A stretch of DNA of 64,000 nt from the NCBI RefSeq assembly GCF_001485535.1, contig NZ_BCMZ01000002.1:186001-250000 (forward strand), in the 5' to 3' direction. Each line of letters begins with the position of its first letter. Positions within the stretch are counted from its first letter, which is position 1. The DNA comes from Halobacterium sp. CBA1132. GTDB taxonomy: Archaea; Halobacteriota; Halobacteria; Halobacteriales; Halobacteriaceae. Both the position numbers and the translations under genes were made by a program. Positions 1 to 64,000 of the stretch are shown one piece after another. The notes under the pieces are model-generated. The model worked only from the letters and a program-made list of their open reading frames with translations. It made no database searches and was not told where the DNA came from.

Positions 1-1
1 T

Positions 2-754
2 GAGGTGACGGCGCTCATCGGGCCGAACGGCAGCGGCAAGTCGACGCTGCTGAAAGGGCTCGCGAACCGACTGGAGCCCGACGACGGCCGCGTCCTCTTG
101 GACGGCCAGCGCATCGACTCCTTCGAGTCGAAGGAACTCGCGCGGAGGCTCGGTCGGCTCTCCCAGCAGAATACCGCCCCCGACACCATCAGCGTCGAAG
201 AGCTCGTCGAGCGCGGGCGCTACCCCCATCGCGGGTTCTTCGAATCCCAGACCGACAGCGACGAGCGAGCCGTCGACGAGGCCATCGCGATGGCCGGCGT
301 CGAGCACCTCCGAGACCGCGAGGTCGGCACGCTCAGCGGCGGACAGACGCAACTCGTCTGGATCGCCATGGCGCTCGCCCAGGACACCGACGTGTTGCTG
401 CTAGACGAGCCGACGACGTTCCTCGACCCCCACCACCAGCTCGAAGTGATGCAGATCGTGGAGACGCTACGCGACGGCAGCCAGATGACCGTCGTACTCG
501 TCCTCCACGACATCGCGCAAGCGGCGCGGTACGCCGACAACGTGGTCGCGCTCAAGGACGGCTCGGTGTACGCCCGCGGCCCGCCCGAGGCGGTCATCAC
601 GAAACCGCTCCTCGCGGACGTATTCGATATCGAGGCGACCGTCATTGAGACGGAGTACGGCCCGCAGGTCGTTCCAATCGAACCGCTCGACGACGAATCC
701 GGTCTTTCACAGTCTGAGCCAACCGAAAGCCCTGACTCGCGAGACGAGCTGTAG
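2..754 (+). CDS. ABC transporter ATP-binding protein, iron-siderophore/cobalamin type (5' end outside window)
   Basis: ATPase of a FecCDE/BtuFCD-class importer, working at the inner face of the membrane. The frame is open from base 2, so the gene starts before the window; only the first beta-strand before the Walker A loop (GPNGSGKST) is missing. Q-loop, LSGGQ signature, Walker B with DEPT and the switch histidine (LVLHD) follow in the usual order. After LSGGQ the sequence reads TQLVWIA where most relatives have two arginines (RQR); this is unusual, but the rest is intact. The last 35 residues are acidic and low in complexity. Permease and binding-protein genes would lie upstream, so the substrate cannot be told from this window. 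Confidence 0.9.
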   Translation, partial: EVTALIGPNGSGKSTLLKGLANRLEPDDGRVLLDGQRIDSFESKELARRLGRLSQQNTAPDTISVEELVERGRYPHRGFFESQTDSDERAVDEAIAMAGVEHLRDREVGTLSGGQTQLVWIAMALAQDTDVLLLDEPTTFLDPHHQLEVMQIVETLRDGSQMTVVLVLHDIAQAARYADNVVALKDGSVYARGPPEAVITKPLLADVFDIEATVIETEYGPQVVPIEPLDDESGLSQSEPTESPDSRDEL

Positions 755-927
755 CCCGGCCGCTACAACCCTACCCTCGGGCGCTCGTCTGGCCCGAACG
801 CTCGGCAGTGACCCACTCGGACGGGGCGCGTCCTTGTCCTCGTGGGTTTTCTCGGGTTCGTCTGCGGTGGTGTGCTGTGGAGCGAGCGCTGGGTCGCCAC
901 GCCCGGTGTATTACCCGGTGGTACCGC

Positions 928-936
928 GTATATATT
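928..936 (+). promoter_or_regulatory. TATA box of tenA
   Basis: The AT-rich run GTATATATT stands out in GC-rich DNA about 30 bp before the ATG at 964. This spacing suggests a transcript with a very short leader or none, as is common in haloarchaea. No thiamine-pyrophosphate riboswitch fits in so short a leader. Confidence 0.55.
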
Positions 937-963
937 TCACTGGGTGCCTCATTAGGCCTCTAC

Positions 964-1629
964 ATGAGATTCACGGACGAACTGGAAGCGGTCGCGGACC
1001 CGATCTGGGACGCTATCGCGTCACACCCGATGGTCGAAGCGCTCGGCGACGGCACGCTCGACGAGGCGCCGTTCCGGTACTGGGTCAGGCAGGACTACGT
1101 CTACTTGATCGAATACTCGCGAGTGTTCGCCCACGGCGCGGCGAAAGCCCCCACGCTCGACCGAATGGGGACGTTCGTGGAGCTCTTGGACTCGACGCTG
1201 AACACGGAGATGGACCTCCACCGCGAGTACGCCGCGGCGTTCGACGTCTCGGAAGCGGAGTTGGCGGCAACCGAGCCGTCCCCAACGACCCGGGCGTACA
1301 CCGACTTCCTCGTGCGGGTCGCGGCGACCGGCACGTTCGGCGACCTGGTCGCCGCGCTTCTCCCCTGCATGTGGGGGTTCAACGAGACCGGCAAGCGGCT
1401 CGCCGAGCGCGGCACCCCAGACGACGACCGGTACGCCGAGTGGGTGGACATGTACGCGGGCGCGGAGTTCACCGAGCTGACCGAGTGGTGCAAGGCGCTG
1501 ATGGACGACATCGCCGCGGACGCGACGGACGCGGACCGCGAGCGCTACCGCGACCGCTTCGAAACGTCGGCGCGCTACGAGTACCGCTTCTGGGACGCCG
1601 CTTGGCGACAGGAGGAGTGGTCGCTGTGA
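964..1629 (+). CDS. tenA: TenA-family thiaminase II / aminopyrimidine aminohydrolase
   Basis: Cytoplasmic all-helical enzyme that hydrolyses aminopyrimidines to salvage the pyrimidine half of thiamine; some relatives cleave thiamine itself. At 221 residues it has the normal family length. The key residues fall at or within one position of the Bacillus subtilis TenA numbering: Asp44, Tyr47, Tyr112, nucleophile Cys135 (LLPCMW), Tyr164 and Glu206. The ATG at 964 was chosen because family homology begins there and a TATA box lies about 30 bp upstream; an upstream in-frame start at 808 would add unrelated residues. The NRAMP-related gene follows 52 bp downstream and may be co-transcribed. Confidence 0.92.
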   Translation: MRFTDELEAVADPIWDAIASHPMVEALGDGTLDEAPFRYWVRQDYVYLIEYSRVFAHGAAKAPTLDRMGTFVELLDSTLNTEMDLHREYAAAFDVSEAELAATEPSPTTRAYTDFLVRVAATGTFGDLVAALLPCMWGFNETGKRLAERGTPDDDRYAEWVDMYAGAEFTELTEWCKALMDDIAADATDADRERYRDRFETSARYEYRFWDAAWRQEEWSL

Positions 1630-1681
1630 CCTTCGCCTCCGAGATGTCCGGTCCCGCGCGCGACTACAGGGGTGGTCGCCG

Positions 1682-3016
1682 GTGAGCGACCGGACGGGTG
1701 GCGTGGCGGCCGTGCAGACGCTGCGGGAGTCGCTGGGACGGATGGGGCCGTCGTGGGTCGCCGGCGCAGTCGCCGCGGGCCCGGCGTCGCTGGCGTCACT
1801 CATCACGGCCGGTGGCGCGTACGGCTACGCGCTGTTCTGGGTCGTGGTGCTGTCGGCCGTCGCGGGCGCGTTCGCTCAGTACCTCGCGATGCGGCTGGGG
1901 CTGCTCACTGAACGCGGCATCGTCGCGGTCGTCGAAGCCCACCTCGGCGACGGCTGGGCGTGGCTGCTCGTCTTGGACGTCGTGCTCGCCGCTGGGGCGG
2001 CCCAACTCCTCATCATGAAGACGGTGGCGACCGTCTCCGAGACCATCACCGGCGTCGACGCTCGCCTCTGGGGCGTCGTCTGGGCCGGCGTTCTGGCGGT
2101 CGGCCTCGCCACCCGGGGCTATCGCTTCCTCGAAACGGTGGCGAAAGCGCTGGTCGCCGGCGTCGTCCTCGCGTTTCTCGCGTCGCTGCTCGTCGTGCCC
2201 GTCGACGCCGGCGCCGCCGCGCGTGGCCTCGTCCCCGCGCTCCCAGCCGGCAGCGCGCTGGTCGCCGCGGGCGTCCTCGGTGGCGCCGTCCACATCACCC
2301 TGATCACGATGCACTCGTACACGATGCGCGCCAGAGAGTGGACCGTCGAGGAGTACGGCCTCGCGACGTTCGACGTCGGCGCGTCGATGCTCGTCGCGTT
2401 CGGCGTCTACAGCGTCGCGGTGTTCCTCGTGACGGCGAGCGTCCTCACCACCGGGGACCTCTCGGCCGTCGAGGCCGCTCGCGCGCTCGGCCCGCTCGCC
2501 GGCCGGTACGCGGAGTGGCTGTTCCTCTTCGGCTTGCTCGGCGCCGCCGTCTCGACGCTCGGCGGGAATACGATTGCCCCGCCGTTCCTCGTCGCGGACA
2601 AGCTGGGGTGGGGTACCACCGTCGAGGACGACCGCTACCGGGGGCTGCTGGTCGCCGCCGCACTCTTGTCCGCCCCGGGCGTGTTCATCGGCGGCCCGGT
2701 CCTCAGCCAGCTGGCGCTCGTGCTCGCCATCGGCACTGTCGGCACGCCGTTCGCCGTCGTAGTCGTGCTCTACCTCCTGAACTCCGCGGCGGTCCCCGAG
2801 GCCCCCTCGACGCTCACGAACCTCGGCGGCCTCGCGCTGCTGGCGGTCACCGGCGCGCTCGCCGCGAACTTCGTCGCCGAACAGGTCGCGGGCGGCGTCG
2901 ACACCCTCTCGGGGGCCATCCTCGCGTTCGCCGTCGTCCTCACCGCCGCGACGGTCGCGCTCGTCGCGAAGTACGCTCGCCTGTCGATGGCCGGCCCCGC
3001 CGCGTCCAATGAGTGA
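1682..3016 (+). CDS. NRAMP-related membrane transporter lacking the canonical metal-binding motifs
   Basis: Polytopic membrane protein of 444 residues with about 11 hydrophobic segments and the overall NRAMP layout. The two helices that bind metal in true NRAMP transporters differ: the DPGN of helix 1 is replaced by AGPASLASL, and the MPHN of helix 6 by ITLI, although the following HSYTMR resembles the usual family continuation. It may therefore carry something other than Mn2+ or Fe2+, or bind metal differently. It starts at a GTG, lies 52 bp after tenA and overlaps the next gene by 8 bp, suggesting one transcript. The substrate is unknown; a link to thiamine salvage would only be inference from position. 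Confidence 0.75.
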   Translation: MSDRTGGVAAVQTLRESLGRMGPSWVAGAVAAGPASLASLITAGGAYGYALFWVVVLSAVAGAFAQYLAMRLGLLTERGIVAVVEAHLGDGWAWLLVLDVVLAAGAAQLLIMKTVATVSETITGVDARLWGVVWAGVLAVGLATRGYRFLETVAKALVAGVVLAFLASLLVVPVDAGAAARGLVPALPAGSALVAAGVLGGAVHITLITMHSYTMRAREWTVEEYGLATFDVGASMLVAFGVYSVAVFLVTASVLTTGDLSAVEAARALGPLAGRYAEWLFLFGLLGAAVSTLGGNTIAPPFLVADKLGWGTTVEDDRYRGLLVAAALLSAPGVFIGGPVLSQLALVLAIGTVGTPFAVVVVLYLLNSAAVPEAPSTLTNLGGLALLAVTGALAANFVAEQVAGGVDTLSGAILAFAVVLTAATVALVAKYARLSMAGPAASNE

Positions 3017-3578
3017 CTGTTGCGTCCCCCTCGAGGGGTCGACACTCCTCGTCGGCCCCTCGCAGGCCGGGAAAACCCGACGCACCGCCCGCGCCCTCGA
3101 CGCGTGGACCGATCGGCACGGCGCCGCCGGCGTCGTCGTCCTCGAATTCGCGCCCGAAGTCGAACGGGACGGGGCGCTGCTCGGCGGCCGCCTCGACCGC
3201 TTCACGCCGGTCCCCGACGACGCTTGGCACGGCGTTCTGGACGCGCACGCACCGCGAACTGCGGGCGAGACCGACGCGGAGGCCGCCGCGCTCGCCGCAG
3301 ACAACGCGGACCGCGCGACCCGTCTCCTCGACGCCGCGCCCGACGACCCCGCTGCCGTCTTCGTCAACGACGCGACCATCCCCCTCCAAGCCGACGTCAT
3401 CGCCCCGCGTCGGCTCGCGACCTACTGCGAGCAGGCTCGCTGTGCGGTCCTGAACGCCTACGACGGGGAGTCGCTCGGCACCGACGACCCGGTCTCACGG
3501 CGCGAGCGCGAGGCACTCGCGGCACTCCGAGCGTGGGCCGACCGAACCCGCGAACTATCGACGGTCGCCGATTGCTGA
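3009..3578 (+). CDS. Small P-loop protein, function unknown
   Basis: Protein of 189 residues that begins almost at once with a Walker A loop (GPSQAGKT, about residues 16-23), followed by an acidic alpha/beta body. A likely Walker B strand is AAVFVNDA near residue 120. It resembles small haloarchaeal NTPase-fold proteins rather than a named enzyme. The ATG overlaps the 3' end of the NRAMP-related gene by 8 bp (shared AATGAGTGA), indicating translational coupling. No partner enzyme or transport role can be assigned from the sequence. Confidence 0.7.
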   Translation: MSDCCVPLEGSTLLVGPSQAGKTRRTARALDAWTDRHGAAGVVVLEFAPEVERDGALLGGRLDRFTPVPDDAWHGVLDAHAPRTAGETDAEAAALAADNADRATRLLDAAPDDPAAVFVNDATIPLQADVIAPRRLATYCEQARCAVLNAYDGESLGTDDPVSRREREALAALRAWADRTRELSTVADC

Positions 3579-3852
3579 AGTCGTCGCGGCCTCCGCATCT
3601 CGGACCGCGAAACGGTTGCGTCTCGGCTAGCAGCAGTCCCTCGACCGGTTTCTTATTCACGGAGATGCCCCTGCAGCTGGAGTGACTGAATCGGTAAGTA
3701 GGGATACGTATTGACCGCTGTGAGCCCTACCAGTTTCAGATGAAGCTTAGAGCGACGCGCAAGATGTAGGGCGCATATGTAGCATCAACTTCGGACGGTA
3801 TTAACAGCTATTAACCGAGATGAAAATAAACTGGAGGAGGAGTCGGGACGGA

Positions 3853-4521
3853 CTATATGAAGTCGTCAATCGAACGAATCATCGAGCCCGTAGGATAATG
3901 CACTGGTGACTCTCCTCCCCTAGAACAGGATGCATGAACGTACTCCCCATGTTTGTTCTTTTCCAGGTCGAGGAGCCCCTCTTTGTTTGAGATATTCTGG
4001 AGGATACTTTCGGTGACTTTCTGAGCTGCCTCTTCTGCAATATAGTCTTTAATTTTCCCACGGATGATCTTCTCAGGATTCCCCAATTTGCTAAGTTCGC
4101 CATACAATCTAACTCCGGTGAAGGTTGTATTCGCCCAATTAATCACCGATTTCCCACAGTCAGGGCATTTCCCGAATGTTTCTTCGACTACTTCTTTAAT
4201 CGTTTTCTCAGCTTGGTATTCAAGCTCGCTGGTATCGATAGAACCTGATGCTTCTTTGACCGCTTGTTCATATAGACTCGCATAACGGTTTGCCGCGATG
4301 GCCTTATCGAGAGGTTTGGCGATATAGTTGGCTTCGTGGTCCATCCCTTCGTCTATCGGACCCCAATTCTGGGCTTTGATTCGACGGTGACTACCTCGCT
4401 CGCTCACAACCACCGGGACAGTATCGGTGCGACCTGTAGGATCACCGCCGTGGATAACAATCGCAGGTTGTTTGTCATTGATTTCAACTACTTCGCCGGT
4501 TTCAAGCTTGTTGGAGGTCAT
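3853..4521 (-). CDS. Hypothetical protein with one CxxC pair
   Basis: Protein of 222 residues I do not recognise. It is soluble and mostly helical in its middle part, with a single CPDC pair near residue 120 and a lone Cys-Ser-Arg near the C-terminus that could complete a metal site. The DNA is clearly richer in A+T than the genes on either side, with lysine and isoleucine codons unusual for the rest of the window, so it was probably acquired by transfer. Its ATG overlaps the stop of the gene before it by one base (TAATG), so the two form an operon. Confidence 0.7.
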   Translation of the reverse strand: MTSNKLETGEVVEINDKQPAIVIHGGDPTGRTDTVPVVVSERGSHRRIKAQNWGPIDEGMDHEANYIAKPLDKAIAANRYASLYEQAVKEASGSIDTSELEYQAEKTIKEVVEETFGKCPDCGKSVINWANTTFTGVRLYGELSKLGNPEKIIRGKIKDYIAEEAAQKVTESILQNISNKEGLLDLEKNKHGEYVHASCSRGGESPVHYPTGSMIRSIDDFI

Positions 4522-4940
4522 TATCGGAGAGCCTCAAGTCTATCTCGCACGTACCTAATACGCTTGATCAGTCCGCCGCTTGGCCCACTATTGCTCACGT
4601 TGATATCAGAGGGTTCTCTCGTTTCTAATTCGTTTCCGACATGGCAGAGGGTTCGGACAGCGTTACCGTGGGTGGTTGCTCTTGAGTCTCGCCCATCTGG
4701 TGAGAAACTATCGACTGACTCCGGGTCACGTTTATAGTCTGGTGGTAGCCAAATACTCTCTTCTATTTCAGTAACAAGCTCAAGTAGTTTTTCTGCTGTT
4801 TCAGGTGAGGGTTTGTGCATCGGGCTATCCTTCGGATCTTCGGCTATTCCCTCCTCTATATCTGCTTCTAGTATTTCAGCTGCTTGAGCAGCTTTTTCGT
4901 AGCCACGTTGGTAATCTGACTCCTTAATGTAGTCTTCCAT
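4521..4940 (-). CDS. Hypothetical protein, first gene of an AT-rich two-gene insert
   Basis: Acidic, helical 139-residue protein without a motif I recognise. It shares the AT-rich base composition of the downstream gene and the TAATG overlap shows they are translated together. Flanking intergenic DNA (3579-3852 and 4941-5211) is also AT-rich and holds no gene I can support. The pair looks like the cargo or remnant of a small mobile island between the GC-rich tenA region and the dehydrogenase genes. Confidence 0.65.
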   Translation of the reverse strand: MEDYIKESDYQRGYEKAAQAAEILEADIEEGIAEDPKDSPMHKPSPETAEKLLELVTEIEESIWLPPDYKRDPESVDSFSPDGRDSRATTHGNAVRTLCHVGNELETREPSDINVSNSGPSGGLIKRIRYVRDRLEALR

Positions 4941-5211
4941 TTTGATATCCTAATCTAATATGTTCTCTTATTGATTTAAAGTTTGATAATTTTACCATAC
5001 CGATTTGCGGCTTTGGATCGCAACAGATACTCTCGTGCAAAGGAAACGGTAGAAGGTGAAGCAGATAGCTGCTGCATACACGCTCTATATCTTACATCGG
5101 GATCTTACCAGTTAGTGGATGGGGCGGCGTATTTCGTGTCAGATTGTTTCCTCCACTAACCGCGCGTTTCACCGTATCTATCGAATGAAGAAACCGCGCT
5201 AGCAACTACCG

Positions 5212-6282
5212 TTAGTGGTCCAGTTCGACGCGGCTGCCGCGCTCGGCGGACTCGTAGAGCGCGCGGATGGCGCGCATGTCGACCATGCTGTGTTCGCCGT
5301 CCGGTTCGGGATCGAGCCCGCGCAGGAGGCGATTGCCGAAGTAGTCGAACTCCTCGCGCATCTGGTCGACCGGCTCCGGGCGGAACTCGCCCTCGATGCC
5401 CGGTCCGGACACCCGCAGCACTTTCTGCGTGTTCGGGAAGAACAGCCCTTCGATGCTCAGTTCGCCCTCCGTGCCGACGAACCGGAGACTCGACGACAGC
5501 GCCGCGCTGTGGGAGACCGTACACGACGCGAGCGTGCCCTCGGAGAACTCAAGCTGGAACGCCCCGTGTTCGTCAGTGCCCTCGTAGGCGGGCTGCTCGG
5601 ACTCCGTCCGGGCGTACACCGCCTGCGGGTCCTCCTCGAGGATGAACCGAATCGTGTTCAGCGGGTAGACGCCGATGTCGTTGAGCGTCGTCCCGCCCGC
5701 CAGCTCCGGGTCGAAGCGCCAGCTCGTCTCGTCGACGGAGTCGAGAATCGTGTCCGACATGTGCCCGACCACCGAGACGACGTCGCCGATGGCGCCCTCT
5801 CGAATCAGCTCTCGGGCGCGGCGAGCGACGGGTTCGGTCTGGAGCCGGTAGGCGACCATCAGCGGCACGTCCGCCTCGCGGCAGGCGTCGACGGTCGCCT
5901 GCGCGTCCTCGACGCTCGCTTCCAAGGGCTTCTCGCAGAGGATCGCCTTCTCCTGTGCGGCCGCGGCTTCGACGTGCTCGCGGTGGAACCCGTTCGGCGT
6001 GCAGACGTACACCGCGTCGTACGCGTCGCTCGCCTCGCCGTCGGCGTACTCGTCGTACGTGAGCGTCGCTTCGATGCCCTCCAAGTCGGCCGCGACGTCC
6101 TCGGCCTTCTCCGTGCTGGAACTGACCAGCGCCGTCGTCGTGCAGTAGTCTGCGTCTTCGACGGCGGGAATCGCCTGCTCGCGCGTCCACCAGCCGAGCC
6201 CGACCATGGCGAATCGGATCGGCTCGGCGTCGGTTGGCTCCTCCCAGTCACGGCCACTGAAGCTGTCGAGGTCGAATTTCAT
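5212..6282 (-). CDS. Gfo/Idh/MocA oxidoreductase, resembling haloarchaeal D-xylose 1-dehydrogenase
   Basis: NAD(P)-dependent sugar dehydrogenase of 356 residues. The N-terminal Rossmann fold has a glycine motif MVGLGWW about 30 residues from the start, then the diagnostic EKP (LCEKPLEA) with the catalytic lysine, and a DIGVYPLN segment whose Asp and Tyr complete the active site. Sequence style matches the haloarchaeal xylose dehydrogenase (XacA/Gfo6) group, but substrate cannot be fixed from sequence. The ATG at 6282 was preferred over the upstream in-frame start at 6462, because the extra 60 residues look like translated leader DNA. No other xylose-pathway gene is adjacent, which weakens the xylose assignment. 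Confidence 0.85.
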   Translation of the reverse strand: MKFDLDSFSGRDWEEPTDAEPIRFAMVGLGWWTREQAIPAVEDADYCTTTALVSSSTEKAEDVAADLEGIEATLTYDEYADGEASDAYDAVYVCTPNGFHREHVEAAAAQEKAILCEKPLEASVEDAQATVDACREADVPLMVAYRLQTEPVARRARELIREGAIGDVVSVVGHMSDTILDSVDETSWRFDPELAGGTTLNDIGVYPLNTIRFILEEDPQAVYARTESEQPAYEGTDEHGAFQLEFSEGTLASCTVSHSAALSSSLRFVGTEGELSIEGLFFPNTQKVLRVSGPGIEGEFRPEPVDQMREEFDYFGNRLLRGLDPEPDGEHSMVDMRAIRALYESAERGSRVELDH

Positions 6283-6506
6283 GGACGACACATTCCACCC
6301 ACGACAGATAGAGTTCACGTATGACATGAACGACCAATCCGTGGGCTGTGTATAATGGCGTTCTACTCGCCGTGTCGGAATTTTTCGATACCAGGGCCTG
6401 ATGGCGGAACGCTGCATCCAGCAGCTCGGCAAGCTCCCTAAATCGTCCCCGAGCATGGCCACTCGAGCGTGACAAGATTGAATACCCGACGCGGTGTGGA
6501 GCCACT

Positions 6507-7445
6507 ATGTCCGACACCGAGCCGTTGGAACGCCTCTGTGTCCACGAAAGCATCGACGAAAAGGTCCCCATCGGCTCGTTTGTCGATGCGCTGAACCACC
6601 TCCCGGTTCCTGTTGAGGTGATTGACGACGACGCAGAGCTCGAGGAGACGGATGCTGTCGCTTCCTATCGTCCTCGCGAGTGTTTTCTCGCTGCGGGCTG
6701 GGTCCACTGTCTCCGGGCTGGGTACGATGAATTCGATACAGACGCGTACGAGAGCAGCGGAACGCCGTTGACGAATAGCACGGGAATTCATGCGACGACA
6801 GTCGGCGAGCTCGTAGCCGGATATATGCTCATGTTCGCGCGTCGAATGCACGTGTACCGCGACCAGCAGAATCAGCGGCAGTGGTACGATCCGCCGTACG
6901 ATCAGCCGTTCACTGTTGCTGGTGAAACGGTGTGTGTCGTCGGGCTCGGGACCATCGGCCGGGGCGTCGCAGAGTATGCCGACGGCATCGGTATGGACGT
7001 GATCGGTGTTCGACGGTCTGACGAGGCTGTGCGGCACGTCTCGACAATTTACTCGCCGGCAGACCTGCACGAGGCTATCGGCGAGGCCCGATTTGTCGTC
7101 GCGGCGGTTCCAAAGACGCCGGAGACAGAAGGACTGTTCTCGACGGCGGAGTTCCGGCAAATGCGCACTGACGCCTATCTAATTAACGTCGCTCGAGGAC
7201 CGGTCGTAGACCAGAACGCGCTCGTCGGCGCGTTAGAGAACGACGCTATCGCTGGCGCTGGCCTCGACGTGTTCGATACCGAACCGCTTCCGGAGACGTC
7301 CCCGCTGTGGGACTTCGAGGAGGTCATCATTTCTCCCCACGAGGGGTCGTCAACGAATCGCTACCACCACGACCTCGCGGACTTGGTTGTAGAGATATTC
7401 GACCAGTATCAATCGGGAGTCCCGCTCCGGAACCGCGTCGCCTAA
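6507..7445 (+). CDS. D-isomer-specific 2-hydroxyacid dehydrogenase
   Basis: NAD(H)-dependent reductase of 2-keto acids such as glyoxylate, hydroxypyruvate or related compounds. It has 312 residues with the split catalytic domain of the family: NAD-binding GLGTIGRG at 147-154 and the catalytic triad Arg230 (NVARGP), Glu259 (DTEPLP) and His278 (SPHEG). The gene is divergent from the Gfo/Idh gene with 224 bp between starts. Substrate is unknown; a paired role with the neighbouring dehydrogenase in sugar-acid metabolism is possible but unproved. Confidence 0.9.
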   Translation: MSDTEPLERLCVHESIDEKVPIGSFVDALNHLPVPVEVIDDDAELEETDAVASYRPRECFLAAGWVHCLRAGYDEFDTDAYESSGTPLTNSTGIHATTVGELVAGYMLMFARRMHVYRDQQNQRQWYDPPYDQPFTVAGETVCVVGLGTIGRGVAEYADGIGMDVIGVRRSDEAVRHVSTIYSPADLHEAIGEARFVVAAVPKTPETEGLFSTAEFRQMRTDAYLINVARGPVVDQNALVGALENDAIAGAGLDVFDTEPLPETSPLWDFEEVIISPHEGSSTNRYHHDLADLVVEIFDQYQSGVPLRNRVA

Positions 7446-7584
7446 CTGACGTTCCGCCCTCCCTCGCGCACAAAGCCGGCTGGGGGCTGTGAGTTCGGTT
7501 GCGGTAGAGTTCCGCGCTCGGCCGAAAAGCAGTTCCCAACCGGTGGTGTCGAGCGACGCAGCAGCGGAAAGGCTAATATTCTGG

Positions 7585-8028
7585 CTATCTGCTCGCTAGG
7601 ACAACGGGACAGGCGGCGTTCAGTAGTACGCTCTGTGCGGTACTCCCGAAGATGACCTTTCCAACCGGTGATTTTCCTTTGCCACCGATAACGAGGTACC
7701 GGGGGTCAGTGCGCTCGACTTCTGCCAGGATTTTGTCTGTCGGGTCGCCGATGCGTCCCTGCGTTTCGACTCGATCGGAGTCGTACTCGTCGAGAGATTC
7801 GTGGACGGCCTGCCGGGCAATCTCGGCAGCGCTTTGCTCCTCGCGGCTGATGGTGAAACTCTCGGATGCCGGCGTGCCTTTGAGCGCTGCCTTGTGTTCG
7901 TTGAAGTCCTCCTTTGGAATGACGTGGAGAACTAGCAGTTGCTCGTCGTACGCCGTCGCGAGGCCGTACCCGAGCTCGAGTATCTCGTTCGATTCCAGTT
8001 CTTGTCCAACCGCTGTGAGTATCGTCAT
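7585..8028 (-). CDS. Universal stress protein, UspA family
   Basis: Single-domain Usp of 147 residues with an alpha/beta nucleotide-binding fold. The C-terminal ATP-binding signature is clear: GGKGKSPVGKVIFGS followed by a small-residue helix and PVV. Proteins of this type are usually cytoplasmic dimers induced by stress. It is a stand-alone gene on the minus strand, 43 bp beyond the 3' end of the CNNM-type gene, and could be read from that transcript. No target can be named. Confidence 0.92.
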   Translation of the reverse strand: MTILTAVGQELESNEILELGYGLATAYDEQLLVLHVIPKEDFNEHKAALKGTPASESFTISREEQSAAEIARQAVHESLDEYDSDRVETQGRIGDPTDKILAEVERTDPRYLVIGGKGKSPVGKVIFGSTAQSVLLNAACPVVLASR

Positions 8029-8071
8029 GTATTTTCTCCGTTGGTAGGTCGGTGCGAGGCAATCAGTGTCA

Positions 8072-9448
8072 TCAACTTACTGACTCAACTGATTGGCCCG
8101 CAGATGATTGGTCGCTCTGTTCAGTAATTCGAACCCGCTTGATACGGCTACCACCAACCCGCTCGACACTGAATTCGACGTGATTGTGGCTGAATGACTC
8201 CCCCTCTTCAACTAGCCGTCCAGCTCGATTAAAGATGAATCCCGCAATTGTTTCGAATTCCTCGCCTTCTGGGAGGTCGATGCCGAGCGCGTCGTTAACC
8301 GATTCAATATTCACATCGCCACGAGCACTGACACTTGTCTCGTCGATGACCGTAATCTCCCCCTCCTCTTCGGCACCGAGAAGCTCGCCAACGATCTCCT
8401 CGACGAGATCCTCAGTTGTGATGATTCCTTCAGTGGTGCCGAATTCATCGATGACGATAGCCATCTCGATCGGCTCACGGCGCATCTCCTCGAACAGGTC
8501 ATCCACACTCTTGCTTTCCGGTACTTGGAGAACCTCCTCGACGAAATGGTCGAGAGATTCGAGGTCGCTTTCCCCGTACCGGCACTCCCGCACCAAGTCC
8601 GAAAGTGTCACTACGCCGATGACGTTGTCCAGACTGCCTTCGTATACTGGGAGGCGCTGGTGACCACTCCGGATACACGTCGCGATCGCTTCGTCGATGT
8701 CGTCGTCTCGATTGACCGCCGTGACGTCGAGTCGCGGCGTCATCACTTCCTTCGCGATGGTGTCGTCGAATCGGAAGATTCGCTGGAACATCTCATGCTC
8801 CCCCTCGTCAAGCACTCCCTCCCGTTCGCCGGTTTCAATCATCTGCTGAATCTCTTCGCGGGTGACGTAGGAGGTGTCGATAGCCGAACGCCCGCCCGTA
8901 ACTTTGTTTATAACGCGCGTGAGGTAGTCGAAGACCACGATCAGCGGGAGCAGGATGTACTCGGCGATTTTGAGGGGTCTGGCGATGCGTAGTGCCCAGG
9001 ATTCCGTGTTTTCAACTGCGTAGGATTTGGGTGCACTCTCGCCGAACAGTAAGACCAGGGCAGTAATACCGAAGGTCGCGAAGGCGACCGATTGGCCCTG
9101 CCCAAACCCGAGCATCACCAGCAAGCCGGTTGCGATCGAGGACATCGCGATGTTGACGAGGTTGTTGCCTACGAGGATCGTCACGAGCAACCGGTGCGGG
9201 TCAGATTTCAACGCCTTCAGCGTCTGAGACCCAGGTACCCGGTCGTTGATAAGGACCTCCACGCGGTGGTCAGCCAGCGAAAACATCGCAATCTCCGACG
9301 AGGAGAAGAACGCGGAGAGCGCAGTCAGAGAGCCGATAAGGACGACCCCACCGATAGCGATGGCACTATCCGGAACGGCAACGCCACCGACTCGGACTGC
9401 CAGCGGCGCCACCTCGACCAACGATTCTGCCATCGTGGGGCCTAGCAT
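8072..9448 (-). CDS. CNNM/CorC-type membrane protein with CBS pair (putative Mg2+ or Co2+ export)
   Basis: Membrane protein of 458 residues with the standard order: an N-terminal DUF21 domain of about four membrane helices (residues 25-190), a pair of CBS domains that bind adenine nucleotides (about 210-330), and a C-terminal CorC/HlyC domain (about 350-440). Relatives are linked to magnesium or cobalt efflux. The start is only 3 bp past the stop of the oligopeptide ABC ATPase, so it is probably the last gene of that transcript, although no functional link is obvious. A second ATG 15 codons... inside the reading frame at 9433 is an alternative start. Confidence 0.9.
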   Translation of the reverse strand: MLGPTMAESLVEVAPLAVRVGGVAVPDSAIAIGGVVLIGSLTALSAFFSSSEIAMFSLADHRVEVLINDRVPGSQTLKALKSDPHRLLVTILVGNNLVNIAMSSIATGLLVMLGFGQGQSVAFATFGITALVLLFGESAPKSYAVENTESWALRIARPLKIAEYILLPLIVVFDYLTRVINKVTGGRSAIDTSYVTREEIQQMIETGEREGVLDEGEHEMFQRIFRFDDTIAKEVMTPRLDVTAVNRDDDIDEAIATCIRSGHQRLPVYEGSLDNVIGVVTLSDLVRECRYGESDLESLDHFVEEVLQVPESKSVDDLFEEMRREPIEMAIVIDEFGTTEGIITTEDLVEEIVGELLGAEEEGEITVIDETSVSARGDVNIESVNDALGIDLPEGEEFETIAGFIFNRAGRLVEEGESFSHNHVEFSVERVGGSRIKRVRITEQSDQSSAGQSVESVS

Positions 9449-9451
9449 CGA

Positions 9452-11575
9452 TTACGCCTCCTCGACCGACTCCTCAACCGGCTCTCCATCAACGCTTTGG
9501 ACCTCCTGCCCGGCGCGTTTGCGAGCGTACTGTGCCAGTAGTTCGCTCTCGACGTCCTCGACCGGGAAGTGGCAGGCTGCTTCGTGGTCGTCGTCTTTGA
9601 ACGCGGATCGTTCGGGGTTAGTCGTCCGGCATTCCTCGCTGGCTTTCGGGCACCGCGGCGCGAAATTACACCCCTCAGGGAGGTTGACCGGGTTGGGTGG
9701 TTCGCCCGGTAACAGCACCCGCTGACGATCGATGCTGGGGTCTGTTTTCGGTGATGCAGCCAGTAGCGACGCTGCATACGGGTGTTTGGGGCTTTCGACA
9801 ACTTCGCGGGTGTCGCCGGTCTCGATGACGCGGCCGAGGTACATCACCGCTAACCGGTTGGCGATCTGCGTGAGACTAGCGAGGTCGTGCGAGATGTAGA
9901 CGATGCCGATGTCGCGCTTGTCAGCCATCTCTCGCAGGATATTCAAGATGTTTGCCTTCAGCGACACGTCTAGCATCGATGCGGGCTCGTCGCAGATGAG
10001 AAGCTTCGGCTGCAATACAAGCGCCTGCGCGATGGCAACGCGCTGGCGCTCCCCACCGGATAGTTGAGCGGGCACCTGGTCGAGATATTTCTCGGGCGGG
10101 TTGAGACCAACGTCGGAGACGGTTTCTCGGACCCGTCGGTCGATGGTCTCCTTGTCGTGGCCCTGAATCTTGAGCGGTTCGGAGACGGCATCCTTGACAC
10201 GCTGGCGTGGGTTCAGCGAGTCAAACGGGTCCTGGAAGATGAACTGTACCTGCGAGCGGAACTTCTTGGTGCTCTCCTCGAGCAGGTCGTCGACAGGCGT
10301 ACCGTCGACGTAGATATCTCCGCCAGTCCGTGGTTGAAGTGCTGCGATGACTTCGCCCAGTGTGGACTTGCCACACCCTGACTCTCCCGCAACGCCGAGA
10401 ATTTCACCTTCACGGACTGTGAGGTCGACACCGTTGACGGCCTTGACGTAGTCCGGCTCGGCGCCGCGCAGGTCATCGAAGATGGACTGGGTCTGTTTGA
10501 ACCACTTTTCCAGGTCCTCGGTCTCGAGGATGACATCCCCCGCCTCACGGGACGTTTCGTCGTCTTGCTCCGTCTCTATGCCCCACGTCTCGGGGTCAGT
10601 GGCTGCCTCACGCATGTCGTCGGCTTCTTCGGGGTAGTAGCAGGCCGATAGCTGACTGCCGTTCGCGGTCAACGGCGGGTGCCCCTCTTCGCACTCTTCC
10701 GTCGAGAACGGGCACCGGTTGCGGAACACACACCCGGTCGGCTCCTCCGTCAGGTCAGGTAGTGAACCTGGGATAGAAATCGCCTGCTTGTCGAATTCGT
10801 CGACCTCCGGGAAGGCGTTCTGTAGCCCCATCGTGTAGGGGTTGGTCGGGTTCGTGAACACGTCGTAGGTCGCGCCCTGTTCCATCACCTTCCCCCCGTA
10901 GAGAACCGACACTTCGTCACACGTTTCGGCGACGACCCCTACGTCGTGGGTGATGAGTAGCATCGAACTATCGACTTCGTCCTGAATTTCTAGGAGCTTG
11001 TCGATGATCTTGTCCTGAACGATAACGTCTAGGCCAGTCGTCGGCTCGTCGGCGATGATGAGGTCTGGCTCGAGGGCGAGCGCCATCGCAATGGTGACGC
11101 GTTGACGCATTCCGCCAGAGAACTCGTGGGGGTAGTCGTTCGTCCGCGCGGGGTCCAGACCGACGATTTCGAAGACCTCGTCGACACGCTCGTTGGCCTC
11201 TGCTTTGGAGACGTCCTTGTGTTTCCGGATAGCCTGTCGGATCTGCGCACCGACGGTCATCACGGGGTCCAGTGAGTCCATCGCACTCTGTGGGATGTAG
11301 GAGATCTCTTCCCACCGCACGTCCTGCCACTCCTTCTCCGACAGATCGACCAGCTCGCGGTCTTTAAACTGGACGCTGCCCGCTTGGACTTCACCGTTGT
11401 CGTCCAGCAGACCGAGAATGGTCTTCGCGATGGTCGACTTTCCGCATCCGGACTCGCCGACGAGGCCGTAGTTGTCCTGTTCGCCGATGGAGAAGGAGAC
11501 ATCGTTGACGGCGTGGATGTCCTTCTCCGACGTTTCGTACGTGATCTTGAGGTTGTTGACTTCGAGTAGCGTCAT
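9452..11575 (-). CDS. Fused oligopeptide ABC transporter ATPase (DppD-DppF type, two ATPase domains)
   Basis: Single chain of 707 residues that supplies both ATPase domains of a peptide/nickel-type importer. The N-terminal half has Walker [10 protein letters not shown], signature SGGMRQR and DEPTTGLD; the C-terminal half has a second [17 protein letters not shown] and DEPASMLD. Each half ends with the oligopeptide C-terminal extension and its cysteine cluster (for example CVFRNRCPF and CNFAPRCP), which in some relatives ligates an iron-sulfur cluster. The ATG at 11575 overlaps the permease stop by 4 bp (ATGA); an in-frame start further upstream would lie inside the permease gene. It is the fourth gene of the operon. 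Confidence 0.95.
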
Positions 11576-12492
11576 TCTTGCTCCGTTTGCAGATCCGGAT
11601 TGACTAGTTCCTCGAACGCGCGGCCGACTAGGAAGACGGCGGTCGTAACGGCTGCAATACCGAGGGCTGGCGGGAGGACCCACCACCACGCAACCCGCAT
11701 CGCACCTGCGCGGAAGACCTGCTCGAGCATCCGCCCCCAGGAGGTCATCGTCGGGTCACCGAAGCCGAGGAACGCCAGCGACGCGCCAGCAACAATCGAC
11801 CAACCGAACGCGTAAGCGGTGTAGAGGAACCCGATACCGAGCACGTTCGGGGCAACGTGCAGGAACATCGTCCGCATGTGCCCCGCGCCTCGTGCTCGCG
11901 CGGATTTGACGAAGGTCCGCTCTTTGACGGTCATGACCTCGGATCGGATGACCCGTGCGGGCATCTTCCAGAGGAAGACGACGAGCACGGCGGTGATTAG
12001 CCAGATGTTCGGGGAGACGAACGAGAGGATGACCAGCGCCATCGGTAGGAACGGGAGCGCGAACGTCAGGTCGGTCAGCCGCATCAGCACCTCGTCGACA
12101 CGGCCACCGAAGTACCCGCTCGTGAGACCCACGAGGAAGCCCAGCACGCCGGTGCCGATGCCGCCGAACAGCCCCACAATTAGCGTCGGGCGTGCACCCG
12201 CGAGGAACTGGCTGAAGATGTCCTTCCCGTAGGACGTCGTTCCCATCGGTGCCTTCGCGGTAGGGCTTTCGAGACGCATCATCGACCCACCGGAGCGCAT
12301 CGTATGCTCGATGGGATGATGGGGTGCCAGATACGGGCCGAACAAGCCAATAAAGACGAACGCCATGATGATGGCGAAGCCGATTTTGGCTGAAGTGTCT
12401 TCGAGAACCACTCTCAAAGTACTACCAGCCCGCGACAGTTCTTCTCGAAGGCGATCTTTCGCGGTTTCGACGTCAAGTGCGTATCCCAACAT
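11572..12492 (-). CDS. Oligopeptide-type ABC permease, DppC family
   Basis: Inner-membrane permease subunit of 306 residues, with one N-terminal membrane helix, a long extracellular loop and the five-helix BPD_transp_1 domain. The coupling-helix motif appears as VKSARARGAG. It pairs with the DppB-type subunit upstream, whose stop codon overlaps this start by one base (TAATG), while its own stop overlaps the ATPase start. Together they form a heterodimeric pore for whatever the permuted binding protein delivers. Confidence 0.94.
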   Translation of the reverse strand: MLGYALDVETAKDRLREELSRAGSTLRVVLEDTSAKIGFAIIMAFVFIGLFGPYLAPHHPIEHTMRSGGSMMRLESPTAKAPMGTTSYGKDIFSQFLAGARPTLIVGLFGGIGTGVLGFLVGLTSGYFGGRVDEVLMRLTDLTFALPFLPMALVILSFVSPNIWLITAVLVVFLWKMPARVIRSEVMTVKERTFVKSARARGAGHMRTMFLHVAPNVLGIGFLYTAYAFGWSIVAGASLAFLGFGDPTMTSWGRMLEQVFRAGAMRVAWWWVLPPALGIAAVTTAVFLVGRAFEELVNPDLQTEQE

Positions 12493-13475
12493 TAGACATC
12501 ACCTGCTTCGACGGTCGGATCCAGTTTCGCGTAGGCGATGTCCGCTGCGAGGTTCATCACGATGACAGCAAGCGCCATGATGAACACCGCGGCCTGCACC
12601 GTCGGGTAGTCCTGGTTGAGGATCGCTTGGACGAGCGCCCGACCAATACCCGGCCATGCGAACACCACTTCAAGCGTGATGACGCCCTGGAAGAGCATCC
12701 CGGTCCGGAGCGCGAAGTACGTCACGAGCGGGAGCAGCGAGTTGCGCCCGGCACGAGCTAGCTGTTCCATCTCCGACAGGCCCTTGGCCCGGTGGAGCTT
12801 GAGGAACTCCGAACCCTTGCGCTCGACGACGGAGTTCCGCGCGAGCATGAGGAAGTCCCCGCTGTAAAACAGCACCGTGGCCGTGAACGGGAGGATGTAG
12901 TGCTTCAGGAAGTCAATCGAAATGTACGTGTTCGTCAATCCCTTCGGGTTCGCGATTGGGCTCCGCATTCCGAACGCTGGGAACCAGCCTAACCCGTAGG
13001 AGAAGATGATTAACAGGAGGATGCCGGTGACGAAAATCGGGGTGGCGCGGAAGAACGTCGTTGAGATGATGCCGACTTTCTCGAACCACGATCCGCGGTT
13101 CCAGCCGGCATACATCCCGGCGAGGGAACTTACGACTGCGGTCGTTACCAATGCGGGCAGGAGCAACACCAGCGTGTTCGTCAGTGCAGGCCCGAGAATC
13201 GACCAGACCGGCCGCTGTTGGGTGAGCGAGAGCCCGAACTGGAACGTGAACAGGTTCTGGATGTATTTCAGGTACTGGACCCAGATCGGCTCATCGAGGC
13301 CATACATCGCGCGCAGCTCCGCTACCTGTTCCGGTGTTAGTGACCCGGAAGCGACAAGCCCGCTGAACGGGTCGCTGGGCAGGAATCGCAGCGTCGCGAA
13401 GATGATACTGACGGCCACCAGGGTCAATAGCGCGGCGATCGCCGTCCGTTTGATTAGGAATCTTCGAAAACTCAT
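12492..13475 (-). CDS. Oligopeptide-type ABC permease, DppB family
   Basis: Permease subunit of 327 residues with the DppB N-terminal helix (a basic MSFRRFLIKR start, then a hydrophobic stretch), the periplasm-facing domain holding SLTPEQVAELRAMYGLD, and the transport domain with the coupling motif LHRAKGLSE. It starts 15 bp after the binding-protein gene ends. With DppC-type and fused ATPase genes it makes a complete importer. Substrate class (peptide, nickel chelate, glycoside) cannot be decided from permease sequence alone. Confidence 0.94.
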   Translation of the reverse strand: MSFRRFLIKRTAIAALLTLVAVSIIFATLRFLPSDPFSGLVASGSLTPEQVAELRAMYGLDEPIWVQYLKYIQNLFTFQFGLSLTQQRPVWSILGPALTNTLVLLLPALVTTAVVSSLAGMYAGWNRGSWFEKVGIISTTFFRATPIFVTGILLLIIFSYGLGWFPAFGMRSPIANPKGLTNTYISIDFLKHYILPFTATVLFYSGDFLMLARNSVVERKGSEFLKLHRAKGLSEMEQLARAGRNSLLPLVTYFALRTGMLFQGVITLEVVFAWPGIGRALVQAILNQDYPTVQAAVFIMALAVIVMNLAADIAYAKLDPTVEAGDV

Positions 13476-13490
13476 GTTGTGCGATGGTGC

Positions 13491-15413
13491 TTACGAGAAG
13501 TCGGGCTGGTCAAGCTCGGAGCGCGTTGCGTGGCCGTGCTCGACGCGCTCGTCGAAGGCCTCCCAGGCGTCACCTTCCGGCCAAACGAGCATGTCGTTGC
13601 TGGTGAACGTGTAGCCCGCCTGCTCGAGCATCGTCTTGGCCTGCTCGGGGTTGTATTCGTAGGGCTCGGTCTCCCCGTAGAAGGGCGTCATCAGTGGAGT
13701 GAGTAGGTTTTGGCCGTCGATAGCCTGTCCCTGTCCGGAGAGGACGTTGTCGACGAAGCTCTGTTTGTCGAAGGCGTGGCTCAGTGCGACACGGAACGTC
13801 TTGTCTCGGAACAGCGGAACGATGTGATTGAGGTGGACGTCTGTGGGAACGTAGTTCCGCGAGGTCTGTTTCTCGACGCCGTCGGCCTGTGCCGCGCGGT
13901 TAGCTTGCTGGTTGGAGACCGTCATCCCGATAGCGTCGATGTCGCCAGACTGCATCGCGCCGATAAGCGTCGAGACGTTCCCGACGTTGACCTCGACCAT
14001 CTCGTCGATGCCGTCGCCGGGGACGAAGTGTTCCTCGCCGACGAGTTCCCGCCGCGTGTCCTCGTCCCACAGCCAGTGGTCGTCGTGTTTCGAGAGGCGC
14101 AGCTCTTGGCCCTGCGACCAGTTCTCGAACTGGAACGGACCGGTCCCGATGGGGTTGTCGGGGTTGTACTCGGAAGGATTGTCGACGTCCTCCCAGCGGT
14201 GCTTGGGAATGATGGCACTGCGGACAGCGCGCTGGGTGACGAACGAGGCGTCGGGCTCAGTGAGGTTGAACCGCACGCGGCCGCCGCCGCTGGTCGAGAC
14301 CACTTCGACGCTCTCGATGGTCCGGTAGAACGGGCCCTGCTGGGGCGCAGTGTGCTGTTTGTACTGTTCGACGCTGAACTTGACGTCCTCGGGAGTGAAC
14401 GATTCGCCGTCGTGCCACGTCACTCCCTCCCGGAGGTCCATTTCGACGGTAGTGTCGTCGACAACCTCGTGGCCGGTCGCCAAACCGGGGACAATCTCCA
14501 GTTGTGGTGAGGCGTCATACAGCCCGTCGTAGACGTTCAAGAGGCGCTTCTCTTCCATCCCACCGGTCGACCAGGGGAGATTCGTCCCCTGCATGCCGGC
14601 GGTAACGCCTTTGACCCACGTCGTTGAGTCGCCCCGCGGCTGAAGGTTCACCTGCGTCCAGATGAACGAGTCCCGGGTCGTCCCGTTACCGGGCGTGGGG
14701 ACGTACCCTTCCCAGTTTGCCGTGTTGGCGACGTTGATGACGTCGGGGAAGTTTGCGGCGATGATGTAGGCGTCCTCGCTGAGCTTGCGCTGGATTTCGT
14801 GACAGATTTCGGCCCGTGCTTGCTGGTCGCCAATCGTCTGGGCCTGCTCGTCAAGCAGCTCAGTGATCTCGTCGTTCTTGTAGTTGTAGTAGTTCCCCCC
14901 GGTCTCCGGGTGGGCACGCATCAGGAACGGATTCGGGTCGAGTCCGCGCTGGGGGTCGGGCCCGTGGAGGTTCATCACGACCGGGGCCGGATGACCGATG
15001 TCGGCCCGCCAGAACTCACCGTAGCGCGTGCTTGGCTGGACGTTAACGAGATTGGTTGGCACCCCGATGGAGTTGAACGAATCTTGGACCGTCAAGGCGA
15101 ACTCGCGCATCCACGGCGTCTCCGACTGCGCGAAATGGGTCGTGACCGACGGGACCGACTGGCCCTCGACCGCCGTGTACTCGAACTGGACCGCCTCGTC
15201 GTTGGCTGACACACCTTTCGTCTCGACAGGCCACTCCTCCCAGAACCGCGATTCGATGGAGCGACCATCGCCACTGGGCTGGTCATTGCTACTTTGGTTG
15301 CCGTTGCCACCGCAGCCGGCTAACGCCGAAATCCCCGTTGCGCTCGCGACGCTGATGAATCGCCGACGCGACACCTCTCCTTTCGTGACTTCGAGCGGTT
15401 TTTCTCGCGACAT
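13491..15413 (-). CDS. Tat lipoprotein substrate-binding protein, SBP family 5, apparently circularly permuted
   Basis: Extracytoplasmic receptor of the operon, 640 residues. A twin-arginine signal (SRRRF, residues 15-19) ends in the lipobox LAGC, so Cys34 is the lipid anchor. The order of segments is abnormal. Residues about 75-235 match what is normally the C-terminal part of family 5 proteins (MREFALTVQDSFNSIGVP, then NYYNYKNDEITELLDEQ, IQRKLSEDAYII). Residues about 245-640 match the normal N-terminal and middle part (VYDGLYDASP, REGVTWHDGESFTPEDV, GTGPFQFENW, FRVALSHAFDKQ) and stop just after the AGYTF segment, where the C-terminal part would normally follow. The ATG at 15413 puts the twin arginine near the N-terminus; a TTG at 15467 is less likely. 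Confidence 0.9.
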   Translation of the reverse strand: MSREKPLEVTKGEVSRRRFISVASATGISALAGCGGNGNQSSNDQPSGDGRSIESRFWEEWPVETKGVSANDEAVQFEYTAVEGQSVPSVTTHFAQSETPWMREFALTVQDSFNSIGVPTNLVNVQPSTRYGEFWRADIGHPAPVVMNLHGPDPQRGLDPNPFLMRAHPETGGNYYNYKNDEITELLDEQAQTIGDQQARAEICHEIQRKLSEDAYIIAANFPDVINVANTANWEGYVPTPGNGTTRDSFIWTQVNLQPRGDSTTWVKGVTAGMQGTNLPWSTGGMEEKRLLNVYDGLYDASPQLEIVPGLATGHEVVDDTTVEMDLREGVTWHDGESFTPEDVKFSVEQYKQHTAPQQGPFYRTIESVEVVSTSGGGRVRFNLTEPDASFVTQRAVRSAIIPKHRWEDVDNPSEYNPDNPIGTGPFQFENWSQGQELRLSKHDDHWLWDEDTRRELVGEEHFVPGDGIDEMVEVNVGNVSTLIGAMQSGDIDAIGMTVSNQQANRAAQADGVEKQTSRNYVPTDVHLNHIVPLFRDKTFRVALSHAFDKQSFVDNVLSGQGQAIDGQNLLTPLMTPFYGETEPYEYNPEQAKTMLEQAGYTFTSNDMLVWPEGDAWEAFDERVEHGHATRSELDQPDFS

Positions 15414-15478
15414 TCCACTCCCTTCTTTCTCCCATACCTGCCTGAACTTGGCCCCGAAATCCGACAATCATCATCATT

Positions 15479-15487
15479 CTTTATATG
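15479..15487 (-). promoter_or_regulatory. TATA box of the oligopeptide ABC operon
   Basis: On the minus strand the stretch CATATAAAG is a good archaeal TATA element. Transcription would begin near 15458, giving a leader of about 45 nt before the ATG at 15413. The whole stretch 15414-15775 between this operon and the Bat-like gene contains no gene I can support. Confidence 0.5.
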
Positions 15488-15775
15488 GGAATACGTATCA
15501 TGGCACACCATCGTTCGGATAACAACCCGAATAGTGGGCAACAACCCGCGCCCACAAGTCAGGGCTCGGCAAGCCACACAGTCTCCCCAACAGCGAGTCA
15601 ATCGAAGCGAACGACCGGTTCGCGGCTACCGAAGCCACCGTCAGGACAAACGAACCGGCGGCCACACGTCTCGGTAATGGTAGCCACCAACAGCAGTAGA
15701 TGCCGGAATATTCCGCGCGCATGGACGAAACGCTCGTACCGTCACTGGAGACGAGTTACCACAGCACCGGCGAAC

Positions 15776-16483
15776 TCAACCGGTCTCGTTCGTGTCTTGG
15801 TCGCCGGAGAAGATCAGGTCAAACAACTGGTTTTCCGCGAGTCGTAGACGTTCACTGAGCGTCGACTGGGCGATGCCAAGTTCGGTCGCGATGTCGTCTG
15901 CCGACGCTTGACGTGGCGTTTCAAAGTATCCCAATTCGTGGGCAGTTTGGAGGACGTTTAGCTGATCGCGGGTGAGTTCGTTTCTGACCACGCGGCCGAG
16001 CTGGCCACTTCCTAGCGGCGCACCCGTCGTCTCAACCTGATTCACGCTCAGGAGCTCGAATTCCCCGAACTGTTCTTGCAGTTTATCGGCGAGTCGCTGG
16101 AAATCGTCCCACTCAGCAACCGTGGCGACACCATTAAAGCAGTCCGGAGTGAGCACTAACCGATTCGGAATTGCCTTCTCTCGCAGAATCAGACCCAGGA
16201 GGAATGGATACGGTTCGTGAGCGACCACCGTCAGCCGGTATGCCTGCTGGTCGCTTTGGTCGTCGGAGACCCGCTCGGAGTAGAATAGCTCGACCCGTGA
16301 AAGGGATGCCAGCGCTGCCTCCGGATCGAACGTGCTCTCCGAGATAACTAGTAGTGACTCGATCCAGTCGCCTTCGGCGGCGTAAAAGGCGTTCTCGAAC
16401 TCGATACGCCGTATTTCCGGGATTTCTGACGCGAGCAGGTCAGCAACCCCGGACCGCTTCGTCTCAAATTCGATGCGAAGAAT
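15776..16483 (-). CDS. Bat-like helix-turn-helix regulator (HTH-10 family), apparent AUU start
   Basis: DNA-binding regulator of the bacterio-opsin activator class, about 235 residues. The C-terminal HTH-10 domain is clear: LTRDQLNVLQTAHELGYF, then ASADDIATELGIAQSTLSERL. The first ATG, GTG or TTG in frame is a GTG at 16228, which would leave 150 residues, but family-like sequence (RIEFETKRSGVADLL, IPEIRRIEF) continues upstream to about 16483 before a TGA at 16492. The only plausible start is AUU at 16483, preceded at 6 nt by GGTGA, a good match to the anti-Shine-Dalgarno end of haloarchaeal 16S rRNA. Alternatively the true ATG was lost and the gene is decaying. It may control the adjacent transport or acid-use genes. 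Confidence 0.75.
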   Translation of the reverse strand: MLRIEFETKRSGVADLLASEIPEIRRIEFENAFYAAEGDWIESLLVISESTFDPEAALASLSRVELFYSERVSDDQSDQQAYRLTVVAHEPYPFLLGLILREKAIPNRLVLTPDCFNGVATVAEWDDFQRLADKLQEQFGEFELLSVNQVETTGAPLGSGQLGRVVRNELTRDQLNVLQTAHELGYFETPRQASADDIATELGIAQSTLSERLRLAENQLFDLIFSGDQDTNETG

Positions 16484-16495
16484 ATTGAATCACCC
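16484..16495 (-). promoter_or_regulatory. Shine-Dalgarno-like GGTGA before an AUU start
   Basis: The minus strand reads GGTGATTCAAT directly before ATT at 16483. GGTGAT is complementary to the 3' end of 16S rRNA and the spacing is typical. Its presence decides in favour of the long reading of the Bat-like gene, since the frame has no ATG, GTG or TTG between its upstream stop and base 16228. Confidence 0.45.
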
Positions 16496-16666
16496 TGGCT
16501 CACCGCTATCGCTCCCGTTCTCACGACGTACAATAAATCTATTCAATTATTATTACAAATACAACAGAACCATCTCGTCAACCGGCGCCGACTGACCTCT
16601 ACAGCATCCAGAGGGAGCCCACCAGCCGATTCCGGAAACTTCCACTTCAGCAGACCTTTCGCCGGA

Positions 16667-17743
16667 TTACAGGCGCGATTGCAGGTCTTTGATGGCCGCC
16701 TCAGTTCCCGCGTCACCGCCGAGGTCTGGGGTCCGTGGAGCGGACTGGTCAGCCAGCTGGTCGGTGACGGCGCTCCAAAGTGCATTAGCGGCGGTTACTT
16801 CTCCGACATCCTCGAGTAGCATCGACCACGAAAGGACGGATGCCAACGGATTCGCAACTCCCTCACCGACGATGTCGGGCGCGCTCCCGTGAACGGGCTC
16901 GAACATTGACGGATACTCGTCACCCGGATGGATATTTCCGGATGGTGCGAGGCCCATACTCCCGGTGATTTGGGCGCCGATGTCGGTCAAGATGTCTCCG
17001 AAAAGGTTCGAGGCGACGAGGACATCGAACTCGTGAGGGCGCCGAATTAAGTCCATCGAGGCCGCATCAACCAGCAATCGCTCGACAGTCACATCGGGAT
17101 ATTCCTCGCTCACTTCCTCAACGATATCATCCCAGAACACCATACTGTGGGCCTGTGCGTTGGATTTGGTGATACTAGTGAGGTGCCCCTCACGTTCGGC
17201 CGCCGCTTGGAACGCCGCGCGAACGATGCGTTCTGTTCCCCGTCGGGTAAACAGCGCTGACTGAATCGCCGTCTCATGATTGAGGGAACGGTGTTCGCGA
17301 CCTCCAATATCGGCGTATTCGCCTTCCGTGTTTTCCCGGTAGACTACGAAGTCGATTTCGCCGGCTTCGTATCCCTTGAGTGGACTCTCGATACCTTCAA
17401 AAAGGACGTTCGGCCGCTTGCAGACGTATTGGTCGAGTCCTTTTCGGATAGGCAGCAAGAGACCGTGGAGTGTCACGTGGTCGGGGACCTCGGGGTGGCC
17501 AACGGCTCCCAGAAAAATCGAATCGGCGTCGGCAAGCTGAGAGAGTCCGTCCTCAGGCATCATCTCCCCATGTTCGAGGTAATACTCGGTCCCCCAGTCA
17601 CGCCGGATAATATCGAATTCGAACCCGTAGTCGTCGGCCACATCCCGGAAAAGCGGGAGGGCCGCGTCAACGACTTCCGGTCCGATGCCGTCGCCGGGAA
17701 TCAGTTCGATGTCGTACGTCGTTGTGGTCTGGTCTTCGGTCAT
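16667..17743 (-). CDS. Tartrate/D-malate dehydrogenase-type decarboxylating dehydrogenase (DmlA/TtuC group)
   Basis: NAD- and Mn2+-dependent beta-decarboxylating dehydrogenase, 358 residues, cytoplasmic. It belongs to the isopropylmalate/isocitrate dehydrogenase superfamily (GDGIGPE near the start; YRENTEGEYADIGGR; ITKSNA; SNLFGDILTDIGA; FEPVHGSAPDIVG). The segment DQYVCKRPNVLFEGIESPL and the length fit the D-malate/tartrate dehydrogenase group better than LeuB or isocitrate dehydrogenase. The ATG at 17743 starts the family-like sequence; the longer form from 17803 adds residues with no homology. It lies in a run of minus-strand genes for organic acid uptake and activation, which supports a role in hydroxy-acid catabolism. 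Confidence 0.85.
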   Translation of the reverse strand: MTEDQTTTTYDIELIPGDGIGPEVVDAALPLFRDVADDYGFEFDIIRRDWGTEYYLEHGEMMPEDGLSQLADADSIFLGAVGHPEVPDHVTLHGLLLPIRKGLDQYVCKRPNVLFEGIESPLKGYEAGEIDFVVYRENTEGEYADIGGREHRSLNHETAIQSALFTRRGTERIVRAAFQAAAEREGHLTSITKSNAQAHSMVFWDDIVEEVSEEYPDVTVERLLVDAASMDLIRRPHEFDVLVASNLFGDILTDIGAQITGSMGLAPSGNIHPGDEYPSMFEPVHGSAPDIVGEGVANPLASVLSWSMLLEDVGEVTAANALWSAVTDQLADQSAPRTPDLGGDAGTEAAIKDLQSRL

Positions 17744-17837
17744 GATTGTCTGGCAGCAGTCGGTCGTTCGTGCGGCACGATTCTTCGGGGCTGCAGACTG
17801 CAACGCCCACCGAATACCGACGTCACCGGATGACAGT

Positions 17838-17872
17838 GGACATGGTCCTCCATCAGCGGCAAGACCATGTCC
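17838..17872. repeat. Perfect 10-bp inverted repeat between dehydrogenase and MFS genes
   Basis: GGACATGGTC (17838-17847) and GACCATGTCC (17863-17872) are exact reverse complements separated by 15 bp. The site lies 95 bp upstream of the dehydrogenase ATG and about 150 bp after the MFS stop. It could be an operator for the acid-use genes or a stem in a transcript; no T-run follows, so a classical terminator is less likely. Confidence 0.6.
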
Positions 17873-18023
17873 CGATGTGGGCGCTGGATTTCATCGGGCC
17901 TCGACTGCATCGCTTGTCGGTCAAGGCTCGCCGTGGCGAAACAGTCCGGCCACGTTTCGCCAGCACGGTTCGTGTATGGAACTACGCACGGCGTATCTAT
18001 GGGGGAAATCGCGCTCTCCGCCA

Positions 18024-19256
18024 TCAGTCGACCACCCACAGAATCACCGTCAGTATAGTCGCGATGCAGAGTATCACCGCCAGGACACCGAACGCCACTC
18101 GGAATCCACGCACATCGGAGAGGTATCCCACTGCTGCGGGCCCAACAGCGCCTGCGGCGACTAACAGCGTCCGGACCACTCCAAGAGACCCCTTCGCGAT
18201 ACTCTCTGGAAGCACAGTAACTAGGTAAGCGCCACGTACTGGCCGATATCCGTGAGCGCCGATGCCGAGCACGATTACCGACGCTCCGAGGCCGATTGCC
18301 CCTGTGGTGCCCGACAGCACGACGAGGGCGACGAGTCCCGCCGTCGCAGTGACAAGAGTCCCCACAACGAGGGGTAAAACGCCGACACGGTCGCTCGCTT
18401 CTCCAGTAACCAGCTGGACCAGACTGACCGCGAAAAGACCGCTGAACAACAGATTAGCGGTTACCGATGGCAGGTTTCCCGCGCCCATGAGATACAGTGG
18501 CAGGAAAGCCACGAGACCGTTGTACACGAACGAGAACAGAATCGTAACAATGACGAACGCCGAAAACTTCGGCCGGCGGAACAAGTCGACGTACTCTCGA
18601 AACTGGGGCGAGCCGTCACTCTCAGTGGCTGCGGGCTCTCGCTCTAGGTGACGTGGCACGCGGATGAGGAACGCGAGAGCGACCACCAGGGCTGCGAGAC
18701 CACCCACCAAAAATAATGTCCGCCACGGGGCTCCGAACACCCCCGGCAAGGAGGTCGCGGCCACGACTGCGGCAGGCGCTGCGACGCCGGCGAGACTACC
18801 GACCGTATCGAAGACACCCAGCGATCGTCCGGTTTCCGTGGGGTAAATCCGCGATAGCAACTCAATTGCGACGGTCTTGTAGGTCCCTGTTCCGGCACCG
18901 ACGAGTAACATCGCGCCCGCCAACACTGCGAACGGCGCATTCACCACCAGTGCGAGCCCGCCGATCCCAGTTACGACGCCACCGGCAGTAATGACGTCTA
19001 CTGAACCCGACCTGTCAGCGATGAACCCCGATGGGAACTGCATCGCGGCGTACACGAGCATAAGTCCCGTGAACGCCAGGCCGAGATCAGTCCGTGAGAC
19101 GTCGTATATCGTTTCGAACTGTCCAAACAGGGGCGGGAACGCGTATCGCAGGAATTTCCCGAGGAACCACACGAGCGCGGTCAGCGCCAGCGCGTCGTAG
19201 CGACGGAAGCGAGACAACGAACCGAGTCGTCCCATCGTGACATCATCGCTCGTCAT
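18024..19256 (-). CDS. Major facilitator superfamily transporter, probably for an organic acid
   Basis: Polytopic membrane protein of 410 residues with about 12 hydrophobic segments in two halves. The loop between helices 2 and 3 carries the MFS signature variant SGFIADRSG, and the second half repeats it as TGEASDRVG. The central cytoplasmic loop holds FLIRVPRHLE. Its position between a hydroxy-acid dehydrogenase and an acyl-CoA synthetase on the same strand suggests it imports the acid these enzymes use, but MFS sequence alone does not show the substrate. Confidence 0.88.
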   Translation of the reverse strand: MTSDDVTMGRLGSLSRFRRYDALALTALVWFLGKFLRYAFPPLFGQFETIYDVSRTDLGLAFTGLMLVYAAMQFPSGFIADRSGSVDVITAGGVVTGIGGLALVVNAPFAVLAGAMLLVGAGTGTYKTVAIELLSRIYPTETGRSLGVFDTVGSLAGVAAPAAVVAATSLPGVFGAPWRTLFLVGGLAALVVALAFLIRVPRHLEREPAATESDGSPQFREYVDLFRRPKFSAFVIVTILFSFVYNGLVAFLPLYLMGAGNLPSVTANLLFSGLFAVSLVQLVTGEASDRVGVLPLVVGTLVTATAGLVALVVLSGTTGAIGLGASVIVLGIGAHGYRPVRGAYLVTVLPESIAKGSLGVVRTLLVAAGAVGPAAVGYLSDVRGFRVAFGVLAVILCIATILTVILWVVD

Positions 19257-19355
19257 AATCCAAGTAAGTGGTCTCGCCCGTCGGTGGTCGAGACGCAGAG
19301 CTGTCCGTTCGCGTCCGACGTTCGCCGGTAGTCGGTCGGGACTTGCATTGATGCT

Positions 19356-21521
19356 CTACTCACGAGTCCGGATGAGAGCGTCCACAGCCACGGGCCCATT
19401 CTCGGTGACGACGACCGGGTTGAGATCCAGCTCCGCGATTGTGTCGACACTGGCCGCCAACTCACCGACACGGGTGAGGAAGTCGACGATAGCATCGACA
19501 GATAGCGCGTCACCCTCACGGCGGTCCCGGAGGAGCGACGCCAGCGCTGTCTCTTCAACGGCTGCTCTTGCATCAGCCCGTGAGAATGGGGGCACTAGTG
19601 TGGCACTCTCATCGAGCGCCTCCACGAGAACACCGCCTGGACCGACAGAGACGAGCGACCCAAACACCTCGTCGGGCGCGATGCCCGTAATCGCCTCAAC
19701 GCCGTCGTCGACCATTGGTTGGACAAGCACGCCCTCGATATCGTCCTCCTCGACGGATGCCAGTGCAGCATCCATCACGTCTTCGTAGGCAGCACGGACG
19801 GCTTCAGCCGAGTCGACGCCGAGCCGCACGGCGCCGACATCAGTGCGGTGGGGGAGTGCCGGCGAGTCGATTTTGAGCACGACCGGGAATCCGACGTCCT
19901 CAGCTGCTGCGACCGCCTCCTCGACATCGGTTGCCAGATAGGTTTCGACGACCGGAATGTCGTAGCTGTCCAGCAAGCGTTTGGATTCTTGCCATGTGAG
20001 CACTCGACCACGCGGCACGTCGACGCTCATAGCGGTCTCGCGCGCGTCGACGACCAGATCAGTCCGTGACGGCTGGTTTGTCAAGTGGGTCTGTGCAGTG
20101 ACAAAGTCGACCGTCGACGCGAGCGCATCCAGACAGCGGCTGGGGTCTTCATAAACGGGCATCGATTCACGGAGACGTGCGTACGGCGGTGTTTCCGTCG
20201 GCTTATCGGGTTCCTTGCGTCCGGTCCAGAGCACGTAGACGGGGTCGTCAGCCTCAGAAGTGATCGTTGCTAGGTCATCGGCGATGGTCTCCGCACGCTC
20301 GTCGACGCCGGGCAGCCCGATGGCGAAGACGTAGGCGTCGAACGCGTCGTCGTCGAGCACGGCATCGGCAATCTCAGGGAGAACGTGAGCGCCATAGCCG
20401 CGAATATCAGCAGGGTTGTTGAACCCGCCGTACGTCAGCAACTCCTCGATGTTCAGGAGCTGCTGTTCAGCTTTGCCATCGATATCCGGAAGGGCGAGGT
20501 TCCGTTCGGCGGCCATATCGGCCAACAGGCTCGCAAGCCCACCACTGGTTGAGGCGATACAGACCCGGTTCCCGTCGGGGTCGTCGTACGCAGTGTGGGC
20601 GCTTGCGCGCGCCAGCAGGTCGGGGATGTCGGGGACGCGTTCGACGCCCGCCTGATTGAATGCCGCTGTCCAGCCGTCGTCATCGCCGGTGAGCGACCCG
20701 GTGTGACTTAGCGTCGCTGCCTCCGCTAGTTCGGAGGCACCGATTTTCACCGTAAGGACCGGCGTCCCGTTCCGAACGGCGTGTTCCGCGACTCGCAAGA
20801 ATCGTTCGGGTTCGTCGACTCCTTCGATATACGTACAGACGACGTCGACATCGTCTTGCTCAGCGAGATAGGCGACGTAGTCAGCAGCCGTAAGGTCGAC
20901 CTCGTTGCCGGTCGAGACGATGTGGCTGAAGTGGACGTCACTGTCGGCTGCGCGCTCGAAGAACGTCGTAAACGCTAGGGCGCCGGATTGGCTCACGAGA
21001 CCAATCCCGCCAGGTTGTGGTTCCCGCGAACATGTTGCTGTCAGCGTCGCGCCCTCGCTGGCCATGACGCCGATACAGTTCGGCCCGACGACCTGAATCC
21101 CGGTTTCGGTCGCCGTGGCGGCCAGCTCTGCTTCGAGATCGGCGCCCGTGTCGTCGGCTTCGGCGAATCCCGCGGTAAGAACCAGTGCGGCGGGGACCCC
21201 CCGATTTCCTGCGGATTCAACGACATCTACGACGTGTTCTCGTGGGACGCTGACAACTGCTAGATCGACTGTCTCGGGGACGTCTGCGATGTGGTCATAA
21301 CATTCCCGGTCCCAGACTTCGTCTCGTCCGGGGTTGACCGGATAGAGCGTCCCGTCGAACCCGTACTCAAGCAGGTTCTCCACGAGGTTCCCGGAGTAGA
21401 ATGAGTCAGGGCTTGCGCCGACGACCGCAACCGACTCGGGGTCAAACAGCGGATCCAGCTCAGGAATCGACACCGACCCAGTAGACGGACTCCCCGCATC
21501 ATCCGTTTCGTCGCTCAACAT
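19356..21521 (-). CDS. NDP(ADP)-forming acyl-CoA synthetase, fused alpha and beta subunits
   Basis: Cytoplasmic enzyme of 721 residues that joins an acid to CoA with NDP/ATP turnover. The N-terminal CoA-binding domain begins LFDPESVAVVGAS; the succinyl-CoA-synthetase-like domain has GPNCIGVM and the catalytic phosphohistidine His273 in LSHTGSLTGDD; the C-terminal ATP-grasp part shows WQESKRLLDSYDIPV, FPVVLKIDSP and LDLNPVVV. One-chain fusions of this kind act on acetate, other short acids or hydroxy acids in archaea. In this cluster malate, citramalate or a similar acid is a reasonable guess because a CitE-like lyase follows upstream. An ATG at 21554 is an alternative start. Confidence 0.88.
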   Translation of the reverse strand: MLSDETDDAGSPSTGSVSIPELDPLFDPESVAVVGASPDSFYSGNLVENLLEYGFDGTLYPVNPGRDEVWDRECYDHIADVPETVDLAVVSVPREHVVDVVESAGNRGVPAALVLTAGFAEADDTGADLEAELAATATETGIQVVGPNCIGVMASEGATLTATCSREPQPGGIGLVSQSGALAFTTFFERAADSDVHFSHIVSTGNEVDLTAADYVAYLAEQDDVDVVCTYIEGVDEPERFLRVAEHAVRNGTPVLTVKIGASELAEAATLSHTGSLTGDDDGWTAAFNQAGVERVPDIPDLLARASAHTAYDDPDGNRVCIASTSGGLASLLADMAAERNLALPDIDGKAEQQLLNIEELLTYGGFNNPADIRGYGAHVLPEIADAVLDDDAFDAYVFAIGLPGVDERAETIADDLATITSEADDPVYVLWTGRKEPDKPTETPPYARLRESMPVYEDPSRCLDALASTVDFVTAQTHLTNQPSRTDLVVDARETAMSVDVPRGRVLTWQESKRLLDSYDIPVVETYLATDVEEAVAAAEDVGFPVVLKIDSPALPHRTDVGAVRLGVDSAEAVRAAYEDVMDAALASVEEDDIEGVLVQPMVDDGVEAITGIAPDEVFGSLVSVGPGGVLVEALDESATLVPPFSRADARAAVEETALASLLRDRREGDALSVDAIVDFLTRVGELAASVDTIAELDLNPVVVTENGPVAVDALIRTRE

Positions 21522-21711
21522 ACTATCGAGTTCCCCTCTTGAGGGTAATATCATACTCCCGAACCGGGTCAATCACATTCATGCTTTATACCCGGGGTAA
21601 TGTCTGGCCGTTGCGCACGGTCGAGCCGAACAATTCGGCGAAAACGTGGGATAGCCCTATGGAGTCAGATTCAGCAACCTATGGGAGTAGCAACGACAAG
21701 GAGTGTGCGAG

Positions 21712-22566
21712 TCAGCGAACCCCTGCAGCGTCGGCCCGATCGAGGATCGTCCGTGCGCGGTCAACAAGGGGCGGATCGATCATCTGTCCCTCGACGGTGA
21801 ACACACCGCTGTCGGCTTCGTCGGCACGCTCTTTGCCTGTAATCACTTTCTCAGCCCACTCGACCTCGTCGGGGGCCGGTGTGAACGCGTCGTTGATGAC
21901 GTCGACTTGATCGGGGTGAATGGCCAGTTTCCCATCGAACCCGAACTCCATGACTGTCCCGGTCTGCTCGCGGAGCCCATCAGTGTCGTCAATATCTGTG
22001 TAGACGGTGTCCAGTGCGTTGACACCGGCCGCACCTGCAGCAGCGACGACACGCTGGCGAGCGTACAGTGACTCCGTTTTCTCATCGGTGACAGTTGCCC
22101 CAATATCGGCCGTGTAGTCCTGGTCGCCGTAGGCGATAGCGACGACGCTTGGTGCAGCCGCGATTTCTTCTGCAGCCACCAGTCCCGCGGCCGTCTCAAT
22201 CAGTGGGATGACATCGACCGATGCTGCGCCTACGTCTGTGAGGTGGCTCGTTAGCGTCGCAACCGTTTCAGCGCGGTCGACTTTCGGGAGAACGACGCTG
22301 TCAGGGAGTGACTCGCCATCCCGAAGTACACTGTTGACATCTTGTAATCCATCGCGGTTCACGGGATTGATCCGGACGCTAATCGAGGGCGTGGCATCGT
22401 CCAGTGCATCAATCGTCTCGCGGACAGCCTGACGAGCGTCCTCACGTGCTGCTGGCGCCACAGCGTCTTCGAGGTCGAATATTACCGCGTCAGCCCCTGA
22501 ATTAACCGCCTTCCGCATCATCTCTGGTTCGTCACCTGGACAGTATAACAGCGAACGCTGGACCAT
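21712..22566 (-). CDS. CitE/HpcH-family CoA-ester lyase (malyl-CoA or citramalyl-CoA lyase-like)
   Basis: Mg2+-dependent TIM-barrel lyase of 284 residues. It starts RSLLYCPGDEPEMM, has the conserved DLEDAV, the RINP arginine segment, PKVD and the metal-binding glutamate in IPLIETAAG, and ends with the LAIHP element typical of the citrate-lyase beta/malyl-CoA lyase group. It would split a hydroxyacyl-CoA to acetyl-CoA plus a 2-keto acid. With the acyl-CoA synthetase downstream it can form a two-step acid cleavage path: activation, then cleavage. Which hydroxyacyl-CoA is used cannot be told by eye. Confidence 0.87.
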   Translation of the reverse strand: MVQRSLLYCPGDEPEMMRKAVNSGADAVIFDLEDAVAPAAREDARQAVRETIDALDDATPSISVRINPVNRDGLQDVNSVLRDGESLPDSVVLPKVDRAETVATLTSHLTDVGAASVDVIPLIETAAGLVAAEEIAAAPSVVAIAYGDQDYTADIGATVTDEKTESLYARQRVVAAAGAAGVNALDTVYTDIDDTDGLREQTGTVMEFGFDGKLAIHPDQVDVINDAFTPAPDEVEWAEKVITGKERADEADSGVFTVEGQMIDPPLVDRARTILDRADAAGVR

Positions 22567-22644
22567 GAGTAGGAGTCACATAGGCAGCAAGAAAAACCCT
22601 ATCGCCACCCGAATGGCTTTGACAGCTTGGCTGAATGCGAACAT

Positions 22645-23406
22645 ATGGACGACGGAACCGAGCAGAAGCGGTCAACAGCCGCGCTGTTCGACGAACAGGC
22701 CGCAGCCTATCTGGATAGTCGTGTCCACCGAGTCGGAGACGACCTCGACCAGCTGGTTGAGTGGGTCGGCGCCGCTGATCGCGCATTAGATGTCGCCACG
22801 GGCGCGGGCCACACCGCCGGCGCACTTGCTGAAGGCGGGGCCAATCAGGTTGTTGCGGCTGATGCTGCACCGACGATGGTCGCCACGGCGACGCAAGCGT
22901 TCCCCGGTGACATCGGCGTTATTTGTGATGCCGAACGGTTGCCGTTCGCCACAAATTCGTTTGACGCGGTGACGTGCCGTATCGCTGCACACCATTTCCC
23001 CGAACCGACGGATTTCGTGGCGGAAGTGGCTCGAGTCCTCAAACCTGGTGGAACGCTTGCCTTCGAGGACAACGTCGCACCCGACGACGAGGTACTCGAC
23101 GACTTTCTCAACCGCGTCGAGCGAATCCGTGATCCGACGCACGTCCGTTCGCATCGCGTTGGCGACTGGCTCCGCTGGTTCGAGACTGCAGGCCTGACTG
23201 TCGAGGCTTCACGCGTTGTCACGAAGACGCTCGATTACGACGAATGGGTCGCGAATGTCGACTTGTCCACTGAGCGGCGCAAACGCCTCGAGGCTGCCTT
23301 CGCCGATCGGCCCCCCGAAGCAACTGAGGCGTTTGAAATCACGGACACAGACGATGGGATCGAGTCATTCGCGAACCTCAAACTGCTGGTTCGCGCGACC
23401 CGCTAA
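22645..23406 (+). CDS. SAM-dependent methyltransferase, UbiE/class I type
   Basis: Soluble methyltransferase of 253 residues with motif I DVATGAGHT (about residues 50-58), an acidic motif II (ADAAP) and post-motif CRIAAHHF and LKPGGTLAF. The ATG at 22645 was taken because the six extra residues from 22627 add nothing. It is the only plus-strand gene here and lies between the divergent lyase gene and the convergent ABC ATPase gene. Substrate is unknown; members modify quinones, lipids or small acids. Confidence 0.88.
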   Translation: MDDGTEQKRSTAALFDEQAAAYLDSRVHRVGDDLDQLVEWVGAADRALDVATGAGHTAGALAEGGANQVVAADAAPTMVATATQAFPGDIGVICDAERLPFATNSFDAVTCRIAAHHFPEPTDFVAEVARVLKPGGTLAFEDNVAPDDEVLDDFLNRVERIRDPTHVRSHRVGDWLRWFETAGLTVEASRVVTKTLDYDEWVANVDLSTERRKRLEAAFADRPPEATEAFEITDTDDGIESFANLKLLVRATR

Positions 23407-23436
23407 CGACCGACGCTGTAGCGGTGAACTCTCCCG

Positions 23437-25596
23437 TCAGTCGTTTTCGATTGGATTGTCGATCTGTGCGTGGTTTTCGTCGAGGGGGTCCTCATTCGGG
23501 TGGAAACACGCCGCTTCGTGGTTCTCTCCGACCCACGTGTCGAGTGTGGGCTCCTCGCTGTAACATCGGTCAGTGGACTTCGGACAGCGTGAGGCAAACC
23601 GACAGCCAGTCGTTCTCGTCGCGGGGCTAGCTGGCTTCCCCTCAAGGGTGACCCGATCACGGGTCCCGCGCGGGTCCATCTCCGGAATTGCTTCCAGCAA
23701 CGCCTCCGTGTACGGGTGTTTTGGGCTTGTGAAGATTCGTGCTGTATCGCCCCGCTCCACGAACTGACCGAGGTACATGATTGCCAGACGATCGGCGATA
23801 TAAGAGAGGCTGGGCAGGTCGTGGGAGATGTACAGGACGCCGATCTCTTCTGTGTTGACCAGTTCCCGGAGGAGGTTCAGTACATCTGCTTTCAGCGAGA
23901 CGTCGAGCATCGAGGCGGGCTCATCACAGATCAACAGGTCGGGGTCGATAACTAGCGCTCGTGCAAGCGCCACTCGCTGGCGTTGTCCGCCGGAGAGTTC
24001 GTCCGGGTATGCGTCTAGATAATGCTCGGCTGGCGCCAGGCCGACGCGTTCAAGCGTTTCTTTGATGGCCTGTTCCCGTTCGTCGAGGCGGTATCCGTGG
24101 ATTGTCAGTGGTTCCTTGACGAGTTGTTTGACCGTCATGCGGGGGTTCAGGGAGTCGTATGGATTCTGGAAGATGACCTGAACTCGCTCGCGGAACGACT
24201 GGAGGTTCCCATCCTGATAGTGGTCGTGAGAGTGCCCGTCGAACGTGAATGTACCCGCGCTGGGCTCCTCAAGAAGTGCCAGTGTCTCTGCGAGTGTCGA
24301 TTTCCCGCAACCGGATTCACCGACGATACCGAGGATTTCGCCACGCGCGACCGAGAACGACACATCATCGACGGCACGAACGCGTGTTTCTGTGCTGTCG
24401 AAGACGTCACGGAGGACATCTCCCTGGCGTTCATACGCTTTCCGAAGTGTATTTGCGACCCCGGTAATCGACGGTGACCCCCCCTCCAGGGGAAGCCTGC
24501 CGAGGAGGGAACTGTTGTTCTCGTACCACTTGGTCAATCCTTCAACTTCAAGGAGGACCTCGCTGTTGCTGGCCCCTGCTTCGTGTTCAGGACTTCCCCA
24601 CGTTGATGGGTCGTCAGCCCGTTTTCTCATTCGGGTCGCACGTTCAGCGTGGTGGCAGGCAACTCGCTGGTTTCGATATGGAAGCTTCTCCAGCTGCGGC
24701 TCTGTGGTCTCACACTCTTCGTCCGCAAAGGGGCATCGTGAGTTGAACGCACACCCAGTAGGGGCCTCGTCAAGCATCGGCGGTTCGCCGGACATCGAGA
24801 TTAGCTCGTCGCTATCGGCGTCCTGTGCAGGATAGGCCTGCTTGAGCCCCATTGTGTACGGATTCGATGGATTGAGCAGGACGTTATCCACGTGGCCTTG
24901 CTCCATGACTTGGCCACCGTAGAGCACGGACATCTCGTCGCAGGCTTCAGCGATGACACTCAGGTCGTGAGTGATCAGGAGGAGCGAGCTGTCCGTCTCC
25001 TCCTGAATCTGGAGGATGTTATCGATGATCTGATCTTGCACAACGACATCGAGGCCGGTCGTCGGCTCGTCGGCAATGATTAATTTCGGGTCGAGTGCGA
25101 GCGCCATTGCAATAACGACCCGCTGGCGCATGCCCCCAGAGAAGCGATGAGGGTACTCGTCGATCCGTTCGGGATCCAGTCCGACGGTTTCGAATAGCTC
25201 ACGGGACCGGCGATGAGCGTGCTGTTCGGAGACGTCGCGGTGAGTCTGGATAGCCTGCCGGATCTGCGCGCCGACCGTCATTACAGGGTCGAGTGCATCG
25301 ATGGCGGTTTGCGGGATGAACGCGATCTCCTCCCAGAGGAAGTCGCGGCGCTCCGCCGCGGTCATCGACCGCAGGTCCCGTCCCTCGAACTCGATCTCCC
25401 CGGATTCGATTGCTGCACAGTCGGGTAGCAGCCCCAGAATTGCCTTCGCAGTTGTCGACTTCCCTGACGCTGATTCGCCCGACAGTGCGTAGTTGACGCC
25501 GTCCTCGATAGTGAACGAGACACCGTTAACGCTGTGGCGGGGGCCTTCTTCGGTGTCGTAACGGACCACCAAGTCGTTAACGTCGAGGAGCGTCAT
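23437..25596 (-). CDS. Second fused oligopeptide-type ABC ATPase, without neighbouring permeases
   Basis: Two-domain ATPase of 719 residues, similar in plan to the one at 9452-11575. The first half has GESASGKST (a serine-alanine-serine variant of the Walker A loop), SGGMRQR and DEPTTGLD; the second has [17 protein letters not shown] and DEPASMLD. Cysteine clusters CAFNSRCPF and CRFASRCP follow each half. A linker of about 60 residues between the halves (residues 355-415) is longer than in the first copy. No permease or binding protein gene lies on either side in the window, so it either energises permeases encoded elsewhere, or the operon was split. Confidence 0.93.
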   Translation of the reverse strand: MTLLDVNDLVVRYDTEEGPRHSVNGVSFTIEDGVNYALSGESASGKSTTAKAILGLLPDCAAIESGEIEFEGRDLRSMTAAERRDFLWEEIAFIPQTAIDALDPVMTVGAQIRQAIQTHRDVSEQHAHRRSRELFETVGLDPERIDEYPHRFSGGMRQRVVIAMALALDPKLIIADEPTTGLDVVVQDQIIDNILQIQEETDSSLLLITHDLSVIAEACDEMSVLYGGQVMEQGHVDNVLLNPSNPYTMGLKQAYPAQDADSDELISMSGEPPMLDEAPTGCAFNSRCPFADEECETTEPQLEKLPYRNQRVACHHAERATRMRKRADDPSTWGSPEHEAGASNSEVLLEVEGLTKWYENNSSLLGRLPLEGGSPSITGVANTLRKAYERQGDVLRDVFDSTETRVRAVDDVSFSVARGEILGIVGESGCGKSTLAETLALLEEPSAGTFTFDGHSHDHYQDGNLQSFRERVQVIFQNPYDSLNPRMTVKQLVKEPLTIHGYRLDEREQAIKETLERVGLAPAEHYLDAYPDELSGGQRQRVALARALVIDPDLLICDEPASMLDVSLKADVLNLLRELVNTEEIGVLYISHDLPSLSYIADRLAIMYLGQFVERGDTARIFTSPKHPYTEALLEAIPEMDPRGTRDRVTLEGKPASPATRTTGCRFASRCPKSTDRCYSEEPTLDTWVGENHEAACFHPNEDPLDENHAQIDNPIEND

Positions 25597-25939
25597 CTTT
25601 GCCCTCCGTTACCGGCTTGTAGCGTCGGAAAGGCTGCCAGAGTTGGGTGGCAGGGGCTGTTTTCCAACACCTCCGTGGAGACACATCCGCATGAGTTCAT
25701 GCTATATGTGACCAATCAACTGTGCAGGTATATATCCACGGTTCGCCCCATCCGGTATTTTAGTACATGATATCCGAGATACTTGAATTTCGAATAGGTA
25801 ATGGAGGTGAAGTTACCGTTGGTGTTCTAAGTGTATAGTGGCATTCGACTACCCCTGAGAATAGCCTCTGAAACACCGAAAGATATCCGACCGATCTGAT
25901 TGCACCAACCTAAGTTTCCCATTATGATAGCAGAGTCCA
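25597..25939. other. AT-rich intergenic stretch without a gene
   Basis: The 343 bp between the ABC ATPase and the DUF6788 gene are rich in A+T and contain several weak TATA-like runs (for example GGTATATATC near 25727). I find no reading frame with coding character and no clear inverted repeat. It probably holds the promoter of the ABC ATPase gene and marks the edge of the accessory segment to the right. Confidence 0.5.
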
Positions 25940-26263
25940 CTACTCGTCCGGGTTGACCGGGCCCTTGTACTGAGAACGAATCTTCTCTCCCTCCCGCCAC
26001 TGCCAGTAGTAGTAGCGATTGTCGTTGATCTCCTTGATCGTGATCGTCGCTTTAGCAGGGACGTCGTCCGGGAGGTCACTCGGTCGCTCTTCGCCTTCTT
26101 CTTGATCTGTGGACTCCTCGAGGCGGGCCTCTCGTTCCTTGTGCTCGGCGAGCGCTTCAGCGTACGTCGCAACGTCTCGGAGCTGCTCCGGGTTCGACTC
26201 GTTGAGCGTGTTGACGATCTCCGTCGGGAGGTTCGCCGGTGGGGTCGGGGGTTCGTCGGACAT
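25940..26263 (-). CDS. DUF6788-type small protein
   Basis: Acidic 107-residue protein with a coiled N-terminal half (about residues 25-55) and a conserved C-terminal core NDNRYYYWQWREGEK followed by KYKGPV-like sequence, which is the hallmark of DUF6788 in haloarchaea. These genes are common on plasmids and integrated elements; a biochemical role is not established. It is divergent from the regulator at 26402, and a long inverted repeat begins 15 bp upstream of its ATG, suggesting shared control. Confidence 0.7.
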   Translation of the reverse strand: MSDEPPTPPANLPTEIVNTLNESNPEQLRDVATYAEALAEHKEREARLEESTDQEEGEERPSDLPDDVPAKATITIKEINDNRYYYWQWREGEKIRSQYKGPVNPDE

Positions 26264-26277
26264 CGGCTACTCTCGTG

Positions 26278-26318
26278 TTAACCAACACAGCCCACGAATC
26301 CATAGTTTTGTTGGTTAA
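26278..26318. repeat. Long inverted repeat, copy 1 of 3 (TTAACCAAC family)
   Basis: TTAACCAACA (26278-26287) and TGTTGGTTAA (26309-26318) are exact reverse complements with 21 bp between. The site lies between divergent DUF6788 and regulator genes. The same 9-bp arms at the same 31-33 bp centre spacing occur at 27880-27919 and 38620-38661, so this is very probably a protein-binding operator rather than a chance palindrome. Confidence 0.75.
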
Positions 26319-26370
26319 TACGATGGAGACAACTCTCGTGCCTGCTGACTGTAACACTACTCGAAACTTC

Positions 26371-26378
26371 TTTATATA
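26371..26378 (+). promoter_or_regulatory. TATA box of the regulator at 26402
   Basis: TTTATATA centred 27 bp before the GTG at 26402. This is the spacing of a leaderless haloarchaeal transcript and decides for the GTG start of the regulator. Confidence 0.65.
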
Positions 26379-26401
26379 CAAGTTTCGTACTATGTTACAC
26401 C

Positions 26402-27322
26402 GTGCTCCGGCGTATCGAACTCGAGGTCCTCGCCACAGTCGACCGCGGCGACACGATCTCCGAACTCGCGACGAAGCTCAACCACAGCGAGAGCTACCTC
26501 TCGCGTGCCGTCGCCGACCTCGTCGAAAAGGGACTCGTCTACACGGAACGCGACGGCCGCCGAAAACGAGTCATCCCGTCGGATGCTCGCGCCGTCGAAC
26601 TCTACCGGGACCTCGTCCGCCAGCACTCCCATATCGACTTCCCCGAACTGCTGACGGGCAAGGCACTCGAAGTGCTGTACTACCTCGACCAGCCGCGAAC
26701 CGTCTCCGAAATCGCTGACCGGAGCAACAACTACCGCAACACGGTCAACCGGGTCCTCAAGCGGTTTCGCGACCGTGGTCTCGTCGGGACCGTCGACGGC
26801 CACTACGAGTTCAACGCCGATTTCGACCGCCTTCACGAGTTCGCCCGTGAACTCACACACCAGCTGCATCGCCAGCGCCTCGAAGCCGTCGCCCCGAAGG
26901 GGACGATTCTCTGGGAGGACTACGACGAATTCCTCACCCAGACCGAGACGGAGATCGACGCGGAGCCGTTCCACGAAACCGGCCTCGCTCGATTCACGGC
27001 CTTCGACCTCCAGTTCCTGCTCACCGGCCATCGCTACTACGTCTACTCCGAGGACCTCGACGCAGTCTCGCCGGCGGAGCTCTGCTGTCACACGCTGCTG
27101 ATCGACGACGGCAGCCGCTACCGCTCGTACTGTCTCCTCCTGCTCAGCCACGTCAGCGTCGACGAGGCGGACCTCCGAGAGCAGGCGGCGAAGTATGGCC
27201 TCGAAGACGATATCGACGCCTTGCTCCGCTACCTCGAGACGCACGGCGAGGTCGACGACGACCGACTCCCGGAGTGGGACGAGTTCCAAAAGCTGGCGGC
27301 TGACTACAAAATCGAATCCTGA
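26402..27322 (+). CDS. Winged-helix transcriptional regulator, 306 residues
   Basis: Putative DNA-binding regulator with two winged-helix-like parts. The first covers about residues 1-65 (TISELATKLNHSESYLSRAVADLVEKGLV, then a basic wing DGRRKR); the second about 85-140 (TVSEIADRSNNYRNTVNRVLKRFRDRGLV). The C-terminal 150 residues form an alpha/beta domain with a conserved-looking TGHRYYVYSEDL and no known motif. It starts at a GTG with a TATA box 27 bp upstream. The inverted repeat at 26278-26318 sits just before that promoter, so this protein is a candidate for the factor that binds the three repeats. Confidence 0.75.
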   Translation: MLRRIELEVLATVDRGDTISELATKLNHSESYLSRAVADLVEKGLVYTERDGRRKRVIPSDARAVELYRDLVRQHSHIDFPELLTGKALEVLYYLDQPRTVSEIADRSNNYRNTVNRVLKRFRDRGLVGTVDGHYEFNADFDRLHEFARELTHQLHRQRLEAVAPKGTILWEDYDEFLTQTETEIDAEPFHETGLARFTAFDLQFLLTGHRYYVYSEDLDAVSPAELCCHTLLIDDGSRYRSYCLLLLSHVSVDEADLREQAAKYGLEDDIDALLRYLETHGEVDDDRLPEWDEFQKLAADYKIES

Positions 27323-27354
27323 TTAAGTGCTAATTTGGGGCGAACTGTCGGGAG

Positions 27355-27768
27355 TTACGCTTCTTCCGGTCGGGGAGCGTTCTCGTATTTGACCATCTTC
27401 TCAGGCTTGTCTGAGAGGGTGTCGTAGATCTGCTGGAGCGTCTCCTCTGCGGCAAGCAGGTTGTGGTCGTCGAGGAATGCCCGTCCCTTTTCGGTGAGTC
27501 CGTAGAACTTCCAGGGGTAGCCCTGTCGGCGCTGGTCATCGTTTAGGGCGACTTCTTTGACGATGCCGGCGTCGATGAGCTTCTGGATGTGCTTGTAGAC
27601 GGTTGCGTCGCTGACGCTGGGGTTGAGCTCCTCAAGCTCGTACATCGAGGGGAGTTGCTCGGGGTGCTGGAGGATGTTGTTGATTAGCGCGAACCGCGTC
27701 TGTTGGGTGACGAAATGGACGAGTTCCCGGGATTCCATCTCTTCACCAGTCCCCAGATCGGTGCTCAT
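27355..27768 (-). CDS. Winged-helix regulator of the haloarchaeal PadR/TrmB-like group
   Basis: Small regulator of 137 residues. A winged helix spans about residues 15-85 (MYELEELNPSVSDATVYKHI is the recognition region, KFYGLTEKGRAFL the wing), followed by a C-terminal helix pair that probably dimerises. The ATG at 27768 gives the usual N-terminus; a GTG at 27819 is possible, since the TATA box (minus-strand CTTATATACG, 27836-27845) lies close to it. The second copy of the long inverted repeat (27880-27919) lies 35 bp upstream of that TATA box, a position that suits activation. Confidence 0.75.
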   Translation of the reverse strand: MSTDLGTGEEMESRELVHFVTQQTRFALINNILQHPEQLPSMYELEELNPSVSDATVYKHIQKLIDAGIVKEVALNDDQRRQGYPWKFYGLTEKGRAFLDDHNLLAAEETLQQIYDTLSDKPEKMVKYENAPRPEEA

Positions 27769-27879
27769 ACAGTACGATACACGTTCTGGCACCAAGCAGT
27801 TTACCCATGAGTAAATCACCTCACAGTAAACTATACGTATATAAGAGTATGGTCTCGAGACGTTATTGATTACTCAGGT

Positions 27880-27919
27880 TTAACCAACTTCTCGAGCAAA
27901 AATGCAGGATGTTGGTTAA
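27880..27919. repeat. Long inverted repeat, copy 2 of 3 (TTAACCAAC family)
   Basis: TTAACCAAC (27880-27888) and GTTGGTTAA (27911-27919), exact 9-bp arms with 22 bp between. It lies upstream of the small winged-helix gene and downstream of the nosY stop. The spacer sequence is unlike that of the other copies; only the arms and their spacing are conserved, as expected for an operator. Confidence 0.75.
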
Positions 27920-27998
27920 GATATTATGGGGTTGAAAGCCAGGCCGAGAACGAAGGCGTTCAATCATGGCGGTCTCGGAAAACCCGAGAGGAGGCTCC

Positions 27999-28826
27999 TC
28001 AGGTTGTTTCCGTCCATGTTGCGACTGTTGCAATACCGATGCTCATTCCAAGCCAGCTGAGAAGGCTGACGGCGCTTGTAAGTGGAGAAGCGGTGGCAAC
28101 AGATGGGCTAACCGCCAGCGCAGGTTGAATTGCCATCTCCAGGACGAGGCCACGGAACGCACTTGCCGGGCTGAGGCCCGTAAAAACGGCAATTGATCCG
28201 GCGTCGATGATGTTCGTCGACACGAGTGTGACTACGACGAGGTCGAGCGCAATTGCGAGGGCGAGCAGCATGCCAACACTGGCGGCGATCGCTTCTCGAT
28301 TCGTTCGTGTTGCTGCAGACACGGTAAGCGCAATACCGGAAGCAACGAGAGTGTAGACTGCAGCAAACATCATGAATCGAAGGTATACAACCGGTGTGTC
28401 GCCTGCTTGGTGCGTCGCGAAGAATTCGACGGCTGGGGTTGCCCCCAGACTAGCAACAACGCCAGCGACACCGAGTGTCGTGAGCACGACGACGAGTAAG
28501 ACTGCGGTCCGTCCGATGAAGACGCCTGCCACGTATTCCAGTCGTGAGACGTCGTACGTTCGGATAACATCTAACTCCCCGCGTTCATCATCACCACGAA
28601 TAGACCGATAGACGTACGCAAACGCAAGCGTCGGGATCAAGACCTCCACCGGCAGTAGCAAGTCATAGGTTAGCGATACATATCCGCCGGGAGACCCCAT
28701 CGAAACCCCACTAAGTCCCACAATAACACCGAAAAAGCCGATGCCGACAGCGATGACTACCCGGTTGCGGAGGAGCGTCCAGAGTTCCCGCTCAATAATG
28801 GCGAACACGCAATCACGTCGCTGCAT
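27999..28826 (-). CDS. nosY: NosY-like ABC permease (copper-maturation transporter), set 1
   Basis: Integral membrane protein of 275 residues with six hydrophobic segments and the ABC-2 layout of NosY. A cytoplasmic stretch YRSIRGDDERGELDVIRTYDVSR after the second helix is typical. In nitrous oxide reductase systems NosFY drive NosD-dependent sulfur or copper delivery. It is last in a minus-strand operon after nosL, nosD and nosF, and its ATG overlaps the nosF stop by one base (TGATG). The substrate here is unproved because no nosZ is present in the window. Confidence 0.87.
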   Translation of the reverse strand: MQRRDCVFAIIERELWTLLRNRVVIAVGIGFFGVIVGLSGVSMGSPGGYVSLTYDLLLPVEVLIPTLAFAYVYRSIRGDDERGELDVIRTYDVSRLEYVAGVFIGRTAVLLVVVLTTLGVAGVVASLGATPAVEFFATHQAGDTPVVYLRFMMFAAVYTLVASGIALTVSAATRTNREAIAASVGMLLALAIALDLVVVTLVSTNIIDAGSIAVFTGLSPASAFRGLVLEMAIQPALAVSPSVATASPLTSAVSLLSWLGMSIGIATVATWTETT

Positions 28827-29584
28827 CAGCGCTCACCTCCGTTCGCACCCGGACGAGTAACACCACTAGTTTTCCTGCGAAACACCGCCGCAAACGCCTC
28901 ACGTAGCGTCTCTGTATCAGTCGCCTCCAGAATGCTCTCGGGATCACCATCGAGAACGAACTCGCCGTCTGAGAGGAACAGCGCGCGGTCAGCGCGCGCT
29001 TCAATAGCTGCGAGGTCGTGGCTCGCCGTGATAACGAGTCGCCCATCACTGGCGATGCTTTCGATCACGTCGAAGATATGGTCGGCGACATCTGGATCAA
29101 GACCGCTGGTCGGCTCGTCGAGAATGACGATAGGCGGGTCACCGATGAGCGCTTGCGCGATGCCCAGGAGGCGAGTCATACCTCCCGACAGTTCATCTAC
29201 ACCACGGGTAGCGGCGTCATCGAGACCGACTTCAACGAGCAGGCTGTCAGGGTTAGCACTTTCCTCCACGAGATCCGTGTAGAAGCCCAGCGTCTCACGG
29301 GCGGTGAACCCCGACCGAAAGCCGGGTGTTTGGGGCAGATATGCGACAGTTCGGCCCGATGCTGTTGGCCGCGTGACTGTCCCGGTGTCGAGTGACCGCA
29401 AGCCTGCGAACAATTCGAGGAGCGTCGTCTTCCCGGATCCGTTCGGTCCGACGAGTGCTGTGAACTCGCCTGACTGGAGTTCGACGGATGCCTCTTGGAG
29501 GACGGTTACGTCTCCGAACGCGTACGATGCGTCCGTGAACGCAAGTGGTGGCTCGTCCGTGGCGCGGGCGTTTTGTTCGGTCAT
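28826..29584 (-). CDS. nosF: NosF-like ABC ATPase, set 1
   Basis: ATPase of 252 residues with Walker A GPNGSGKTT, Q-loop LPQTP, signature LSGGM, Walker B IVILDEPTSGLD and H-loop ASHD. Family resemblance and context give NosF. Stop and start overlaps link it to both neighbours: 4 bp with nosD (ATGA) and one base with nosY. It would energise NosY at the inner face of the membrane. Confidence 0.9.
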   Translation of the reverse strand: MTEQNARATDEPPLAFTDASYAFGDVTVLQEASVELQSGEFTALVGPNGSGKTTLLELFAGLRSLDTGTVTRPTASGRTVAYLPQTPGFRSGFTARETLGFYTDLVEESANPDSLLVEVGLDDAATRGVDELSGGMTRLLGIAQALIGDPPIVILDEPTSGLDPDVADHIFDVIESIASDGRLVITASHDLAAIEARADRALFLSDGEFVLDGDPESILEATDTETLREAFAAVFRRKTSGVTRPGANGGER

Positions 29585-31503
29585 GTTGCCACCCCCGTCA
29601 CGTTATTCGACGCTTGCGTAGTGTTCAGTGTCTTGGGCTGTACCGGCGTGACTCGTGGCGCTGTATCGACGATGCCAGCTGAACGCAGCCCCGGAACGGT
29701 GTCCTGAACGCTCCGGACCAGTGTAATTGCAGGCGACTGTGCAAGCGTCCATGCGCCTGGCGCGTCGTGGAGGTGTTCGTCGATAGGGCTATTCGGGCGG
29801 AATGACCGCTCGTAGTAGCCGTCAGCGTCTCCGTCTACCCCCGGCATCGGCCCCCAGTAGTTCCCTTCGCCATCGACGGTCCACACGCGAAGTGGACCAA
29901 GGCCAGCTGTCGCTGCCTGCTCGTTGCCGACGATGTCGTTCGCGGTGACAAGATTCGTCGGAAGTCCCGGGCCGCTGCGAATCCCAACGGTGTTGTCGGT
30001 AATCGTGTTGCGCTCAACGAGTGACTGGAAGCCGAGAACATCGATACCACGGACGTTGTCAGTCAGCACGTTGCCGGCGTAGTAGGAATTCGACCCGGCA
30101 GTTGAGAGTCCAACCTGTGACGCGCGGACGTCGTTATCGACGACGATGTTGCCTGTCGGTCGTGTCATGATGATGATTCCAATTCGTGTGTCACGGACGG
30201 TGTTGTTGCGAACAAGCGAGTGGGAAGTGTACATTTCGTGGACGCCAAAGCGGCTGTCCCGGAATGTGTTGTTTCGGACCACGATCCCGTCAGCGCGATG
30301 CGTGTACACGCCGTCGCGGCCGCCTGCAAACTGGCTGTCCTCGACGACCAGCGGACCGTACATCGCAACTAACCCCATGAACCCCTCGTCGTCGCCCTCT
30401 GTCACGTTCAGTTCGACATCACGAACGACGGAGTTGCTACTATTGAGGGAGATGATACCCGACGACGGCGTCTCGATATGAACCCCTGTAAGTACTGACG
30501 CGGAGGCATTAACCAACCGTACGGCAGCATCTCCGCGACCATACGCAAGTTCGATATTCTCAGACCAGCCGGCTTGTTCGAGCCGGGACGCATTCAACAT
30601 ACTTCGCCTGCTCCCGACGTCGCCGACGCCGTCAATACTGAGGTTCGCCAGCGCAACCCGGGGTGAGGTGACGTGAACGACAGTCCCGTTCTCGTCACCG
30701 CGAATTCGAGTGTCTGGGCCTGCCCCCAGAATCGTCAGTGACTTGTTCACCGTAAGTCCGTCTGTCCGGTACGTTCCTGATGGCACTCGAACAGTCGTGT
30801 TCGGTGGTGCAGCGTCAATCGCGGCAGCTAGCGACGATACATCTTCGCCGACGACAACAGACGTCGGTCTGTCGGTGAGATTGCGGGCAGTGGCGACGGT
30901 TGCGTCTGCCCATGCGGACCGATTATCCATGGCCGCCTGGAAGTTGCCTCGGGTGAGCGATTGCTCAGGAGTCATGGTCTCGTCTACGTCTGCCCACGGA
31001 ACGACATCGCCGCCGTACTCGGTGGCGAACTTGTCCGCAGCGTCGCGGTCGGCAAACGGCACGGCGACCGGCCCGTTGGTGAGCCGAGCGCGGCTATCGA
31101 CGACGACAAACGTGTTTTCGGCATCGACGAGGCCGACATGACGGGATGCCGTTAGGTAGCCGTCTTCGGTGAGGGAGACGTTCGTGCCTGCATAATCTGA
31201 GACGAAGATTTCAACTGGCTGCCCGAACTGTCGTTGATGGCCCGATCGATTCTGCTCGACGAGGAATGATTCGATGGTGTTGAAGCCGACGACGTACTCG
31301 TAGCTTGAATAGTATACTTGGACGCGGGGAATCGACAGGTCGCGTTGCTCGACCTCCCGAATGGTTTCGTCGGTCAGTCCGAGGTCGAACGTGTTCCCGG
31401 ACTGGGCGGGCTCAACGGTGTCGTCGCCTATCGGAACAATAAGCGAGTAACTCAGCAGGACGAGAACGACAACGAGTACGGCCGGTAGGCTACGTCCGAG
31501 CAT
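29581..31503 (-). CDS. nosD: NosD-like beta-helix protein with N-terminal NosL-like module, set 1
   Basis: Exported protein of 640 residues, anchored by an N-terminal hydrophobic segment (residues 6-24). Residues about 55-175 resemble the core of NosL: VEIFVSDYAG, a strand pair and VPFADRDAADKFATEYGG, matching FYVTDYS and GFSDRTDAEAFREKYGG of the neighbouring NosL, but the copper-binding CxxCGM is absent. Residues about 225-600 are a right-handed parallel beta-helix of the NosD/CASH type with repeated VxNNT-like turns (NNTFRDSRFG, NNTVRDTRIG, NDVRASQVG). NosD works outside the membrane in cofactor assembly of N2O reductase. It sits one base after nosL and overlaps nosF. Confidence 0.88.
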   Translation of the reverse strand: MLGRSLPAVLVVVLVLLSYSLIVPIGDDTVEPAQSGNTFDLGLTDETIREVEQRDLSIPRVQVYYSSYEYVVGFNTIESFLVEQNRSGHQRQFGQPVEIFVSDYAGTNVSLTEDGYLTASRHVGLVDAENTFVVVDSRARLTNGPVAVPFADRDAADKFATEYGGDVVPWADVDETMTPEQSLTRGNFQAAMDNRSAWADATVATARNLTDRPTSVVVGEDVSSLAAAIDAAPPNTTVRVPSGTYRTDGLTVNKSLTILGAGPDTRIRGDENGTVVHVTSPRVALANLSIDGVGDVGSRRSMLNASRLEQAGWSENIELAYGRGDAAVRLVNASASVLTGVHIETPSSGIISLNSSNSVVRDVELNVTEGDDEGFMGLVAMYGPLVVEDSQFAGGRDGVYTHRADGIVVRNNTFRDSRFGVHEMYTSHSLVRNNTVRDTRIGIIIMTRPTGNIVVDNDVRASQVGLSTAGSNSYYAGNVLTDNVRGIDVLGFQSLVERNTITDNTVGIRSGPGLPTNLVTANDIVGNEQAATAGLGPLRVWTVDGEGNYWGPMPGVDGDADGYYERSFRPNSPIDEHLHDAPGAWTLAQSPAITLVRSVQDTVPGLRSAGIVDTAPRVTPVQPKTLNTTQASNNVTGVAT

Positions 31504-31504
31504 A

Positions 31505-32143
31505 CTACATCCCGAGCGACGAGATGAGACTCGGCGTCACGTCGTCGAAGGTGGCAAGGTCGCCGCCGTACTTCTCCCGGAACGCCTCGGCATCTGTTCG
31601 GTCGGAGAATCCGATCAGATCTTCTCCCATCGCACCGACGACTGACGAGCCTACAACGTACGTGATATCAGTTGCATCAGCGAACGCTTCTTTCTCGTAG
31701 TGTGTGGAGAGTAGTTGTTGGCCGCCATCAGTTTGGATGTCGTAATCGACGGCCGAGTAGTCCGTGACGTAGAAGGCCTCACGCGTCCAGTTGTCGTGCT
31801 GGAAGTCGAACTGGAACGCTTCCCATGTGCTGTCGAAGCGGGCAGGGTTGTCATGGTCGTTCGGCTGTGCGTCAGCGTAGAAAATCTCAGCAGTCGGCCC
31901 GGGTTGCTGTGTGATCGTCATTCCGCAGACGTCACACGTGGCGGTAGTGGGAATTGTAATTGGGGCCGGCGCATCGTTGTTTCTGCCACTATTGAGGCAG
32001 CCGGCGAGACCAGCAGTTACTGCCGTGGTTGCTCCAACAACGAATTGCCGTCGTGTGATTGGTGTCCGGCCGTCTTCCGGGGTGGTTTGCTGTGGGTGGG
32101 ATTCGTGGTTTGGACAGCGCTCGTTGGGTGAGTGTGGAGACAT
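31505..32143 (-). CDS. nosL: NosL copper-binding lipoprotein
   Basis: Copper(I) chaperone of the Nos system, 212 residues, exported by Tat and lipid-anchored: RR at 31-32, lipobox LAGC with Cys49. The copper site CDVCGM starts at residue 70. The C-terminal half holds REAFYVTDYS and the family signature GFSDRTDAEAFREKYGG. The ATG at 32143 was chosen because it places the twin arginine near the start; the longer frame to 32221 adds leader sequence. It is followed immediately by nosD. Confidence 0.9.
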   Translation of the reverse strand: MSPHSPNERCPNHESHPQQTTPEDGRTPITRRQFVVGATTAVTAGLAGCLNSGRNNDAPAPITIPTTATCDVCGMTITQQPGPTAEIFYADAQPNDHDNPARFDSTWEAFQFDFQHDNWTREAFYVTDYSAVDYDIQTDGGQQLLSTHYEKEAFADATDITYVVGSSVVGAMGEDLIGFSDRTDAEAFREKYGGDLATFDDVTPSLISSLGM

Positions 32144-32256
32144 AGATGGACTGGCGTAGTTTCGTGGGGCCGGCTTCCATCTGAATATGCCCCTTACTAT
32201 AATATAGTGGCACTGGTACAATACTCGAATCGGTTCGAGGAATGAACCACAAACAA

Positions 32257-32562
32257 CTACGAGGCGTCACGAGGCGACTGGTAAACCAGATACAGAAGTG
32301 TCGCCGCAGTCAAGAGGTCTATCGAGTGCGCAATCAAGTGGTGGAAGACCATCGGCACGAACCCGAGCAGCGTCCCCATGCCGACAATCGTCCGTCCGAC
32401 GAGTAAAGCAAGGACCGCCGCAACGAGCAGATACCGGCGAGATCGACGCTGAAAGTACGCATTCAACCCAATCCCGAACAAAATGACTGTACCGATCGTC
32501 GCAAGCGCCAACACCACTACGAGCACCGGCCAGTAGTGATTTGGAATCCAATGAGACATCAA
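32257..32562 (-). CDS. Small membrane protein of the nos operon
   Basis: Hydrophobic protein of 101 residues with three membrane segments (about 10-33, 43-63 and 70-92) separated by a basic loop QRRSRR. Basic and charged residues suggest the loop is cytoplasmic. Similar small membrane proteins accompany NosL and HTH genes in haloarchaea, but I do not know a function. It begins 6 bp after the upstream regulator stop, so it is in the same transcript. Confidence 0.7.
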   Translation of the reverse strand: MMSHWIPNHYWPVLVVVLALATIGTVILFGIGLNAYFQRRSRRYLLVAAVLALLVGRTIVGMGTLLGFVPMVFHHLIAHSIDLLTAATLLYLVYQSPRDAS

Positions 32563-32568
32563 GCAAAC

Positions 32569-33081
32569 TCACCCGTCGAGGAGGTTATCGACCAAGCGGG
32601 TAAACCGATCAACCATCCGTTCGCCCAACGTCGGATCGGCCTCACGGAGTAACTCGACCGTTCGATCAGCATTCCGGACGGTAAGGGTCACTCGGTTCGA
32701 GATATCTCGCTGTTTCTTGACCAAGCCTTGTTCGACGAGGCGATCCAAATGCCACTCCAAGGTACTGCGCGCAATATCAAGCTCCTCCGCAACGGCTGCT
32801 GGCGGCGTATCCCCTTCAGTCAAGAGATAGGCAACGATCTCTCCAGCTGTTTCCCGGCGAAGCAGCGCCAGTGCCGTCCGCTCCCATTGATTGTATTCGG
32901 GCGGAAAATAGTGGGTCTTCCCGTAGATCGATTCTGCGATAACATCCTCGCTGGACTGCAGTTGCTTGATGTGATACTGGAGTTGGCCCGGAGCAAGCTC
33001 GAGGCGTCGAACAAGCTCGTTAAAATGGAGGCCGGGATGTGCTTCGATCGACTTTGTAATTGTGACACGAGTGTTAGACAT
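32569..33081 (-). CDS. ArsR/MarR-like regulator with two winged helices, first gene of nos operon
   Basis: Regulator of 170 residues made of two winged-helix domains: residues about 5-65 (HFNELVRRLELAPGQLQYHIKQL) and about 80-140 (PAAVAEELDIARSTLEWHLDRL). The arrangement is common in haloarchaeal one-component regulators; the effector might be copper or redox state given its neighbours. There is no cysteine in the protein, which argues against direct thiolate metal sensing. The ATG at 33081 starts MSNTRVTI; the in-frame extension to 33111 is leader sequence. Confidence 0.78.
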   Translation of the reverse strand: MSNTRVTITKSIEAHPGLHFNELVRRLELAPGQLQYHIKQLQSSEDVIAESIYGKTHYFPPEYNQWERTALALLRRETAGEIVAYLLTEGDTPPAAVAEELDIARSTLEWHLDRLVEQGLVKKQRDISNRVTLTVRNADRTVELLREADPTLGERMVDRFTRLVDNLLDG

Positions 33082-33312
33082 GTGGGATACTACCGTGCTT
33101 GGCCCCGCCAACGGCTGAGAACGGCCATCTGAACGCGGGCACCTCGGGATACGATAATCTAGACTGCTACAGAGACTAAACGACTTTTGGTGTATTTCTC
33201 GAAGAATATGTTAGATAATTCACTCGAATAGCGCGTCGGACGTACTGGACGCGGAAAAAGCATCGACATCAGCAAGGTCTGTAGGGCCACATATCAGTCT
33301 GGTCGGACCAGA

Positions 33313-35262
33313 TTAAAATGTGTAGTCCCACTCGTCTTCATCGTCGAACTGGCCCGGCGAATTCTGGGTGTCTTCAAGCCGCGCCAATACAGCTGGACGG
33401 ACCGGATTTTCTCGTGGCGCTTCATCCACGATGCCCCCAAACCGAATCCCCGGCATCGTCTGCTGTAATTGCCGTATCAATTTGAGTGCCGGTGCTCGTG
33501 CCAACGTCGGTGCCCCAGCTCCACCGTCTGCGACCATCCCGACCGGTCCTGTCGCACGGAACGACCGTGAGAGTGAGCCGTCACCGTCGGTGTCGATACC
33601 GGGTGCGCCCCGCCAGTAGTTCCCCTTCCAGACGTGTAACACGTTGAACCGTGCGGTCTCGGCGTACCGCCGGTTATACGCGATGTCGTTGTCGGTGACG
33701 CGGTTCGTCGGAAATAGCGACATCGCTCGAATGCCGACCCGATTGAACGCCGCGACGTTCTCCTCATACACTGAATATTGGCCTTGCACGACGACGCCGT
33801 GCTGGTTATGCGTCACAACATTCTCCGCGACGTAGCTCGACCGCCCGAACACAAGAACGCCGTTCTTGCTGTTCGTGACGATATTCCCTGTCACAACGTT
33901 TCGGTTCGATCGGTCGTGGATGTAGACGCCGACGTACGTGTCCTCGATATCGTTGTTAGCGGCGAACGCGCCCTGCGCGAACACGCTGAACACGCCGATC
34001 ATCATCCCCTCCATCGAGGAATCTCGAACAGTGAACGACTGCGTGTCGTGGGCGAAGACTCCGACTTTCCCACCGTAAAACGTCGAGTTCTGGACCAGTG
34101 CGGGCGCGCCGAGAATCGAGACCCCGAGGAATCCATCCTCCCAGTCTCGCGTTCCCCGAACCGTGAGGTTTGAAACGGTGAGATTCGGGCTATTCCGCGC
34201 GATAACTCCATTTGCGCGCGTTCGTATTCGAACGTCAGAGACCAGCGATCGGGTGGACTCCTCGAAGACGATACCCGCGTCACCGTAGCCATGCGTCGTC
34301 CAGTAGCGTTCCCGGAACGACTCATTCCTGACCGGAACACCCGTAATGTTCGCTCGGTCGCGGGTCCGCACTGTGCCGATGCCGGACATCGAAACATCCG
34401 TAATCGCAACGCGTGATGCGTTCACGTAGACGACACTACGGTTTTCGTCCCCGATGATGCGCGTTTGGTTGACCCCATCGCCACGAATCGTCAGGGGTTT
34501 GTCCACCGTGACATCGGAGACAGAATGATTCCCGGCTGCCAGTTGGATGGTCGTGTTGGGCGCGGCACGCCGGATCGCTGCGGTCAGCGACTCGTTTGGT
34601 TCTACCGTAGTCGGAACCGGTCGTTCGAGTAGCGACCGCGCACGGGCGGCCGTTCTGTTCGCACGCTCGCTCCGTGCTTCACTCGTGCGCACCCATTCCG
34701 CTGAACTACGGCCCGCACCGCCGACATCCAACTGTCGGACGGCGTCCCACTGCTCGATCCGACCACCGTACTGTTGAACGAACGCCGTCGCATCACTCCG
34801 CTTCGAGAACGGCACCAGCGCCTGCTCCCGCGTCGGGATGCTGGCCGTACTGTTGACGACGAAGTACGCTGTACTGGCTGGGATCCACTCAGTATCTGCG
34901 TCCATCGGTGTTCTGAGCAACCCATCCTCTCCGACGTAGACGCCAGTGCCGGAGAAATCCGAGACGTACACAGCCATCGGCCGCCCGAATTCTCGCTCCG
35001 TGCTCTCCTGCAGTCCTGCGACCATCGACGTGATGCCGTAGTATCCGATGGTGAATTTGAACTGGGAGAACGAGACTTGTCCAGTCGGCAACGCGATCGT
35101 CGATTCGTAGGCACTAACGACGACGCTTTCTGGAACACCCGTTGACTTCGTATCTGACATCGGGACCGCAGCCGCCTGCTGGCTCCCACCGCCCACGGCG
35201 AATGGCCCGACGACTGCCGCGAGCACGAGGAGGCCTGCAGCAGCCACGTGCCAGAATTCCAT
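33313..35262 (-). CDS. nosD: NosD-like beta-helix protein with N-terminal NosL-like module, set 2
   Basis: Second NosD homologue, 649 residues, with an N-terminal export segment (about 6-24). A NosL-like stretch runs to about residue 185 (AVYVSDFSG, VPFSKRSDATAFVQQYGG) without the CxxCGM copper motif. The beta-helix region follows from about 220, with turns such as NNDIEDTYVG and NRVTDNDIAYN. It is divergent from nosF2-nosY2, which lie 77 bp away, so the three genes likely serve together. It differs widely from set 1, so this is an old paralogue rather than a recent duplicate. The ATG at 35262 fits the export signal; an upstream frame to 35418 runs into the nosF2 start region. Confidence 0.87.
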   Translation of the reverse strand: MEFWHVAAAGLLVLAAVVGPFAVGGGSQQAAAVPMSDTKSTGVPESVVVSAYESTIALPTGQVSFSQFKFTIGYYGITSMVAGLQESTEREFGRPMAVYVSDFSGTGVYVGEDGLLRTPMDADTEWIPASTAYFVVNSTASIPTREQALVPFSKRSDATAFVQQYGGRIEQWDAVRQLDVGGAGRSSAEWVRTSEARSERANRTAARARSLLERPVPTTVEPNESLTAAIRRAAPNTTIQLAAGNHSVSDVTVDKPLTIRGDGVNQTRIIGDENRSVVYVNASRVAITDVSMSGIGTVRTRDRANITGVPVRNESFRERYWTTHGYGDAGIVFEESTRSLVSDVRIRTRANGVIARNSPNLTVSNLTVRGTRDWEDGFLGVSILGAPALVQNSTFYGGKVGVFAHDTQSFTVRDSSMEGMMIGVFSVFAQGAFAANNDIEDTYVGVYIHDRSNRNVVTGNIVTNSKNGVLVFGRSSYVAENVVTHNQHGVVVQGQYSVYEENVAAFNRVGIRAMSLFPTNRVTDNDIAYNRRYAETARFNVLHVWKGNYWRGAPGIDTDGDGSLSRSFRATGPVGMVADGGAGAPTLARAPALKLIRQLQQTMPGIRFGGIVDEAPRENPVRPAVLARLEDTQNSPGQFDDEDEWDYTF

Positions 35263-35339
35263 AGACGGCGATACGGGGGGAGCCGCAAAGAATGATGGGG
35301 CAGTACACTTTTTCGCGTGGCACGGGAACGCTATCCGTA

Positions 35340-36110
35340 ATGGGTGATCGTGGGGGGCAAACCCAAGGTGACGACGATACTGAGACGTCGGCTTCGGCTG
35401 TCGTTGAGGCGTCGGCACTCTCGAAATCGTTCGGTGATATCGATGTTCTCGACGAACTCTCCTTTTCGATACCGGATGATGCGGTCACCGCGATTGTCGG
35501 GCCGAATGGATCCGGGAAGACGACGCTCGCGGAACTCGTTACGGGCGTAGAGAGCCCGACAGCGGGCGAACTCACACTCTACGCCGGCGGGGAGCGACCC
35601 GTCGGGTATCTCCCCCAAGACCCGCGGTTCCAGCCCTCGGCGACGGTCCGGGAGACGGTCGCATTCTACGCGGCACTGCTCGCCGGAGAGACCGACGTCG
35701 ATGCCGCACTCGCTCGGGTCGGCCTCGAAGCCGCGGCCGACCGCCGAACGGATGCGCTCTCCGGAGGTATGCGCCGCCTCCTGGGAATCGCGGTGAGCCT
35801 CCTGGGGGCACCAGACCTAGTCGTTCTCGACGAACCGACGAGCGGCCTCGACCCGGAGATGACTCGCCACGTGTACGACGTGATTGCGGGGTTGACCGAG
35901 CGCGACCAAGCCGTCGTGTTGACGACCCACGACCTTTCGCGCGCAGCAGACGCCGATTACATCCTCGTGGTGTCCGATGGCAGCATCGTCTCGGCTGGGT
36001 CCCCAGAAGAAGTGCTTGCGGACACGGAGACAACCACCTTAGAGGACGCATTCGAGGCCGCCGTTCGTGGCCGCACGGTCACCGCCGAGGGAGGGGATGG
36101 TCGTGAGTGA
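35340..36110 (+). CDS. nosF: NosF-like ABC ATPase, set 2
   Basis: ATPase of 256 residues with Walker A GPNGSGKTT, LPQDP Q-loop, LSGGM signature, LVVLDEPTSGLD and TTHD switch. The first 20 residues are acidic and probably disordered. ATG at 35340 chosen because the 16 residues from 35292 overlap the divergent promoter. Its end overlaps nosY2 by 14 bp, so the pair is translationally coupled. Confidence 0.9.
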   Translation: MGDRGGQTQGDDDTETSASAVVEASALSKSFGDIDVLDELSFSIPDDAVTAIVGPNGSGKTTLAELVTGVESPTAGELTLYAGGERPVGYLPQDPRFQPSATVRETVAFYAALLAGETDVDAALARVGLEAAADRRTDALSGGMRRLLGIAVSLLGAPDLVVLDEPTSGLDPEMTRHVYDVIAGLTERDQAVVLTTHDLSRAADADYILVVSDGSIVSAGSPEEVLADTETTTLEDAFEAAVRGRTVTAEGGDGRE

Positions 36111-36912
36111 CGCTACCCAGCAGTTCACCGCCGTTTTCGAACGGGAGTTGCGAGCACTCGCACGGTCGCGGTCAGTCTGGCTGCTTGCCGTCGGGTTCTT
36201 CGCACTCATCGTGGCGATTGCAGTACTCGGCGGGCAAGCCGGCTACGTGCCGCTCGTACTGGCGCTGCTCACGCCGGTCGAGGTCTTGGTCCCAGTGTTG
36301 GTAGTAGCGCTCGGATATCGAACGATTCTCGGCGACCGATTGCGGGGTGAACTGAAAGTCCTCGATACGTTCCCGATAACGCCCATTCGGTACGGGCTTG
36401 GCGTCTATTGTGGCCGACTCGCAGTCGCACTCGGGATTCTCGTCATGACGCTGCTCGTAGCAGGGTTCGTTGTACCACTCTCGGGGGGGACGCCGAACGT
36501 GCTCGCACAATCAGGCGGGTTAGACTCGCCGGTGTACTACGCACGATTCGTCGCGTTGACGATGGTGTTCGCAGGTGTTATCCTTGCTATCACGCTGTTA
36601 CTTTCGTCGGTGGCTCGGTCTGCACGTCGTGGACTCGTGTCGGCAGTCGGCTTGTTACTTGTAGTCGTCATCGGGTTTGACCTCGTGGTGATTGCTGGGG
36701 TCGGGCAAGGTTGGATCGTTGAACGAGGGCTGAGCGAAGCGCTCGCAGCCAGTCCATTAAGTGCGTACCGTGGACTTGTGATGACGTATGCTGTCGAACC
36801 GGCAGTGACAATGACGGTTCGTGCAGCCTCACCGATTGCAAGCGTGTTTTCGCTGGCTGTGTGGACATCCCTGTCTCTACTTACAGCCTCAGCGCTAACC
36901 GGAATTGAGTGA
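36097..36912 (+). CDS. nosY: NosY-like ABC permease, set 2
   Basis: Membrane protein of 271 residues with six hydrophobic segments and the NosY-like loop YRTILGDRLRGELKVLDTFPITP between helices 2 and 3. ATG at 36097 or GTG at 36103 both fit; both overlap the nosF2 3' end. Together with nosF2 and the divergent nosD2 it completes a second NosDFY set. No NosL copy accompanies this set. Confidence 0.87.
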   Translation: MVVSDATQQFTAVFERELRALARSRSVWLLAVGFFALIVAIAVLGGQAGYVPLVLALLTPVEVLVPVLVVALGYRTILGDRLRGELKVLDTFPITPIRYGLGVYCGRLAVALGILVMTLLVAGFVVPLSGGTPNVLAQSGGLDSPVYYARFVALTMVFAGVILAITLLLSSVARSARRGLVSAVGLLLVVVIGFDLVVIAGVGQGWIVERGLSEALAASPLSAYRGLVMTYAVEPAVTMTVRAASPIASVFSLAVWTSLSLLTASALTGIE

Positions 36913-37086
36913 CCACCAATCTCCTCTTCGAGGTGCATCGGTCCGTCAGCGACCAACTGCTGAAGCCGTTGGCTTATCGGTGGACCCCCGTTCTACCGAC
37001 ACATACTGATCGGACGCCACTCCAGTAGCGTTCACAGTCAGCACCTCGGCTTTAGGCGGATCTATATAACACGCCCAGTGAGGGTT
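36913..37086. other. Intergenic stretch after nosY2
   Basis: No gene is visible between nosY2 and the TnpB remnant. The DNA becomes less GC-rich here and marks the start of the accessory region. The pieces on both sides of the remnant (36913-37086 and 37236-37527) probably contain its decayed flanks, but I cannot define the element ends. Confidence 0.45.
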
Positions 37087-37235
37087 CTAACCTCGCTGTA
37101 GTTGTAACACCAGTTTGCGAGCAAAATTCTTCGCCGCGTTGTAGTCGGCGTTCACTGAATACGAACAGTCCAAACAGGCGGACTGTTGCCCGTCACGATT
37201 TCCTTAAAGCGTGCACCCGCACTTTGAATACAGCT
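37087..37235 (-). pseudogene. tnpB: C-terminal remnant of a TnpB-type (IS200/IS605) RNA-guided nuclease gene
   Basis: Reading the minus strand gives the zinc-finger and catalytic tail of TnpB: KCGCTL, a stop, then GNRDGQQSACLDC, SYSVNADYNAAKNFAR and a normal C-terminal stop at 37087. The DADYNAA-type motif is diagnostic. The fragment has an in-frame TAA, one zinc cysteine appears changed to tyrosine (TAT for TGT), and everything upstream is gone. It is a dead relic of an IS200/IS605-type element in the accessory segment. Confidence 0.75.
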
Positions 37236-37527
37236 AGCTGATGTTGGCTGTCTCAACTACAACCCCAGCCAATTCCGATTGATTTGCACACCTACCAACC
37301 AGTCGTTTCACTGGGAACCGTATCTGATTAATAGGGATTCAATAGAGCTGCGTCGACGGGCGGGGCTTTGATGTCTGTGTCGTCGACGATCAGCTCGTAC
37401 ACCGTTCGGGCAAGACGAAGGCGACGTCGTCCGGGCTGAACTCGAAGCCCAGATCGAACGCCTGGGGGACGATCAGTTCGCCACGTTCGCGAACGAGGCC
37501 CTGGTCGAACTCGAGGAGCGGTACGGA

Positions 37528-37740
37528 GTGACCACGCCGATCGAGGCCCGCGTTCAGGAACTGACGAATAGGTACTACCGGGGGCTCGAAGTCCTCCAGG
37601 CACTCGATGAACCGATGACCGTCGACGAACTGGCCGCGGAACTGGAGCTGGATGACGAGGAGGTTCACGACCGGATCGCGTATCTCTCAACGTTCGACCG
37701 GGTCCGTCGGGATGGCGACACAGTCCGTCCCGTGGAGTAG
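37528..37740 (+). CDS. Small winged-helix-like protein, possibly a truncated gene
   Basis: Seventy residues from a GTG, with a C-terminal half that reads like a winged helix (MTVDELAAELELDDEEVHDRIAYL). Coding-like sequence in the same frame continues upstream to about 37400 (ELEAQIERLGDDQFATF) but no start codon is found before a TGA at 37369. It may therefore be the 3' part of a longer broken gene. It is convergent with the SWIM gene. Confidence 0.45.
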   Translation: MTTPIEARVQELTNRYYRGLEVLQALDEPMTVDELAAELELDDEEVHDRIAYLSTFDRVRRDGDTVRPVE

Positions 37741-37751
37741 TCTGGCCACGA

Positions 37752-38570
37752 CTACGGGGAGGGAAGGCGGCCGTCTGGTCGGGGAACGCGGCCCCGTTTG
37801 ATCTCGTGATCGACGCGGCGCAGGTGCTTGCAGCCGCCTTCGGGTGAACGTTGCTGCCAGTCGGGACAGGTACACGATTCGTCGATGACGTCGACTTCGT
37901 ACCGGTTCCCGGACGCAGACTGTACCTCGTAGCGGCCACCTTTCGAGAGAAGTGAGACGTCCATCGCTTCGGCAACGGCACGCTTCGTGCGGGGCTCAAG
38001 GTCGTCCTCCGACTGTGCGTTCTCGTCGACGACCAGTCGGTCGCGAACGTCGCCCGTTCGGCCACCGTCGGGAGCGACGGCTTCCGCAGGCCCCCTGAGC
38101 CGCTCGTGGAGCACTTCCTCCACCGGATGGCCTTCCGACCACAGGTAGTGGACCTCGCGGCGCTCACGATGGTCGTAGGAGCCGCACGCGGCTGCGCACC
38201 CAGTCCAGACGCGCCAGGCACCCAGCGCAGCCATCACGTCGACGATGTCACGGGGAACTGTCTGGTGGTCGTCCGGGAAGAACACCCGGAAGCGGGTACA
38301 CGCTTCCTGCGGCGGGACGGTCACCCACCAGTCTTCGCTGGAGCTCCAGCTGTCGTACATCGCCTCGTCGCTCCCGTAGCCGACTGTCACGCCATCGATC
38401 GGCGTCCAGTCTGCTGGGAGGTGGTCCGCCTCGCCTTCGAGGACCCGGAGGACGGCGTATCGGAGGTACCCCTGGGCTTGGTTGTCTGTCGTTCGAGCGA
38501 CCTGATCGTGCTGCTCGGCGACGTGCTCGGCTTCCTCGAGGACCGTCGTGAGATAGGGTTCAGTCATCAT
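37752..38570 (-). CDS. SWIM zinc-finger protein
   Basis: Protein of 272 residues with a C-terminal SWIM motif: CTCPDW, then CKHL about 10 residues on (CxCx(n)CxH), near residue 245. The rest is acidic, without a recognised catalytic domain. SWIM proteins in haloarchaea often sit on plasmids and integrated elements. The double ATG at 38570/38567 was chosen; a TTG at 38627 would lie inside the inverted repeat. The third copy of the long inverted repeat begins 50 bp upstream of this start, so expression is probably controlled from it. Confidence 0.75.
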   Translation of the reverse strand: MMTEPYLTTVLEEAEHVAEQHDQVARTTDNQAQGYLRYAVLRVLEGEADHLPADWTPIDGVTVGYGSDEAMYDSWSSSEDWWVTVPPQEACTRFRVFFPDDHQTVPRDIVDVMAALGAWRVWTGCAAACGSYDHRERREVHYLWSEGHPVEEVLHERLRGPAEAVAPDGGRTGDVRDRLVVDENAQSEDDLEPRTKRAVAEAMDVSLLSKGGRYEVQSASGNRYEVDVIDESCTCPDWQQRSPEGGCKHLRRVDHEIKRGRVPRPDGRLPSP

Positions 38571-38619
38571 TCGACGGAGGTCAGAACGCGCCTCCGCCCC
38601 TCCGCGGGCGCTGAAAAAC

Positions 38620-38661
38620 TTAACCAACAGAGCGGAAGGAATCCATCACTCTGTTGGTTAA
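38620..38661. repeat. Long inverted repeat, copy 3 of 3 (TTAACCAAC family)
   Basis: TTAACCAACAGAG (38620-38632) and CTCTGTTGGTTAA (38649-38661), exact 13-bp arms with 16 bp between. The 9-bp core arms are 24 bp apart, close to the 23 and 22 bp of the other two copies. It separates the SWIM gene from the end of the ArdC-like fragment, whose TAA stop is part of the right arm. Confidence 0.78.
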
Positions 38662-38945
38662 CTAGATTGGGACAAAGATTCGCTTTCGAGCACGTCGATG
38701 AGCTCTTCTGCTGTGGAACTGATCCGTCCGAGCCGCTCGCGAACGACCTCGGGGTTATCCGACTCCCACGCAGCGAGGTAGAACGCCGACCCGCTGGTGT
38801 CCAACTCACAGTACCGCCCGACGACGTACGCGACGGCTTCGGCCTCGACCAACCAGACTTGAGAAATTGAATATAGAACCCGGTTCCCACAACAAATTTC
38901 GGCTTTGAAGGAGGTTATGGCAGCGACGCCGAATTCCTGCGGCAA
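38658..38945 (-). pseudogene. C-terminal fragment of an ArdC-like antirestriction protein
   Basis: The last 65 residues (VEAEAVAYVVGRY, LDTSGSAFYLAAW, ERLGRISSTAEELID) match the C-terminal part of haloarchaeal ArdC-like ssDNA-binding proteins, which follows the zinc metallopeptidase-like core. The first 30 residues of this frame are unrelated and the catalytic core is missing, so only a tail remains. ArdC genes belong to plasmids and conjugative elements; the fragment fits a degraded element here. Confidence 0.6.
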
Positions 38946-38955
38946 CCAGTGTCAG

Positions 38956-39267
38956 CTACACGTCACCTTCATCTAGTTTTTTCGCCACCGAGATATCCCG
39001 CAGCCGGAGGTACGCCTTCGTATTATCGACTCCCAAAAGATCACGAACCTCAACAGGAATTACCGCGACGCCATCCTCGCTGATGCGAACGACGCCAGCT
39101 GATTCGGTTCGGTTAGGAGTGTGACCCTTGGTTTTTTCAGCAACCTCGACTTCGGGAAGGCGAATTAATGCCTCCTGATTCTTGATTCCGAGGACTTCCC
39201 GCACCTCGACGGGGATAACTACGGCACCGGAGTTGCTCAAGGTGACGATGCCAGCATCTTCTCCCAT
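38956..39267 (-). CDS. Tandem AbrB/SpoVT-like DNA-binding protein
   Basis: Protein of 103 residues made of two similar halves: GIVTLSNSGAVVIPVEVREVLGI (residues about 6-28) and GVVRISEDGVAVIPVEVRDLLGV (about 58-80). Each is a swapped-hairpin AbrB-type unit, so one chain can form the fold that usually needs a dimer. Such proteins act as antitoxins or regulators; no toxin gene is adjacent. A genuine start at 39267 and a normal stop suggest it is intact. Confidence 0.7.
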   Translation of the reverse strand: MGEDAGIVTLSNSGAVVIPVEVREVLGIKNQEALIRLPEVEVAEKTKGHTPNRTESAGVVRISEDGVAVIPVEVRDLLGVDNTKAYLRLRDISVAKKLDEGDV

Positions 39268-39621
39268 TATCCACCATTTGTATTAGGAGGCCGTTAAAAG
39301 CTAACGCAATTAGATTCAAGTAAATTTGGACAGACTACAATAGAGACCTGGAGGTATTATGAACTACTCTGCTTTGAAAAACCTGGTTACCCCAGCAAAG
39401 TACTATTTCGTACCCCGGCGCATTCTTGCGCATTCCTAATCTGATATTATATATACAAGCAAATAACGACAATTTTTCGTCATAGTACTTTCTGACTTGG
39501 ATACATACGAGTATCCTAAGCGTGATACCATATCTAAGTAGCAGTGGAATTGATACCAAGTTGGCGGGACATCAACCGCATTTGAGTACCATAGCAGAAT
39601 TCAACCTGGTTGATCCTATTA
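39268..39621. other. AT-rich stretch before the integrase operon
   Basis: Strongly AT-rich, with TATA-like ATTATATATA near 39446 that may serve a promoter. No coding frame, tRNA fragment or clear attachment repeat was found. An attachment site for the integrase could lie here or beyond it, but I cannot show a direct repeat. Confidence 0.45.
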
Positions 39622-40038
39622 ATGACACATAACGATCAAAACAGTAAATTGAGCGAGCGGATAGATATAAAAATAACTCCCGAGATGAAAAACCGGGCCA
39701 AACGTGCTGCCGAAGACGATGAGTACAGCGGTCAGTCAACGTACCTTAGAGCGATGATTCATGTAGGGGAATCACGGATTGCCGACCTTGACCCTCGGTC
39801 CGGGGAGGGGCAGTCGAATCTTGAGGAAGTAGAGACAGTCGAGGCTGCTGCGAAAGCACTCAATGACAAAGTCATCCTCAACGAACTTTCACAAGAGAAG
39901 CAAGAGTTTGACGCAGTTGTCGAACAGCTCACCCTAGAGTTTGAGAACGTTCTCGCTGACCGGCTCCATGAAATGGCAAATAATGACCAGTCAGCGGTTG
40001 AGACTGATGGGCGCGGGAATTACTACTTGAGTCGGTGA
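39622..40038 (+). CDS. Ribbon-helix-helix-like accessory protein of integrase
   Basis: Protein of 138 residues. The N-terminal part SERIDIKITPEMKNRAKRAA followed by STYLRAMIHVGE has the strand-helix-helix pattern of MetJ/Arc-type DNA binders; the remainder is helical (about 75-125). It overlaps the integrase gene by up to 4 bp if the integrase begins at GTG 40035. It probably acts as a directionality factor or regulator of the integrase; this is inferred from order and size only. Confidence 0.6.
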   Translation: MTHNDQNSKLSERIDIKITPEMKNRAKRAAEDDEYSGQSTYLRAMIHVGESRIADLDPRSGEGQSNLEEVETVEAAAKALNDKVILNELSQEKQEFDAVVEQLTLEFENVLADRLHEMANNDQSAVETDGRGNYYLSR

Positions 40039-40040
40039 CC

Positions 40041-41165
40041 ATGTCCGTTACTACTGACGAGGCAAACCCAGACGGGAGTGTCCTCTGGTACTGGTACGAT
40101 AACTACCACGATAATGGTAAGGAGTCAACAAGGAAAACTAGTCGTGATGCAATCAAGCGATTCGAGAGATGGCTTGCCACTGAAGGAGAGTACAAACACG
40201 AGTGTCACTGGTCAGATATTGATCTTGAGAACGTCTCATCGGGCAAGATGATAAATCCCCGGGAGGTTACCGAGGATGAAGCAGAGGCGTTCCTGCACGA
40301 CCTCCAAGCACAGTTTTCTCCGGATACCCAACAGACGACGGCAGCATTTCTTAGTCAAGCTTATGCTTGGTGCCGCCGGGAGACGGAACCTGTTAAGGAC
40401 GACCCGTTCGGATACGTTCTGAATACTCTGAACAAGAACATTTTGGACAGTCCAAGCGGTCGTGATGCCTATATCATTCCTATCGAAGATGCACGGATCT
40501 ACATCCGGTCGTGGGGGCATCCAAAATGGACAACAATCAACCTGCTACTGGCGAAGCTGAGCCGGCGAGCAGGCGGCATTAGTAACCTCGATATTGAGGA
40601 TGTCAACCTCGATCATCCTGGATGCGACTGGACACCGCATCCAGACGTGCGTCATTGGGACGACCACATCCTCTTTCGTGCCGACAAGAAAGCAAGGGAG
40701 GAGGGGCGGAAATCTGGGAATAAGACAGCAACAACGGCAAAATATCCGCTAGATCGTGAACTTCGGGATGCACTCATCTGGTATCTCGCCATCAGGCCAG
40801 ATCCGGAGTCACCAGATGAACCGTTGTTTCTTGACACCTTCTATACGCGACTGAGTGCGGCGGGGATTAGCGATATGATACGAAGGAAGTCGAAGACGCT
40901 CACCGAGATGGACGATGACGAGTGCCAATTGACCTGCTGGTACGGACCCCATGACGACGACAATATCAATCCACATTATTGGCGACATTGGGCTACGACT
41001 TGGTATCAAGACCAGCTAGAGTCAGAGTCATTGACGGACTATATGCGTGGGGATACAGGTGGGGGCAGCAGGGCAATCTACGACCAATACACCGCCACGA
41101 AAAAACGCAAGATCCTCAAGGCGATGCCGACATTCCTTGAGTCGTACGCCGAGAAAAAAGAATAG
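40041..41165 (+). CDS. Tyrosine-family site-specific integrase
   Basis: Recombinase of 374 residues with an N-terminal SAM-like core-binding part (about 15-115) and a catalytic domain. Catalytic residues: Arg176 in KLSRRAGGI, a basic beta-hairpin near Lys228, HxxR at 312-315 (HYWRHW) and the nucleophile Tyr350 or Tyr347 in AIYDQYT. It would integrate or excise a genetic element. The DNA is AT-rich against the window. The start is ATG 40041; GTG 40035 would overlap the upstream stop as GTGA. No tRNA target gene is visible next to it. Confidence 0.8.
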   Translation: MSVTTDEANPDGSVLWYWYDNYHDNGKESTRKTSRDAIKRFERWLATEGEYKHECHWSDIDLENVSSGKMINPREVTEDEAEAFLHDLQAQFSPDTQQTTAAFLSQAYAWCRRETEPVKDDPFGYVLNTLNKNILDSPSGRDAYIIPIEDARIYIRSWGHPKWTTINLLLAKLSRRAGGISNLDIEDVNLDHPGCDWTPHPDVRHWDDHILFRADKKAREEGRKSGNKTATTAKYPLDRELRDALIWYLAIRPDPESPDEPLFLDTFYTRLSAAGISDMIRRKSKTLTEMDDDECQLTCWYGPHDDDNINPHYWRHWATTWYQDQLESESLTDYMRGDTGGGSRAIYDQYTATKKRKILKAMPTFLESYAEKKE

Positions 41166-41847
41166 CTATTGACCGCACTGCATAGTCCGTGCTGGCGTGA
41201 AAGAGTTAATTTCGAGAGAGTTGGGTATCGCCGGTTGCGTGAGGCCGTTCAAGGAAGTCTCAATCATGACCCGAACGACCTAGTTTCGGCTGACATCTGG
41301 TGGGCTCTCGGCGCGATTTAGAGTGAATCTCTGCGAGAGATTTATTCGATGTTTTAGATGTTGACGGGTCGGCTGAGGCAGCCTCTGTGTACCGTCTCAT
41401 TACTGGAGAAGGAATACCCGCATAGTCTGTTCGAAGCTGATGAAGACTCCAAGGGGGCGCTACATTCGCCGCCTGGTAGCGACCATATCATACTCTGGCT
41501 TGACGATAGTGGAGGCCAACCTCTACTTGATCTACATAGTAGAGACATCAGATCAGATTAAATCCCGTCCACAGAATCCGGCGACAACAGGTGGAAGCGC
41601 AGAAGTAGATGTCCACAGGATATGTACGGCCTGTGCCTCTGCCGCTACTATCGCAACAATAGAATAATGAAATTAGAGTATATTGGCAGACCATAGTCAT
41701 GATCAGTTTTGTGAATGTGAATGTAGCTGAAAGAGTAAATTATTTTTATCTACCGATGATGGCGAAGTATGATTTAGTAGGTGATTAAAATAGTAGACCT
41801 ATTTGTTCGGTATAGGCGTTCAAAGACACGAATACTCCGTGAGAGCT
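41166..41847. other. Non-coding stretch after the integrase
   Basis: Nearly 700 bp without a supported gene. Short open frames near 41358 and 41440 have no homology I recognise and look like chance. The right part (41660-41850) is very AT-rich and leads into the promoter of the operon at 41953. It may be degraded cargo of the integrase element. Confidence 0.45.
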
Positions 41848-41873
41848 TTGTGACCCAGATATAAAAGTCACAA
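41848..41873 (+). promoter_or_regulatory. TATA box flanked by a perfect inverted repeat (putative repressor site)
   Basis: TTGTGAC (41848-41854) and GTCACAA (41867-41873) are exact reverse complements 12 bp apart and bracket the TATA element GATATAAAAG (41858-41867). A dimeric protein bound here would block the TATA-binding protein. Transcription would begin near 41889, just before the folded leader. This is a well-formed regulated promoter for the four-gene operon. Confidence 0.65.
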
Positions 41874-41891
41874 TGGCTCGTCCACTGGACT

Positions 41892-41943
41892 AGCACGATT
41901 CTGGGGAACTCCCCCGGCGCAGGGACGCCGGAGGAATCGTGCT
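41892..41943 (+). promoter_or_regulatory. Structured RNA leader: three-stem fold ahead of the operon
   Basis: AGCACGATTC (41892-41901) pairs perfectly with GAATCGTGCT (41934-41943). Inside lie two hairpins: GGGG/CCCC with a loop AACT (41903-41914) and CCGGCG/CGCCGG with a 6-nt loop (41914-41931, one shared C). The predicted start near 41889 means the transcript opens with this fold, 9 nt before the ATG at 41953. Leaders are rare in haloarchaea, so a control role is plausible. An insertion-element end is the main alternative. Confidence 0.55.
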
Positions 41944-41952
41944 GCCACAGCA

Positions 41953-42240
41953 ATGACAGCAAGCAACAATATCAGAGTCAGGAGTCATAACTCTGTCTCT
42001 CAGAGCGAGACTCCGGCAACTGGTCCACTGACTAACCGAGTCGTACAGTTCACCCAATTACGTGATGAAGAGAGTAGCAGAACCAACGCCGATACCAAAG
42101 TTGCTCAGCTCCGTGAACTAACCACGGAGTCACAGATGTGGCGACGGTATTGGCCTGACAATTACCTCGTCGACGAGGATGTTTCGTTGGGAACGCGACA
42201 GACGCATCGAAAGGTGCTCCTGATAACGGAGGCGATCTGA
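41953..42240 (+). CDS. Operon gene A: small protein of unknown function
   Basis: Protein of 95 residues with no motif I recognise. It is polar, with a run rich in Ser, Thr and Asn at the N-terminus and a conserved-looking MWRRYWPDNYLVDED near residue 62. The ATG is 9 nt after the folded leader and the TGA is followed directly by the ATG of gene B (TGAATG), so the two are coupled. It could be a regulator or an antitoxin-like partner of the nuclease at the end of the operon, but nothing in the sequence shows this. Confidence 0.65.
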   Translation: MTASNNIRVRSHNSVSQSETPATGPLTNRVVQFTQLRDEESSRTNADTKVAQLRELTTESQMWRRYWPDNYLVDEDVSLGTRQTHRKVLLITEAI

Positions 42241-42624
42241 ATGACAGCTTCGACGGATGAGACGGCATCACTTGCCATCCCAATGAATCCCGACGTCGCG
42301 TTCGAGGCACTCGGAAATAGTCGCCGTCGCCGCGTCGTGTTGTCGCTGTCACGTACTCACGGTGAGCTCACCGCCAACGAGCTCGCAGCCGAAATCGCAG
42401 CTATCGAAAACGCGATCGACCCCAGCAAAGTCGGCAGTGACGAGCGCACGTCCGTCTACATCACGCTCACCCAATCGCATCTTGAGACACTCGATGAGTG
42501 CGGTGCTGTCGACTATGATGACCGATCTAAGACCGTTACTGCAACGGATGCGACCGAACCGCTCGCCGAATACATCCGTCGGCTGCAGACGGCGTGCTAC
42601 AAGCCAGATACGGGAGATATCTGA
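42241..42624 (+). CDS. Operon gene B: winged-helix protein, DUF7344-like
   Basis: Protein of 127 residues with a DUF7344-like winged helix: AFEALGNSRRRRVVLSLSR, then TANELAAEIAAIE, TLTQSHLETLDECGAVDYD and TVTATD as the wing. Proteins like this are typical haloarchaeal DNA-binding regulators. It is the best candidate to bind the repeat around the operon TATA box. Its TGA overlaps the ATG of gene C by one base (TGATG). Confidence 0.72.
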   Translation: MTASTDETASLAIPMNPDVAFEALGNSRRRRVVLSLSRTHGELTANELAAEIAAIENAIDPSKVGSDERTSVYITLTQSHLETLDECGAVDYDDRSKTVTATDATEPLAEYIRRLQTACYKPDTGDI

Positions 42625-43313
42625 TGACGGACAGCCAACAGCGCGCACTTGCGACGCTTCGAGACATCGATGTCAGCTTCCACCGATTGTTTGAGGCGGT
42701 CGATGAGGACGAAGCGACTGCTTTGACACCGGCAGAAGATCCAATCGCTACGCTGCGGCGAGCGCGGTCACAGATTGACTCCGCGCTATTCGAACACCAG
42801 CGCCGAACAGCCGACGGGACACTCTCTGACGGGGGAACGTGTGTCCTCCAGTGGAACCCGTCCGGTACACCACCCCGACGGCTCGTCCTCGATCCCAAAG
42901 ACGGCGACACTTGGACTCGCCGTGAACTCGAATGGACAGGAGACGGCTGGCGTGTCTGTAGTTGTGACACCGTCGACGACGTTGCGATACGCGCCCCGGC
43001 GGAACCACGCTACCCGAATCCCGTGGACCCGCCGACGATCAACACGCTGCTCGAGTGGATTCGAGGCAGCTGGACGAATCCGGATCCAGACGTACTCGTC
43101 TTCGATGCAACGGCAACCACCGAACAGGGCGTCCTCGTAGCTGTCGACGGTGAACTCCGCTACCGAGAAGTCGACAGTCACCGATGGGTCACCGTCACCG
43201 ACGAAAACGAACTCTACCACCATCTCCAACAGCAAGGCCAACCCACGCTCACGTCGCTTGCAGAGACGCCGCTGACGCGACAGCACTTCACTCCAAGCCC
43301 ACTCACACGATGA
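42624..43313 (+). CDS. Operon gene C: unknown acidic protein
   Basis: Protein of 229 residues not matching a family I know. An N-terminal helical part (residues 1-60) is followed by two beta-rich stretches of similar length: VLQWNPSGTPPRRLVLDPKDGDTW (about 75-98) and DPDVLVFDATATTEQGVLVAVDGELRY (about 155-181). The latter looks like a small beta-sandwich. Its stop overlaps the start of gene D by 4 bp (ATGA). A role with the nuclease as specificity or sensing subunit is inferred only from gene order. Confidence 0.65.
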   Translation: MTDSQQRALATLRDIDVSFHRLFEAVDEDEATALTPAEDPIATLRRARSQIDSALFEHQRRTADGTLSDGGTCVLQWNPSGTPPRRLVLDPKDGDTWTRRELEWTGDGWRVCSCDTVDDVAIRAPAEPRYPNPVDPPTINTLLEWIRGSWTNPDPDVLVFDATATTEQGVLVAVDGELRYREVDSHRWVTVTDENELYHHLQQQGQPTLTSLAETPLTRQHFTPSPLTR

Positions 43314-44359
43314 CATCGGATGAATCCCCACTCCCAGACGAGTACGACGAACACCTGCGCGGGCTCACGGAAGCGATCGAGTCCGTTCGTGACACCCTCA
43401 AGACCGACCATACGCTCACCACTGACCAGCAGATGTTCGCCCGCCGACTCCTGTACTTAGCGAACGAGCCAATCAAGGAGGCCAAATCTCTCCTCCCCGA
43501 GCCCAACCAAGCTGATGCAGCGACGGACGAACGGTCCTCGAGTTCGGCAAGCGACTACATGGAGTTGGTCACCCAGATCGAACAGGAGTTGTGCTGGCTG
43601 ATTCGATCACTGCAAGCAACGCAACCCGCAGCCCATCACTACGACGAACCACCCGCTGAGAAGTTCACAACAGCCCTTGAGTACGCTACCGCACTCAGAG
43701 ACATCCTCCCATCAGTCCCAGAAGACAGCCCAGTACTTGCCGACCAAGCGGACCTCAGTCTCAAGGAGGTCGACCCACACGTTGGCGGGCGTGGTGATAG
43801 TGACGGCCGGTGGCTCGAGTACCAACTAGAGCGAGCACTAGGACGGTGGGGATACCGTGCAGATACCCGCCAACACCTCTTCAGCCTCGAGGTCGACATC
43901 GTCGCCACGCGGAGGGAGAAACAACAGGAGCCAAGCGACTGGATCGTCGCCCAATGTAAGGACTGGACGAGCGATCCGATCACGCCAGCAGTCCTCTTCC
44001 GGTTGTGTACCGTGGCGTTCGCGTGCCGAGCGATGCCAGTGCTCTGCCACACAACCGAGCTAACGCCGCGAGCCGAACAACTCGCCCGTGAATTCGAAGT
44101 GCGAGTCCTGGATTTAACGGATCTCGAACGTGCTGAGTTGCCTACCCCACAGGTTGCCAGGCCAACGGCAGAATTCCGGGAATGGCAGCCACAGTACCGC
44201 GCTCGAGACGACCGAGGTTCAATCCCGTGGATGTTCTACAACGAACCAGGGAAACGATTCAGCTACGTCCCAGGATTCACCCTCGTGGGCAAAGACGCTG
44301 ACTATGAACCGATTGAGAGTGATCGGGATGACGATACGCATCCCGCTGCCGGTCATTAA
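43310..44359 (+). CDS. Operon gene D: Mrr-like restriction-endonuclease-fold protein
   Basis: Protein of 349 residues. The middle part (about 155-275) has the Mrr-type PD-(D/E)XK layout: WLEYQLERALGRWGY, then VDIVATR with the metal-binding Asp, and VAQCKDW with the QxK pair, followed by a helix and VLCHTTELTPRAEQLA, a common closing element of this fold. The N-terminal 150 residues are helical and may be a sensing or dimerising part. Active residues look intact. Mrr-like nucleases cleave modified or foreign DNA, so the operon may be a defence module. It is the last gene, 4 bp overlapping gene C. Confidence 0.75.
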   Translation: MTSDESPLPDEYDEHLRGLTEAIESVRDTLKTDHTLTTDQQMFARRLLYLANEPIKEAKSLLPEPNQADAATDERSSSSASDYMELVTQIEQELCWLIRSLQATQPAAHHYDEPPAEKFTTALEYATALRDILPSVPEDSPVLADQADLSLKEVDPHVGGRGDSDGRWLEYQLERALGRWGYRADTRQHLFSLEVDIVATRREKQQEPSDWIVAQCKDWTSDPITPAVLFRLCTVAFACRAMPVLCHTTELTPRAEQLAREFEVRVLDLTDLERAELPTPQVARPTAEFREWQPQYRARDDRGSIPWMFYNEPGKRFSYVPGFTLVGKDADYEPIESDRDDDTHPAAGH

Positions 44360-44791
44360 ACTGGCCCCGAGCAAACCGAGTTCCTAACCCGCTAGATTCG
44401 GAAATCCGCCTACCGAACGCTTCGATTTCTGGAGAGGGAACCACGTTGTCGATTCAACATGGGTTAGGACATATGGAGTCTCCCTAATGCGGTCGCTCAG
44501 GACGAACTCGACTGAAATGTGGTGTGAAAGAGCGATGACTTGGTGAATGGTCCAAAGATGAGTATAGGATGTATATTTCACACCCCGGCCAGTAGTGTAT
44601 TGGCACGGGGTTCGTTACAATTACAGCAGTTTCAGACAGGGTTTGCTGTAGTGAAGCAGGGGCTAGTACACTTGGATGATGGCCAGCCGCGAAATCCTGT
44701 TCACATGACCTAAGACTGAATTTACACATCCATCCGGTCCAATACCCGCTCCGAAAACCGTAATGGCAACCAGTAACACATAATAGCAAGG
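44360..44791. other. Intergenic stretch between the nuclease operon and the antitoxin-like gene
   Basis: No gene is supported in these 432 bp. A weak inverted repeat TACAGCA (44622-44628) / TGCTGTA (44644-44650) is present. The left end has lower GC than the operon. I see no insertion-sequence ends. Confidence 0.45.
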
Positions 44792-45247
44792 ATGCCAGTT
44801 CCCGTCGACGACCTCACAAATAACGACCCATACCCGGTGAAGCCGGATACGAACGAGTACGAAGTCCTCAGTTTCCTCGTCGCACACCACAAGTACGGCT
44901 TCACGCCCAGTGAAATCGCAGCTCGAACAGACCTCAGCGAGGCAAGCGCATCAAAAGCGATGGCTCGCCTCTTCGAGGATCGGCTCGTCGAACGAGCAGA
45001 AACAATCTATTATATCGATCCGCATCGGGCCGACGAGCTAAAGCAACGACTTGTATCGCTCGATTCAGCCGTTCAACTCTTTGAGAAGGCGCCTGACGAC
45101 GCCTACGCCAAGCAGGGCTGGGAACAGGAAGTCTCCAGTATCGATCGAGGTGAAAGAACCGAGCCGACAAGCGAGCACTCCAAAACTGCAGAAGAACGAG
45201 CAGAAGCCCTTATCGCAGATATCGAAGACCGCCGCGCAGAGAAATAA
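44792..45247 (+). CDS. MarR-like winged-helix protein, antitoxin-like, without partner
   Basis: Protein of 151 residues with a winged helix in the first half (TPSEIAARTDLSEASASKAMARLFEDRLV, residues about 37-65) and an acidic helical tail. In haloarchaea this type is usually the first gene of a pair with a toxin directly after it. Here only 200 bp of non-coding DNA and an xseA fragment follow, so it is an orphan or has lost its partner. It is otherwise intact. Confidence 0.68.
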   Translation: MPVPVDDLTNNDPYPVKPDTNEYEVLSFLVAHHKYGFTPSEIAARTDLSEASASKAMARLFEDRLVERAETIYYIDPHRADELKQRLVSLDSAVQLFEKAPDDAYAKQGWEQEVSSIDRGERTEPTSEHSKTAEERAEALIADIEDRRAEK

Positions 45248-45330
45248 TCTCAACGGCGTGGTCCATTCGGCGCTGAATATCTGGTCTCCTTACGATCTCC
45301 CTCCTCATCCCGACAAGAGCGAGAGTTGAA

Positions 45331-45715
45331 TTAGTAGATACCGTTCGTAACGGACGTCGGTGCCGACAGCCTTGGAATGGTCGTGCTCTGGATGTCGTAC
45401 CGGGCGTCCCCTCGGAGGGAAGTGACGACGCCACCCTGTTCTGAGAACGCTAATGGTTGTCGTCGCCGAACCAGCCACGCTCTTCGAGTTCGCTTCGCAG
45501 TCGCTCGACTGCAGCAGTCTTGTCGCCGTCGCCGACGACGATCACCTCCCACGGTTTGAGGTCGATTTTCCCACCTTCGACCCAGTAGTCGATATCGCCC
45601 TCGAGGATGACTTCGCTCCCGTCCTCGAGGCCGGCGTCCATCTCCCGGTAACGGTTCGCCCAAATCATACAGGGGAGCTCGGCGTCGCCGTCGGTCAGCG
45701 TGAAGTAAAGCGCCG
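45331..45715 (-). pseudogene. xseA: Remnant of exonuclease VII large subunit gene (xseA)
   Basis: Minus-strand frames carry the OB-fold end of XseA (LYFTLTDGDAELPC, ANRYREMDAGLEDG, GDIDYWVEGGKIDLKPWE, ERLRSELEERGWF; 45450-45715) and, after a frameshift, its next segment (GVVTSLRGDARYDIQS and APTSVTNGIY; 45331-45449). The N-terminus, catalytic middle and long C-terminal helices are absent and the join has deletions. It is therefore a decayed fragment. Why an xseA piece sits in accessory DNA is unclear; many haloarchaeal plasmids carry such leftovers. Confidence 0.7.
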
Positions 45716-45815
45716 TACTGTTGAGATATCGACCTCCTCTTCGAGACCGACGGCTAACGCAAAACCTCCCGCCTCAAGCACGAGATAGTCGTGGTCGAAC
45801 CCATCGCGTAGCGAC

Positions 45816-46289
45816 CTACGGACTCGGGCGAACGCTGTCAGGGAGACTCGGGACACGGTCGCGAAGCTCAGTGAGGCAGGTTTCGAGGATTGCCATCGGA
45901 TTCGAATCTGTGAAGGATGCAGATTCACGGTGCGGTGCTGGCCACGCTTCGTAGTCAACTTGGAAGTGACTCGGTCCAAGTTTCTCGTGGGTTTCGTCCT
46001 GATGCCAGCCACATGACCACGGCGTCCTCAGTTCATTATACTGGATGCGGAACTCATCCCGTGTGGAATGAGGGCGCCACTCGAATTCAAGCGTCGCGTC
46101 GCCAGCGTCCGTGTTCTGGTCAAAAAAGACCGCGCGATCGAGGGTCGCCGCGAGACGGACTGGACGCATCGGACTTGGGTTGGCTTCCACGGTCGTCACA
46201 CCAGCTTCCCGTTGAAGTCGATTTGCAACTCGTTTGTGGACCTCGTATCGGTGGAGATGCGTGTCTCCAGAAATCGGTGGATTTCCCAT
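45816..46289 (-). CDS. Partner protein of the HTH gene, possibly a TumE-like toxin
   Basis: Protein of 157 residues. The core LEFEWRPHSTRDEFRIQYN, WSCGWHQDETH and LGPSHFQVDY is beta-rich with aromatic and histidine residues, loosely like DUF6516 (TumE) proteins that form toxin-antitoxin pairs with a helix-turn-helix partner. The HTH gene ends 14 bp upstream, fitting one transcript. The ATG at 46289 starts the homologous stretch; the longer frame to 46535 overlaps the HTH gene. The toxin role is inference from gene order and weak resemblance. Confidence 0.6.
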   Translation of the reverse strand: MGNPPISGDTHLHRYEVHKRVANRLQREAGVTTVEANPSPMRPVRLAATLDRAVFFDQNTDAGDATLEFEWRPHSTRDEFRIQYNELRTPWSCGWHQDETHEKLGPSHFQVDYEAWPAPHRESASFTDSNPMAILETCLTELRDRVPSLPDSVRPSP

Positions 46290-46302
46290 TTCTGTCACCG
46301 AG

Positions 46303-46821
46303 TCAGTTGGCGGAGGCGATACGACTCTCGCGGGTCGCCTCGATCGTATCATAGAGCTGAATTGCTTGTTTGATGAGCATCGCCTGGTGCTCATAGTAGT
46401 CCCAATCCTCTGCGTCGTGGCGCCGCTGTCGGCGTTCGGATGCCGGGATATCACCACCGACGGTCGCCCGAAGTTCGTCGGCAGACTCCACATCGTACTC
46501 CTCTTTCCACTCGTCGATATCGTCCCGGATCGCATCTAATTCAGCCGTGAGTTCGTCTTTTCGATGGTCGTTGACGAGGTCACGGATCTGATCGAAATAC
46601 TGGGTGACTGGATCTGGATAGTAGCAGGTCTCGCGACCACGCTGGATCGTCGCGAGTTTATCTGCTTCGACCAGTTGCGTGAGATACTTCTCGGCCGTGT
46701 TTCGGGCAACACCAGCAGCCTCAGCTATTTCCCCCGCATTTTTTGGTTCACGAACCGTCATCGCAACCTCTCGAATCCGGGCGACCTTTGCCGTGTGATC
46801 CATGGTTCCTGAGTCGCTCAT
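46303..46821 (-). CDS. DUF7342-type winged-helix regulator (antitoxin-like)
   Basis: Protein of 172 residues with an N-terminal winged helix: EPKNAGEIAEAAGVARNTAEKYLTQLVEADKL, then the wing TIQRGRETCYYPD. The C-terminal part is a charged coiled region (about 85-170). The palindrome AATTCAA-AATA-TTGAATT at 46864-46881 lies 43 bp upstream of its ATG, a likely autoregulatory site. With the following gene it resembles a two-gene toxin-antitoxin arrangement. Confidence 0.72.
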   Translation of the reverse strand: MSDSGTMDHTAKVARIREVAMTVREPKNAGEIAEAAGVARNTAEKYLTQLVEADKLATIQRGRETCYYPDPVTQYFDQIRDLVNDHRKDELTAELDAIRDDIDEWKEEYDVESADELRATVGGDIPASERRQRRHDAEDWDYYEHQAMLIKQAIQLYDTIEATRESRIASAN

Positions 46822-47136
46822 ACACGTATTTGGATCTCCACCACCATTACTGTTTTGAACGCCAATTCAAAATATTGAATTAGGCGCGTTTTTTCGCTCG
46901 CAACTCGATCAAAACACGGCGTATAGCAGATTGGACGAGAAGCCCCCACCCTCAAGGATCGACCGAATGGGAGCGAGTAGGGTGGGGGATGAATCGCTCC
47001 TCGATTTCAATCAGTCACCATAGAGATTTGTACCGCTATCCTATGGTCCACTTTCCATGTCGAACGGATTCTTCTGCGAGTAAGCCGCCACTCCGTGCAA
47101 TAGAAGACTACTTACTGGCCGAATCCATCGCCATGA
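46822..47136. other. Intergenic stretch with an 18-bp palindrome (46864-46881)
   Basis: The left part holds AATTCAA (46864-46870), AATA and TTGAATT (46875-46881), an exact inverted repeat upstream of the antitoxin-like gene. The rest, up to the start of the beta-propeller gene at 47137, carries no gene I can support. Confidence 0.55.
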
Positions 47137-48360
47137 ATGTATATCCCCTCCAGCGGACAGACACGTCGTGATGTACTTGTTGCTGCCGGGGCAGCTGGTG
47201 TCACCTCTCTCACGGGCTGTCTCGGCCGCGTCGCCGGCCGTAGTACACGCGACCACAAGCAGGACGCACCTGTCGGCCCCGTCACCGGCGCGTGGCCAAC
47301 CTACCAGCACGACTTCGCGAATACCGGGGCCACGACCGATCATGGCCCATCAAATGAGGCGACTAGTGAAGGCGTCGCAGCTGGTGATACAAAACTCGCC
47401 ACGTCGGTTGCGCTCGCTGATGGCCGTGGATTCGTTGGCTATAGCGACGGGAATGGAGATGCAGGTGCGTATCGAGGCTTTGAGCTGGGTGACTCGAATG
47501 CGTCGTGGACAGTTGAGTATTCGGCGGGAAAGTCGACGCCGACGCTCGCCGGCAACGCAATGTTCGTCTCGACTGCAGAATTCCTTGCAGCATACGACGC
47601 ACGTGATGGCGCGCTATGCTGGCGAACGAACGTAGGTGGCTATGGATCCACTACGAACGCTCCCGTGCTCGCCGAGGACACGCTTCTCGATGATAGCGGT
47701 GAGACGGTGTATGGCCGCAACCCCGCGACCGGCAAGGAGCGCTGGCAATATGATGCTGGAGGCTCGGGCACTGCACTTGCCGCCCGTGACGGGGTCGCCT
47801 ACACGGTTGTTGGGGCGAACCACGAGGACGCTGGCGTCGCAGCACTCGATCCAGCGACGGGCGAAGAAAACTGGCGGCGAGACGACCTCCCCCAAAGTCA
47901 CACCACCCTTACTGTCGACGATCGGAATCTGTACTACGCCGCGCACCAGGGCGCCGTCTACGCACTCTCCCTCGATGATGGCACGACACAATGGACGGCA
48001 TCGGTCCCGCTACCAGAGGACGGCAGCGCGTATGTCGCTGTCGCGGACGGCAACCTCCATGTCCAGTCGCCGGACGGTAAACTTGCGGCGTTCGACACGG
48101 CAGACGGGTCGGTTGGATGGCGGCGAACGCTCAATGCACCATCTGGCCCTAGATCGCGTCCCCCAGTCATCGCCGGTGACGTCCGATACGTGCTATGCGA
48201 CCAGGCACTGTACGCACTCGACGCCGCAACCGGTGCGGTACACTGGTCGCACGCGCTTGACGTCCAACCAGCACTCACGAGTGCCCCCGCAATCCGCGGG
48301 ACCGCACTCTATTACGCTGGCCGCGACGACGGCGTCTTCCGCGTAGCATCCACCCACTAG
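47137..48360 (+). CDS. Tat lipoprotein with PQQ-type beta-propeller repeats
   Basis: Exported beta-propeller of 407 residues. The N-terminus has a Tat signal (TRRDVLV) and lipobox LTGC, so it is anchored outside the membrane. At least six blades show the AxDxxTGxxxW pattern of PQQ-type repeats (for example YDARDGALCWRT, RNPATGKERWQY, LDPATGEENWRR, LDDGTTQWTA, DTADGSVGWRR, LDAATGAVHWSH). The class includes assembly scaffolds and dehydrogenase-like proteins; without catalytic residues a scaffold or binding role is more likely. Confidence 0.85.
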   Translation: MYIPSSGQTRRDVLVAAGAAGVTSLTGCLGRVAGRSTRDHKQDAPVGPVTGAWPTYQHDFANTGATTDHGPSNEATSEGVAAGDTKLATSVALADGRGFVGYSDGNGDAGAYRGFELGDSNASWTVEYSAGKSTPTLAGNAMFVSTAEFLAAYDARDGALCWRTNVGGYGSTTNAPVLAEDTLLDDSGETVYGRNPATGKERWQYDAGGSGTALAARDGVAYTVVGANHEDAGVAALDPATGEENWRRDDLPQSHTTLTVDDRNLYYAAHQGAVYALSLDDGTTQWTASVPLPEDGSAYVAVADGNLHVQSPDGKLAAFDTADGSVGWRRTLNAPSGPRSRPPVIAGDVRYVLCDQALYALDAATGAVHWSHALDVQPALTSAPAIRGTALYYAGRDDGVFRVASTH

Positions 48361-48586
48361 AAGTGCAACAGCGCGCGTTCGCACTACACCCCACCGACTG
48401 AAGGCGTTCGCTCCACACTTCATAGTGACCGACCCACCCTACTGTGACACGCTGAGGGCCTCTCGCATCGGGTTCGACCGCCTGCCGTTCGGTATCCGGT
48501 GCGTCCGCCATCTCCGTTTCCTCCCTTCTGTACAGGAACCTCAAAAAGCTACGTTCGAGTGGCGGGGTTGGCTGCGTTACGCAGGC

Positions 48587-48754
48587 CTACAGGTCGCGGG
48601 GCTGGACCGTCTTCCGGTTGTTCGCTTCGGCACGGTCGGCGGCGTCATTGAGCAGTTCAGCGACTTCCTCGTTGAGGGCGTCGTAGAAATCGGCCGAGAC
48701 GTTGTGCTCCGAAAGTTCGTCCTTTACGGCTGCTTTGACGATGAGGTCAGACAT
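48587..48754 (-). CDS. Histone-fold protein of the DUF1931 type
   Basis: Protein of 55 residues: MSDLIVKAAVKDEL at the start, then VSADFYDALNEEVAELL and RAEANNRKTVQPRDL. The last motif (RKTVxPRDL) is shared with archaeal histone-fold proteins. The ATG at 48754 gives the usual length; the longer frame to 48820 adds an unrelated extension. Such proteins are thought to bind DNA as dimers. Function in haloarchaea is not established. Confidence 0.7.
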   Translation of the reverse strand: MSDLIVKAAVKDELSEHNVSADFYDALNEEVAELLNDAADRAEANNRKTVQPRDL

Positions 48755-49002
48755 TCCATCGCAGGTTTCGCCCGCCCACCAGATAAAGGTTCGAAAGTTC
48801 TCACCGTGGATTCCCGCCAAATAGTCTCGAATATTCCCCTCCGAGCACCAGAGAACACTTAATCAACCCGCGAAAAGAAGAGAAATAGACGAATGCACGA
48901 TTTAACAGGATTCCAGCGGGACATCTTGTACGTGATCGCCGGGCTCGACGAACCACATGGACTCGCAGTTAAAGACGAACTTGAGGACTACTACGAGCAA
49001 GA

Positions 49003-49699
49003 GGCAGTGTTCAGATAAGGATGAAGGGTGAGGCGGGACGATTTTTGAGTGGTCTATGCTCGAAATCGCCCGCCTCAGCGGAGGTAGCGACTGCTTCGAG
49101 TTAGATTTTCTGGAGCGAGAGGCGACACCCGAGCCCGCGATGAAGCTCGGTATCCGACTCCATCTGGCTGGATTATCACTTTCAGATACTGTTTCAATTC
49201 TCGATAGATTGGGTGTCGAACGCTGTCGAACCACCGTTCACAACTGGGTGCAGAAGGCCGATCTACAGCCCCTTGATGGCGCGAACCCGGATCACGTCGC
49301 CGTTGACGAGACCGTGATCCAACTCAACGACGAGCAGTTCTGGCTGTACGCCGCCGTCGAACCCGACACCAACCGCTTGCTGCACGTTAAGCTCGCTCCG
49401 ACGAGAAATCAAGCGATCACTGAGATGTTCCTCGCGGAACTCTGCGAGAAACATCTCGTCGATGACGCGATCTTTCTCGTCGATTCTGCACCGTGGCTGC
49501 AAGCAGCACTCCACCGGCACAGCCTTGATTACAGATATGAAAAACACGGTAATCGGAATAGCGTCGAACGTGACTTTCGAGAAGTAAAACGACGAACGAA
49601 CCAGTTCTCAAACTGTTTCAGCCACGCCGAAGCAGATACTGTCGAAAATTGGCTTCAAGCGTTCGCCTTCGCATGGAATCAGCTTATCTGAACACTACC
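49003..49699 (+). mobile_element. IS6-family-like insertion sequence, 697 bp, with TIR and target duplication
   Basis: Complete element. Terminal inverted repeats of 17 bp differ at one position: GGCAGTGTTCAGATAAG on the left (49003-49019) and its near complement CTTATCTGAACACTACC on the right (49683-49699). The 7-bp sequence AGCAAGA flanks both ends (48996-49002 and 49700-49706), the target duplication. It encodes one transposase. Size and layout match the haloarchaeal IS6-type elements of about 0.7 kb. Confidence 0.88.
49056..49691 (+). CDS. IS6-family-like DDE transposase
   Basis: Transposase of 211 residues. It has an N-terminal helix-turn-helix (LSLSDTVSILDRLGVERCRTTVHNWV) and a DDE catalytic core: DETVIQLNDEQFWLYAAVEPD (first Asp), LVDSAPWLQAAL (second Asp) and SVERDFREVKRRT (Glu). 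The TGA is inside the right terminal repeat. It is intact, so the element could still move. Confidence 0.87.
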   Translation: MLEIARLSGGSDCFELDFLEREATPEPAMKLGIRLHLAGLSLSDTVSILDRLGVERCRTTVHNWVQKADLQPLDGANPDHVAVDETVIQLNDEQFWLYAAVEPDTNRLLHVKLAPTRNQAITEMFLAELCEKHLVDDAIFLVDSAPWLQAALHRHSLDYRYEKHGNRNSVERDFREVKRRTNQFSNCFSHAEADTVENWLQAFAFAWNQLI

Positions 49700-49969
49700 A
49701 GCAAGACATCAATCACGGCCGACTCTATCCGAATCTCGACGACCTTGTCGACAAAGGCCTCGTCGAGAAGGGACAACTCGACAAGCGCACGAACGTGTAC
49801 ACGCTCACACAGCGTGGCCGCCGTGAAATTGCTGCTCGTCGTGACTGGGAATCCCAGTACGTCGACTTCAGCGAGTAACACCCCCGTTCCCAGCGATCAG
49901 GGACAGGTGGATGACACTCGCTCCAGCAACACGGTTCCTTTCGCGTGGTAGTCGTTCTATAGACGGGGA

Positions 49970-50530
49970 TTACTCAAGCAAGCCGAGTTCGGTGAGTCGG
50001 TCTTTGACGTGTGCCAGCGCGTGCTGGGCGTCCTCAGATTCATTTGCGCCAGTAATCACGAGTTTCCCACTGCCAAACAAGAGAACGACGACATCGGGTT
50101 CATCGAGTCGATAAACGAGGCCGGGGAACTGTTCGGGCTCGTACTCGATTTGCTCTAGGCCGAGCCCGATTGCGATTGCATTCAGGTTTAGCGATTGCCC
50201 AAGATTGGCACTGGAAACGATATTCTGCACCTCAATTTTGGGATCATCCACGACATCGATGCCTAACTCGCGCAAGTCCTCAAAGACGATTTCGAGAGCC
50301 GCATGGACGTCATCAACGCTATTCGCGCCGGTACAGACCACCTTTCCTGAATGGAAAATGAGTGTGGCCGACTTCGGTTCGTCGAGACGGTAGACAACCC
50401 CAGGGAAGTCGTCGGGATTGTACTCTGCTCCCGGAAGGTCTGTTGCGAGTTGCTCAAGCGCGAGTTCTTGACCGATATCACTGGATGCAACCACGTTTTC
50501 GATTTGAATTGTGTCCGTTACAGCGCTCAT
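49970..50530 (-). CDS. tbp: TATA-box-binding protein
   Basis: General transcription factor of 186 residues with the two direct repeats of the TBP saddle: IQIENVVASSDIGQELAL to VVCTGANS and IEVQNIVSSANLGQSLNL to LVITGANE. Each repeat has the phenylalanine-proline element (DFPGVVYR, QFPGLVYR) used to bend DNA. The second repeat is conventional; the first and the C-terminal helix differ more from the common haloarchaeal TbpE I remember. Haloarchaea often carry several TBP paralogues, so this may be an extra copy with its own promoter set. Confidence 0.93.
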   Translation of the reverse strand: MSAVTDTIQIENVVASSDIGQELALEQLATDLPGAEYNPDDFPGVVYRLDEPKSATLIFHSGKVVCTGANSVDDVHAALEIVFEDLRELGIDVVDDPKIEVQNIVSSANLGQSLNLNAIAIGLGLEQIEYEPEQFPGLVYRLDEPDVVVLLFGSGKLVITGANESEDAQHALAHVKDRLTELGLLE

Positions 50531-50640
50531 ACGAAGTATTCGGTGAACGCCGCACTTAAAGTCCGGCGGGTGGATATTGTTCCTCTAATCGTTTCGACAT
50601 CGTCAGAAAGCCTATGGAAGATGAGGTGGCTGCTACATGT

Positions 50641-50787
50641 ATGCCGGAGTGCCAGAACTGTGGCAGCCACGTCACGGATGTCTACGTGCGCGTATTTACG
50701 CCGGACACAGTCGAAGACCCCCGCGTGTGTCCGAACTGCGAGGACATGACTCGGGACCGGAACGGCGTCCGCGAGACACGGACGTAA
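50641..50787 (+). CDS. Small zinc-ribbon protein (DUF7563 type)
   Basis: Protein of 48 residues: MPECQNCGSHVTDVYVRVF, then RVCPNCEDMTRDR. Two CxxC pairs about 25 residues apart form a zinc ribbon. Similar short proteins are widespread in haloarchaea; function unknown. The ATG at 50641 gives the standard MPEC start. It lies between tbp and the sensor gene, on the strand of the latter. Confidence 0.7.
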   Translation: MPECQNCGSHVTDVYVRVFTPDTVEDPRVCPNCEDMTRDRNGVRETRT

Positions 50788-50960
50788 CGCAAACTATCCT
50801 GGGTCGGGGACCTCTCGATCGCCTTTTGATCTACAACGATGAGGGGGACGTAGAGTTGAATAATAAACAACGAGCGTTTTCCATCTACAGTAAGTAATTG
50901 ATAATACTACCCCCCCGCGTATGGAATTGCGTTCTGCGATCGGGGCCGAGTGTTCCACAT

Positions 50961-53834
50961 ATGAACCCAAAATCACGGAGTATTCTCGATACGTCTGTAA
51001 TCGTCGCTGTTGGCGACACAGAGTGGCTAACGGCCTACGTTGATGCGCTCCAAGAACAGTCTGACGCGACTATTCATCGGGTCTCGACACCAGCAGCAGT
51101 CCACGAGATGCTGCAACCGACGACGATTGATTGCGTCATTACTGACTACAGCCTTCCCGAAACGACGGGGATCGACCTCGTTCGCAGCATCCGGGAGACA
51201 ACAGTCACACTCCCGATTATTCTGGGGACGGCCGAAGGCAGCGAAACAATCGCTAGTACAGCGATTGAAGCCGGCGTTACCGACTATATCGCTGTCACCG
51301 ACCCACTAGACGAGACCGTTACTGATGCCTTACAGCGAACCGAGCAGGCGCTCCGGGACGCCCAACGGGCGAGGACACAGCGCGAACGGGCACGACAGTT
51401 CGACGCGACATTTCACGACACTCGATCCGCAACGTGGGTGCTTGACCCTGCTGGCGCGCTCACGCGCGTCAACCAAACCGCCCGCGACATGATCGATGTG
51501 GACGCCGACGCCGTGGTTGGCGATTCCTTCTGGACGCTGCCGTGGTGGCTTGACGAGGGCCAAACGAGCGCTGACATTCGTCGCCTTGTTGAGTCAGCAA
51601 AACGCGGTGAGTTCGGGCACGCTGTCATCACCCAGAATGGCGTGACTGGTGAGCGAGTGTTGGAACTCTCCGTCCAGCCGGTTACTGATGAACGCGGCGA
51701 CCTCGTTTCAATCGTCGTCGATAGCGTCGATATCACCGACCGTGTCGACCTCGAACGGGAACTCCGTCAGTCCGAGGAACTCCACCGCGTGACGCTCAAC
51801 AATATGACCGACACCGTCCTCATGACCGACGAGGACGGCGAGTACACGTACGTCTGCCCGAACGTCCACTTCATCTTCGGGTACACCGCCGAGGAAATCC
51901 GGGAACTAGGAACGATTGAGGCCCTGCTCGGCGACGACTTATTCGACCGCGCGGATCTCGCCGACGACGGCGTCCTGAAGAACATCGAGACCACGGCCAC
52001 GGACAAAGCCGGTCGCGAACACACGTTGCTGGTGAACGTTCGCGAAGTCTCAATTCAGGATGGCACGCTGCTGTACAGCTGTCGTGATATCACGAAGCGC
52101 AAGCAGCGCGAACGCGCCCTCGCAACCCTCCAGGAGACCGCGCGGGACTTCCTGTACGCCGAAACACACCACGAAATTGCCCACCACGTCGTCGACGATA
52201 CACCCGACGTTCTCGATCTCGATGCGAGCGCCGTCTACCTCTTCGATGCAGACGACAACCACCTCCAGCCGACGGCGTACTCACAGGCGATGCGGGACGC
52301 CCATGGCCCTCTTCCGGATGTTCATGCGGACGGCAACGATCTCACCAGTCACAGCTTCGTCGAGAACGAACCCCGGTTTTTCGACGATATCCACGACGCG
52401 GACCGCCTCACTAATCCCGCGACTGACCTCCGGAGTGTCGCGTACATTCCACTCGGGAACCACGGCGTGTTCGTCGCTGGGTCAACCGATGTCGGTGCCT
52501 TCGACGATGTGACGCGGGAACTTGCGGACCTTCTGGCGGCGACCGCAGAGGCAGCATTGGACCGCGTCGACCGTGAGTCACAGCTTCGTGAGCAGGACCG
52601 TGAACTCCAGCAACAGAACGACCAGCTCACGACACTCAATCAGATTAACGAGACGATCCGTGAGATTGACCAGGCACTAGTGCAATCCGAGACCCGCGAG
52701 GAAATCGACCACACAGTCTGTGAACGACTCACTGCTGACGGTCGCTTCCAGTTCGCCTGGATCGGGACTCTCGATAGTACATCGGAGGCCGTGACGCCCC
52801 AGGCGTGGGCTGGGACCGACCACGGCTATCTCGATACGCAGTCGTTCCCGGTCGCCGCTGACGGCGTTGAACCGGCGGGTCGGACGGCGGCGACTGGCGA
52901 GGTGACGCATGTTTCGAACGTCGCGGCTGATCTTCGGGCGGCCTCATGGCGGAAGGACGCGATTTCACGCGATCTGCTGTCCGTGTTGAGTATTCCGCTC
53001 GTTTACAACAATCTCTCGTATGGCGTTCTGACGGTGTACGCGGAGACCCCGGACGCCTTCGATGAAACGATTCAGACCGTGCTTGCGGAGCTTGGTGAGA
53101 CGATCGCTTCCGCAATTAGTGCGAGCGAACGCAAGCGCGCGTTGCTCACCACGTCGATGACTCGCGTTGAGTACACGGTTACTGATCCGTCGTTCGTGCT
53201 CGCGCAACTGGCACAGACCGCGGATTGCACGATTACGTACGAAGGTGGTGTTCAGCAGACTGCCAGTGGGAACTACGTGTTCGTCACGGTCGAGGACGCG
53301 CCGCTTGATGCGGTCGTCGACGTGGCAACTGATCTCCGCGTGATTGAGGACGTCCAGCGGATTCGTGGTGGTGAGACTGGGGGCGTGTTGCGGCTCCGGT
53401 TGGCGGAGCCGTTCCTGGCGACGGAGCTGGCCGACCACGGTGCCGTTCTGCAGAGTGCAACGGCATCGCAGGCGGATACGAAACTCGTGATCGATGTTCC
53501 CGGGAGCGTTGAGGCGAGGAACGTCACGCAGTTTGTCACCCAGCGTTTCGCTGACGTTGAGCTTACGTCGAAGCAGGTGCGCGAGCAGGCGTCCGAACAC
53601 GGATTTTACGCGTCAGTGCTGGATAGCCTGACTGACAGGCAACTGGAGGTCTTGGAGACGGCGTACTACAGTGGGTTCTTCGAATCGCCGCGGACGGTGA
53701 CTGGTGAAGCCGTCGCGGAGTCACTTGACATCTCCCCGCAGGCGTTCTACCAGCATATTCGAACCGTGCAGCGGAAACTCTTCGCGGCGCTGATCGACGA
53801 CCACGCTCCGGTCGTCACTCGACGCGCGGACTGA
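50961..53834 (+). CDS. Multi-domain sensor/regulator with receiver-like, PAS, GAF and Bat HTH-10 domains
   Basis: One-component regulator of 957 residues without a histidine-kinase domain. Order: receiver-like domain (about 12-130; Asp62 in VITDYSLPE, but the usual lysine is replaced in AVTDPLD), PAS (about 155-275), PAS (about 285-400), GAF (about 405-560), a coiled linker, second GAF (about 590-735), then a Bat-type module ending in an HTH-10 (LTDRQLEVLETAYYSGFF, TGEAVAESLDISPQAFYQH). It probably senses light, redox or a ligand and switches target genes directly. ATG at 50961 chosen because the receiver fold starts there. Confidence 0.88.
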   Translation: MNPKSRSILDTSVIVAVGDTEWLTAYVDALQEQSDATIHRVSTPAAVHEMLQPTTIDCVITDYSLPETTGIDLVRSIRETTVTLPIILGTAEGSETIASTAIEAGVTDYIAVTDPLDETVTDALQRTEQALRDAQRARTQRERARQFDATFHDTRSATWVLDPAGALTRVNQTARDMIDVDADAVVGDSFWTLPWWLDEGQTSADIRRLVESAKRGEFGHAVITQNGVTGERVLELSVQPVTDERGDLVSIVVDSVDITDRVDLERELRQSEELHRVTLNNMTDTVLMTDEDGEYTYVCPNVHFIFGYTAEEIRELGTIEALLGDDLFDRADLADDGVLKNIETTATDKAGREHTLLVNVREVSIQDGTLLYSCRDITKRKQRERALATLQETARDFLYAETHHEIAHHVVDDTPDVLDLDASAVYLFDADDNHLQPTAYSQAMRDAHGPLPDVHADGNDLTSHSFVENEPRFFDDIHDADRLTNPATDLRSVAYIPLGNHGVFVAGSTDVGAFDDVTRELADLLAATAEAALDRVDRESQLREQDRELQQQNDQLTTLNQINETIREIDQALVQSETREEIDHTVCERLTADGRFQFAWIGTLDSTSEAVTPQAWAGTDHGYLDTQSFPVAADGVEPAGRTAATGEVTHVSNVAADLRAASWRKDAISRDLLSVLSIPLVYNNLSYGVLTVYAETPDAFDETIQTVLAELGETIASAISASERKRALLTTSMTRVEYTVTDPSFVLAQLAQTADCTITYEGGVQQTASGNYVFVTVEDAPLDAVVDVATDLRVIEDVQRIRGGETGGVLRLRLAEPFLATELADHGAVLQSATASQADTKLVIDVPGSVEARNVTQFVTQRFADVELTSKQVREQASEHGFYASVLDSLTDRQLEVLETAYYSGFFESPRTVTGEAVAESLDISPQAFYQHIRTVQRKLFAALIDDHAPVVTRRAD

Positions 53835-54029
53835 TCACTCTCGAAGCGGACGCTAACAGCGTAATCGCCCGATAGTGGTCCCCTCAGCGCCCCGATTTCG
53901 CGGATGCTTGAATAGTAAACCACGCTGGCTGGCGTGTGGTTCGGTGCTCAACTACCGAATATTCCCTTATACACTCATTATTCATATGTAGAGCATCCCG
54001 CACAGCACTGTCGGGACACTCACCTAACC

Positions 54030-54173
54030 ATGAGGGACGTCAACCAGAATTCAACCGAGGAATCACCGTACGAATGCTTCGAGTGCGGGAACGTCGTGCT
54101 TGCGGAGGACAACCCTGGCCAGTGCCCCGACTGCGCTGGCGATATGCGAAACCGACGCACACCCATCGAATAA
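54030..54173 (+). CDS. Small rubrerythrin-like zinc-ribbon protein
   Basis: Protein of 47 residues with [14 protein letters not shown] and [13 protein letters not shown], two CxxC pairs of a rubredoxin-like ribbon. It resembles the short haloarchaeal proteins annotated as rubrerythrin-like. Its stop overlaps the ATG of the glutamate dehydrogenase gene by one base (TAATG), so the two are co-translated, which suggests a regulatory or stress link. Confidence 0.72.
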
Positions 54174-55471
54174 TGGCCTCAACACAAACCCAGCACGACG
54201 ACAACGAGACGGCCGAAGAGCCGAGTGAACCGGAGTCGGCGCTGCAGACCGCACGTCGCCAACTCCAGCACGCCGCTGACCACCTCGATATCGACCCGAG
54301 CATCGTCGAGCGACTCAAACACCCCAAGAAAGTCCAGGAAGTCACCGTTCCAATCGAACGCGAGAACGGCGACGTAGAGGTCTACACTGGGTATCGTGCG
54401 CAACACGACAGCGTCCGCGGCCCGTTCAAGGGCGGCCTCCGCTATCACCCCGAGGTCACCCGCGAGGAATGCGTCGGCCTCGGCATGTGGATGACGTGGA
54501 AATGCGCCGTGATGGACATCCCCTTCGGCGGCGCGAAAGGCGGTATCGCCGTCAACCCGAAAGACCTCAGCGACGACGAGAAAGAACAGCTGACACGCCG
54601 CTTCACCGACGAAATCCGCTCGGTCATCGGGCCAACCACGGACATCCCCGCACCCGACATGGGGACGGACCCGCAAACGATGGCGTGGCTGATGGACGCC
54701 TACTCGATGCAGGAAGGCGAAACAATCCCGGGCGTCGTCACCGGCAAACCACCGATCGTCGGCGGGAGCAAAGGCCGTGATGCAGCACCCGGCCGGAGCG
54801 TCGCAATCATCACCCGCGAAGCGATCGACTACTACGACAAAGACATCAAAGAAACCTCGATTGCCGTCCAGGGCTTCGGGAGCGTCGGCTCGAACGCCGC
54901 GAAACTACTCGACAGCTGGGGCGCAAACGTCGTCGCCGTCAGCGACGTCAACGGCGGCATCTACGACGCAAACGGCCTCGATACACACGCAATCCCCTCC
55001 CACCACGAGGAGCCAGAAGCCGTGATGACTCACGAGGCACCAGAAACGGTGACCAACGACGAATTACTGGAATTGGACGTCGACGTGGTGATTCCAGCGG
55101 CAATCGGGAACGTCCTGACGGACGCGAACGCCGACGATGTTGCTGCCGACATCATCATCGAGGGCGCTAATGGGCCGACGACGACCGCCGCGAGCGCGAT
55201 CTTCGCCGACCGAGACATCCCGGTCATTCCAGATATTCTGGCTAACGCTGGCGGTGTGACGGTGAGTTACTTCGAGTGGCTCCAAGACATCAATCGCCGC
55301 GCGTGGTCGCTCGAACGCGTCAACGATGAACTGGAAACAGAGATGCTGGCAGCCTGGCAGGATGTCCAAACAGAATTCGAGACACGCGACGTCACGTGGC
55401 GCGACGCAGCGTATATCGTCGCGCTCTCACGGATTGCGGAAGCCCACGAAACGCGCGGCCTTTGGCCCTAA
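54173..55471 (+). CDS. gdh: Glutamate dehydrogenase
   Basis: NAD(P)-dependent Glu/Leu/Phe/Val dehydrogenase of 432 residues, cytoplasmic, interconverting glutamate and 2-oxoglutarate plus ammonia. Signature PFGGAKGGI contains the catalytic lysine; [12 protein letters not shown] is the Rossmann fingerprint; FKGGLRYHP is the substrate-binding stretch; [10 protein letters not shown] and the C-terminal helices are conventional. The first 25 residues are acidic and variable. It overlaps the zinc-ribbon gene by one base. Haloarchaea have several paralogues (gdhA, gdhB), and I cannot say which one this is. Confidence 0.95.
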
Positions 55472-55488
55472 CTCGCCTGAGTATTCAA

Positions 55489-56154
55489 TTATTCCCGGAG
55501 CAGTTCTAATCGTTGTACGGTCGGGAGATGCCAATCGTACGTGACCGCGACTAACCGCATTCCGACAGTCACGACTGCACACGCGCCGGCAGCCGTACTG
55601 CCACTCGCGCCGACCACGCCGGTCAACCAATATGCCGCGCCACCCAGAACGGCGCAACTCGCGTAGAAGTCTTCGAAGAGGATGAACGGCGCTCTATCAA
55701 GCAGTATATCAGCGAATGCTCCGCCGCCGACAGCGTTGATCATTGAAATTGCAACGACACCAAACGCCGAGACACCTGTATCAGTCGCGACGATAGCACC
55801 CGTCGTCGCGAAGGCAGCGAGGCCGATCGCGTCTGCGACGAGCGTAACTGGATGAGTGTCCGGTGACTCTAAGACGACGCTCAGAACCATTGCTAACCCG
55901 ACGCCGAGGAGCCCCAGTACGATTTCGATTGGAGACTGAAGAACTAACGGCACTCGTGTGACGAGAAGGTCGCGGGTTGCACCACCGACAAACGCCATCG
56001 CTAACCCCACAATAGCAATCCCGAACACGTCGAACTCCTCGCGAATCGCCTTCGAAGATCCGACGAGGGCGAACGCCACCAGCCCGATTGTGTTCATCAC
56101 CGCGAACGGATCGCCGAAGAGAATTGAAATAATGCCCTGGCTCACTGCGCCCAC
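55489..56154 (-). CDS. TRIC-like/UPF0126 membrane channel protein
   Basis: Integral membrane protein of 221 residues with seven hydrophobic segments in two repeated halves. Each half has the glycine-rich element typical of UPF0126/TRIC (VGGATRDLLV and VGGGAFADIL). Bacterial and archaeal TRIC proteins form trimeric cation (K+) channels. It ends 18 bp from the convergent gdh stop. GTG at 56154 was taken; an ATG at 56097 would start inside the first helix. Confidence 0.85.
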   Translation of the reverse strand: MGAVSQGIISILFGDPFAVMNTIGLVAFALVGSSKAIREEFDVFGIAIVGLAMAFVGGATRDLLVTRVPLVLQSPIEIVLGLLGVGLAMVLSVVLESPDTHPVTLVADAIGLAAFATTGAIVATDTGVSAFGVVAISMINAVGGGAFADILLDRAPFILFEDFYASCAVLGGAAYWLTGVVGASGSTAAGACAVVTVGMRLVAVTYDWHLPTVQRLELLRE

Positions 56155-56345
56155 CTATGATAGTGAGTATGTTGAGTGCGACGTATCAATACACTCCCTG
56201 TGGCGAACCTTGCTCAGATACCTCGTCCTCGGTCAGATCACCGTAGCTGACGATGTGAAGGCACCAAGAGGACGTGGAGGCGCTGGGCTTGCTGCGCCTG
56301 TTGAGAACCGCAACACCTACTCGGTCGCTAGTCCTTATCTTCTAT

Positions 56346-57413
56346 ATGGACCGGCGTCGGTTTCTGAAAACTGCGGGTGGGCTGGTTGGCGTGGCCGGCG
56401 TCTCCGGGTGTCTCCGGCGACTCGGGTTCGAGACGCAGTCCGCGTGGCGCGACCCCCCGCTCGTCGAAGACCGACCGGATGGTGTCTATCACCCTGCGAT
56501 TGTTGAGGGGATGGGCATGTACGAAACGACGACCATCGATGGTATCGGGGTCGCGTTGATGCACTCGTTTCCTCATCGGTTCTGGAGGGTGACCGGGACG
56601 AACAAAACAAAAGTCGTTGTCTCGTCGGACGACTCGCTGCATTTGATGGCGAGCGCCTGGGATGCCGAATCCGGGACAGTGCTCCCGACCGCGGTGTCAG
56701 TTGATGTTCGAAACGAGGAGGGTCGCGTCTCTACGACGAACCTGTGGTCGATGCTATCCCCAAATATGGGGTTCCACTACGGGGATAACGTGGCACTGTC
56801 GGGGAGCGGTGAGTATGAGGCGACAGTTCGAATTGCGCCCGTTCAGGCAGCACGGACCAGACCGTTCAAGGGTCGATTTACGGAGATGCGGACTGCGCAG
56901 TTCCAGTTCACCTTCGAGCCGGCGGAAACGTACGACCTCCCGATTCGCCGGCTCAGTAAGAAGGCAGGCACCCGCGGGACAGTAGACTTGATGCAGATGG
57001 ACGGCGTGCCAGCTCCAGTCGCGCCACCGAAAGAACAGCTCCCCGGACGGGTACTTGGGGAAGCCTCAGCTGACGACGCCTTGTTCTACGTAACTCTCGT
57101 TACTGACGAGCAGCGATTTTCGGGGGCGGATAGCCCATATCTTGTTGTCTCTCCGCGTACGCCATATAATCGAGTTCTCCTGCCGGGGATGTCGCTCTCG
57201 ATGGCTGTCGAACGCGACGGGCAGACTGTCATGCAAACCGGACTTGATGGTACACTTGATCCCGACCTTGGGTACTACTACGGGACAACTGTGGATCGCG
57301 TTGAGCGCGGTGATACAGTCACGATCAAAATTGAGACCCCGCCGCAACTGTCTCGCCACGATGGCTACGAAACCGCATTCATGGATATGTCTGCGGTCCA
57401 CTTCTCTGTCTGA
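56346..57413 (+). CDS. Tat lipoprotein, P19/Tp34-like (putative iron or copper binding)
   Basis: Exported lipoprotein of 355 residues. Tat signal MDRRRFLKTAGG with lipobox SGC, so Cys22 is the anchor. Two similar beta-sandwich parts follow: the first (about 45-190) holds GMGMYETTTIDGI, DDSLHLMASAWDAE and LSPNMGFHYGDNVAL, which resemble the P19/Tp34 metal-binding family; the second (about 225-345) repeats ALFYVTLVTDEQ, GMSLSMAVERDG and DLGYYYGTTVDRV. Met and His residues in the first part are compatible with a metal site. Metal identity is unknown. Converges with the polytopic membrane gene at 57430. Confidence 0.72.
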   Translation: MDRRRFLKTAGGLVGVAGVSGCLRRLGFETQSAWRDPPLVEDRPDGVYHPAIVEGMGMYETTTIDGIGVALMHSFPHRFWRVTGTNKTKVVVSSDDSLHLMASAWDAESGTVLPTAVSVDVRNEEGRVSTTNLWSMLSPNMGFHYGDNVALSGSGEYEATVRIAPVQAARTRPFKGRFTEMRTAQFQFTFEPAETYDLPIRRLSKKAGTRGTVDLMQMDGVPAPVAPPKEQLPGRVLGEASADDALFYVTLVTDEQRFSGADSPYLVVSPRTPYNRVLLPGMSLSMAVERDGQTVMQTGLDGTLDPDLGYYYGTTVDRVERGDTVTIKIETPPQLSRHDGYETAFMDMSAVHFSV

Positions 57414-57429
57414 AGACTACCAACGGGCC

Positions 57430-58938
57430 CTACCCGAGATACGGGGGCGTTGCGCCCGGTAATGACAGCAGCCAGAGACTGACGATGGTGTACCCTATCA
57501 TCACGAGGACGAATGGGTACTGGCTTCGGATGGCGGCGAGCCGGCTCGGGAAGAGATCGTATGCGGACGCGTGCGCCTCCCAGATCGAGAGCAAGTGGCC
57601 CGCGAGCACGAACGCGATGCTGAGGGCAGTGAACCAGTTGGGTGGCGCGAGTACGAGCGGATTCGCAGGTGGTGACAGCGGCGACACCACTGCCATCGTC
57701 AGCGCCGGACTCAACGAGACGAGCAGCCCTGCGTAGTGGGCGAGGTGATAGCCAGCCGCGATCGCCAGAAGCGGAGGAGCCAGCCGTAAGGCGATCGAGC
57801 GGCTCGTAACGTAGGTGTCAGTGAACCGGCGAGCAATAGTGCCAGCATACCAGTACGCCGCGAGGAAGACGACGTATCCGATAACGAGGAGAGTCGTATA
57901 GGCCAGGACAGCGAGCGGCGTGGCTGCCATCACTGCACTTAGCGGCGACTCAACGACGGTTGTGATGGTCTGTGCGCCGGCTGTCGTCGTGATGAAACCG
58001 CTGTACGTGAGCTCCCAGATGAGCGCGATGATGAAGGCGACGTCCGAGGAATCGGTTACGACATCTGATTGCGCGAGGTCGCTCCCCGGGAGTATAATCT
58101 CCACCGACCCGTCACGTAGCTGGATAGGTGCAACGGCACCGTAGAACCTGAAGAGAACCGATATCGGGTCCGCGTGCTCGAACCAGGCGTCGGAGCCGAA
58201 GACGACAGCGCCAGCGATGGTGTACAACGAGTACCCGAGAATAGCCGTTGCGAGCACACGCGGAACAGTACTAACAGGGAAGATAACCTCAACCCATACG
58301 AGCGTGAGGATACCGGCGATGGCCGGCCACCTGCCGAATGAATCTGGGTACTCGTAGAAACCGGTTGGGAGCACAGTTGTAATGGCGCGCCAGGGATTCA
58401 GAGCGGGCCATGGGTTGCCGACGAGATACGCAACAACGGGGAGGCCGGCGCGAACGCCGACGAATGTGACGAGGACGGTGAGACTAGCCGATGGCAGCTG
58501 TGGCCCGGTGTACCCGAGGAACACCATGAGACAGAGCCCGACCACAGCCAGCGTCTGGCCAAGGACACCAATCCACCGCCGAACCGCGGGCATTCTTGGA
58601 AGGGACACAGACCGGGAATGGAGCGAGTAGATGAACGCGCGATCAGTGACAAAGCTCGCAAGCAGTGCCGACGCGCCAATTGTCGCCCCGCCCGTCGCTA
58701 AGTACAGCCATCGCGGGATAGCGAGCGCCTCACGTGGTTGCTTGGAGAGGGTCATCCCGTTCGCAGCGGCGACACTATCGGCGAGAACGGTTAAGATCGC
58801 TATCCAAGCGAGTACTTGCGCGCCGAAGCGGATGCCGAACGTCGGCATCGCGTTCGACTTGGCGTCTTCCCGGGGAGTTGCTTTCGCTGTTGATTCGTCT
58901 CCAGAGGGGTTCTCGGCGTTAGATGGCGTAGATGGCAT
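57430..58938 (-). CDS. Polytopic membrane protein, unknown function
   Basis: Membrane protein of 502 residues with about 12-13 hydrophobic segments. Polar sites within helices include NPWPALNPWRAI and FYEYPDSFGRWPA. I do not recognise the family. ATG at 58938 gives a start inside the tail of the C2H2 gene, with a 20-bp overlap that couples them; the longer open frame to 59601 runs through the C2H2 gene and non-coding DNA. The convergent P19-like lipoprotein suggests a metal-related transport or electron-transfer task, but this is inference. Confidence 0.78.
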   Translation of the reverse strand: MPSTPSNAENPSGDESTAKATPREDAKSNAMPTFGIRFGAQVLAWIAILTVLADSVAAANGMTLSKQPREALAIPRWLYLATGGATIGASALLASFVTDRAFIYSLHSRSVSLPRMPAVRRWIGVLGQTLAVVGLCLMVFLGYTGPQLPSASLTVLVTFVGVRAGLPVVAYLVGNPWPALNPWRAITTVLPTGFYEYPDSFGRWPAIAGILTLVWVEVIFPVSTVPRVLATAILGYSLYTIAGAVVFGSDAWFEHADPISVLFRFYGAVAPIQLRDGSVEIILPGSDLAQSDVVTDSSDVAFIIALIWELTYSGFITTTAGAQTITTVVESPLSAVMAATPLAVLAYTTLLVIGYVVFLAAYWYAGTIARRFTDTYVTSRSIALRLAPPLLAIAAGYHLAHYAGLLVSLSPALTMAVVSPLSPPANPLVLAPPNWFTALSIAFVLAGHLLSIWEAHASAYDLFPSRLAAIRSQYPFVLVMIGYTIVSLWLLSLPGATPPYLG

Positions 58939-59185
58939 AGAGGAACAGGAAGACGAAGTATACTGCGACGATACACGCGAGGGCCCGCAGCCGGAACGAG
59001 CTGAGGGCGTCGCGTTCGTTCGCTCGCGCATCGTGGAAGGCGGTTCGTTCAGCTTCAGTGAGGTCTGGCCAGTGATTGAGACCCTTGTGAAGAGTGAGGC
59101 GGTCCTCAGTTGGGAACGGCTCATCACAGTACTGGCAGACCTCCGGCGAATCGCCTGGTGGAACGGCTGATTGGACAGTGGACAT
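58919..59185 (-). CDS. C2H2 zinc-finger protein with a C-terminal membrane helix
   Basis: Protein of 88 residues. A single classical C2H2 finger, CQYCDEPFPTEDRLTLHKGLNH, spans residues 17-38, and the C-terminus is one hydrophobic helix (about 68-86). The combination of a eukaryote-like finger with a membrane anchor is unusual but recurrent in haloarchaea. It is the first gene of an overlapping pair with the polytopic protein, so it may be a regulatory or assembly subunit. Confidence 0.78.
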   Translation of the reverse strand: MSTVQSAVPPGDSPEVCQYCDEPFPTEDRLTLHKGLNHWPDLTEAERTAFHDARANERDALSSFRLRALACIVAVYFVFLFLYAIYAI

Positions 59186-59533
59186 TCCCTCGATAGATCA
59201 CGTTGAACTACCGTACAGCCGCTTGAAATGCTTCTGCTTCTCGCCTGGCAGCCTTGACATCCTTCCCGATTTGACGGCCGGGGATCCCGGCCGTCGTTGG
59301 GATATTGTTGGTCACGCTTGGTATCCAGTCCTCGTAGGCGAAACAGCCCTCTCGACGGTTGAATAGGTGAACCGCTGGCTGTGCTAACCAGGCGGTATCT
59401 CTTTTCGCCCATCCGTTTCGGATGCCGCGCTACAGAAAGCCGCCACATCAATATATTGATATATCCCGCCCTGAAGGGCGGGGCTTTCTCCTTGACTCTC
59501 CGTAATTGCTGATAGTTGCACCCAACAGTATAG
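59186..59533. other. Intergenic stretch with strong hairpins, possible IS200/IS605-type relic
   Basis: Three exact palindromes: GACGGCCGGG / CCCGGCCGTC with a 3-nt loop (59273-59295), ATCAATATATTGAT (59447-59460) and CCCGCCC / GGGCGGG with loop TGAA (59465-59482). Stem-loops of this kind mark the ends of IS200/IS605-type or palindrome-associated elements. A minus-strand frame of about 75 codons (GIRNGWAKRD to EAFQAAVR, ending near 59212) looks protein-like but cannot be named. The last hairpin could also end transcripts. Confidence 0.4.
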
Positions 59534-59692
59534 CTAGAGGATTGATTCCGTCCACGTGAGCCCACATTCGCTACATTCAAAGAAATGGACTGCCTCCTCA
59601 TCGACGGTCCCTTTTCCCGTCGTTTGTGCTAACGCGAATCCACATTCTGGGCAGTCGGACACAGCCACTACCTGTCGTTCGGGGAGCGACAC
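59534..59692 (-). CDS. Small zinc-ribbon protein
   Basis: Protein of about 52 residues from a GTG at 59692: a short strand (ERQVVAV), then SDCPECGFALAQTT and FFECSECGLTWTES. Two CxxC pairs 27 residues apart form a zinc ribbon like that of transcription factors such as TFS. No other start is suitable. It is transcribed away from the sodium symporter gene end; function unknown. Confidence 0.6.
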   Translation of the reverse strand: MSLPERQVVAVSDCPECGFALAQTTGKGTVDEEAVHFFECSECGLTWTESIL

Positions 59693-59794
59693 GAAAAAGC
59701 TGAATGGCCGCTTATGGCAGATGTCTGTCCGTGCTCACGCAGCCATAACGTACGGCCTACGATACCGCAGTATCCGATGTCATGGAACCATCAA

Positions 59795-61213
59795 TTAGGC
59801 TCGTTCATTTGGGCGAGCGGTGGAGTGTGTTGTTCGGGTGACTGCAATCCGGCAAACAAGCGTCACAAGCACGGCGACTGCGACTCGCGTAACGGTCGCC
59901 AGTGAGAGGCTTGCGAGTGAAGCCAGCGTGGTCGTCAGTAAGAACATGACGACGACGGGCAGCACCCAGCTGACGGCCAGCACCCATGGCGTAGCGAACC
60001 CACGGAGGTGGCCAGCGCCAGTCTGGAATTCCGCGACGGCATCGTCGCGGAGTATCCAACCGGCGATCGCGAGGAACGCGAACAGGCCAATCGTCAGCAT
60101 CACGTCGACGACCGGGCCGGACACGAACCGAAACATCGGTCCGGCAAGTGCTAACCCACTGCCAGTCACCGCAATCACCAGCGTCATGAGCAGCGTTGCC
60201 CGTCGCCGGGACATCCCATAGTTATCGACGAGCGTCGCAACGGGGGTTTCGAGCAGACTGATGCCGCTTGTTACAGCTGCGAGCAGGACGGTGAAGAAGA
60301 AGACAGTTGCAACGAGGGCCCCGCCGGGCAGCGAACCGAACGCGGTTGCGAGTGCAACGAATAGCGCGCCAGGGCCGCCCTGTCCGGGGCTGATTCCCTG
60401 GGAGAACAACAACGGCAGAACAACGAGCCCGGCTAGGACACCGATGACCGTGTTCGAAATCGCGATAACGAGCGTGTCACGCGGGAGAGAGACATCCTCG
60501 TCGAGGTATGAGGCGTACGTGAGCATCGCGCCGGCACCCAGCGAGAGCGTAAACAACGCCTGTCCAGCCGCCGGGCCGAGGACGTTGAAGAAGTGTGTGG
60601 TGAGATAGTCGCCATCGAAGTTGAGGTAGAACGCGTAGCCAGCAGCGGTGTTGGGCTGGGTGGCTGTCCAGACGGCGAGGCCACCGAGTAACACGACGAC
60701 TGCGGGAAGCATGATTTTCGAGACGCGTTCGATGCCCCGGCTCACGCCGAAATAGACAATAATGGCGACAATCGTGAGAAACAGCAAGTGGAACCCAACT
60801 GCTGGCAGGCCGTGGCTTGCGTGGCTAAAGTACTGCTGTGGCTGCGCGAAGTACGCGCCGGTCGGTGATAGCAGCGTGTATCTGAGAATCCAGCCGCCGA
60901 CGACCGAGTAAAACGACAGCATTACGATGGTTGTGATGACGTTGAATGCGCCCAGTGGTGTGCCCCATCGGGAGCCGATGAGCGTGCGAAGCGCGCCGAT
61001 TGGGGTTTGGCGGCCACGTCGCCCGAGCACAAGTTCAGCGAGCAACCCGGGGACACCAACACCTATCACGAGCAGCAAGTACATCACGAGGAAAGCGCTG
61101 CCGCCGTTGTCAGCAGTCAACCACGGAAACCGCCAGATGTTCCCCAGGCCGGCTGCGCTACCGACGGCTGCAAGCATGAACCCCACGTTCGAAACCCACG
61201 AATCACGGTCCAT
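59795..61213 (-). CDS. Neurotransmitter:sodium symporter family transporter
   Basis: Na+-coupled transporter of the SNF/NSS family, 472 residues, about 11-12 membrane segments of the LeuT fold. The first helix has the diagnostic SNVGFMLAAVGSAAGLGNIWRFP-like sequence; a second unwound helix appears as FTLSLGAGAMLTY. Haloarchaeal members are thought to import amino acids or related compounds. It is a stand-alone minus-strand gene. Substrate not determinable from sequence. Confidence 0.93.
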   Translation of the reverse strand: MDRDSWVSNVGFMLAAVGSAAGLGNIWRFPWLTADNGGSAFLVMYLLLVIGVGVPGLLAELVLGRRGRQTPIGALRTLIGSRWGTPLGAFNVITTIVMLSFYSVVGGWILRYTLLSPTGAYFAQPQQYFSHASHGLPAVGFHLLFLTIVAIIVYFGVSRGIERVSKIMLPAVVVLLGGLAVWTATQPNTAAGYAFYLNFDGDYLTTHFFNVLGPAAGQALFTLSLGAGAMLTYASYLDEDVSLPRDTLVIAISNTVIGVLAGLVVLPLLFSQGISPGQGGPGALFVALATAFGSLPGGALVATVFFFTVLLAAVTSGISLLETPVATLVDNYGMSRRRATLLMTLVIAVTGSGLALAGPMFRFVSGPVVDVMLTIGLFAFLAIAGWILRDDAVAEFQTGAGHLRGFATPWVLAVSWVLPVVVMFLLTTTLASLASLSLATVTRVAVAVLVTLVCRIAVTRTTHSTARPNERA

Positions 61214-61770
61214 CAGTGTACAAAACTGGTTCCTGTAGCAGGAAGTCCGTGTCGATTCAGCTGCTCAGGTGGGTACTTGATGTCGCTACGCGACTTCGAT
61301 TATCGTCTCCCGGGCGAATCGTCCCGCTTTCGAGGATGCCAGCTCAAAATCCACCACGGAGAGCCAGCGCATCCACGAGGTTCTTTTCGAAGGCCATGCA
61401 GGCCCTCACAGGATTCACTGAGACGGTCGCCGGGACAGTTGGCGTCGCCGATGCGGAATCGCTTACCGACGAGATGGTTGAGTATGGTATTCCGAGTAAA
61501 CACGATTGCCGGCGTATTAACGACACACACCTCGTGAATTGCCACGAATCTCGTTCTTGATTACGAGCTTCAACATCAGACTGTTCCTATACCCTCGATG
61601 ATGGTTGGGTCTACTTCCCCTGGTCACACGCTTGTTGCCTTAGCTATATGGCGGTTTATACCGAACCTAGCAGTTGTAATGGATCTCCGAAACGCATCTG
61701 TGGTTGTTACCGGTACGACCAGAAATGAGCTGTCTGGTACACCTCAACAGCGGCATCTACCGTCTCGAAG
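61214..61770. other. Intergenic stretch before the VOC gene
   Basis: About 560 bp. A plus-strand frame (ends 61560; GFTETVAGTVGVADAESL, DEMVEYGIPSKHDC) looks weakly coding but has no start or homologue I can give. A TATA-like GGTTTATACC near 61650 may belong to the VOC gene. No RNA gene is visible. Confidence 0.45.
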
Positions 61771-62616
61771 ATGACTACGCGAACACATTCAAACGAACTC
61801 CCACGGGAAACGCATATTGGACGGACCGCGCTCCGTGTCCGCGACCTCGACGAGATGATGGGATTCTACCGGGATGTCGTGGGACTCGGTATACTGAGCC
61901 AATCCGACGACGCGACCATCCTCGGTGTCGCGGACACACCGCTGCTTATCTTAGAAGAATCTGAGGATGCCCTCGAACGGCACAGCTCGAGTGCGGGCCT
62001 CTTCCATAACGCGTTTAGAGTACCTTCACGCGAAGCGTTAGGTGATGCGTTGGTTCGCATTCGGGAGCACTGGCAACTCGGTGGTGCGGCAGACCACGAC
62101 GTTAGCGAGGCACTGTACCTCACTGACCCGGAGGGGAACGGCATCGAAATCTATCGGGACTACCCGCGTGATGAGTGGCCCTACAGCGATGACGGAACCG
62201 TTCATATGGGGACATACGCCCTGGATTTAGAACCGATAGCAGCAGCTGCCACAGGCGACCCAAACCTGCCTGATGGCACGGATGTGGGGCATGTCCATCT
62301 TGAAGTATCCTCGCTTGAGGAGTTTAGGGACTTCTACGTCGATCTCATCGGCTTCGAGGCACAAATCACCGTACCAGCTGCACTTTTCGTCTCTGCTAGC
62401 GGCTACCACCACCATCTCGGTGCGAACACGTGGAGCCGTCGTTCCAAACCGGCCTCCGGAAGGGGGATATCCTGGTTTGAGATTGTTGTACCCGACACAG
62501 CGGTACTTACTGAAATCCAAGCCCGAATCGAGGATAGTGAGTATCCAGTCTTCGAGACGGAAGACGGGATCTCCGTTATCGGGCCGGACGAAATCGAAGT
62601 CCGGCTTCGCGCTTAA
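61771..62616 (+). CDS. VOC-family protein, CatE/catechol-2,3-dioxygenase-like
   Basis: Protein of 281 residues built of two vicinal-oxygen-chelate halves (GRTALRVRDLDEMMGFYRDVVGL and GHVHLEVSSLEEFRDFYVDLIGF). Possible metal ligands: His in VGHVHLEV, His in YHHHLGANTW and Glu in IEVRLRA. YLTDPEGNGIEIYRD is the signature repeat. Members act as dioxygenases or glyoxalases. It precedes a PfkB kinase and the BtpA-family gene but transcription as a unit is not shown. Confidence 0.87.
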   Translation: MTTRTHSNELPRETHIGRTALRVRDLDEMMGFYRDVVGLGILSQSDDATILGVADTPLLILEESEDALERHSSSAGLFHNAFRVPSREALGDALVRIREHWQLGGAADHDVSEALYLTDPEGNGIEIYRDYPRDEWPYSDDGTVHMGTYALDLEPIAAAATGDPNLPDGTDVGHVHLEVSSLEEFRDFYVDLIGFEAQITVPAALFVSASGYHHHLGANTWSRRSKPASGRGISWFEIVVPDTAVLTEIQARIEDSEYPVFETEDGISVIGPDEIEVRLRA

Positions 62617-62708
62617 AACGACGCTAAAGCTTGTTATCCCGCCATCGATAGAATATCGGGAAGAACACTCCCTTACGTTCAAAACGATCGCCTGCCTGGG
62701 TTGATGTA

Positions 62709-63638
62709 ATGTCCTCACCAGAGGTCGTTGCCGTCGGCAGTGCGGTTCTTGACCACATCTACACTCTCTCGAACTTGCCGGAGCCTGACGGTGGTGCGTT
62801 TGCTCATGAGCATACGACCGATGTTGGGGGTGTTGCAGCAAACGTTGCCTCGGGGCTCGCTGAATTCGGGAATGAAACGGGGATCATCACGCGACTCGGC
62901 GCCGGTTCCAGTGCTGAGATTAAAGCCGATCTGGAAGGCCGTGGCCTCGATTGTACGAGGGTTCGGGTCGGTAGTGAAGAGTCATCGTACACGTTGGTTC
63001 TGCGTGGCCCGGACGGGGAGCGAATGATTATCGCGGGCGGGCAGAGCGTCCCGAATCTACGGCTTGATGAATCGGATATCGAGTATCTCAGTGACGCGAA
63101 TGTGGTTTTTACGAGTGCCTATGCGCCTGATGAGGTTGTTTCCAAGCTCTTAGCGGCTCGAGAACGTGGTGTGATTTCGACGCTCGTGTTTGATCTTGCT
63201 GGTCCGCTCTCGGAACTCGACAGTCGAGGAACCTCGGCGTCAACTATCGACCGGCTTCTCTCGGTTGTTGATTTGTTTGTCGTCGGCGAGGTAGCTGCCC
63301 GGTCATATTTTGGCGGAGATGGCGAGGAAGCCATCGAGTCACTCACCCACCAAAATGTCTCACGTGCTGCGGTCACCCAAGGTGCTAGCGGAGCCCTCCT
63401 TCTTGAGGACGACACCGTGACCGAGGTCCCGGCTTTCAGTGTGGATGTGGCTGATACGACCGGTGCTGGGGATGCCTTCACAGCAGGCCTGATTCAGACG
63501 TGGCTGCTCGACGACGATCCAGCGAAGGAAGCAGGTCGCTTTGCCGCTGCCACGGCCGCCCTCAATTGTACCGCCACGGGCGCACGCGGCCGTCTTCCAG
63601 CCAAGGCTGCTGTACAAGACTTCATCGCAAATTACTGA
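62709..63638 (+). CDS. PfkB-family carbohydrate kinase
   Basis: ATP-dependent sugar or nucleoside kinase of the ribokinase superfamily, 309 residues. N-terminal GSAVLDHIYTL, the glycine-rich DVGGVAANVASGLAEFG, and the C-terminal signature DTTGAGDAFTAGL with the catalytic Asp. It overlaps the convergent BtpA-family gene by 7 bp. The same two families are often neighbours in archaea, which suggests a sugar-phosphate or nucleoside salvage role. The exact substrate is unknown. Confidence 0.9.
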   Translation: MSSPEVVAVGSAVLDHIYTLSNLPEPDGGAFAHEHTTDVGGVAANVASGLAEFGNETGIITRLGAGSSAEIKADLEGRGLDCTRVRVGSEESSYTLVLRGPDGERMIIAGGQSVPNLRLDESDIEYLSDANVVFTSAYAPDEVVSKLLAARERGVISTLVFDLAGPLSELDSRGTSASTIDRLLSVVDLFVVGEVAARSYFGGDGEEAIESLTHQNVSRAAVTQGASGALLLEDDTVTEVPAFSVDVADTTGAGDAFTAGLIQTWLLDDDPAKEAGRFAAATAALNCTATGARGRLPAKAAVQDFIANY

Positions 63639-64000
63639 GGAACGGACTCGACGAGACGTCTGACTGCTGCTTCATCTACCGGATTTGTGGCTTCGGCGTC
63701 GTGTTTAAGCGCGGTTCCGACGATCGCCCCGTCCGCGACCGAGAGCAGTTCAGGAGCCGTATCAGGTGTTACACCACTGCCGATCAGAACCGGTGCTTCG
63801 AGACCACGCGCATTACGTGCCTCGACCACTTGCTCAAGGACAGATTCATCGACTGCTTCGCCTGTGCCAGCACCGCTTACGACAACCCCGTCGGCCCCGC
63901 CACGTTCAACGAGCTCGCTCACTACTTCTGCAAGATCCCGTTCGGCAAGCGGTGCGGAATGTTTCACGTCGATGTCGGCGAGGATGTCCACGTCAGCATC
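63632..64000 (-). CDS. BtpA-family TIM-barrel protein (5' part outside window)
   Basis: C-terminal 120 or so residues of a BtpA/SgcQ-type protein: DIDVKHSAPLAERDLAEVV, GADGVVVSGAGTG, APVLIGSGVTPDTAPELL and ADGAIVGTALKHD, the phosphate-binding end of a TIM barrel. The gene continues past the window edge. BtpA in cyanobacteria is linked to photosystem I; archaeal relatives are more likely sugar-metabolism enzymes, as next to the PfkB kinase. Stop at 63632. Confidence 0.85.
   Translation of the reverse strand, partial: DADVDILADIDVKHSAPLAERDLAEVVSELVERGGADGVVVSGAGTGEAVDESVLEQVVEARNARGLEAPVLIGSGVTPDTAPELLSVADGAIVGTALKHDAEATNPVDEAAVRRLVESVPQ

Follow-up and report, generated by a model that had tools for sequence, protein, structure and literature searches.

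Evidence for a conserved class of naturally circularly permuted family 5 substrate-binding proteins in haloarchaea and bacteria

Few nutrient receptors are as common in prokaryotes as the family 5 binding proteins, for which models of structure and annotation presume a single chain order. We describe here a gene of Halobacterium sp. CBA1132 whose product is, with high confidence, a natural circular permutant of the binding proteins of peptide-type ABC importers; it would be a normally working lipoprotein anchored at lobe 2, and it belongs to an old clade shared by haloarchaea and bacteria. The reading of the chain as a permutant of a cluster C binding protein is supported by the order of profile matches, a rotation scan, conservation over many genomes and a confident predicted fold, and the circular permutation put forward in the original prediction is in this way upheld. 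The open reading frame (positions 13491–15413 of the window, by which we mean the whole 64,000-nucleotide stretch analysed; minus strand, ATG start, 640 aa) was confirmed as real, and an alternative TTG start at 15467 would give a chain of 658 aa. The gene and its parts are as follows.

13491..15413, minus strand: substrate-binding protein of family 5 (cluster C), putative lipoprotein, 640 aa, circularly permuted as judged from profile order, rotation scan and predicted fold
15312..15413, minus strand: twin-arginine signal with lipobox, residues 1–34 (SRRRF...LAGC, Cys34), from the conservation of R16, R17 and C34
15150..15311, minus strand: linker and N-terminal extension specific to the subfamily, residues 35–88, from homologue comparison; model confidence is low to about residue 43
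14637..15149, minus strand: segment homologous to the usual C-terminal third, residues 89–259, from the C-part HMM (residues 96–241, i-E 3e-9) and PDB alignments
14619..14636, minus strand: junction of ancestral C-terminus and ancestral N-terminus, residues 260–265 (RGDSTT), from the rotation-scan optimum WTQVNLQP/RGDSTTW
13608..14618, minus strand: segment homologous to the usual N-terminal and middle regions, residues 266–602 (SBP_bac_5 profile 1–285), from Pfam, split profiles and NCBIfam
13494..13607, minus strand: C-terminal tail past the cut, residues 603–640, subfamily-specific, from homologue comparison; a strand and a helix are predicted

The original prediction held that the segments of the protein stand in the wrong order; the swap stood, with the segments at residues 89–259 and 266–602. 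It also held that the chain ends exactly at the cut. This does not apply to the 640-aa protein, in which about 38 residues follow, ending ELDQPDFS and kept in the close subfamily, but it does apply to the wider family, whose chains lack this tail and stop right at the cut (AGYxWDxDGxLhYP). As had been proposed, the Tat signal SRRRFISVASATGISALAGC with its lipobox Cys34 lies at the front of the chain, ahead of the transposed segment that begins at about residue 89, and among 20 homologues R16 and R17 are invariant and C34 nearly so.

The evidence on segment order is of several kinds. First, SBP_bac_5 (PF00496) matches only over positions 1–285 of its 368, at residues 324–626 of the 658-aa form; the match scores 198.7 bits against a gathering cut-off of 32.4, and Pfam at E values up to 10 matched no other family in the binding protein. 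The NCBIfam models Opp4A, NikA and DppA also align to it over their first parts only. Second, phmmer against the PDB places query residues 319–651 on 59–375 of 1xoc_A and 188–259 on 437–506 (the latter weak when taken alone, i-E 3.3), and query residues 322–625 on 55–341 of 5isu_A and 120–245 on 353–472 (i-E 0.019). With the family profile, both stretches of 1xoc_A are matched unequivocally (1e-72 and 7e-18) and in swapped order, and the profile alignments to 1xoc and DppA show that the C-terminal third of the family is present in the binding protein. Third, split profiles for an N-part and a C-part, made from 22 canonical proteins, find the N-part followed by the C-part in 22/22 canonical controls, whereas this order is reversed in all permuted homologues tested, the C-part standing ahead of the N-part in all close homologues, in the first wider set and in the six bacterial proteins tested. 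Taken alone, the window protein gives a C-part match of modest strength (the residues and value listed above); the split profiles and PDB alignments together do place its N-terminal segment on the C-terminal part of the family, a match whose absence would, by the original prediction, have been a refutation. A further 40 of 40 homologues, picked for matching across the junction, are permuted, and over all fetched loci there are 143 permuted and 55 canonical open reading frames, a count that includes near-copies and comes from sampling biased to permutants. Finally, in the rotation scan, cores trimmed of signal and tail were rotated in 5-residue steps and scored against the full canonical profile; on untrimmed chains the scan told little, the match being broken up by residues of the signal and tail, which trimming cured. 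The score rose from 204 to 256 bits for the window protein, peaking within WTQVNLQP/RGDSTTW, and from 189 to 270 bits for a Nitratireductor protein (L104), while the canonical controls scored best at or near zero rotation.

The predicted structure is in keeping with a single fold. With 76 permuted homologues, AlphaFold2 gave a compact and confident model (pLDDT 89.1, pTM 0.88) in which only residues 1–9 and 13–43 fall under 50; a run with 20 close homologues reached a pLDDT of 42.7, probably on account of alignment depth, and 76 sequences sufficed. The best 50 Foldseek matches in the PDB are all family 5-type binding proteins, and sequential Foldseek finds partial fold overlap at a TM-score to the target of about 0.5, which fits a permutant and does not prove one. 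The permuted-family profile matched 117 PDB sequences; in the best 60 of these the N-part gives the strongest stretch, usually close to the start of the chain, the C-part comes after the N-part wherever alignments were printed, and no permuted family 5 structure is among them. These data also bear on a domain fusion, in which residues 35–260 would be an unrelated or duplicated extra domain on a truncated binding protein and the fold no closed permutant. The subfamily-specific extensions at both ends (residues 35–88 and 603–640) could be read in that way, but residues 89–259 are colinear with the canonical C-terminal third, each part occurs in exactly one copy with no second C-part after the cut, one unbroken profile match is regained on rotation, and the whole chain is predicted as one confident unit; we regard a fusion as very improbable.

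Permuted order is conserved well beyond this genome. Full-length homologues with the same order, 46–84% identical, occur at all 17 named haloarchaeal loci, as the original prediction had suggested checking, and a Halobacterium hubeiense homologue is 93% identical. Among 392 genomes sampled from the order, there are 69 close-subfamily places and many more matches at 29–39% identity that span the junction. Permuted proteins also lie beside permeases and ATPases on plasmids of Nitratireductor, Maritalea, Microvirga, Roseomonas, Ketogulonicigenium and Neorhizobium, and likewise in several genomes drawn at phylum rank around a Ruminiclostridium genome (that behind L053), the centre of our Bacillota search. 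The wider permuted clade, at about 25–40% identity, takes in haloarchaea, Alphaproteobacteria and genomes of the Bacillota-centred search. At identities near 25%, a lone tblastn span was accepted only once the protein itself had been read; the protein of an Agrobacterium locus (L109), junction-spanning by tblastn, turned out to be canonical. Had the order been known from one assembly alone, it might have been the artificial product of a rearrangement in assembly or sequencing, the outcome that the original prediction had named as fatal to it, but the same end-to-end order and the same flanking genes recur in many independent assemblies at 46–93% identity, and such an artefact is thereby refuted as far as we can judge, its probability being negligible.

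The gene heads an operon with the DppBC/OppBC-type permeases and ATPases that characterize family 5 systems, and the order of HTH gene, binding protein, DppB, DppC and ATPase is conserved across the named haloarchaeal loci.

15776..16228, minus strand: helix-turn-helix protein upstream, probable regulator; upstream in 15 of 17 named loci, the H. hubeiense equivalent being annotated helix-turn-helix
12492..13475, minus strand: DppB/OppB-type permease, next gene of the operon (NCBIfam Opp2B/Opp4B); downstream in 17/17 named homologous loci
11572..12492, minus strand: DppC/OppC-type permease (NCBIfam); conserved in the named loci
9452..11575, minus strand: fused DppD-DppF-type ATPase (NCBIfam); conserved in the named loci

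This context speaks to whether the permuted proteins have lost import and now serve as sensors or surface binding proteins. For the divergent permuted proteins L170, L172 and L173, the flanks that were fetched gave no match to DppB/DppC. In the window subfamily, on the other hand, both permeases and the fused ATPase always follow (DppB, DppC and DppD-DppF downstream of the permuted gene in 17/17 named haloarchaeal loci), and most wider-set and alphaproteobacterial members adjoin permeases and ATPases; loss of import is improbable, and a role in transport is probable. The neighbourhood 15776–25596 is kept in Haloarcula and others and holds the HTH gene, a tartrate/isopropylmalate-type dehydrogenase, an MFS transporter, an ADP-forming acyl-CoA ligase and a citrate-lyase-like protein; from these neighbours we would guess that the putative substrate is an organic acid or a derivative of one. 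A second fused DppD-DppF-type ATPase lies at 23437–25596, with no binding protein or permease gene listed as adjoining it, and nos accessory-like genes (NosD, NosF, NosY and NosL-like) were noted by eye only at 27999–32221. Genes for M28 family peptidases adjoin the alphaproteobacterial permuted systems L107, L108, L110 and L201 (Roseomonas, Ketogulonicigenium, Neorhizobium), which could be a pointer to a peptide-like ligand there.

In AliD, domains I and II make up lobe 1, domain I carrying both termini, and domain III makes up lobe 2 (PMC11192437); on this layout the cut of the permuted protein therefore falls in domain III. R383 of DppA binds the peptide and the scoop loop of DppB (PMC12136057). 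In our alignment the cut lies about 15 residues ahead of that position, at about which the window protein, as read from the profile alignment, has Gln; simple dipeptide binding is therefore not to be assumed. We propose that the two ancestral termini, which lay in domain I, became joined by a short linker of about six residues and that the chain was reopened in the loop of domain III that leads from the AGY helix to the following strand. The protein would still fold to the usual two-lobed Venus flytrap, be exported by the Tat route and be lipidated at Cys34, and it would hand its ligand to DppB/DppC, with the fused DppD-DppF ATPase as the source of power; the membrane tether would enter at lobe 2 instead of lobe 1.

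In a tree built from sequences rotated to canonical order, the haloarchaeal, the alphaproteobacterial and most of the Bacillota-search permutants form one clade with support of 99/92. Support is lower in other samplings, at 91/81 in one and with a canonical protein (L031) inside the clade in another, and several long-branch canonical proteins are placed near it. Bacterial and archaeal members are interleaved within the main clade, for which horizontal transfer is the natural reading. Outside it, at least two further independent permutations exist in haloarchaea, with other cut points. A haloarchaeal Opp-like subfamily (L189, L190, L191, L192 and L193), cut just before the AGY helix, is nested among canonical relatives at 100/100, and on the Halobacterium hubeiense chromosome a 621-aa family 5 protein (L175 2516–4378, the same as L194 6610–8472; one genome only) is cut in a loop of domain II and has a DppB-type permease directly downstream. 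The proteins L167, L168 and L213 are permuted and lie outside the main clade, with C-parts near canonical ones and an uncertain placement; they are possibly independent events. L213 is bacterial, whereas L167 and L168 belong to an archaeal family that is not haloarchaeal and is, as we read the sequence, Thermococcales-like. These cases elsewhere in the family (L189–L193, L175 with its other cut, and the outlying L167 and L213) lend some force to the view that the main clade is itself made up of several events, similar cuts having arisen repeatedly in one hot-spot loop, but its support of 99/92, its one cut site and its one junction make this unlikely. Most likely, the main clade is old, comprises haloarchaea and bacteria, and arose a single time, through tandem duplication followed by trimming, with horizontal transfer afterwards.

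Natural circular permutation by duplication has been reviewed for saposin/swaposin and for DNA methyltransferases (PMC3320104), where the expected route is a tandem fusion followed by a new start and a new stop. A chain of just this SBP5-SBP5 kind, 1026 aa long, is encoded by a non-haloarchaeal archaeon (L176, 1633–4710), in which two family 5 binding proteins stand in tandem (N-C-N-C) and are followed by DppB/DppC; it is the kind of intermediate that the duplication model predicts (PMC3320104). This tandem fusion is the one thing that makes the duplication route plausible for the main clade, in which no direct duplication intermediate was seen.

How does this protein compare with known systems? 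It shares with cluster C/family 5 proteins (PF00496; DppA, OppA, AppA, NikA) the same segments, the signature residues and the neighbouring Dpp/Opp-type permeases and ATPase, but it carries the C-terminal third first, has its termini in domain III and would have its lipid anchor on lobe 2. The nearest precedent is TpMglB-2 (Tp0684) of Treponema pallidum, a permuted ABC substrate-binding lipoprotein for which 'Type Ic / Cluster Bc' has been proposed, and which is likewise a natural circular permutant, membrane-tethered and conserved in other species (PMC4990184). TpMglB-2, on the other hand, has the Cluster B fold of the sugar protein MglB, is bacterial, is cut elsewhere and is of unrelated origin; set against Cluster Bc, the window protein has the permuted chain (split profiles, rotation scan), and Pfam at E values up to 10 and the best 50 Foldseek matches show neither the Cluster B fold nor homology to MglB. 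Our literature search, in which subscription journals were thinly covered, found no report of a permuted family 5 or cluster C protein, TpMglB-2 alone being comparable, and the conserved permuted class is apparently an undescribed topological one. We consider it rather more probable than not that cluster C holds a large, ancient and cross-domain permuted class ('Cluster Cc') with at least three independent permutations and, as its hot spot, the loop of domain III beside the AGY helix; selection may have favoured the move of the lipid anchor from lobe 1 to lobe 2 for its effect on the opening or docking of a tethered receptor.

The conserved permuted class suggests that the family 5 fold can accommodate termini moved to lobe 2, and, with several events on record, it offers a rare view of how circular permutation comes about. 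In practical terms, standard profiles match just a part of permuted family 5 proteins, and for the engineering of peptide or nickel sensors the class supplies permutation sites that are already used in nature. Where one genome encodes both a canonical and a permuted homologue, the two form a natural pair for asking whether it makes a difference to transport which lobe is anchored.

Follow-up and report, generated by a model that had tools for sequence, protein, structure and literature searches.

A four-gene operon that ends in a gene for an Mrr-like nuclease raises the question of whether its genes, A to D, form one self-contained defence module or whether the nuclease is one cargo of a more widespread control unit. 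The operon lies in a stretch of 64,000 nucleotides from Halobacterium sp. CBA1132, hereafter the window, which corresponds to positions 186001–250000 of a 282,772-base replicon. A first-pass annotation had proposed the former. All evidence considered here is computational, and the coordinates of the features are collected in Table 1.

Several elements of that proposal are plainly present. The genes are joined as claimed, by TGAATG between A and B, TGATG between B and C, and ATGA between C and D (sequence and ORF coordinates), and a perfect repeat does surround the TATA box. The leader is also folded: segment 41882–41960 has a folding energy of −34.6 kcal/mol and is more stable than shuffled sequences (z −2.96), as is the complete element listed in Table 1 (z −2.72). 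The operator-like repeat is not a chance occurrence: among 28 homologous loci, 17 have it at an unchanged distance from A (−105) with 6–7 of its 7 positions matching. An integrase had been placed nearby. The ORF is there, but its family assignment is weak, with Phage_int_SAM_4 just under the cut-off and a weak match to XerA (Pfam and NCBIfam). Integrases that are unrelated or distantly related to this one lie near several other copies of the cassette.

Table 1 Features of the operon and its surroundings (window coordinates)
Feature	Position	Strand	Description	Evidence
Probable tyrosine recombinase	40035..41165	+	Upstream of the operon	Weak Pfam/NCBIfam matches
Operator-like inverted repeat TTGTGAC-N12-GTCACAA	41848..41873	+	Brackets the TATA box; arms TTGTGAC 41848–41854 and GTCACAA 41867–41873, TATAAAA 41860–41866 between them	Sequence and conservation
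Structured leader RNA element (models R1/R2)	41889..42033	+	5' leader and about 25 first codons of A	Alignments, covariation, fold z-scores, genome searches
Helix P1 with enclosed hairpin P2	41893..41942	+	P1 41893–41902/41933–41942; P2 41914–41919/41926–41931	
Putative alternative helix P3	41940..41961	+	41940–41944 UGCUG/41957–41961 CAGCA	
Gene A, 95 aa	41953..42240	+	Leader ORF; TGAATG coupling to B	Codon statistics and comparison
Helix set P4	41975..42026	+	Within codons 8–25 of A; P4a 41975–41979/42022–42026, P4b 41981–41986/42009–42014, P4c 41991–41995/42001–42005	
Gene B, 127 aa	42241..42624	+	DUF7344 winged helix	Pfam PF24035
Gene C, 229 aa	42624..43313	+	No family; obligate partner of D	
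Gene D, 349 aa	43310..44359	+	Mrr-like PD-(D/E)XK; helical N-terminal domain	Pfam PF04471
Gene E, 151 aa	44792..45247	+	MarR-like winged helix	Pfam MarR_2, E 1e-7

Relatives of the cassette were found at 27 loci in named haloarchaeal genomes. The cassette is mobile and mostly located on plasmids, which include pNRC100 and the H. salinarum R1 plasmids; the copy on pNRC100 of H. salinarum NRC-1, at about 123.8–126.3 kb, is intact. Most cassette loci keep the gene order A-B-C-D. In about half of the cassettes the MarR-like gene E follows, which makes the operon unit somewhat larger than first stated; E is a frequent, not a constant, downstream partner (cluster 3, in 15 loci). The source genome carries two more copies. 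One lies on the same replicon at about 77.2–79.6 kb (L062:7895–9647 being about 77.9–79.6 kb) and has D in two parts, with a 217-aa ORF of a transposase cluster between the halves on the opposite strand. The other (L061:12128–12974 plus L060:1–1619) spans position 1 of a circular contig of 120,973 bases. Elsewhere in the window, the region 37422–38850 has 92–97% identity to sequences in many haloarchaeal plasmids, where it is annotated as a DUF6036 nucleotidyltransferase and a DUF955/ArdC-like protein; a MazE-like protein (38956–39267) adjoins it, and the whole is possibly a widespread toxin–antitoxin or stability cassette. A plasmid-borne gene for a TATA-binding protein at 49970–50530 has relatives near the cassette in five loci.

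The suggestion that the genes travel together holds firmly for C and D. Across the class (391 genomes searched), D comes directly after 33 of the 36 strong matches to C, and 33 of the 34 matches to D have C before them; a decayed copy and fragments at contig ends are among the exceptions. In the Natrialbaceae the C–D pair stands without the leader, A, and B, and is in part duplicated or split. In Natrialbaceae loci L049:5456–9050, L054, and L053, a short C and a separate protein resembling the N-terminus of D are followed by C, D, and a conserved coiled-coil protein. The assignment of D to the Mrr-like nucleases is upheld by a match to PF04471 (Mrr_cat) just above the gathering score (E 9e-5; 23.0 bits against a cut-off of 21). 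Mrr_cat is the only domain found in the Pfam search, with no Mrr_N, and the N-terminus is predicted, at low confidence, to be helical. Residues E170, E194, D196, Q215, and K217 do not vary among 26 aligned relatives. Of these, E194, D196, Q215, and K217 are the catalytic residues; the first-pass annotation had made its proposal depend on conservation of the catalytic Asp and Lys. The predicted model of D, of low pLDDT, has the alpha-beta-beta-beta-alpha-beta order expected of the fold.

C was correctly described as belonging to no known family, with zero matches in Pfam and NCBIfam. Its predicted model, of moderate confidence, comprises a helical N-terminus, a beta domain, and an alpha/beta domain; a structure search returned nothing below E 0.001 and TM values below 0.25, which we took as no match. 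Searched against the sequences of solved structures, B, C, and D gave coiled-coil or chance matches only. Against the PADLOC models, B matched Csa3 weakly, and A, C, and D all stayed without a match at E 1. Neither B nor D matched phage genomes, and D had no match among viral contigs. No methyltransferase recurs near the cassette in 37 loci, where a crude motif scan gave isolated candidates, and no defence genes recur around it. Given the invariant Mrr-type residues and the lack of a recurrent methyltransferase, it is plausible that C–D acts as a DNA-cleaving cassette in defence or plasmid competition. As its use, we tentatively favor interference with foreign DNA or competition between plasmids over a role in element maintenance, since C–D is mobile, carried on plasmids, and built around a probable nuclease. 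The earlier idea of a candidate new nuclease module is thus retained on the basis of C–D pairing, mobility, invariant catalytic residues, and the lack of a match to defence models.

Upstream sequences of the cassettes align nearly gap-free, beginning where transcription is expected to start and continuing into A. The first base of the RNA element lies about 26 nucleotides past the TATA box, where transcription would be expected to start, and in both tiers of loci described below its placement with respect to TATA and AUG is consistent, judging by sequence, with a transcribed leader. Across 26 cassettes the nucleotide sequence is conserved, and helices P1, P2, and P4 are paired in 93% of cells. 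P1 pairing survives changes from A-U to G-C and from U-A to C-G or G-U, one pair of P2 changes from C-G to U-A in tier 2, and double-sided changes occur in all five pairs of P4a and five of the six pairs of P4b (alignment A4). A plain MAFFT alignment contains 13 double-changed cells versus 3.8 in shuffles; the count of pairs with double-sided changes in that alignment is less decisive (5 versus 3.0, with 52 of 500 shuffles reaching 5). In the 45-row alignment A4, which was fitted to the structure model and leans towards the model's own helices, double-sided changes affect 21 of 32 pairs and amount to 97 cells versus 29 in shuffled data, and sliding of the pairing partners abolishes the signal. 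Compensatory changes in a conserved secondary structure are found in both the MAFFT alignment and A4. RNAalifold, applied to alignment A2, favored another consensus, in which the 5' strand of P1 pairs with P4a and which has zero double changes. We set this consensus aside, keeping it as an alternative; the structure named here is preferred because more of its cells are paired, it has double-sided changes, and it generalizes to tier 2.

The putative helix P3 overlaps the 3' strand of P1, and its loop would contain the start codon of A. Its pairs are invariant in 26 of 26 cassettes, and covariation is therefore unable to test them. The best structures with P1 and with P3 differ by no more than about 4 kcal/mol (32 sequences, compared without a control), and these predicted energies fit a two-state switch. 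A search of Rfam with the leader gave chance matches and zero families above the gathering threshold, and we found the leader described nowhere in the open-access literature. Comparative analysis indicates that the leader and the first 25 or so codons of A are a conserved structured RNA, previously uncatalogued and absent from Rfam. As a regulatory RNA it would represent a novel family within a familiar kind, unusual in its placement.

Model searches recovered the leader RNA before A-B-C-D and, as a second tier, in many genera (E 1e-4 to 1e-12), giving 76 matches in 58 of the 391 genomes. Thirty matches (31 counting the copy across a record start), or about 40%, precede C–D; about 45 of the 76 lack it. 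The second model, R2, yielded matches that had played no part in its training; most of these, too, sit at an ATG with codons for MTA...SDNS and have A- or B-type genes behind them. The claim that the four genes make up one indivisible unit is not upheld, since the leader, A, and B stand mostly before other cargoes and C–D also occurs without them. The first-pass annotation had held that homologues of A, B, and C occurring mainly without D would speak against its proposal; this is the case for A and B and is not the case for C.

Besides C–D, three kinds of cargo follow the same front end in the loci inspected. At eleven loci (L098, L100, L103–L106, L110, L111, L116, L256, and L257) the cargo is an operon of proteins of about 295, 412, and 1180 aa, sometimes accompanied by a 177-aa protein and an HNH protein. 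The protein of about 1180 aa carries UvrD and PDDEXK_1 domains; among the NCBIfam models, AddA matches it best, at E 2e-16, a score well short of the cut-off. The operon at L103:3301–10958 and ten similar loci is an apparently undescribed AddA/RecB-like operon with two partners of no known family and often an HNH gene, behind the leader. Tyrosine recombinases adjoining tail-type genes form the cargo on provirus-like contigs (L101 and L108), and an HNH gene does so at L102. A longer pattern matched two IMG/VR contigs, with sizes equal to those behind L101 and L108. The promoters also differ between tiers: tier 1 has the TATA-spanning palindrome, and much of tier 2 has a promoter type read by eye as ATACAAATA-N-TTTTATA. 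By this comparison, the constant part across loci is the RNA, while promoters and cargoes vary, and the unit is better described as a common RNA–regulator front end plus a C–D nuclease cargo. Two incomplete copies were also seen. In one (L113:8395–8538, minus strand), the leader RNA is recognizable, the start codon of A is lost, C is truncated, and D is absent. The other, on contig 1 of the source genome (L115:3539–3676), is a partial leader whose similarity seems to end just past ATGACAGCA; it adjoins a convergent large gene and is perhaps a remnant or an element boundary.

Gene A had been taken for a protein of an unknown family. It indeed has no family match in Pfam, NCBIfam, or PADLOC, but its codon statistics look mainly like those of an RNA-bearing leader ORF. 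In the window's clade, identity by codon position is 0.82/0.77/0.78 over codons 1–32 of A and drifts to 0.60/0.57/0.49 in later codons, while genes B to D have the profile of normal coding constraint (0.83–0.85/0.85–0.91/0.56–0.57). Where the residue is the same, the codon is identical at a frequency of 0.82 in the leader-bearing codons of A versus 0.57–0.60 in B to D. Elsewhere A is an intact winged-helix-like protein (L052, L103, L101, and L108) or, in Halorubrum, a protein of 55 aa, and in the second tier this RNA runs into ORFs of 49–52 codons or directly into a DUF7344 gene. Because A may be a winged helix, a short ORF, or replaced by B, the common element is the RNA and not a protein. 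In the window's clade, A is not conserved as a protein and looks mainly like an RNA carrier; the window's A looks like a degraded remnant of a winged-helix gene.

B was rightly called a winged-helix protein: it matches DUF7344 (PF24035) with E 1.3e-22 and 80.4 bits, well above the gathering score of 27.8. A B-type gene stands behind most leader matches, and B is probably a regulator. We found nothing on DUF7344 in the open-access literature. The B gene of Salinibaculum litoreum (L034:6930–7310) is 98% identical to window positions 42241–42621, while A, C, and D are 55–78% identical, a pattern that suggests recombination of B alone.

These observations suggest a model, to which we assign a probability of roughly 0.6, in which the window contains one instance of a modular front end, consisting of the RNA and the A/B regulators and acting at the level of translation, joined to a nuclease cargo. 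Transcription would start about 26 nucleotides past the TATA box; since that box lies inside the palindromic operator, a regulator, probably B, could shut the promoter by binding there. The 5' end of the mRNA, a leader of about 64 nucleotides plus some 25 codons of A, is predicted by comparison to fold, and switching between P1 and P3 may open or close translation of A. The signal sensed could be a metabolite, an A/B-type protein, or a general cellular state. Gene A stays open and is linked to B, C, and D by a series of stop/start junctions; given these coupled junctions, initiation at A would set the output of the operon. A itself would matter here mainly as a carrier of the RNA, in keeping with its codon statistics. 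The effector is probably C–D, in which D would cut DNA with a D-(E/Q)xK center and C would assist or restrain D, most likely for killing, clearing of foreign DNA, or plasmid competition. At other loci this front end would drive different DNA-processing cargoes.

The original proposal, a self-contained restriction or abortive-infection module with a leader that merely provides tight control, accounts well for the coupled genes, the co-occurrence of C and D, the invariant nuclease motif, and the plasmid location. We nevertheless consider it rather unlikely, as the leader with A and B is more common without C–D than with it, C–D stands alone in the Natrialbaceae, A is not conserved as a protein in the window's clade, and no defence genes recur nearby. 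That same mutual independence weighs against a working role of the RNA in the effector, for instance as an antitoxin or guide that binds the nuclease. A conserved RNA directly before the nuclease in 30–31 cases would be expected from such a role, but the RNA also precedes an unrelated helicase–nuclease, HNH genes, and recombinases, C–D exists without it, and its overlap with the start codon at a fixed place resembles a cis-element. Because cargo and RNA occur apart in both directions, an RNA antitoxin or guide was rejected, and we regard this role as very unlikely.

Conservation might also reside in something other than RNA. An element acting as DNA, such as an operator, an att site, or a hairpin-forming origin, would explain the palindromes, the integrases close upstream in several loci, and the chromosomal copy (L115) that has the 5' half only. 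Yet the helices covary while the loops between them vary in length, the element starts at the expected transcript start though promoters differ between tiers, it overlaps the AUG at fixed spacing, and many copies have no integrase, all of which make this reading quite improbable. Still less do we favor selection on an N-terminal peptide, MTA...SDNSV, serving as a signal or nascent-chain element: M-T-A and S-x-N are indeed kept across very different proteins, but synonymous positions are unusually conserved and half of the element precedes the start codon, so that this explanation is very unlikely indeed.

It is tempting to speculate further that a new class of sensory leader RNAs, common to haloarchaeal plasmids, integrative elements, and proviruses, gates the translation of exchangeable cargoes that cut or recombine DNA by means of a single start-codon switch, with DUF7344 and winged-helix proteins as RNA- or DNA-binding partners. 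We offer this broader idea tentatively and think it possible rather than probable; if true, mobile-element warfare and excision would share one control circuit. The leader links otherwise unrelated mobile cargoes, namely the Mrr-like pair, the AddA-like helicase–nuclease, HNH proteins, and recombinases, and models R1 and R2 provide a sequence handle for further effector sets. The copy on pNRC100 makes the RNA and the nuclease pair directly testable in H. salinarum NRC-1.

Established regulatory RNAs are scarce in archaea, and leaderless transcripts are common among haloarchaeal mRNAs; a long leader with covarying helices that extends into coding sequence is therefore unusual. The element resembles cis-regulatory leader RNAs such as riboswitches and ribosomal-protein leaders in having a structured, putatively transcribed 5' leader at the promoter, a start codon in or beside a predicted helix, putative alternative pairings, and covariation across distant loci. 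It differs in reaching about 25 codons into the ORF, in preceding mobile nuclease or recombinase operons, and in having no Rfam match. An S15 leader has been described in Halobacteria (PMC7247131). Among the cargoes, D shares the Mrr_cat domain and catalytic residues of Mrr-type (type IV) restriction endonucleases and differs from them by its helical N-terminal domain, with no Mrr_N found, and its obligate partner C. Unlike type I–III restriction–modification systems, the cassette has no recurrent adjoining methyltransferase in the 37 loci of the crude scan. The alternative cargo protein of about 1180 aa, which is not the window's cargo, is AddA-like and recalls AddAB/RecBCD; neither of its partners, of about 295 and 412 aa, matches any family significantly (AddB at E 0.15), and an AddB-like role for them is conjectural. 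Like controller-gene (C protein) and toxin–antitoxin operons, the cassette places a probable winged-helix regulator before the effector and an operator-like repeat over its own promoter, and it differs from these systems in its RNA element and in the exchange of cargoes behind one front end.
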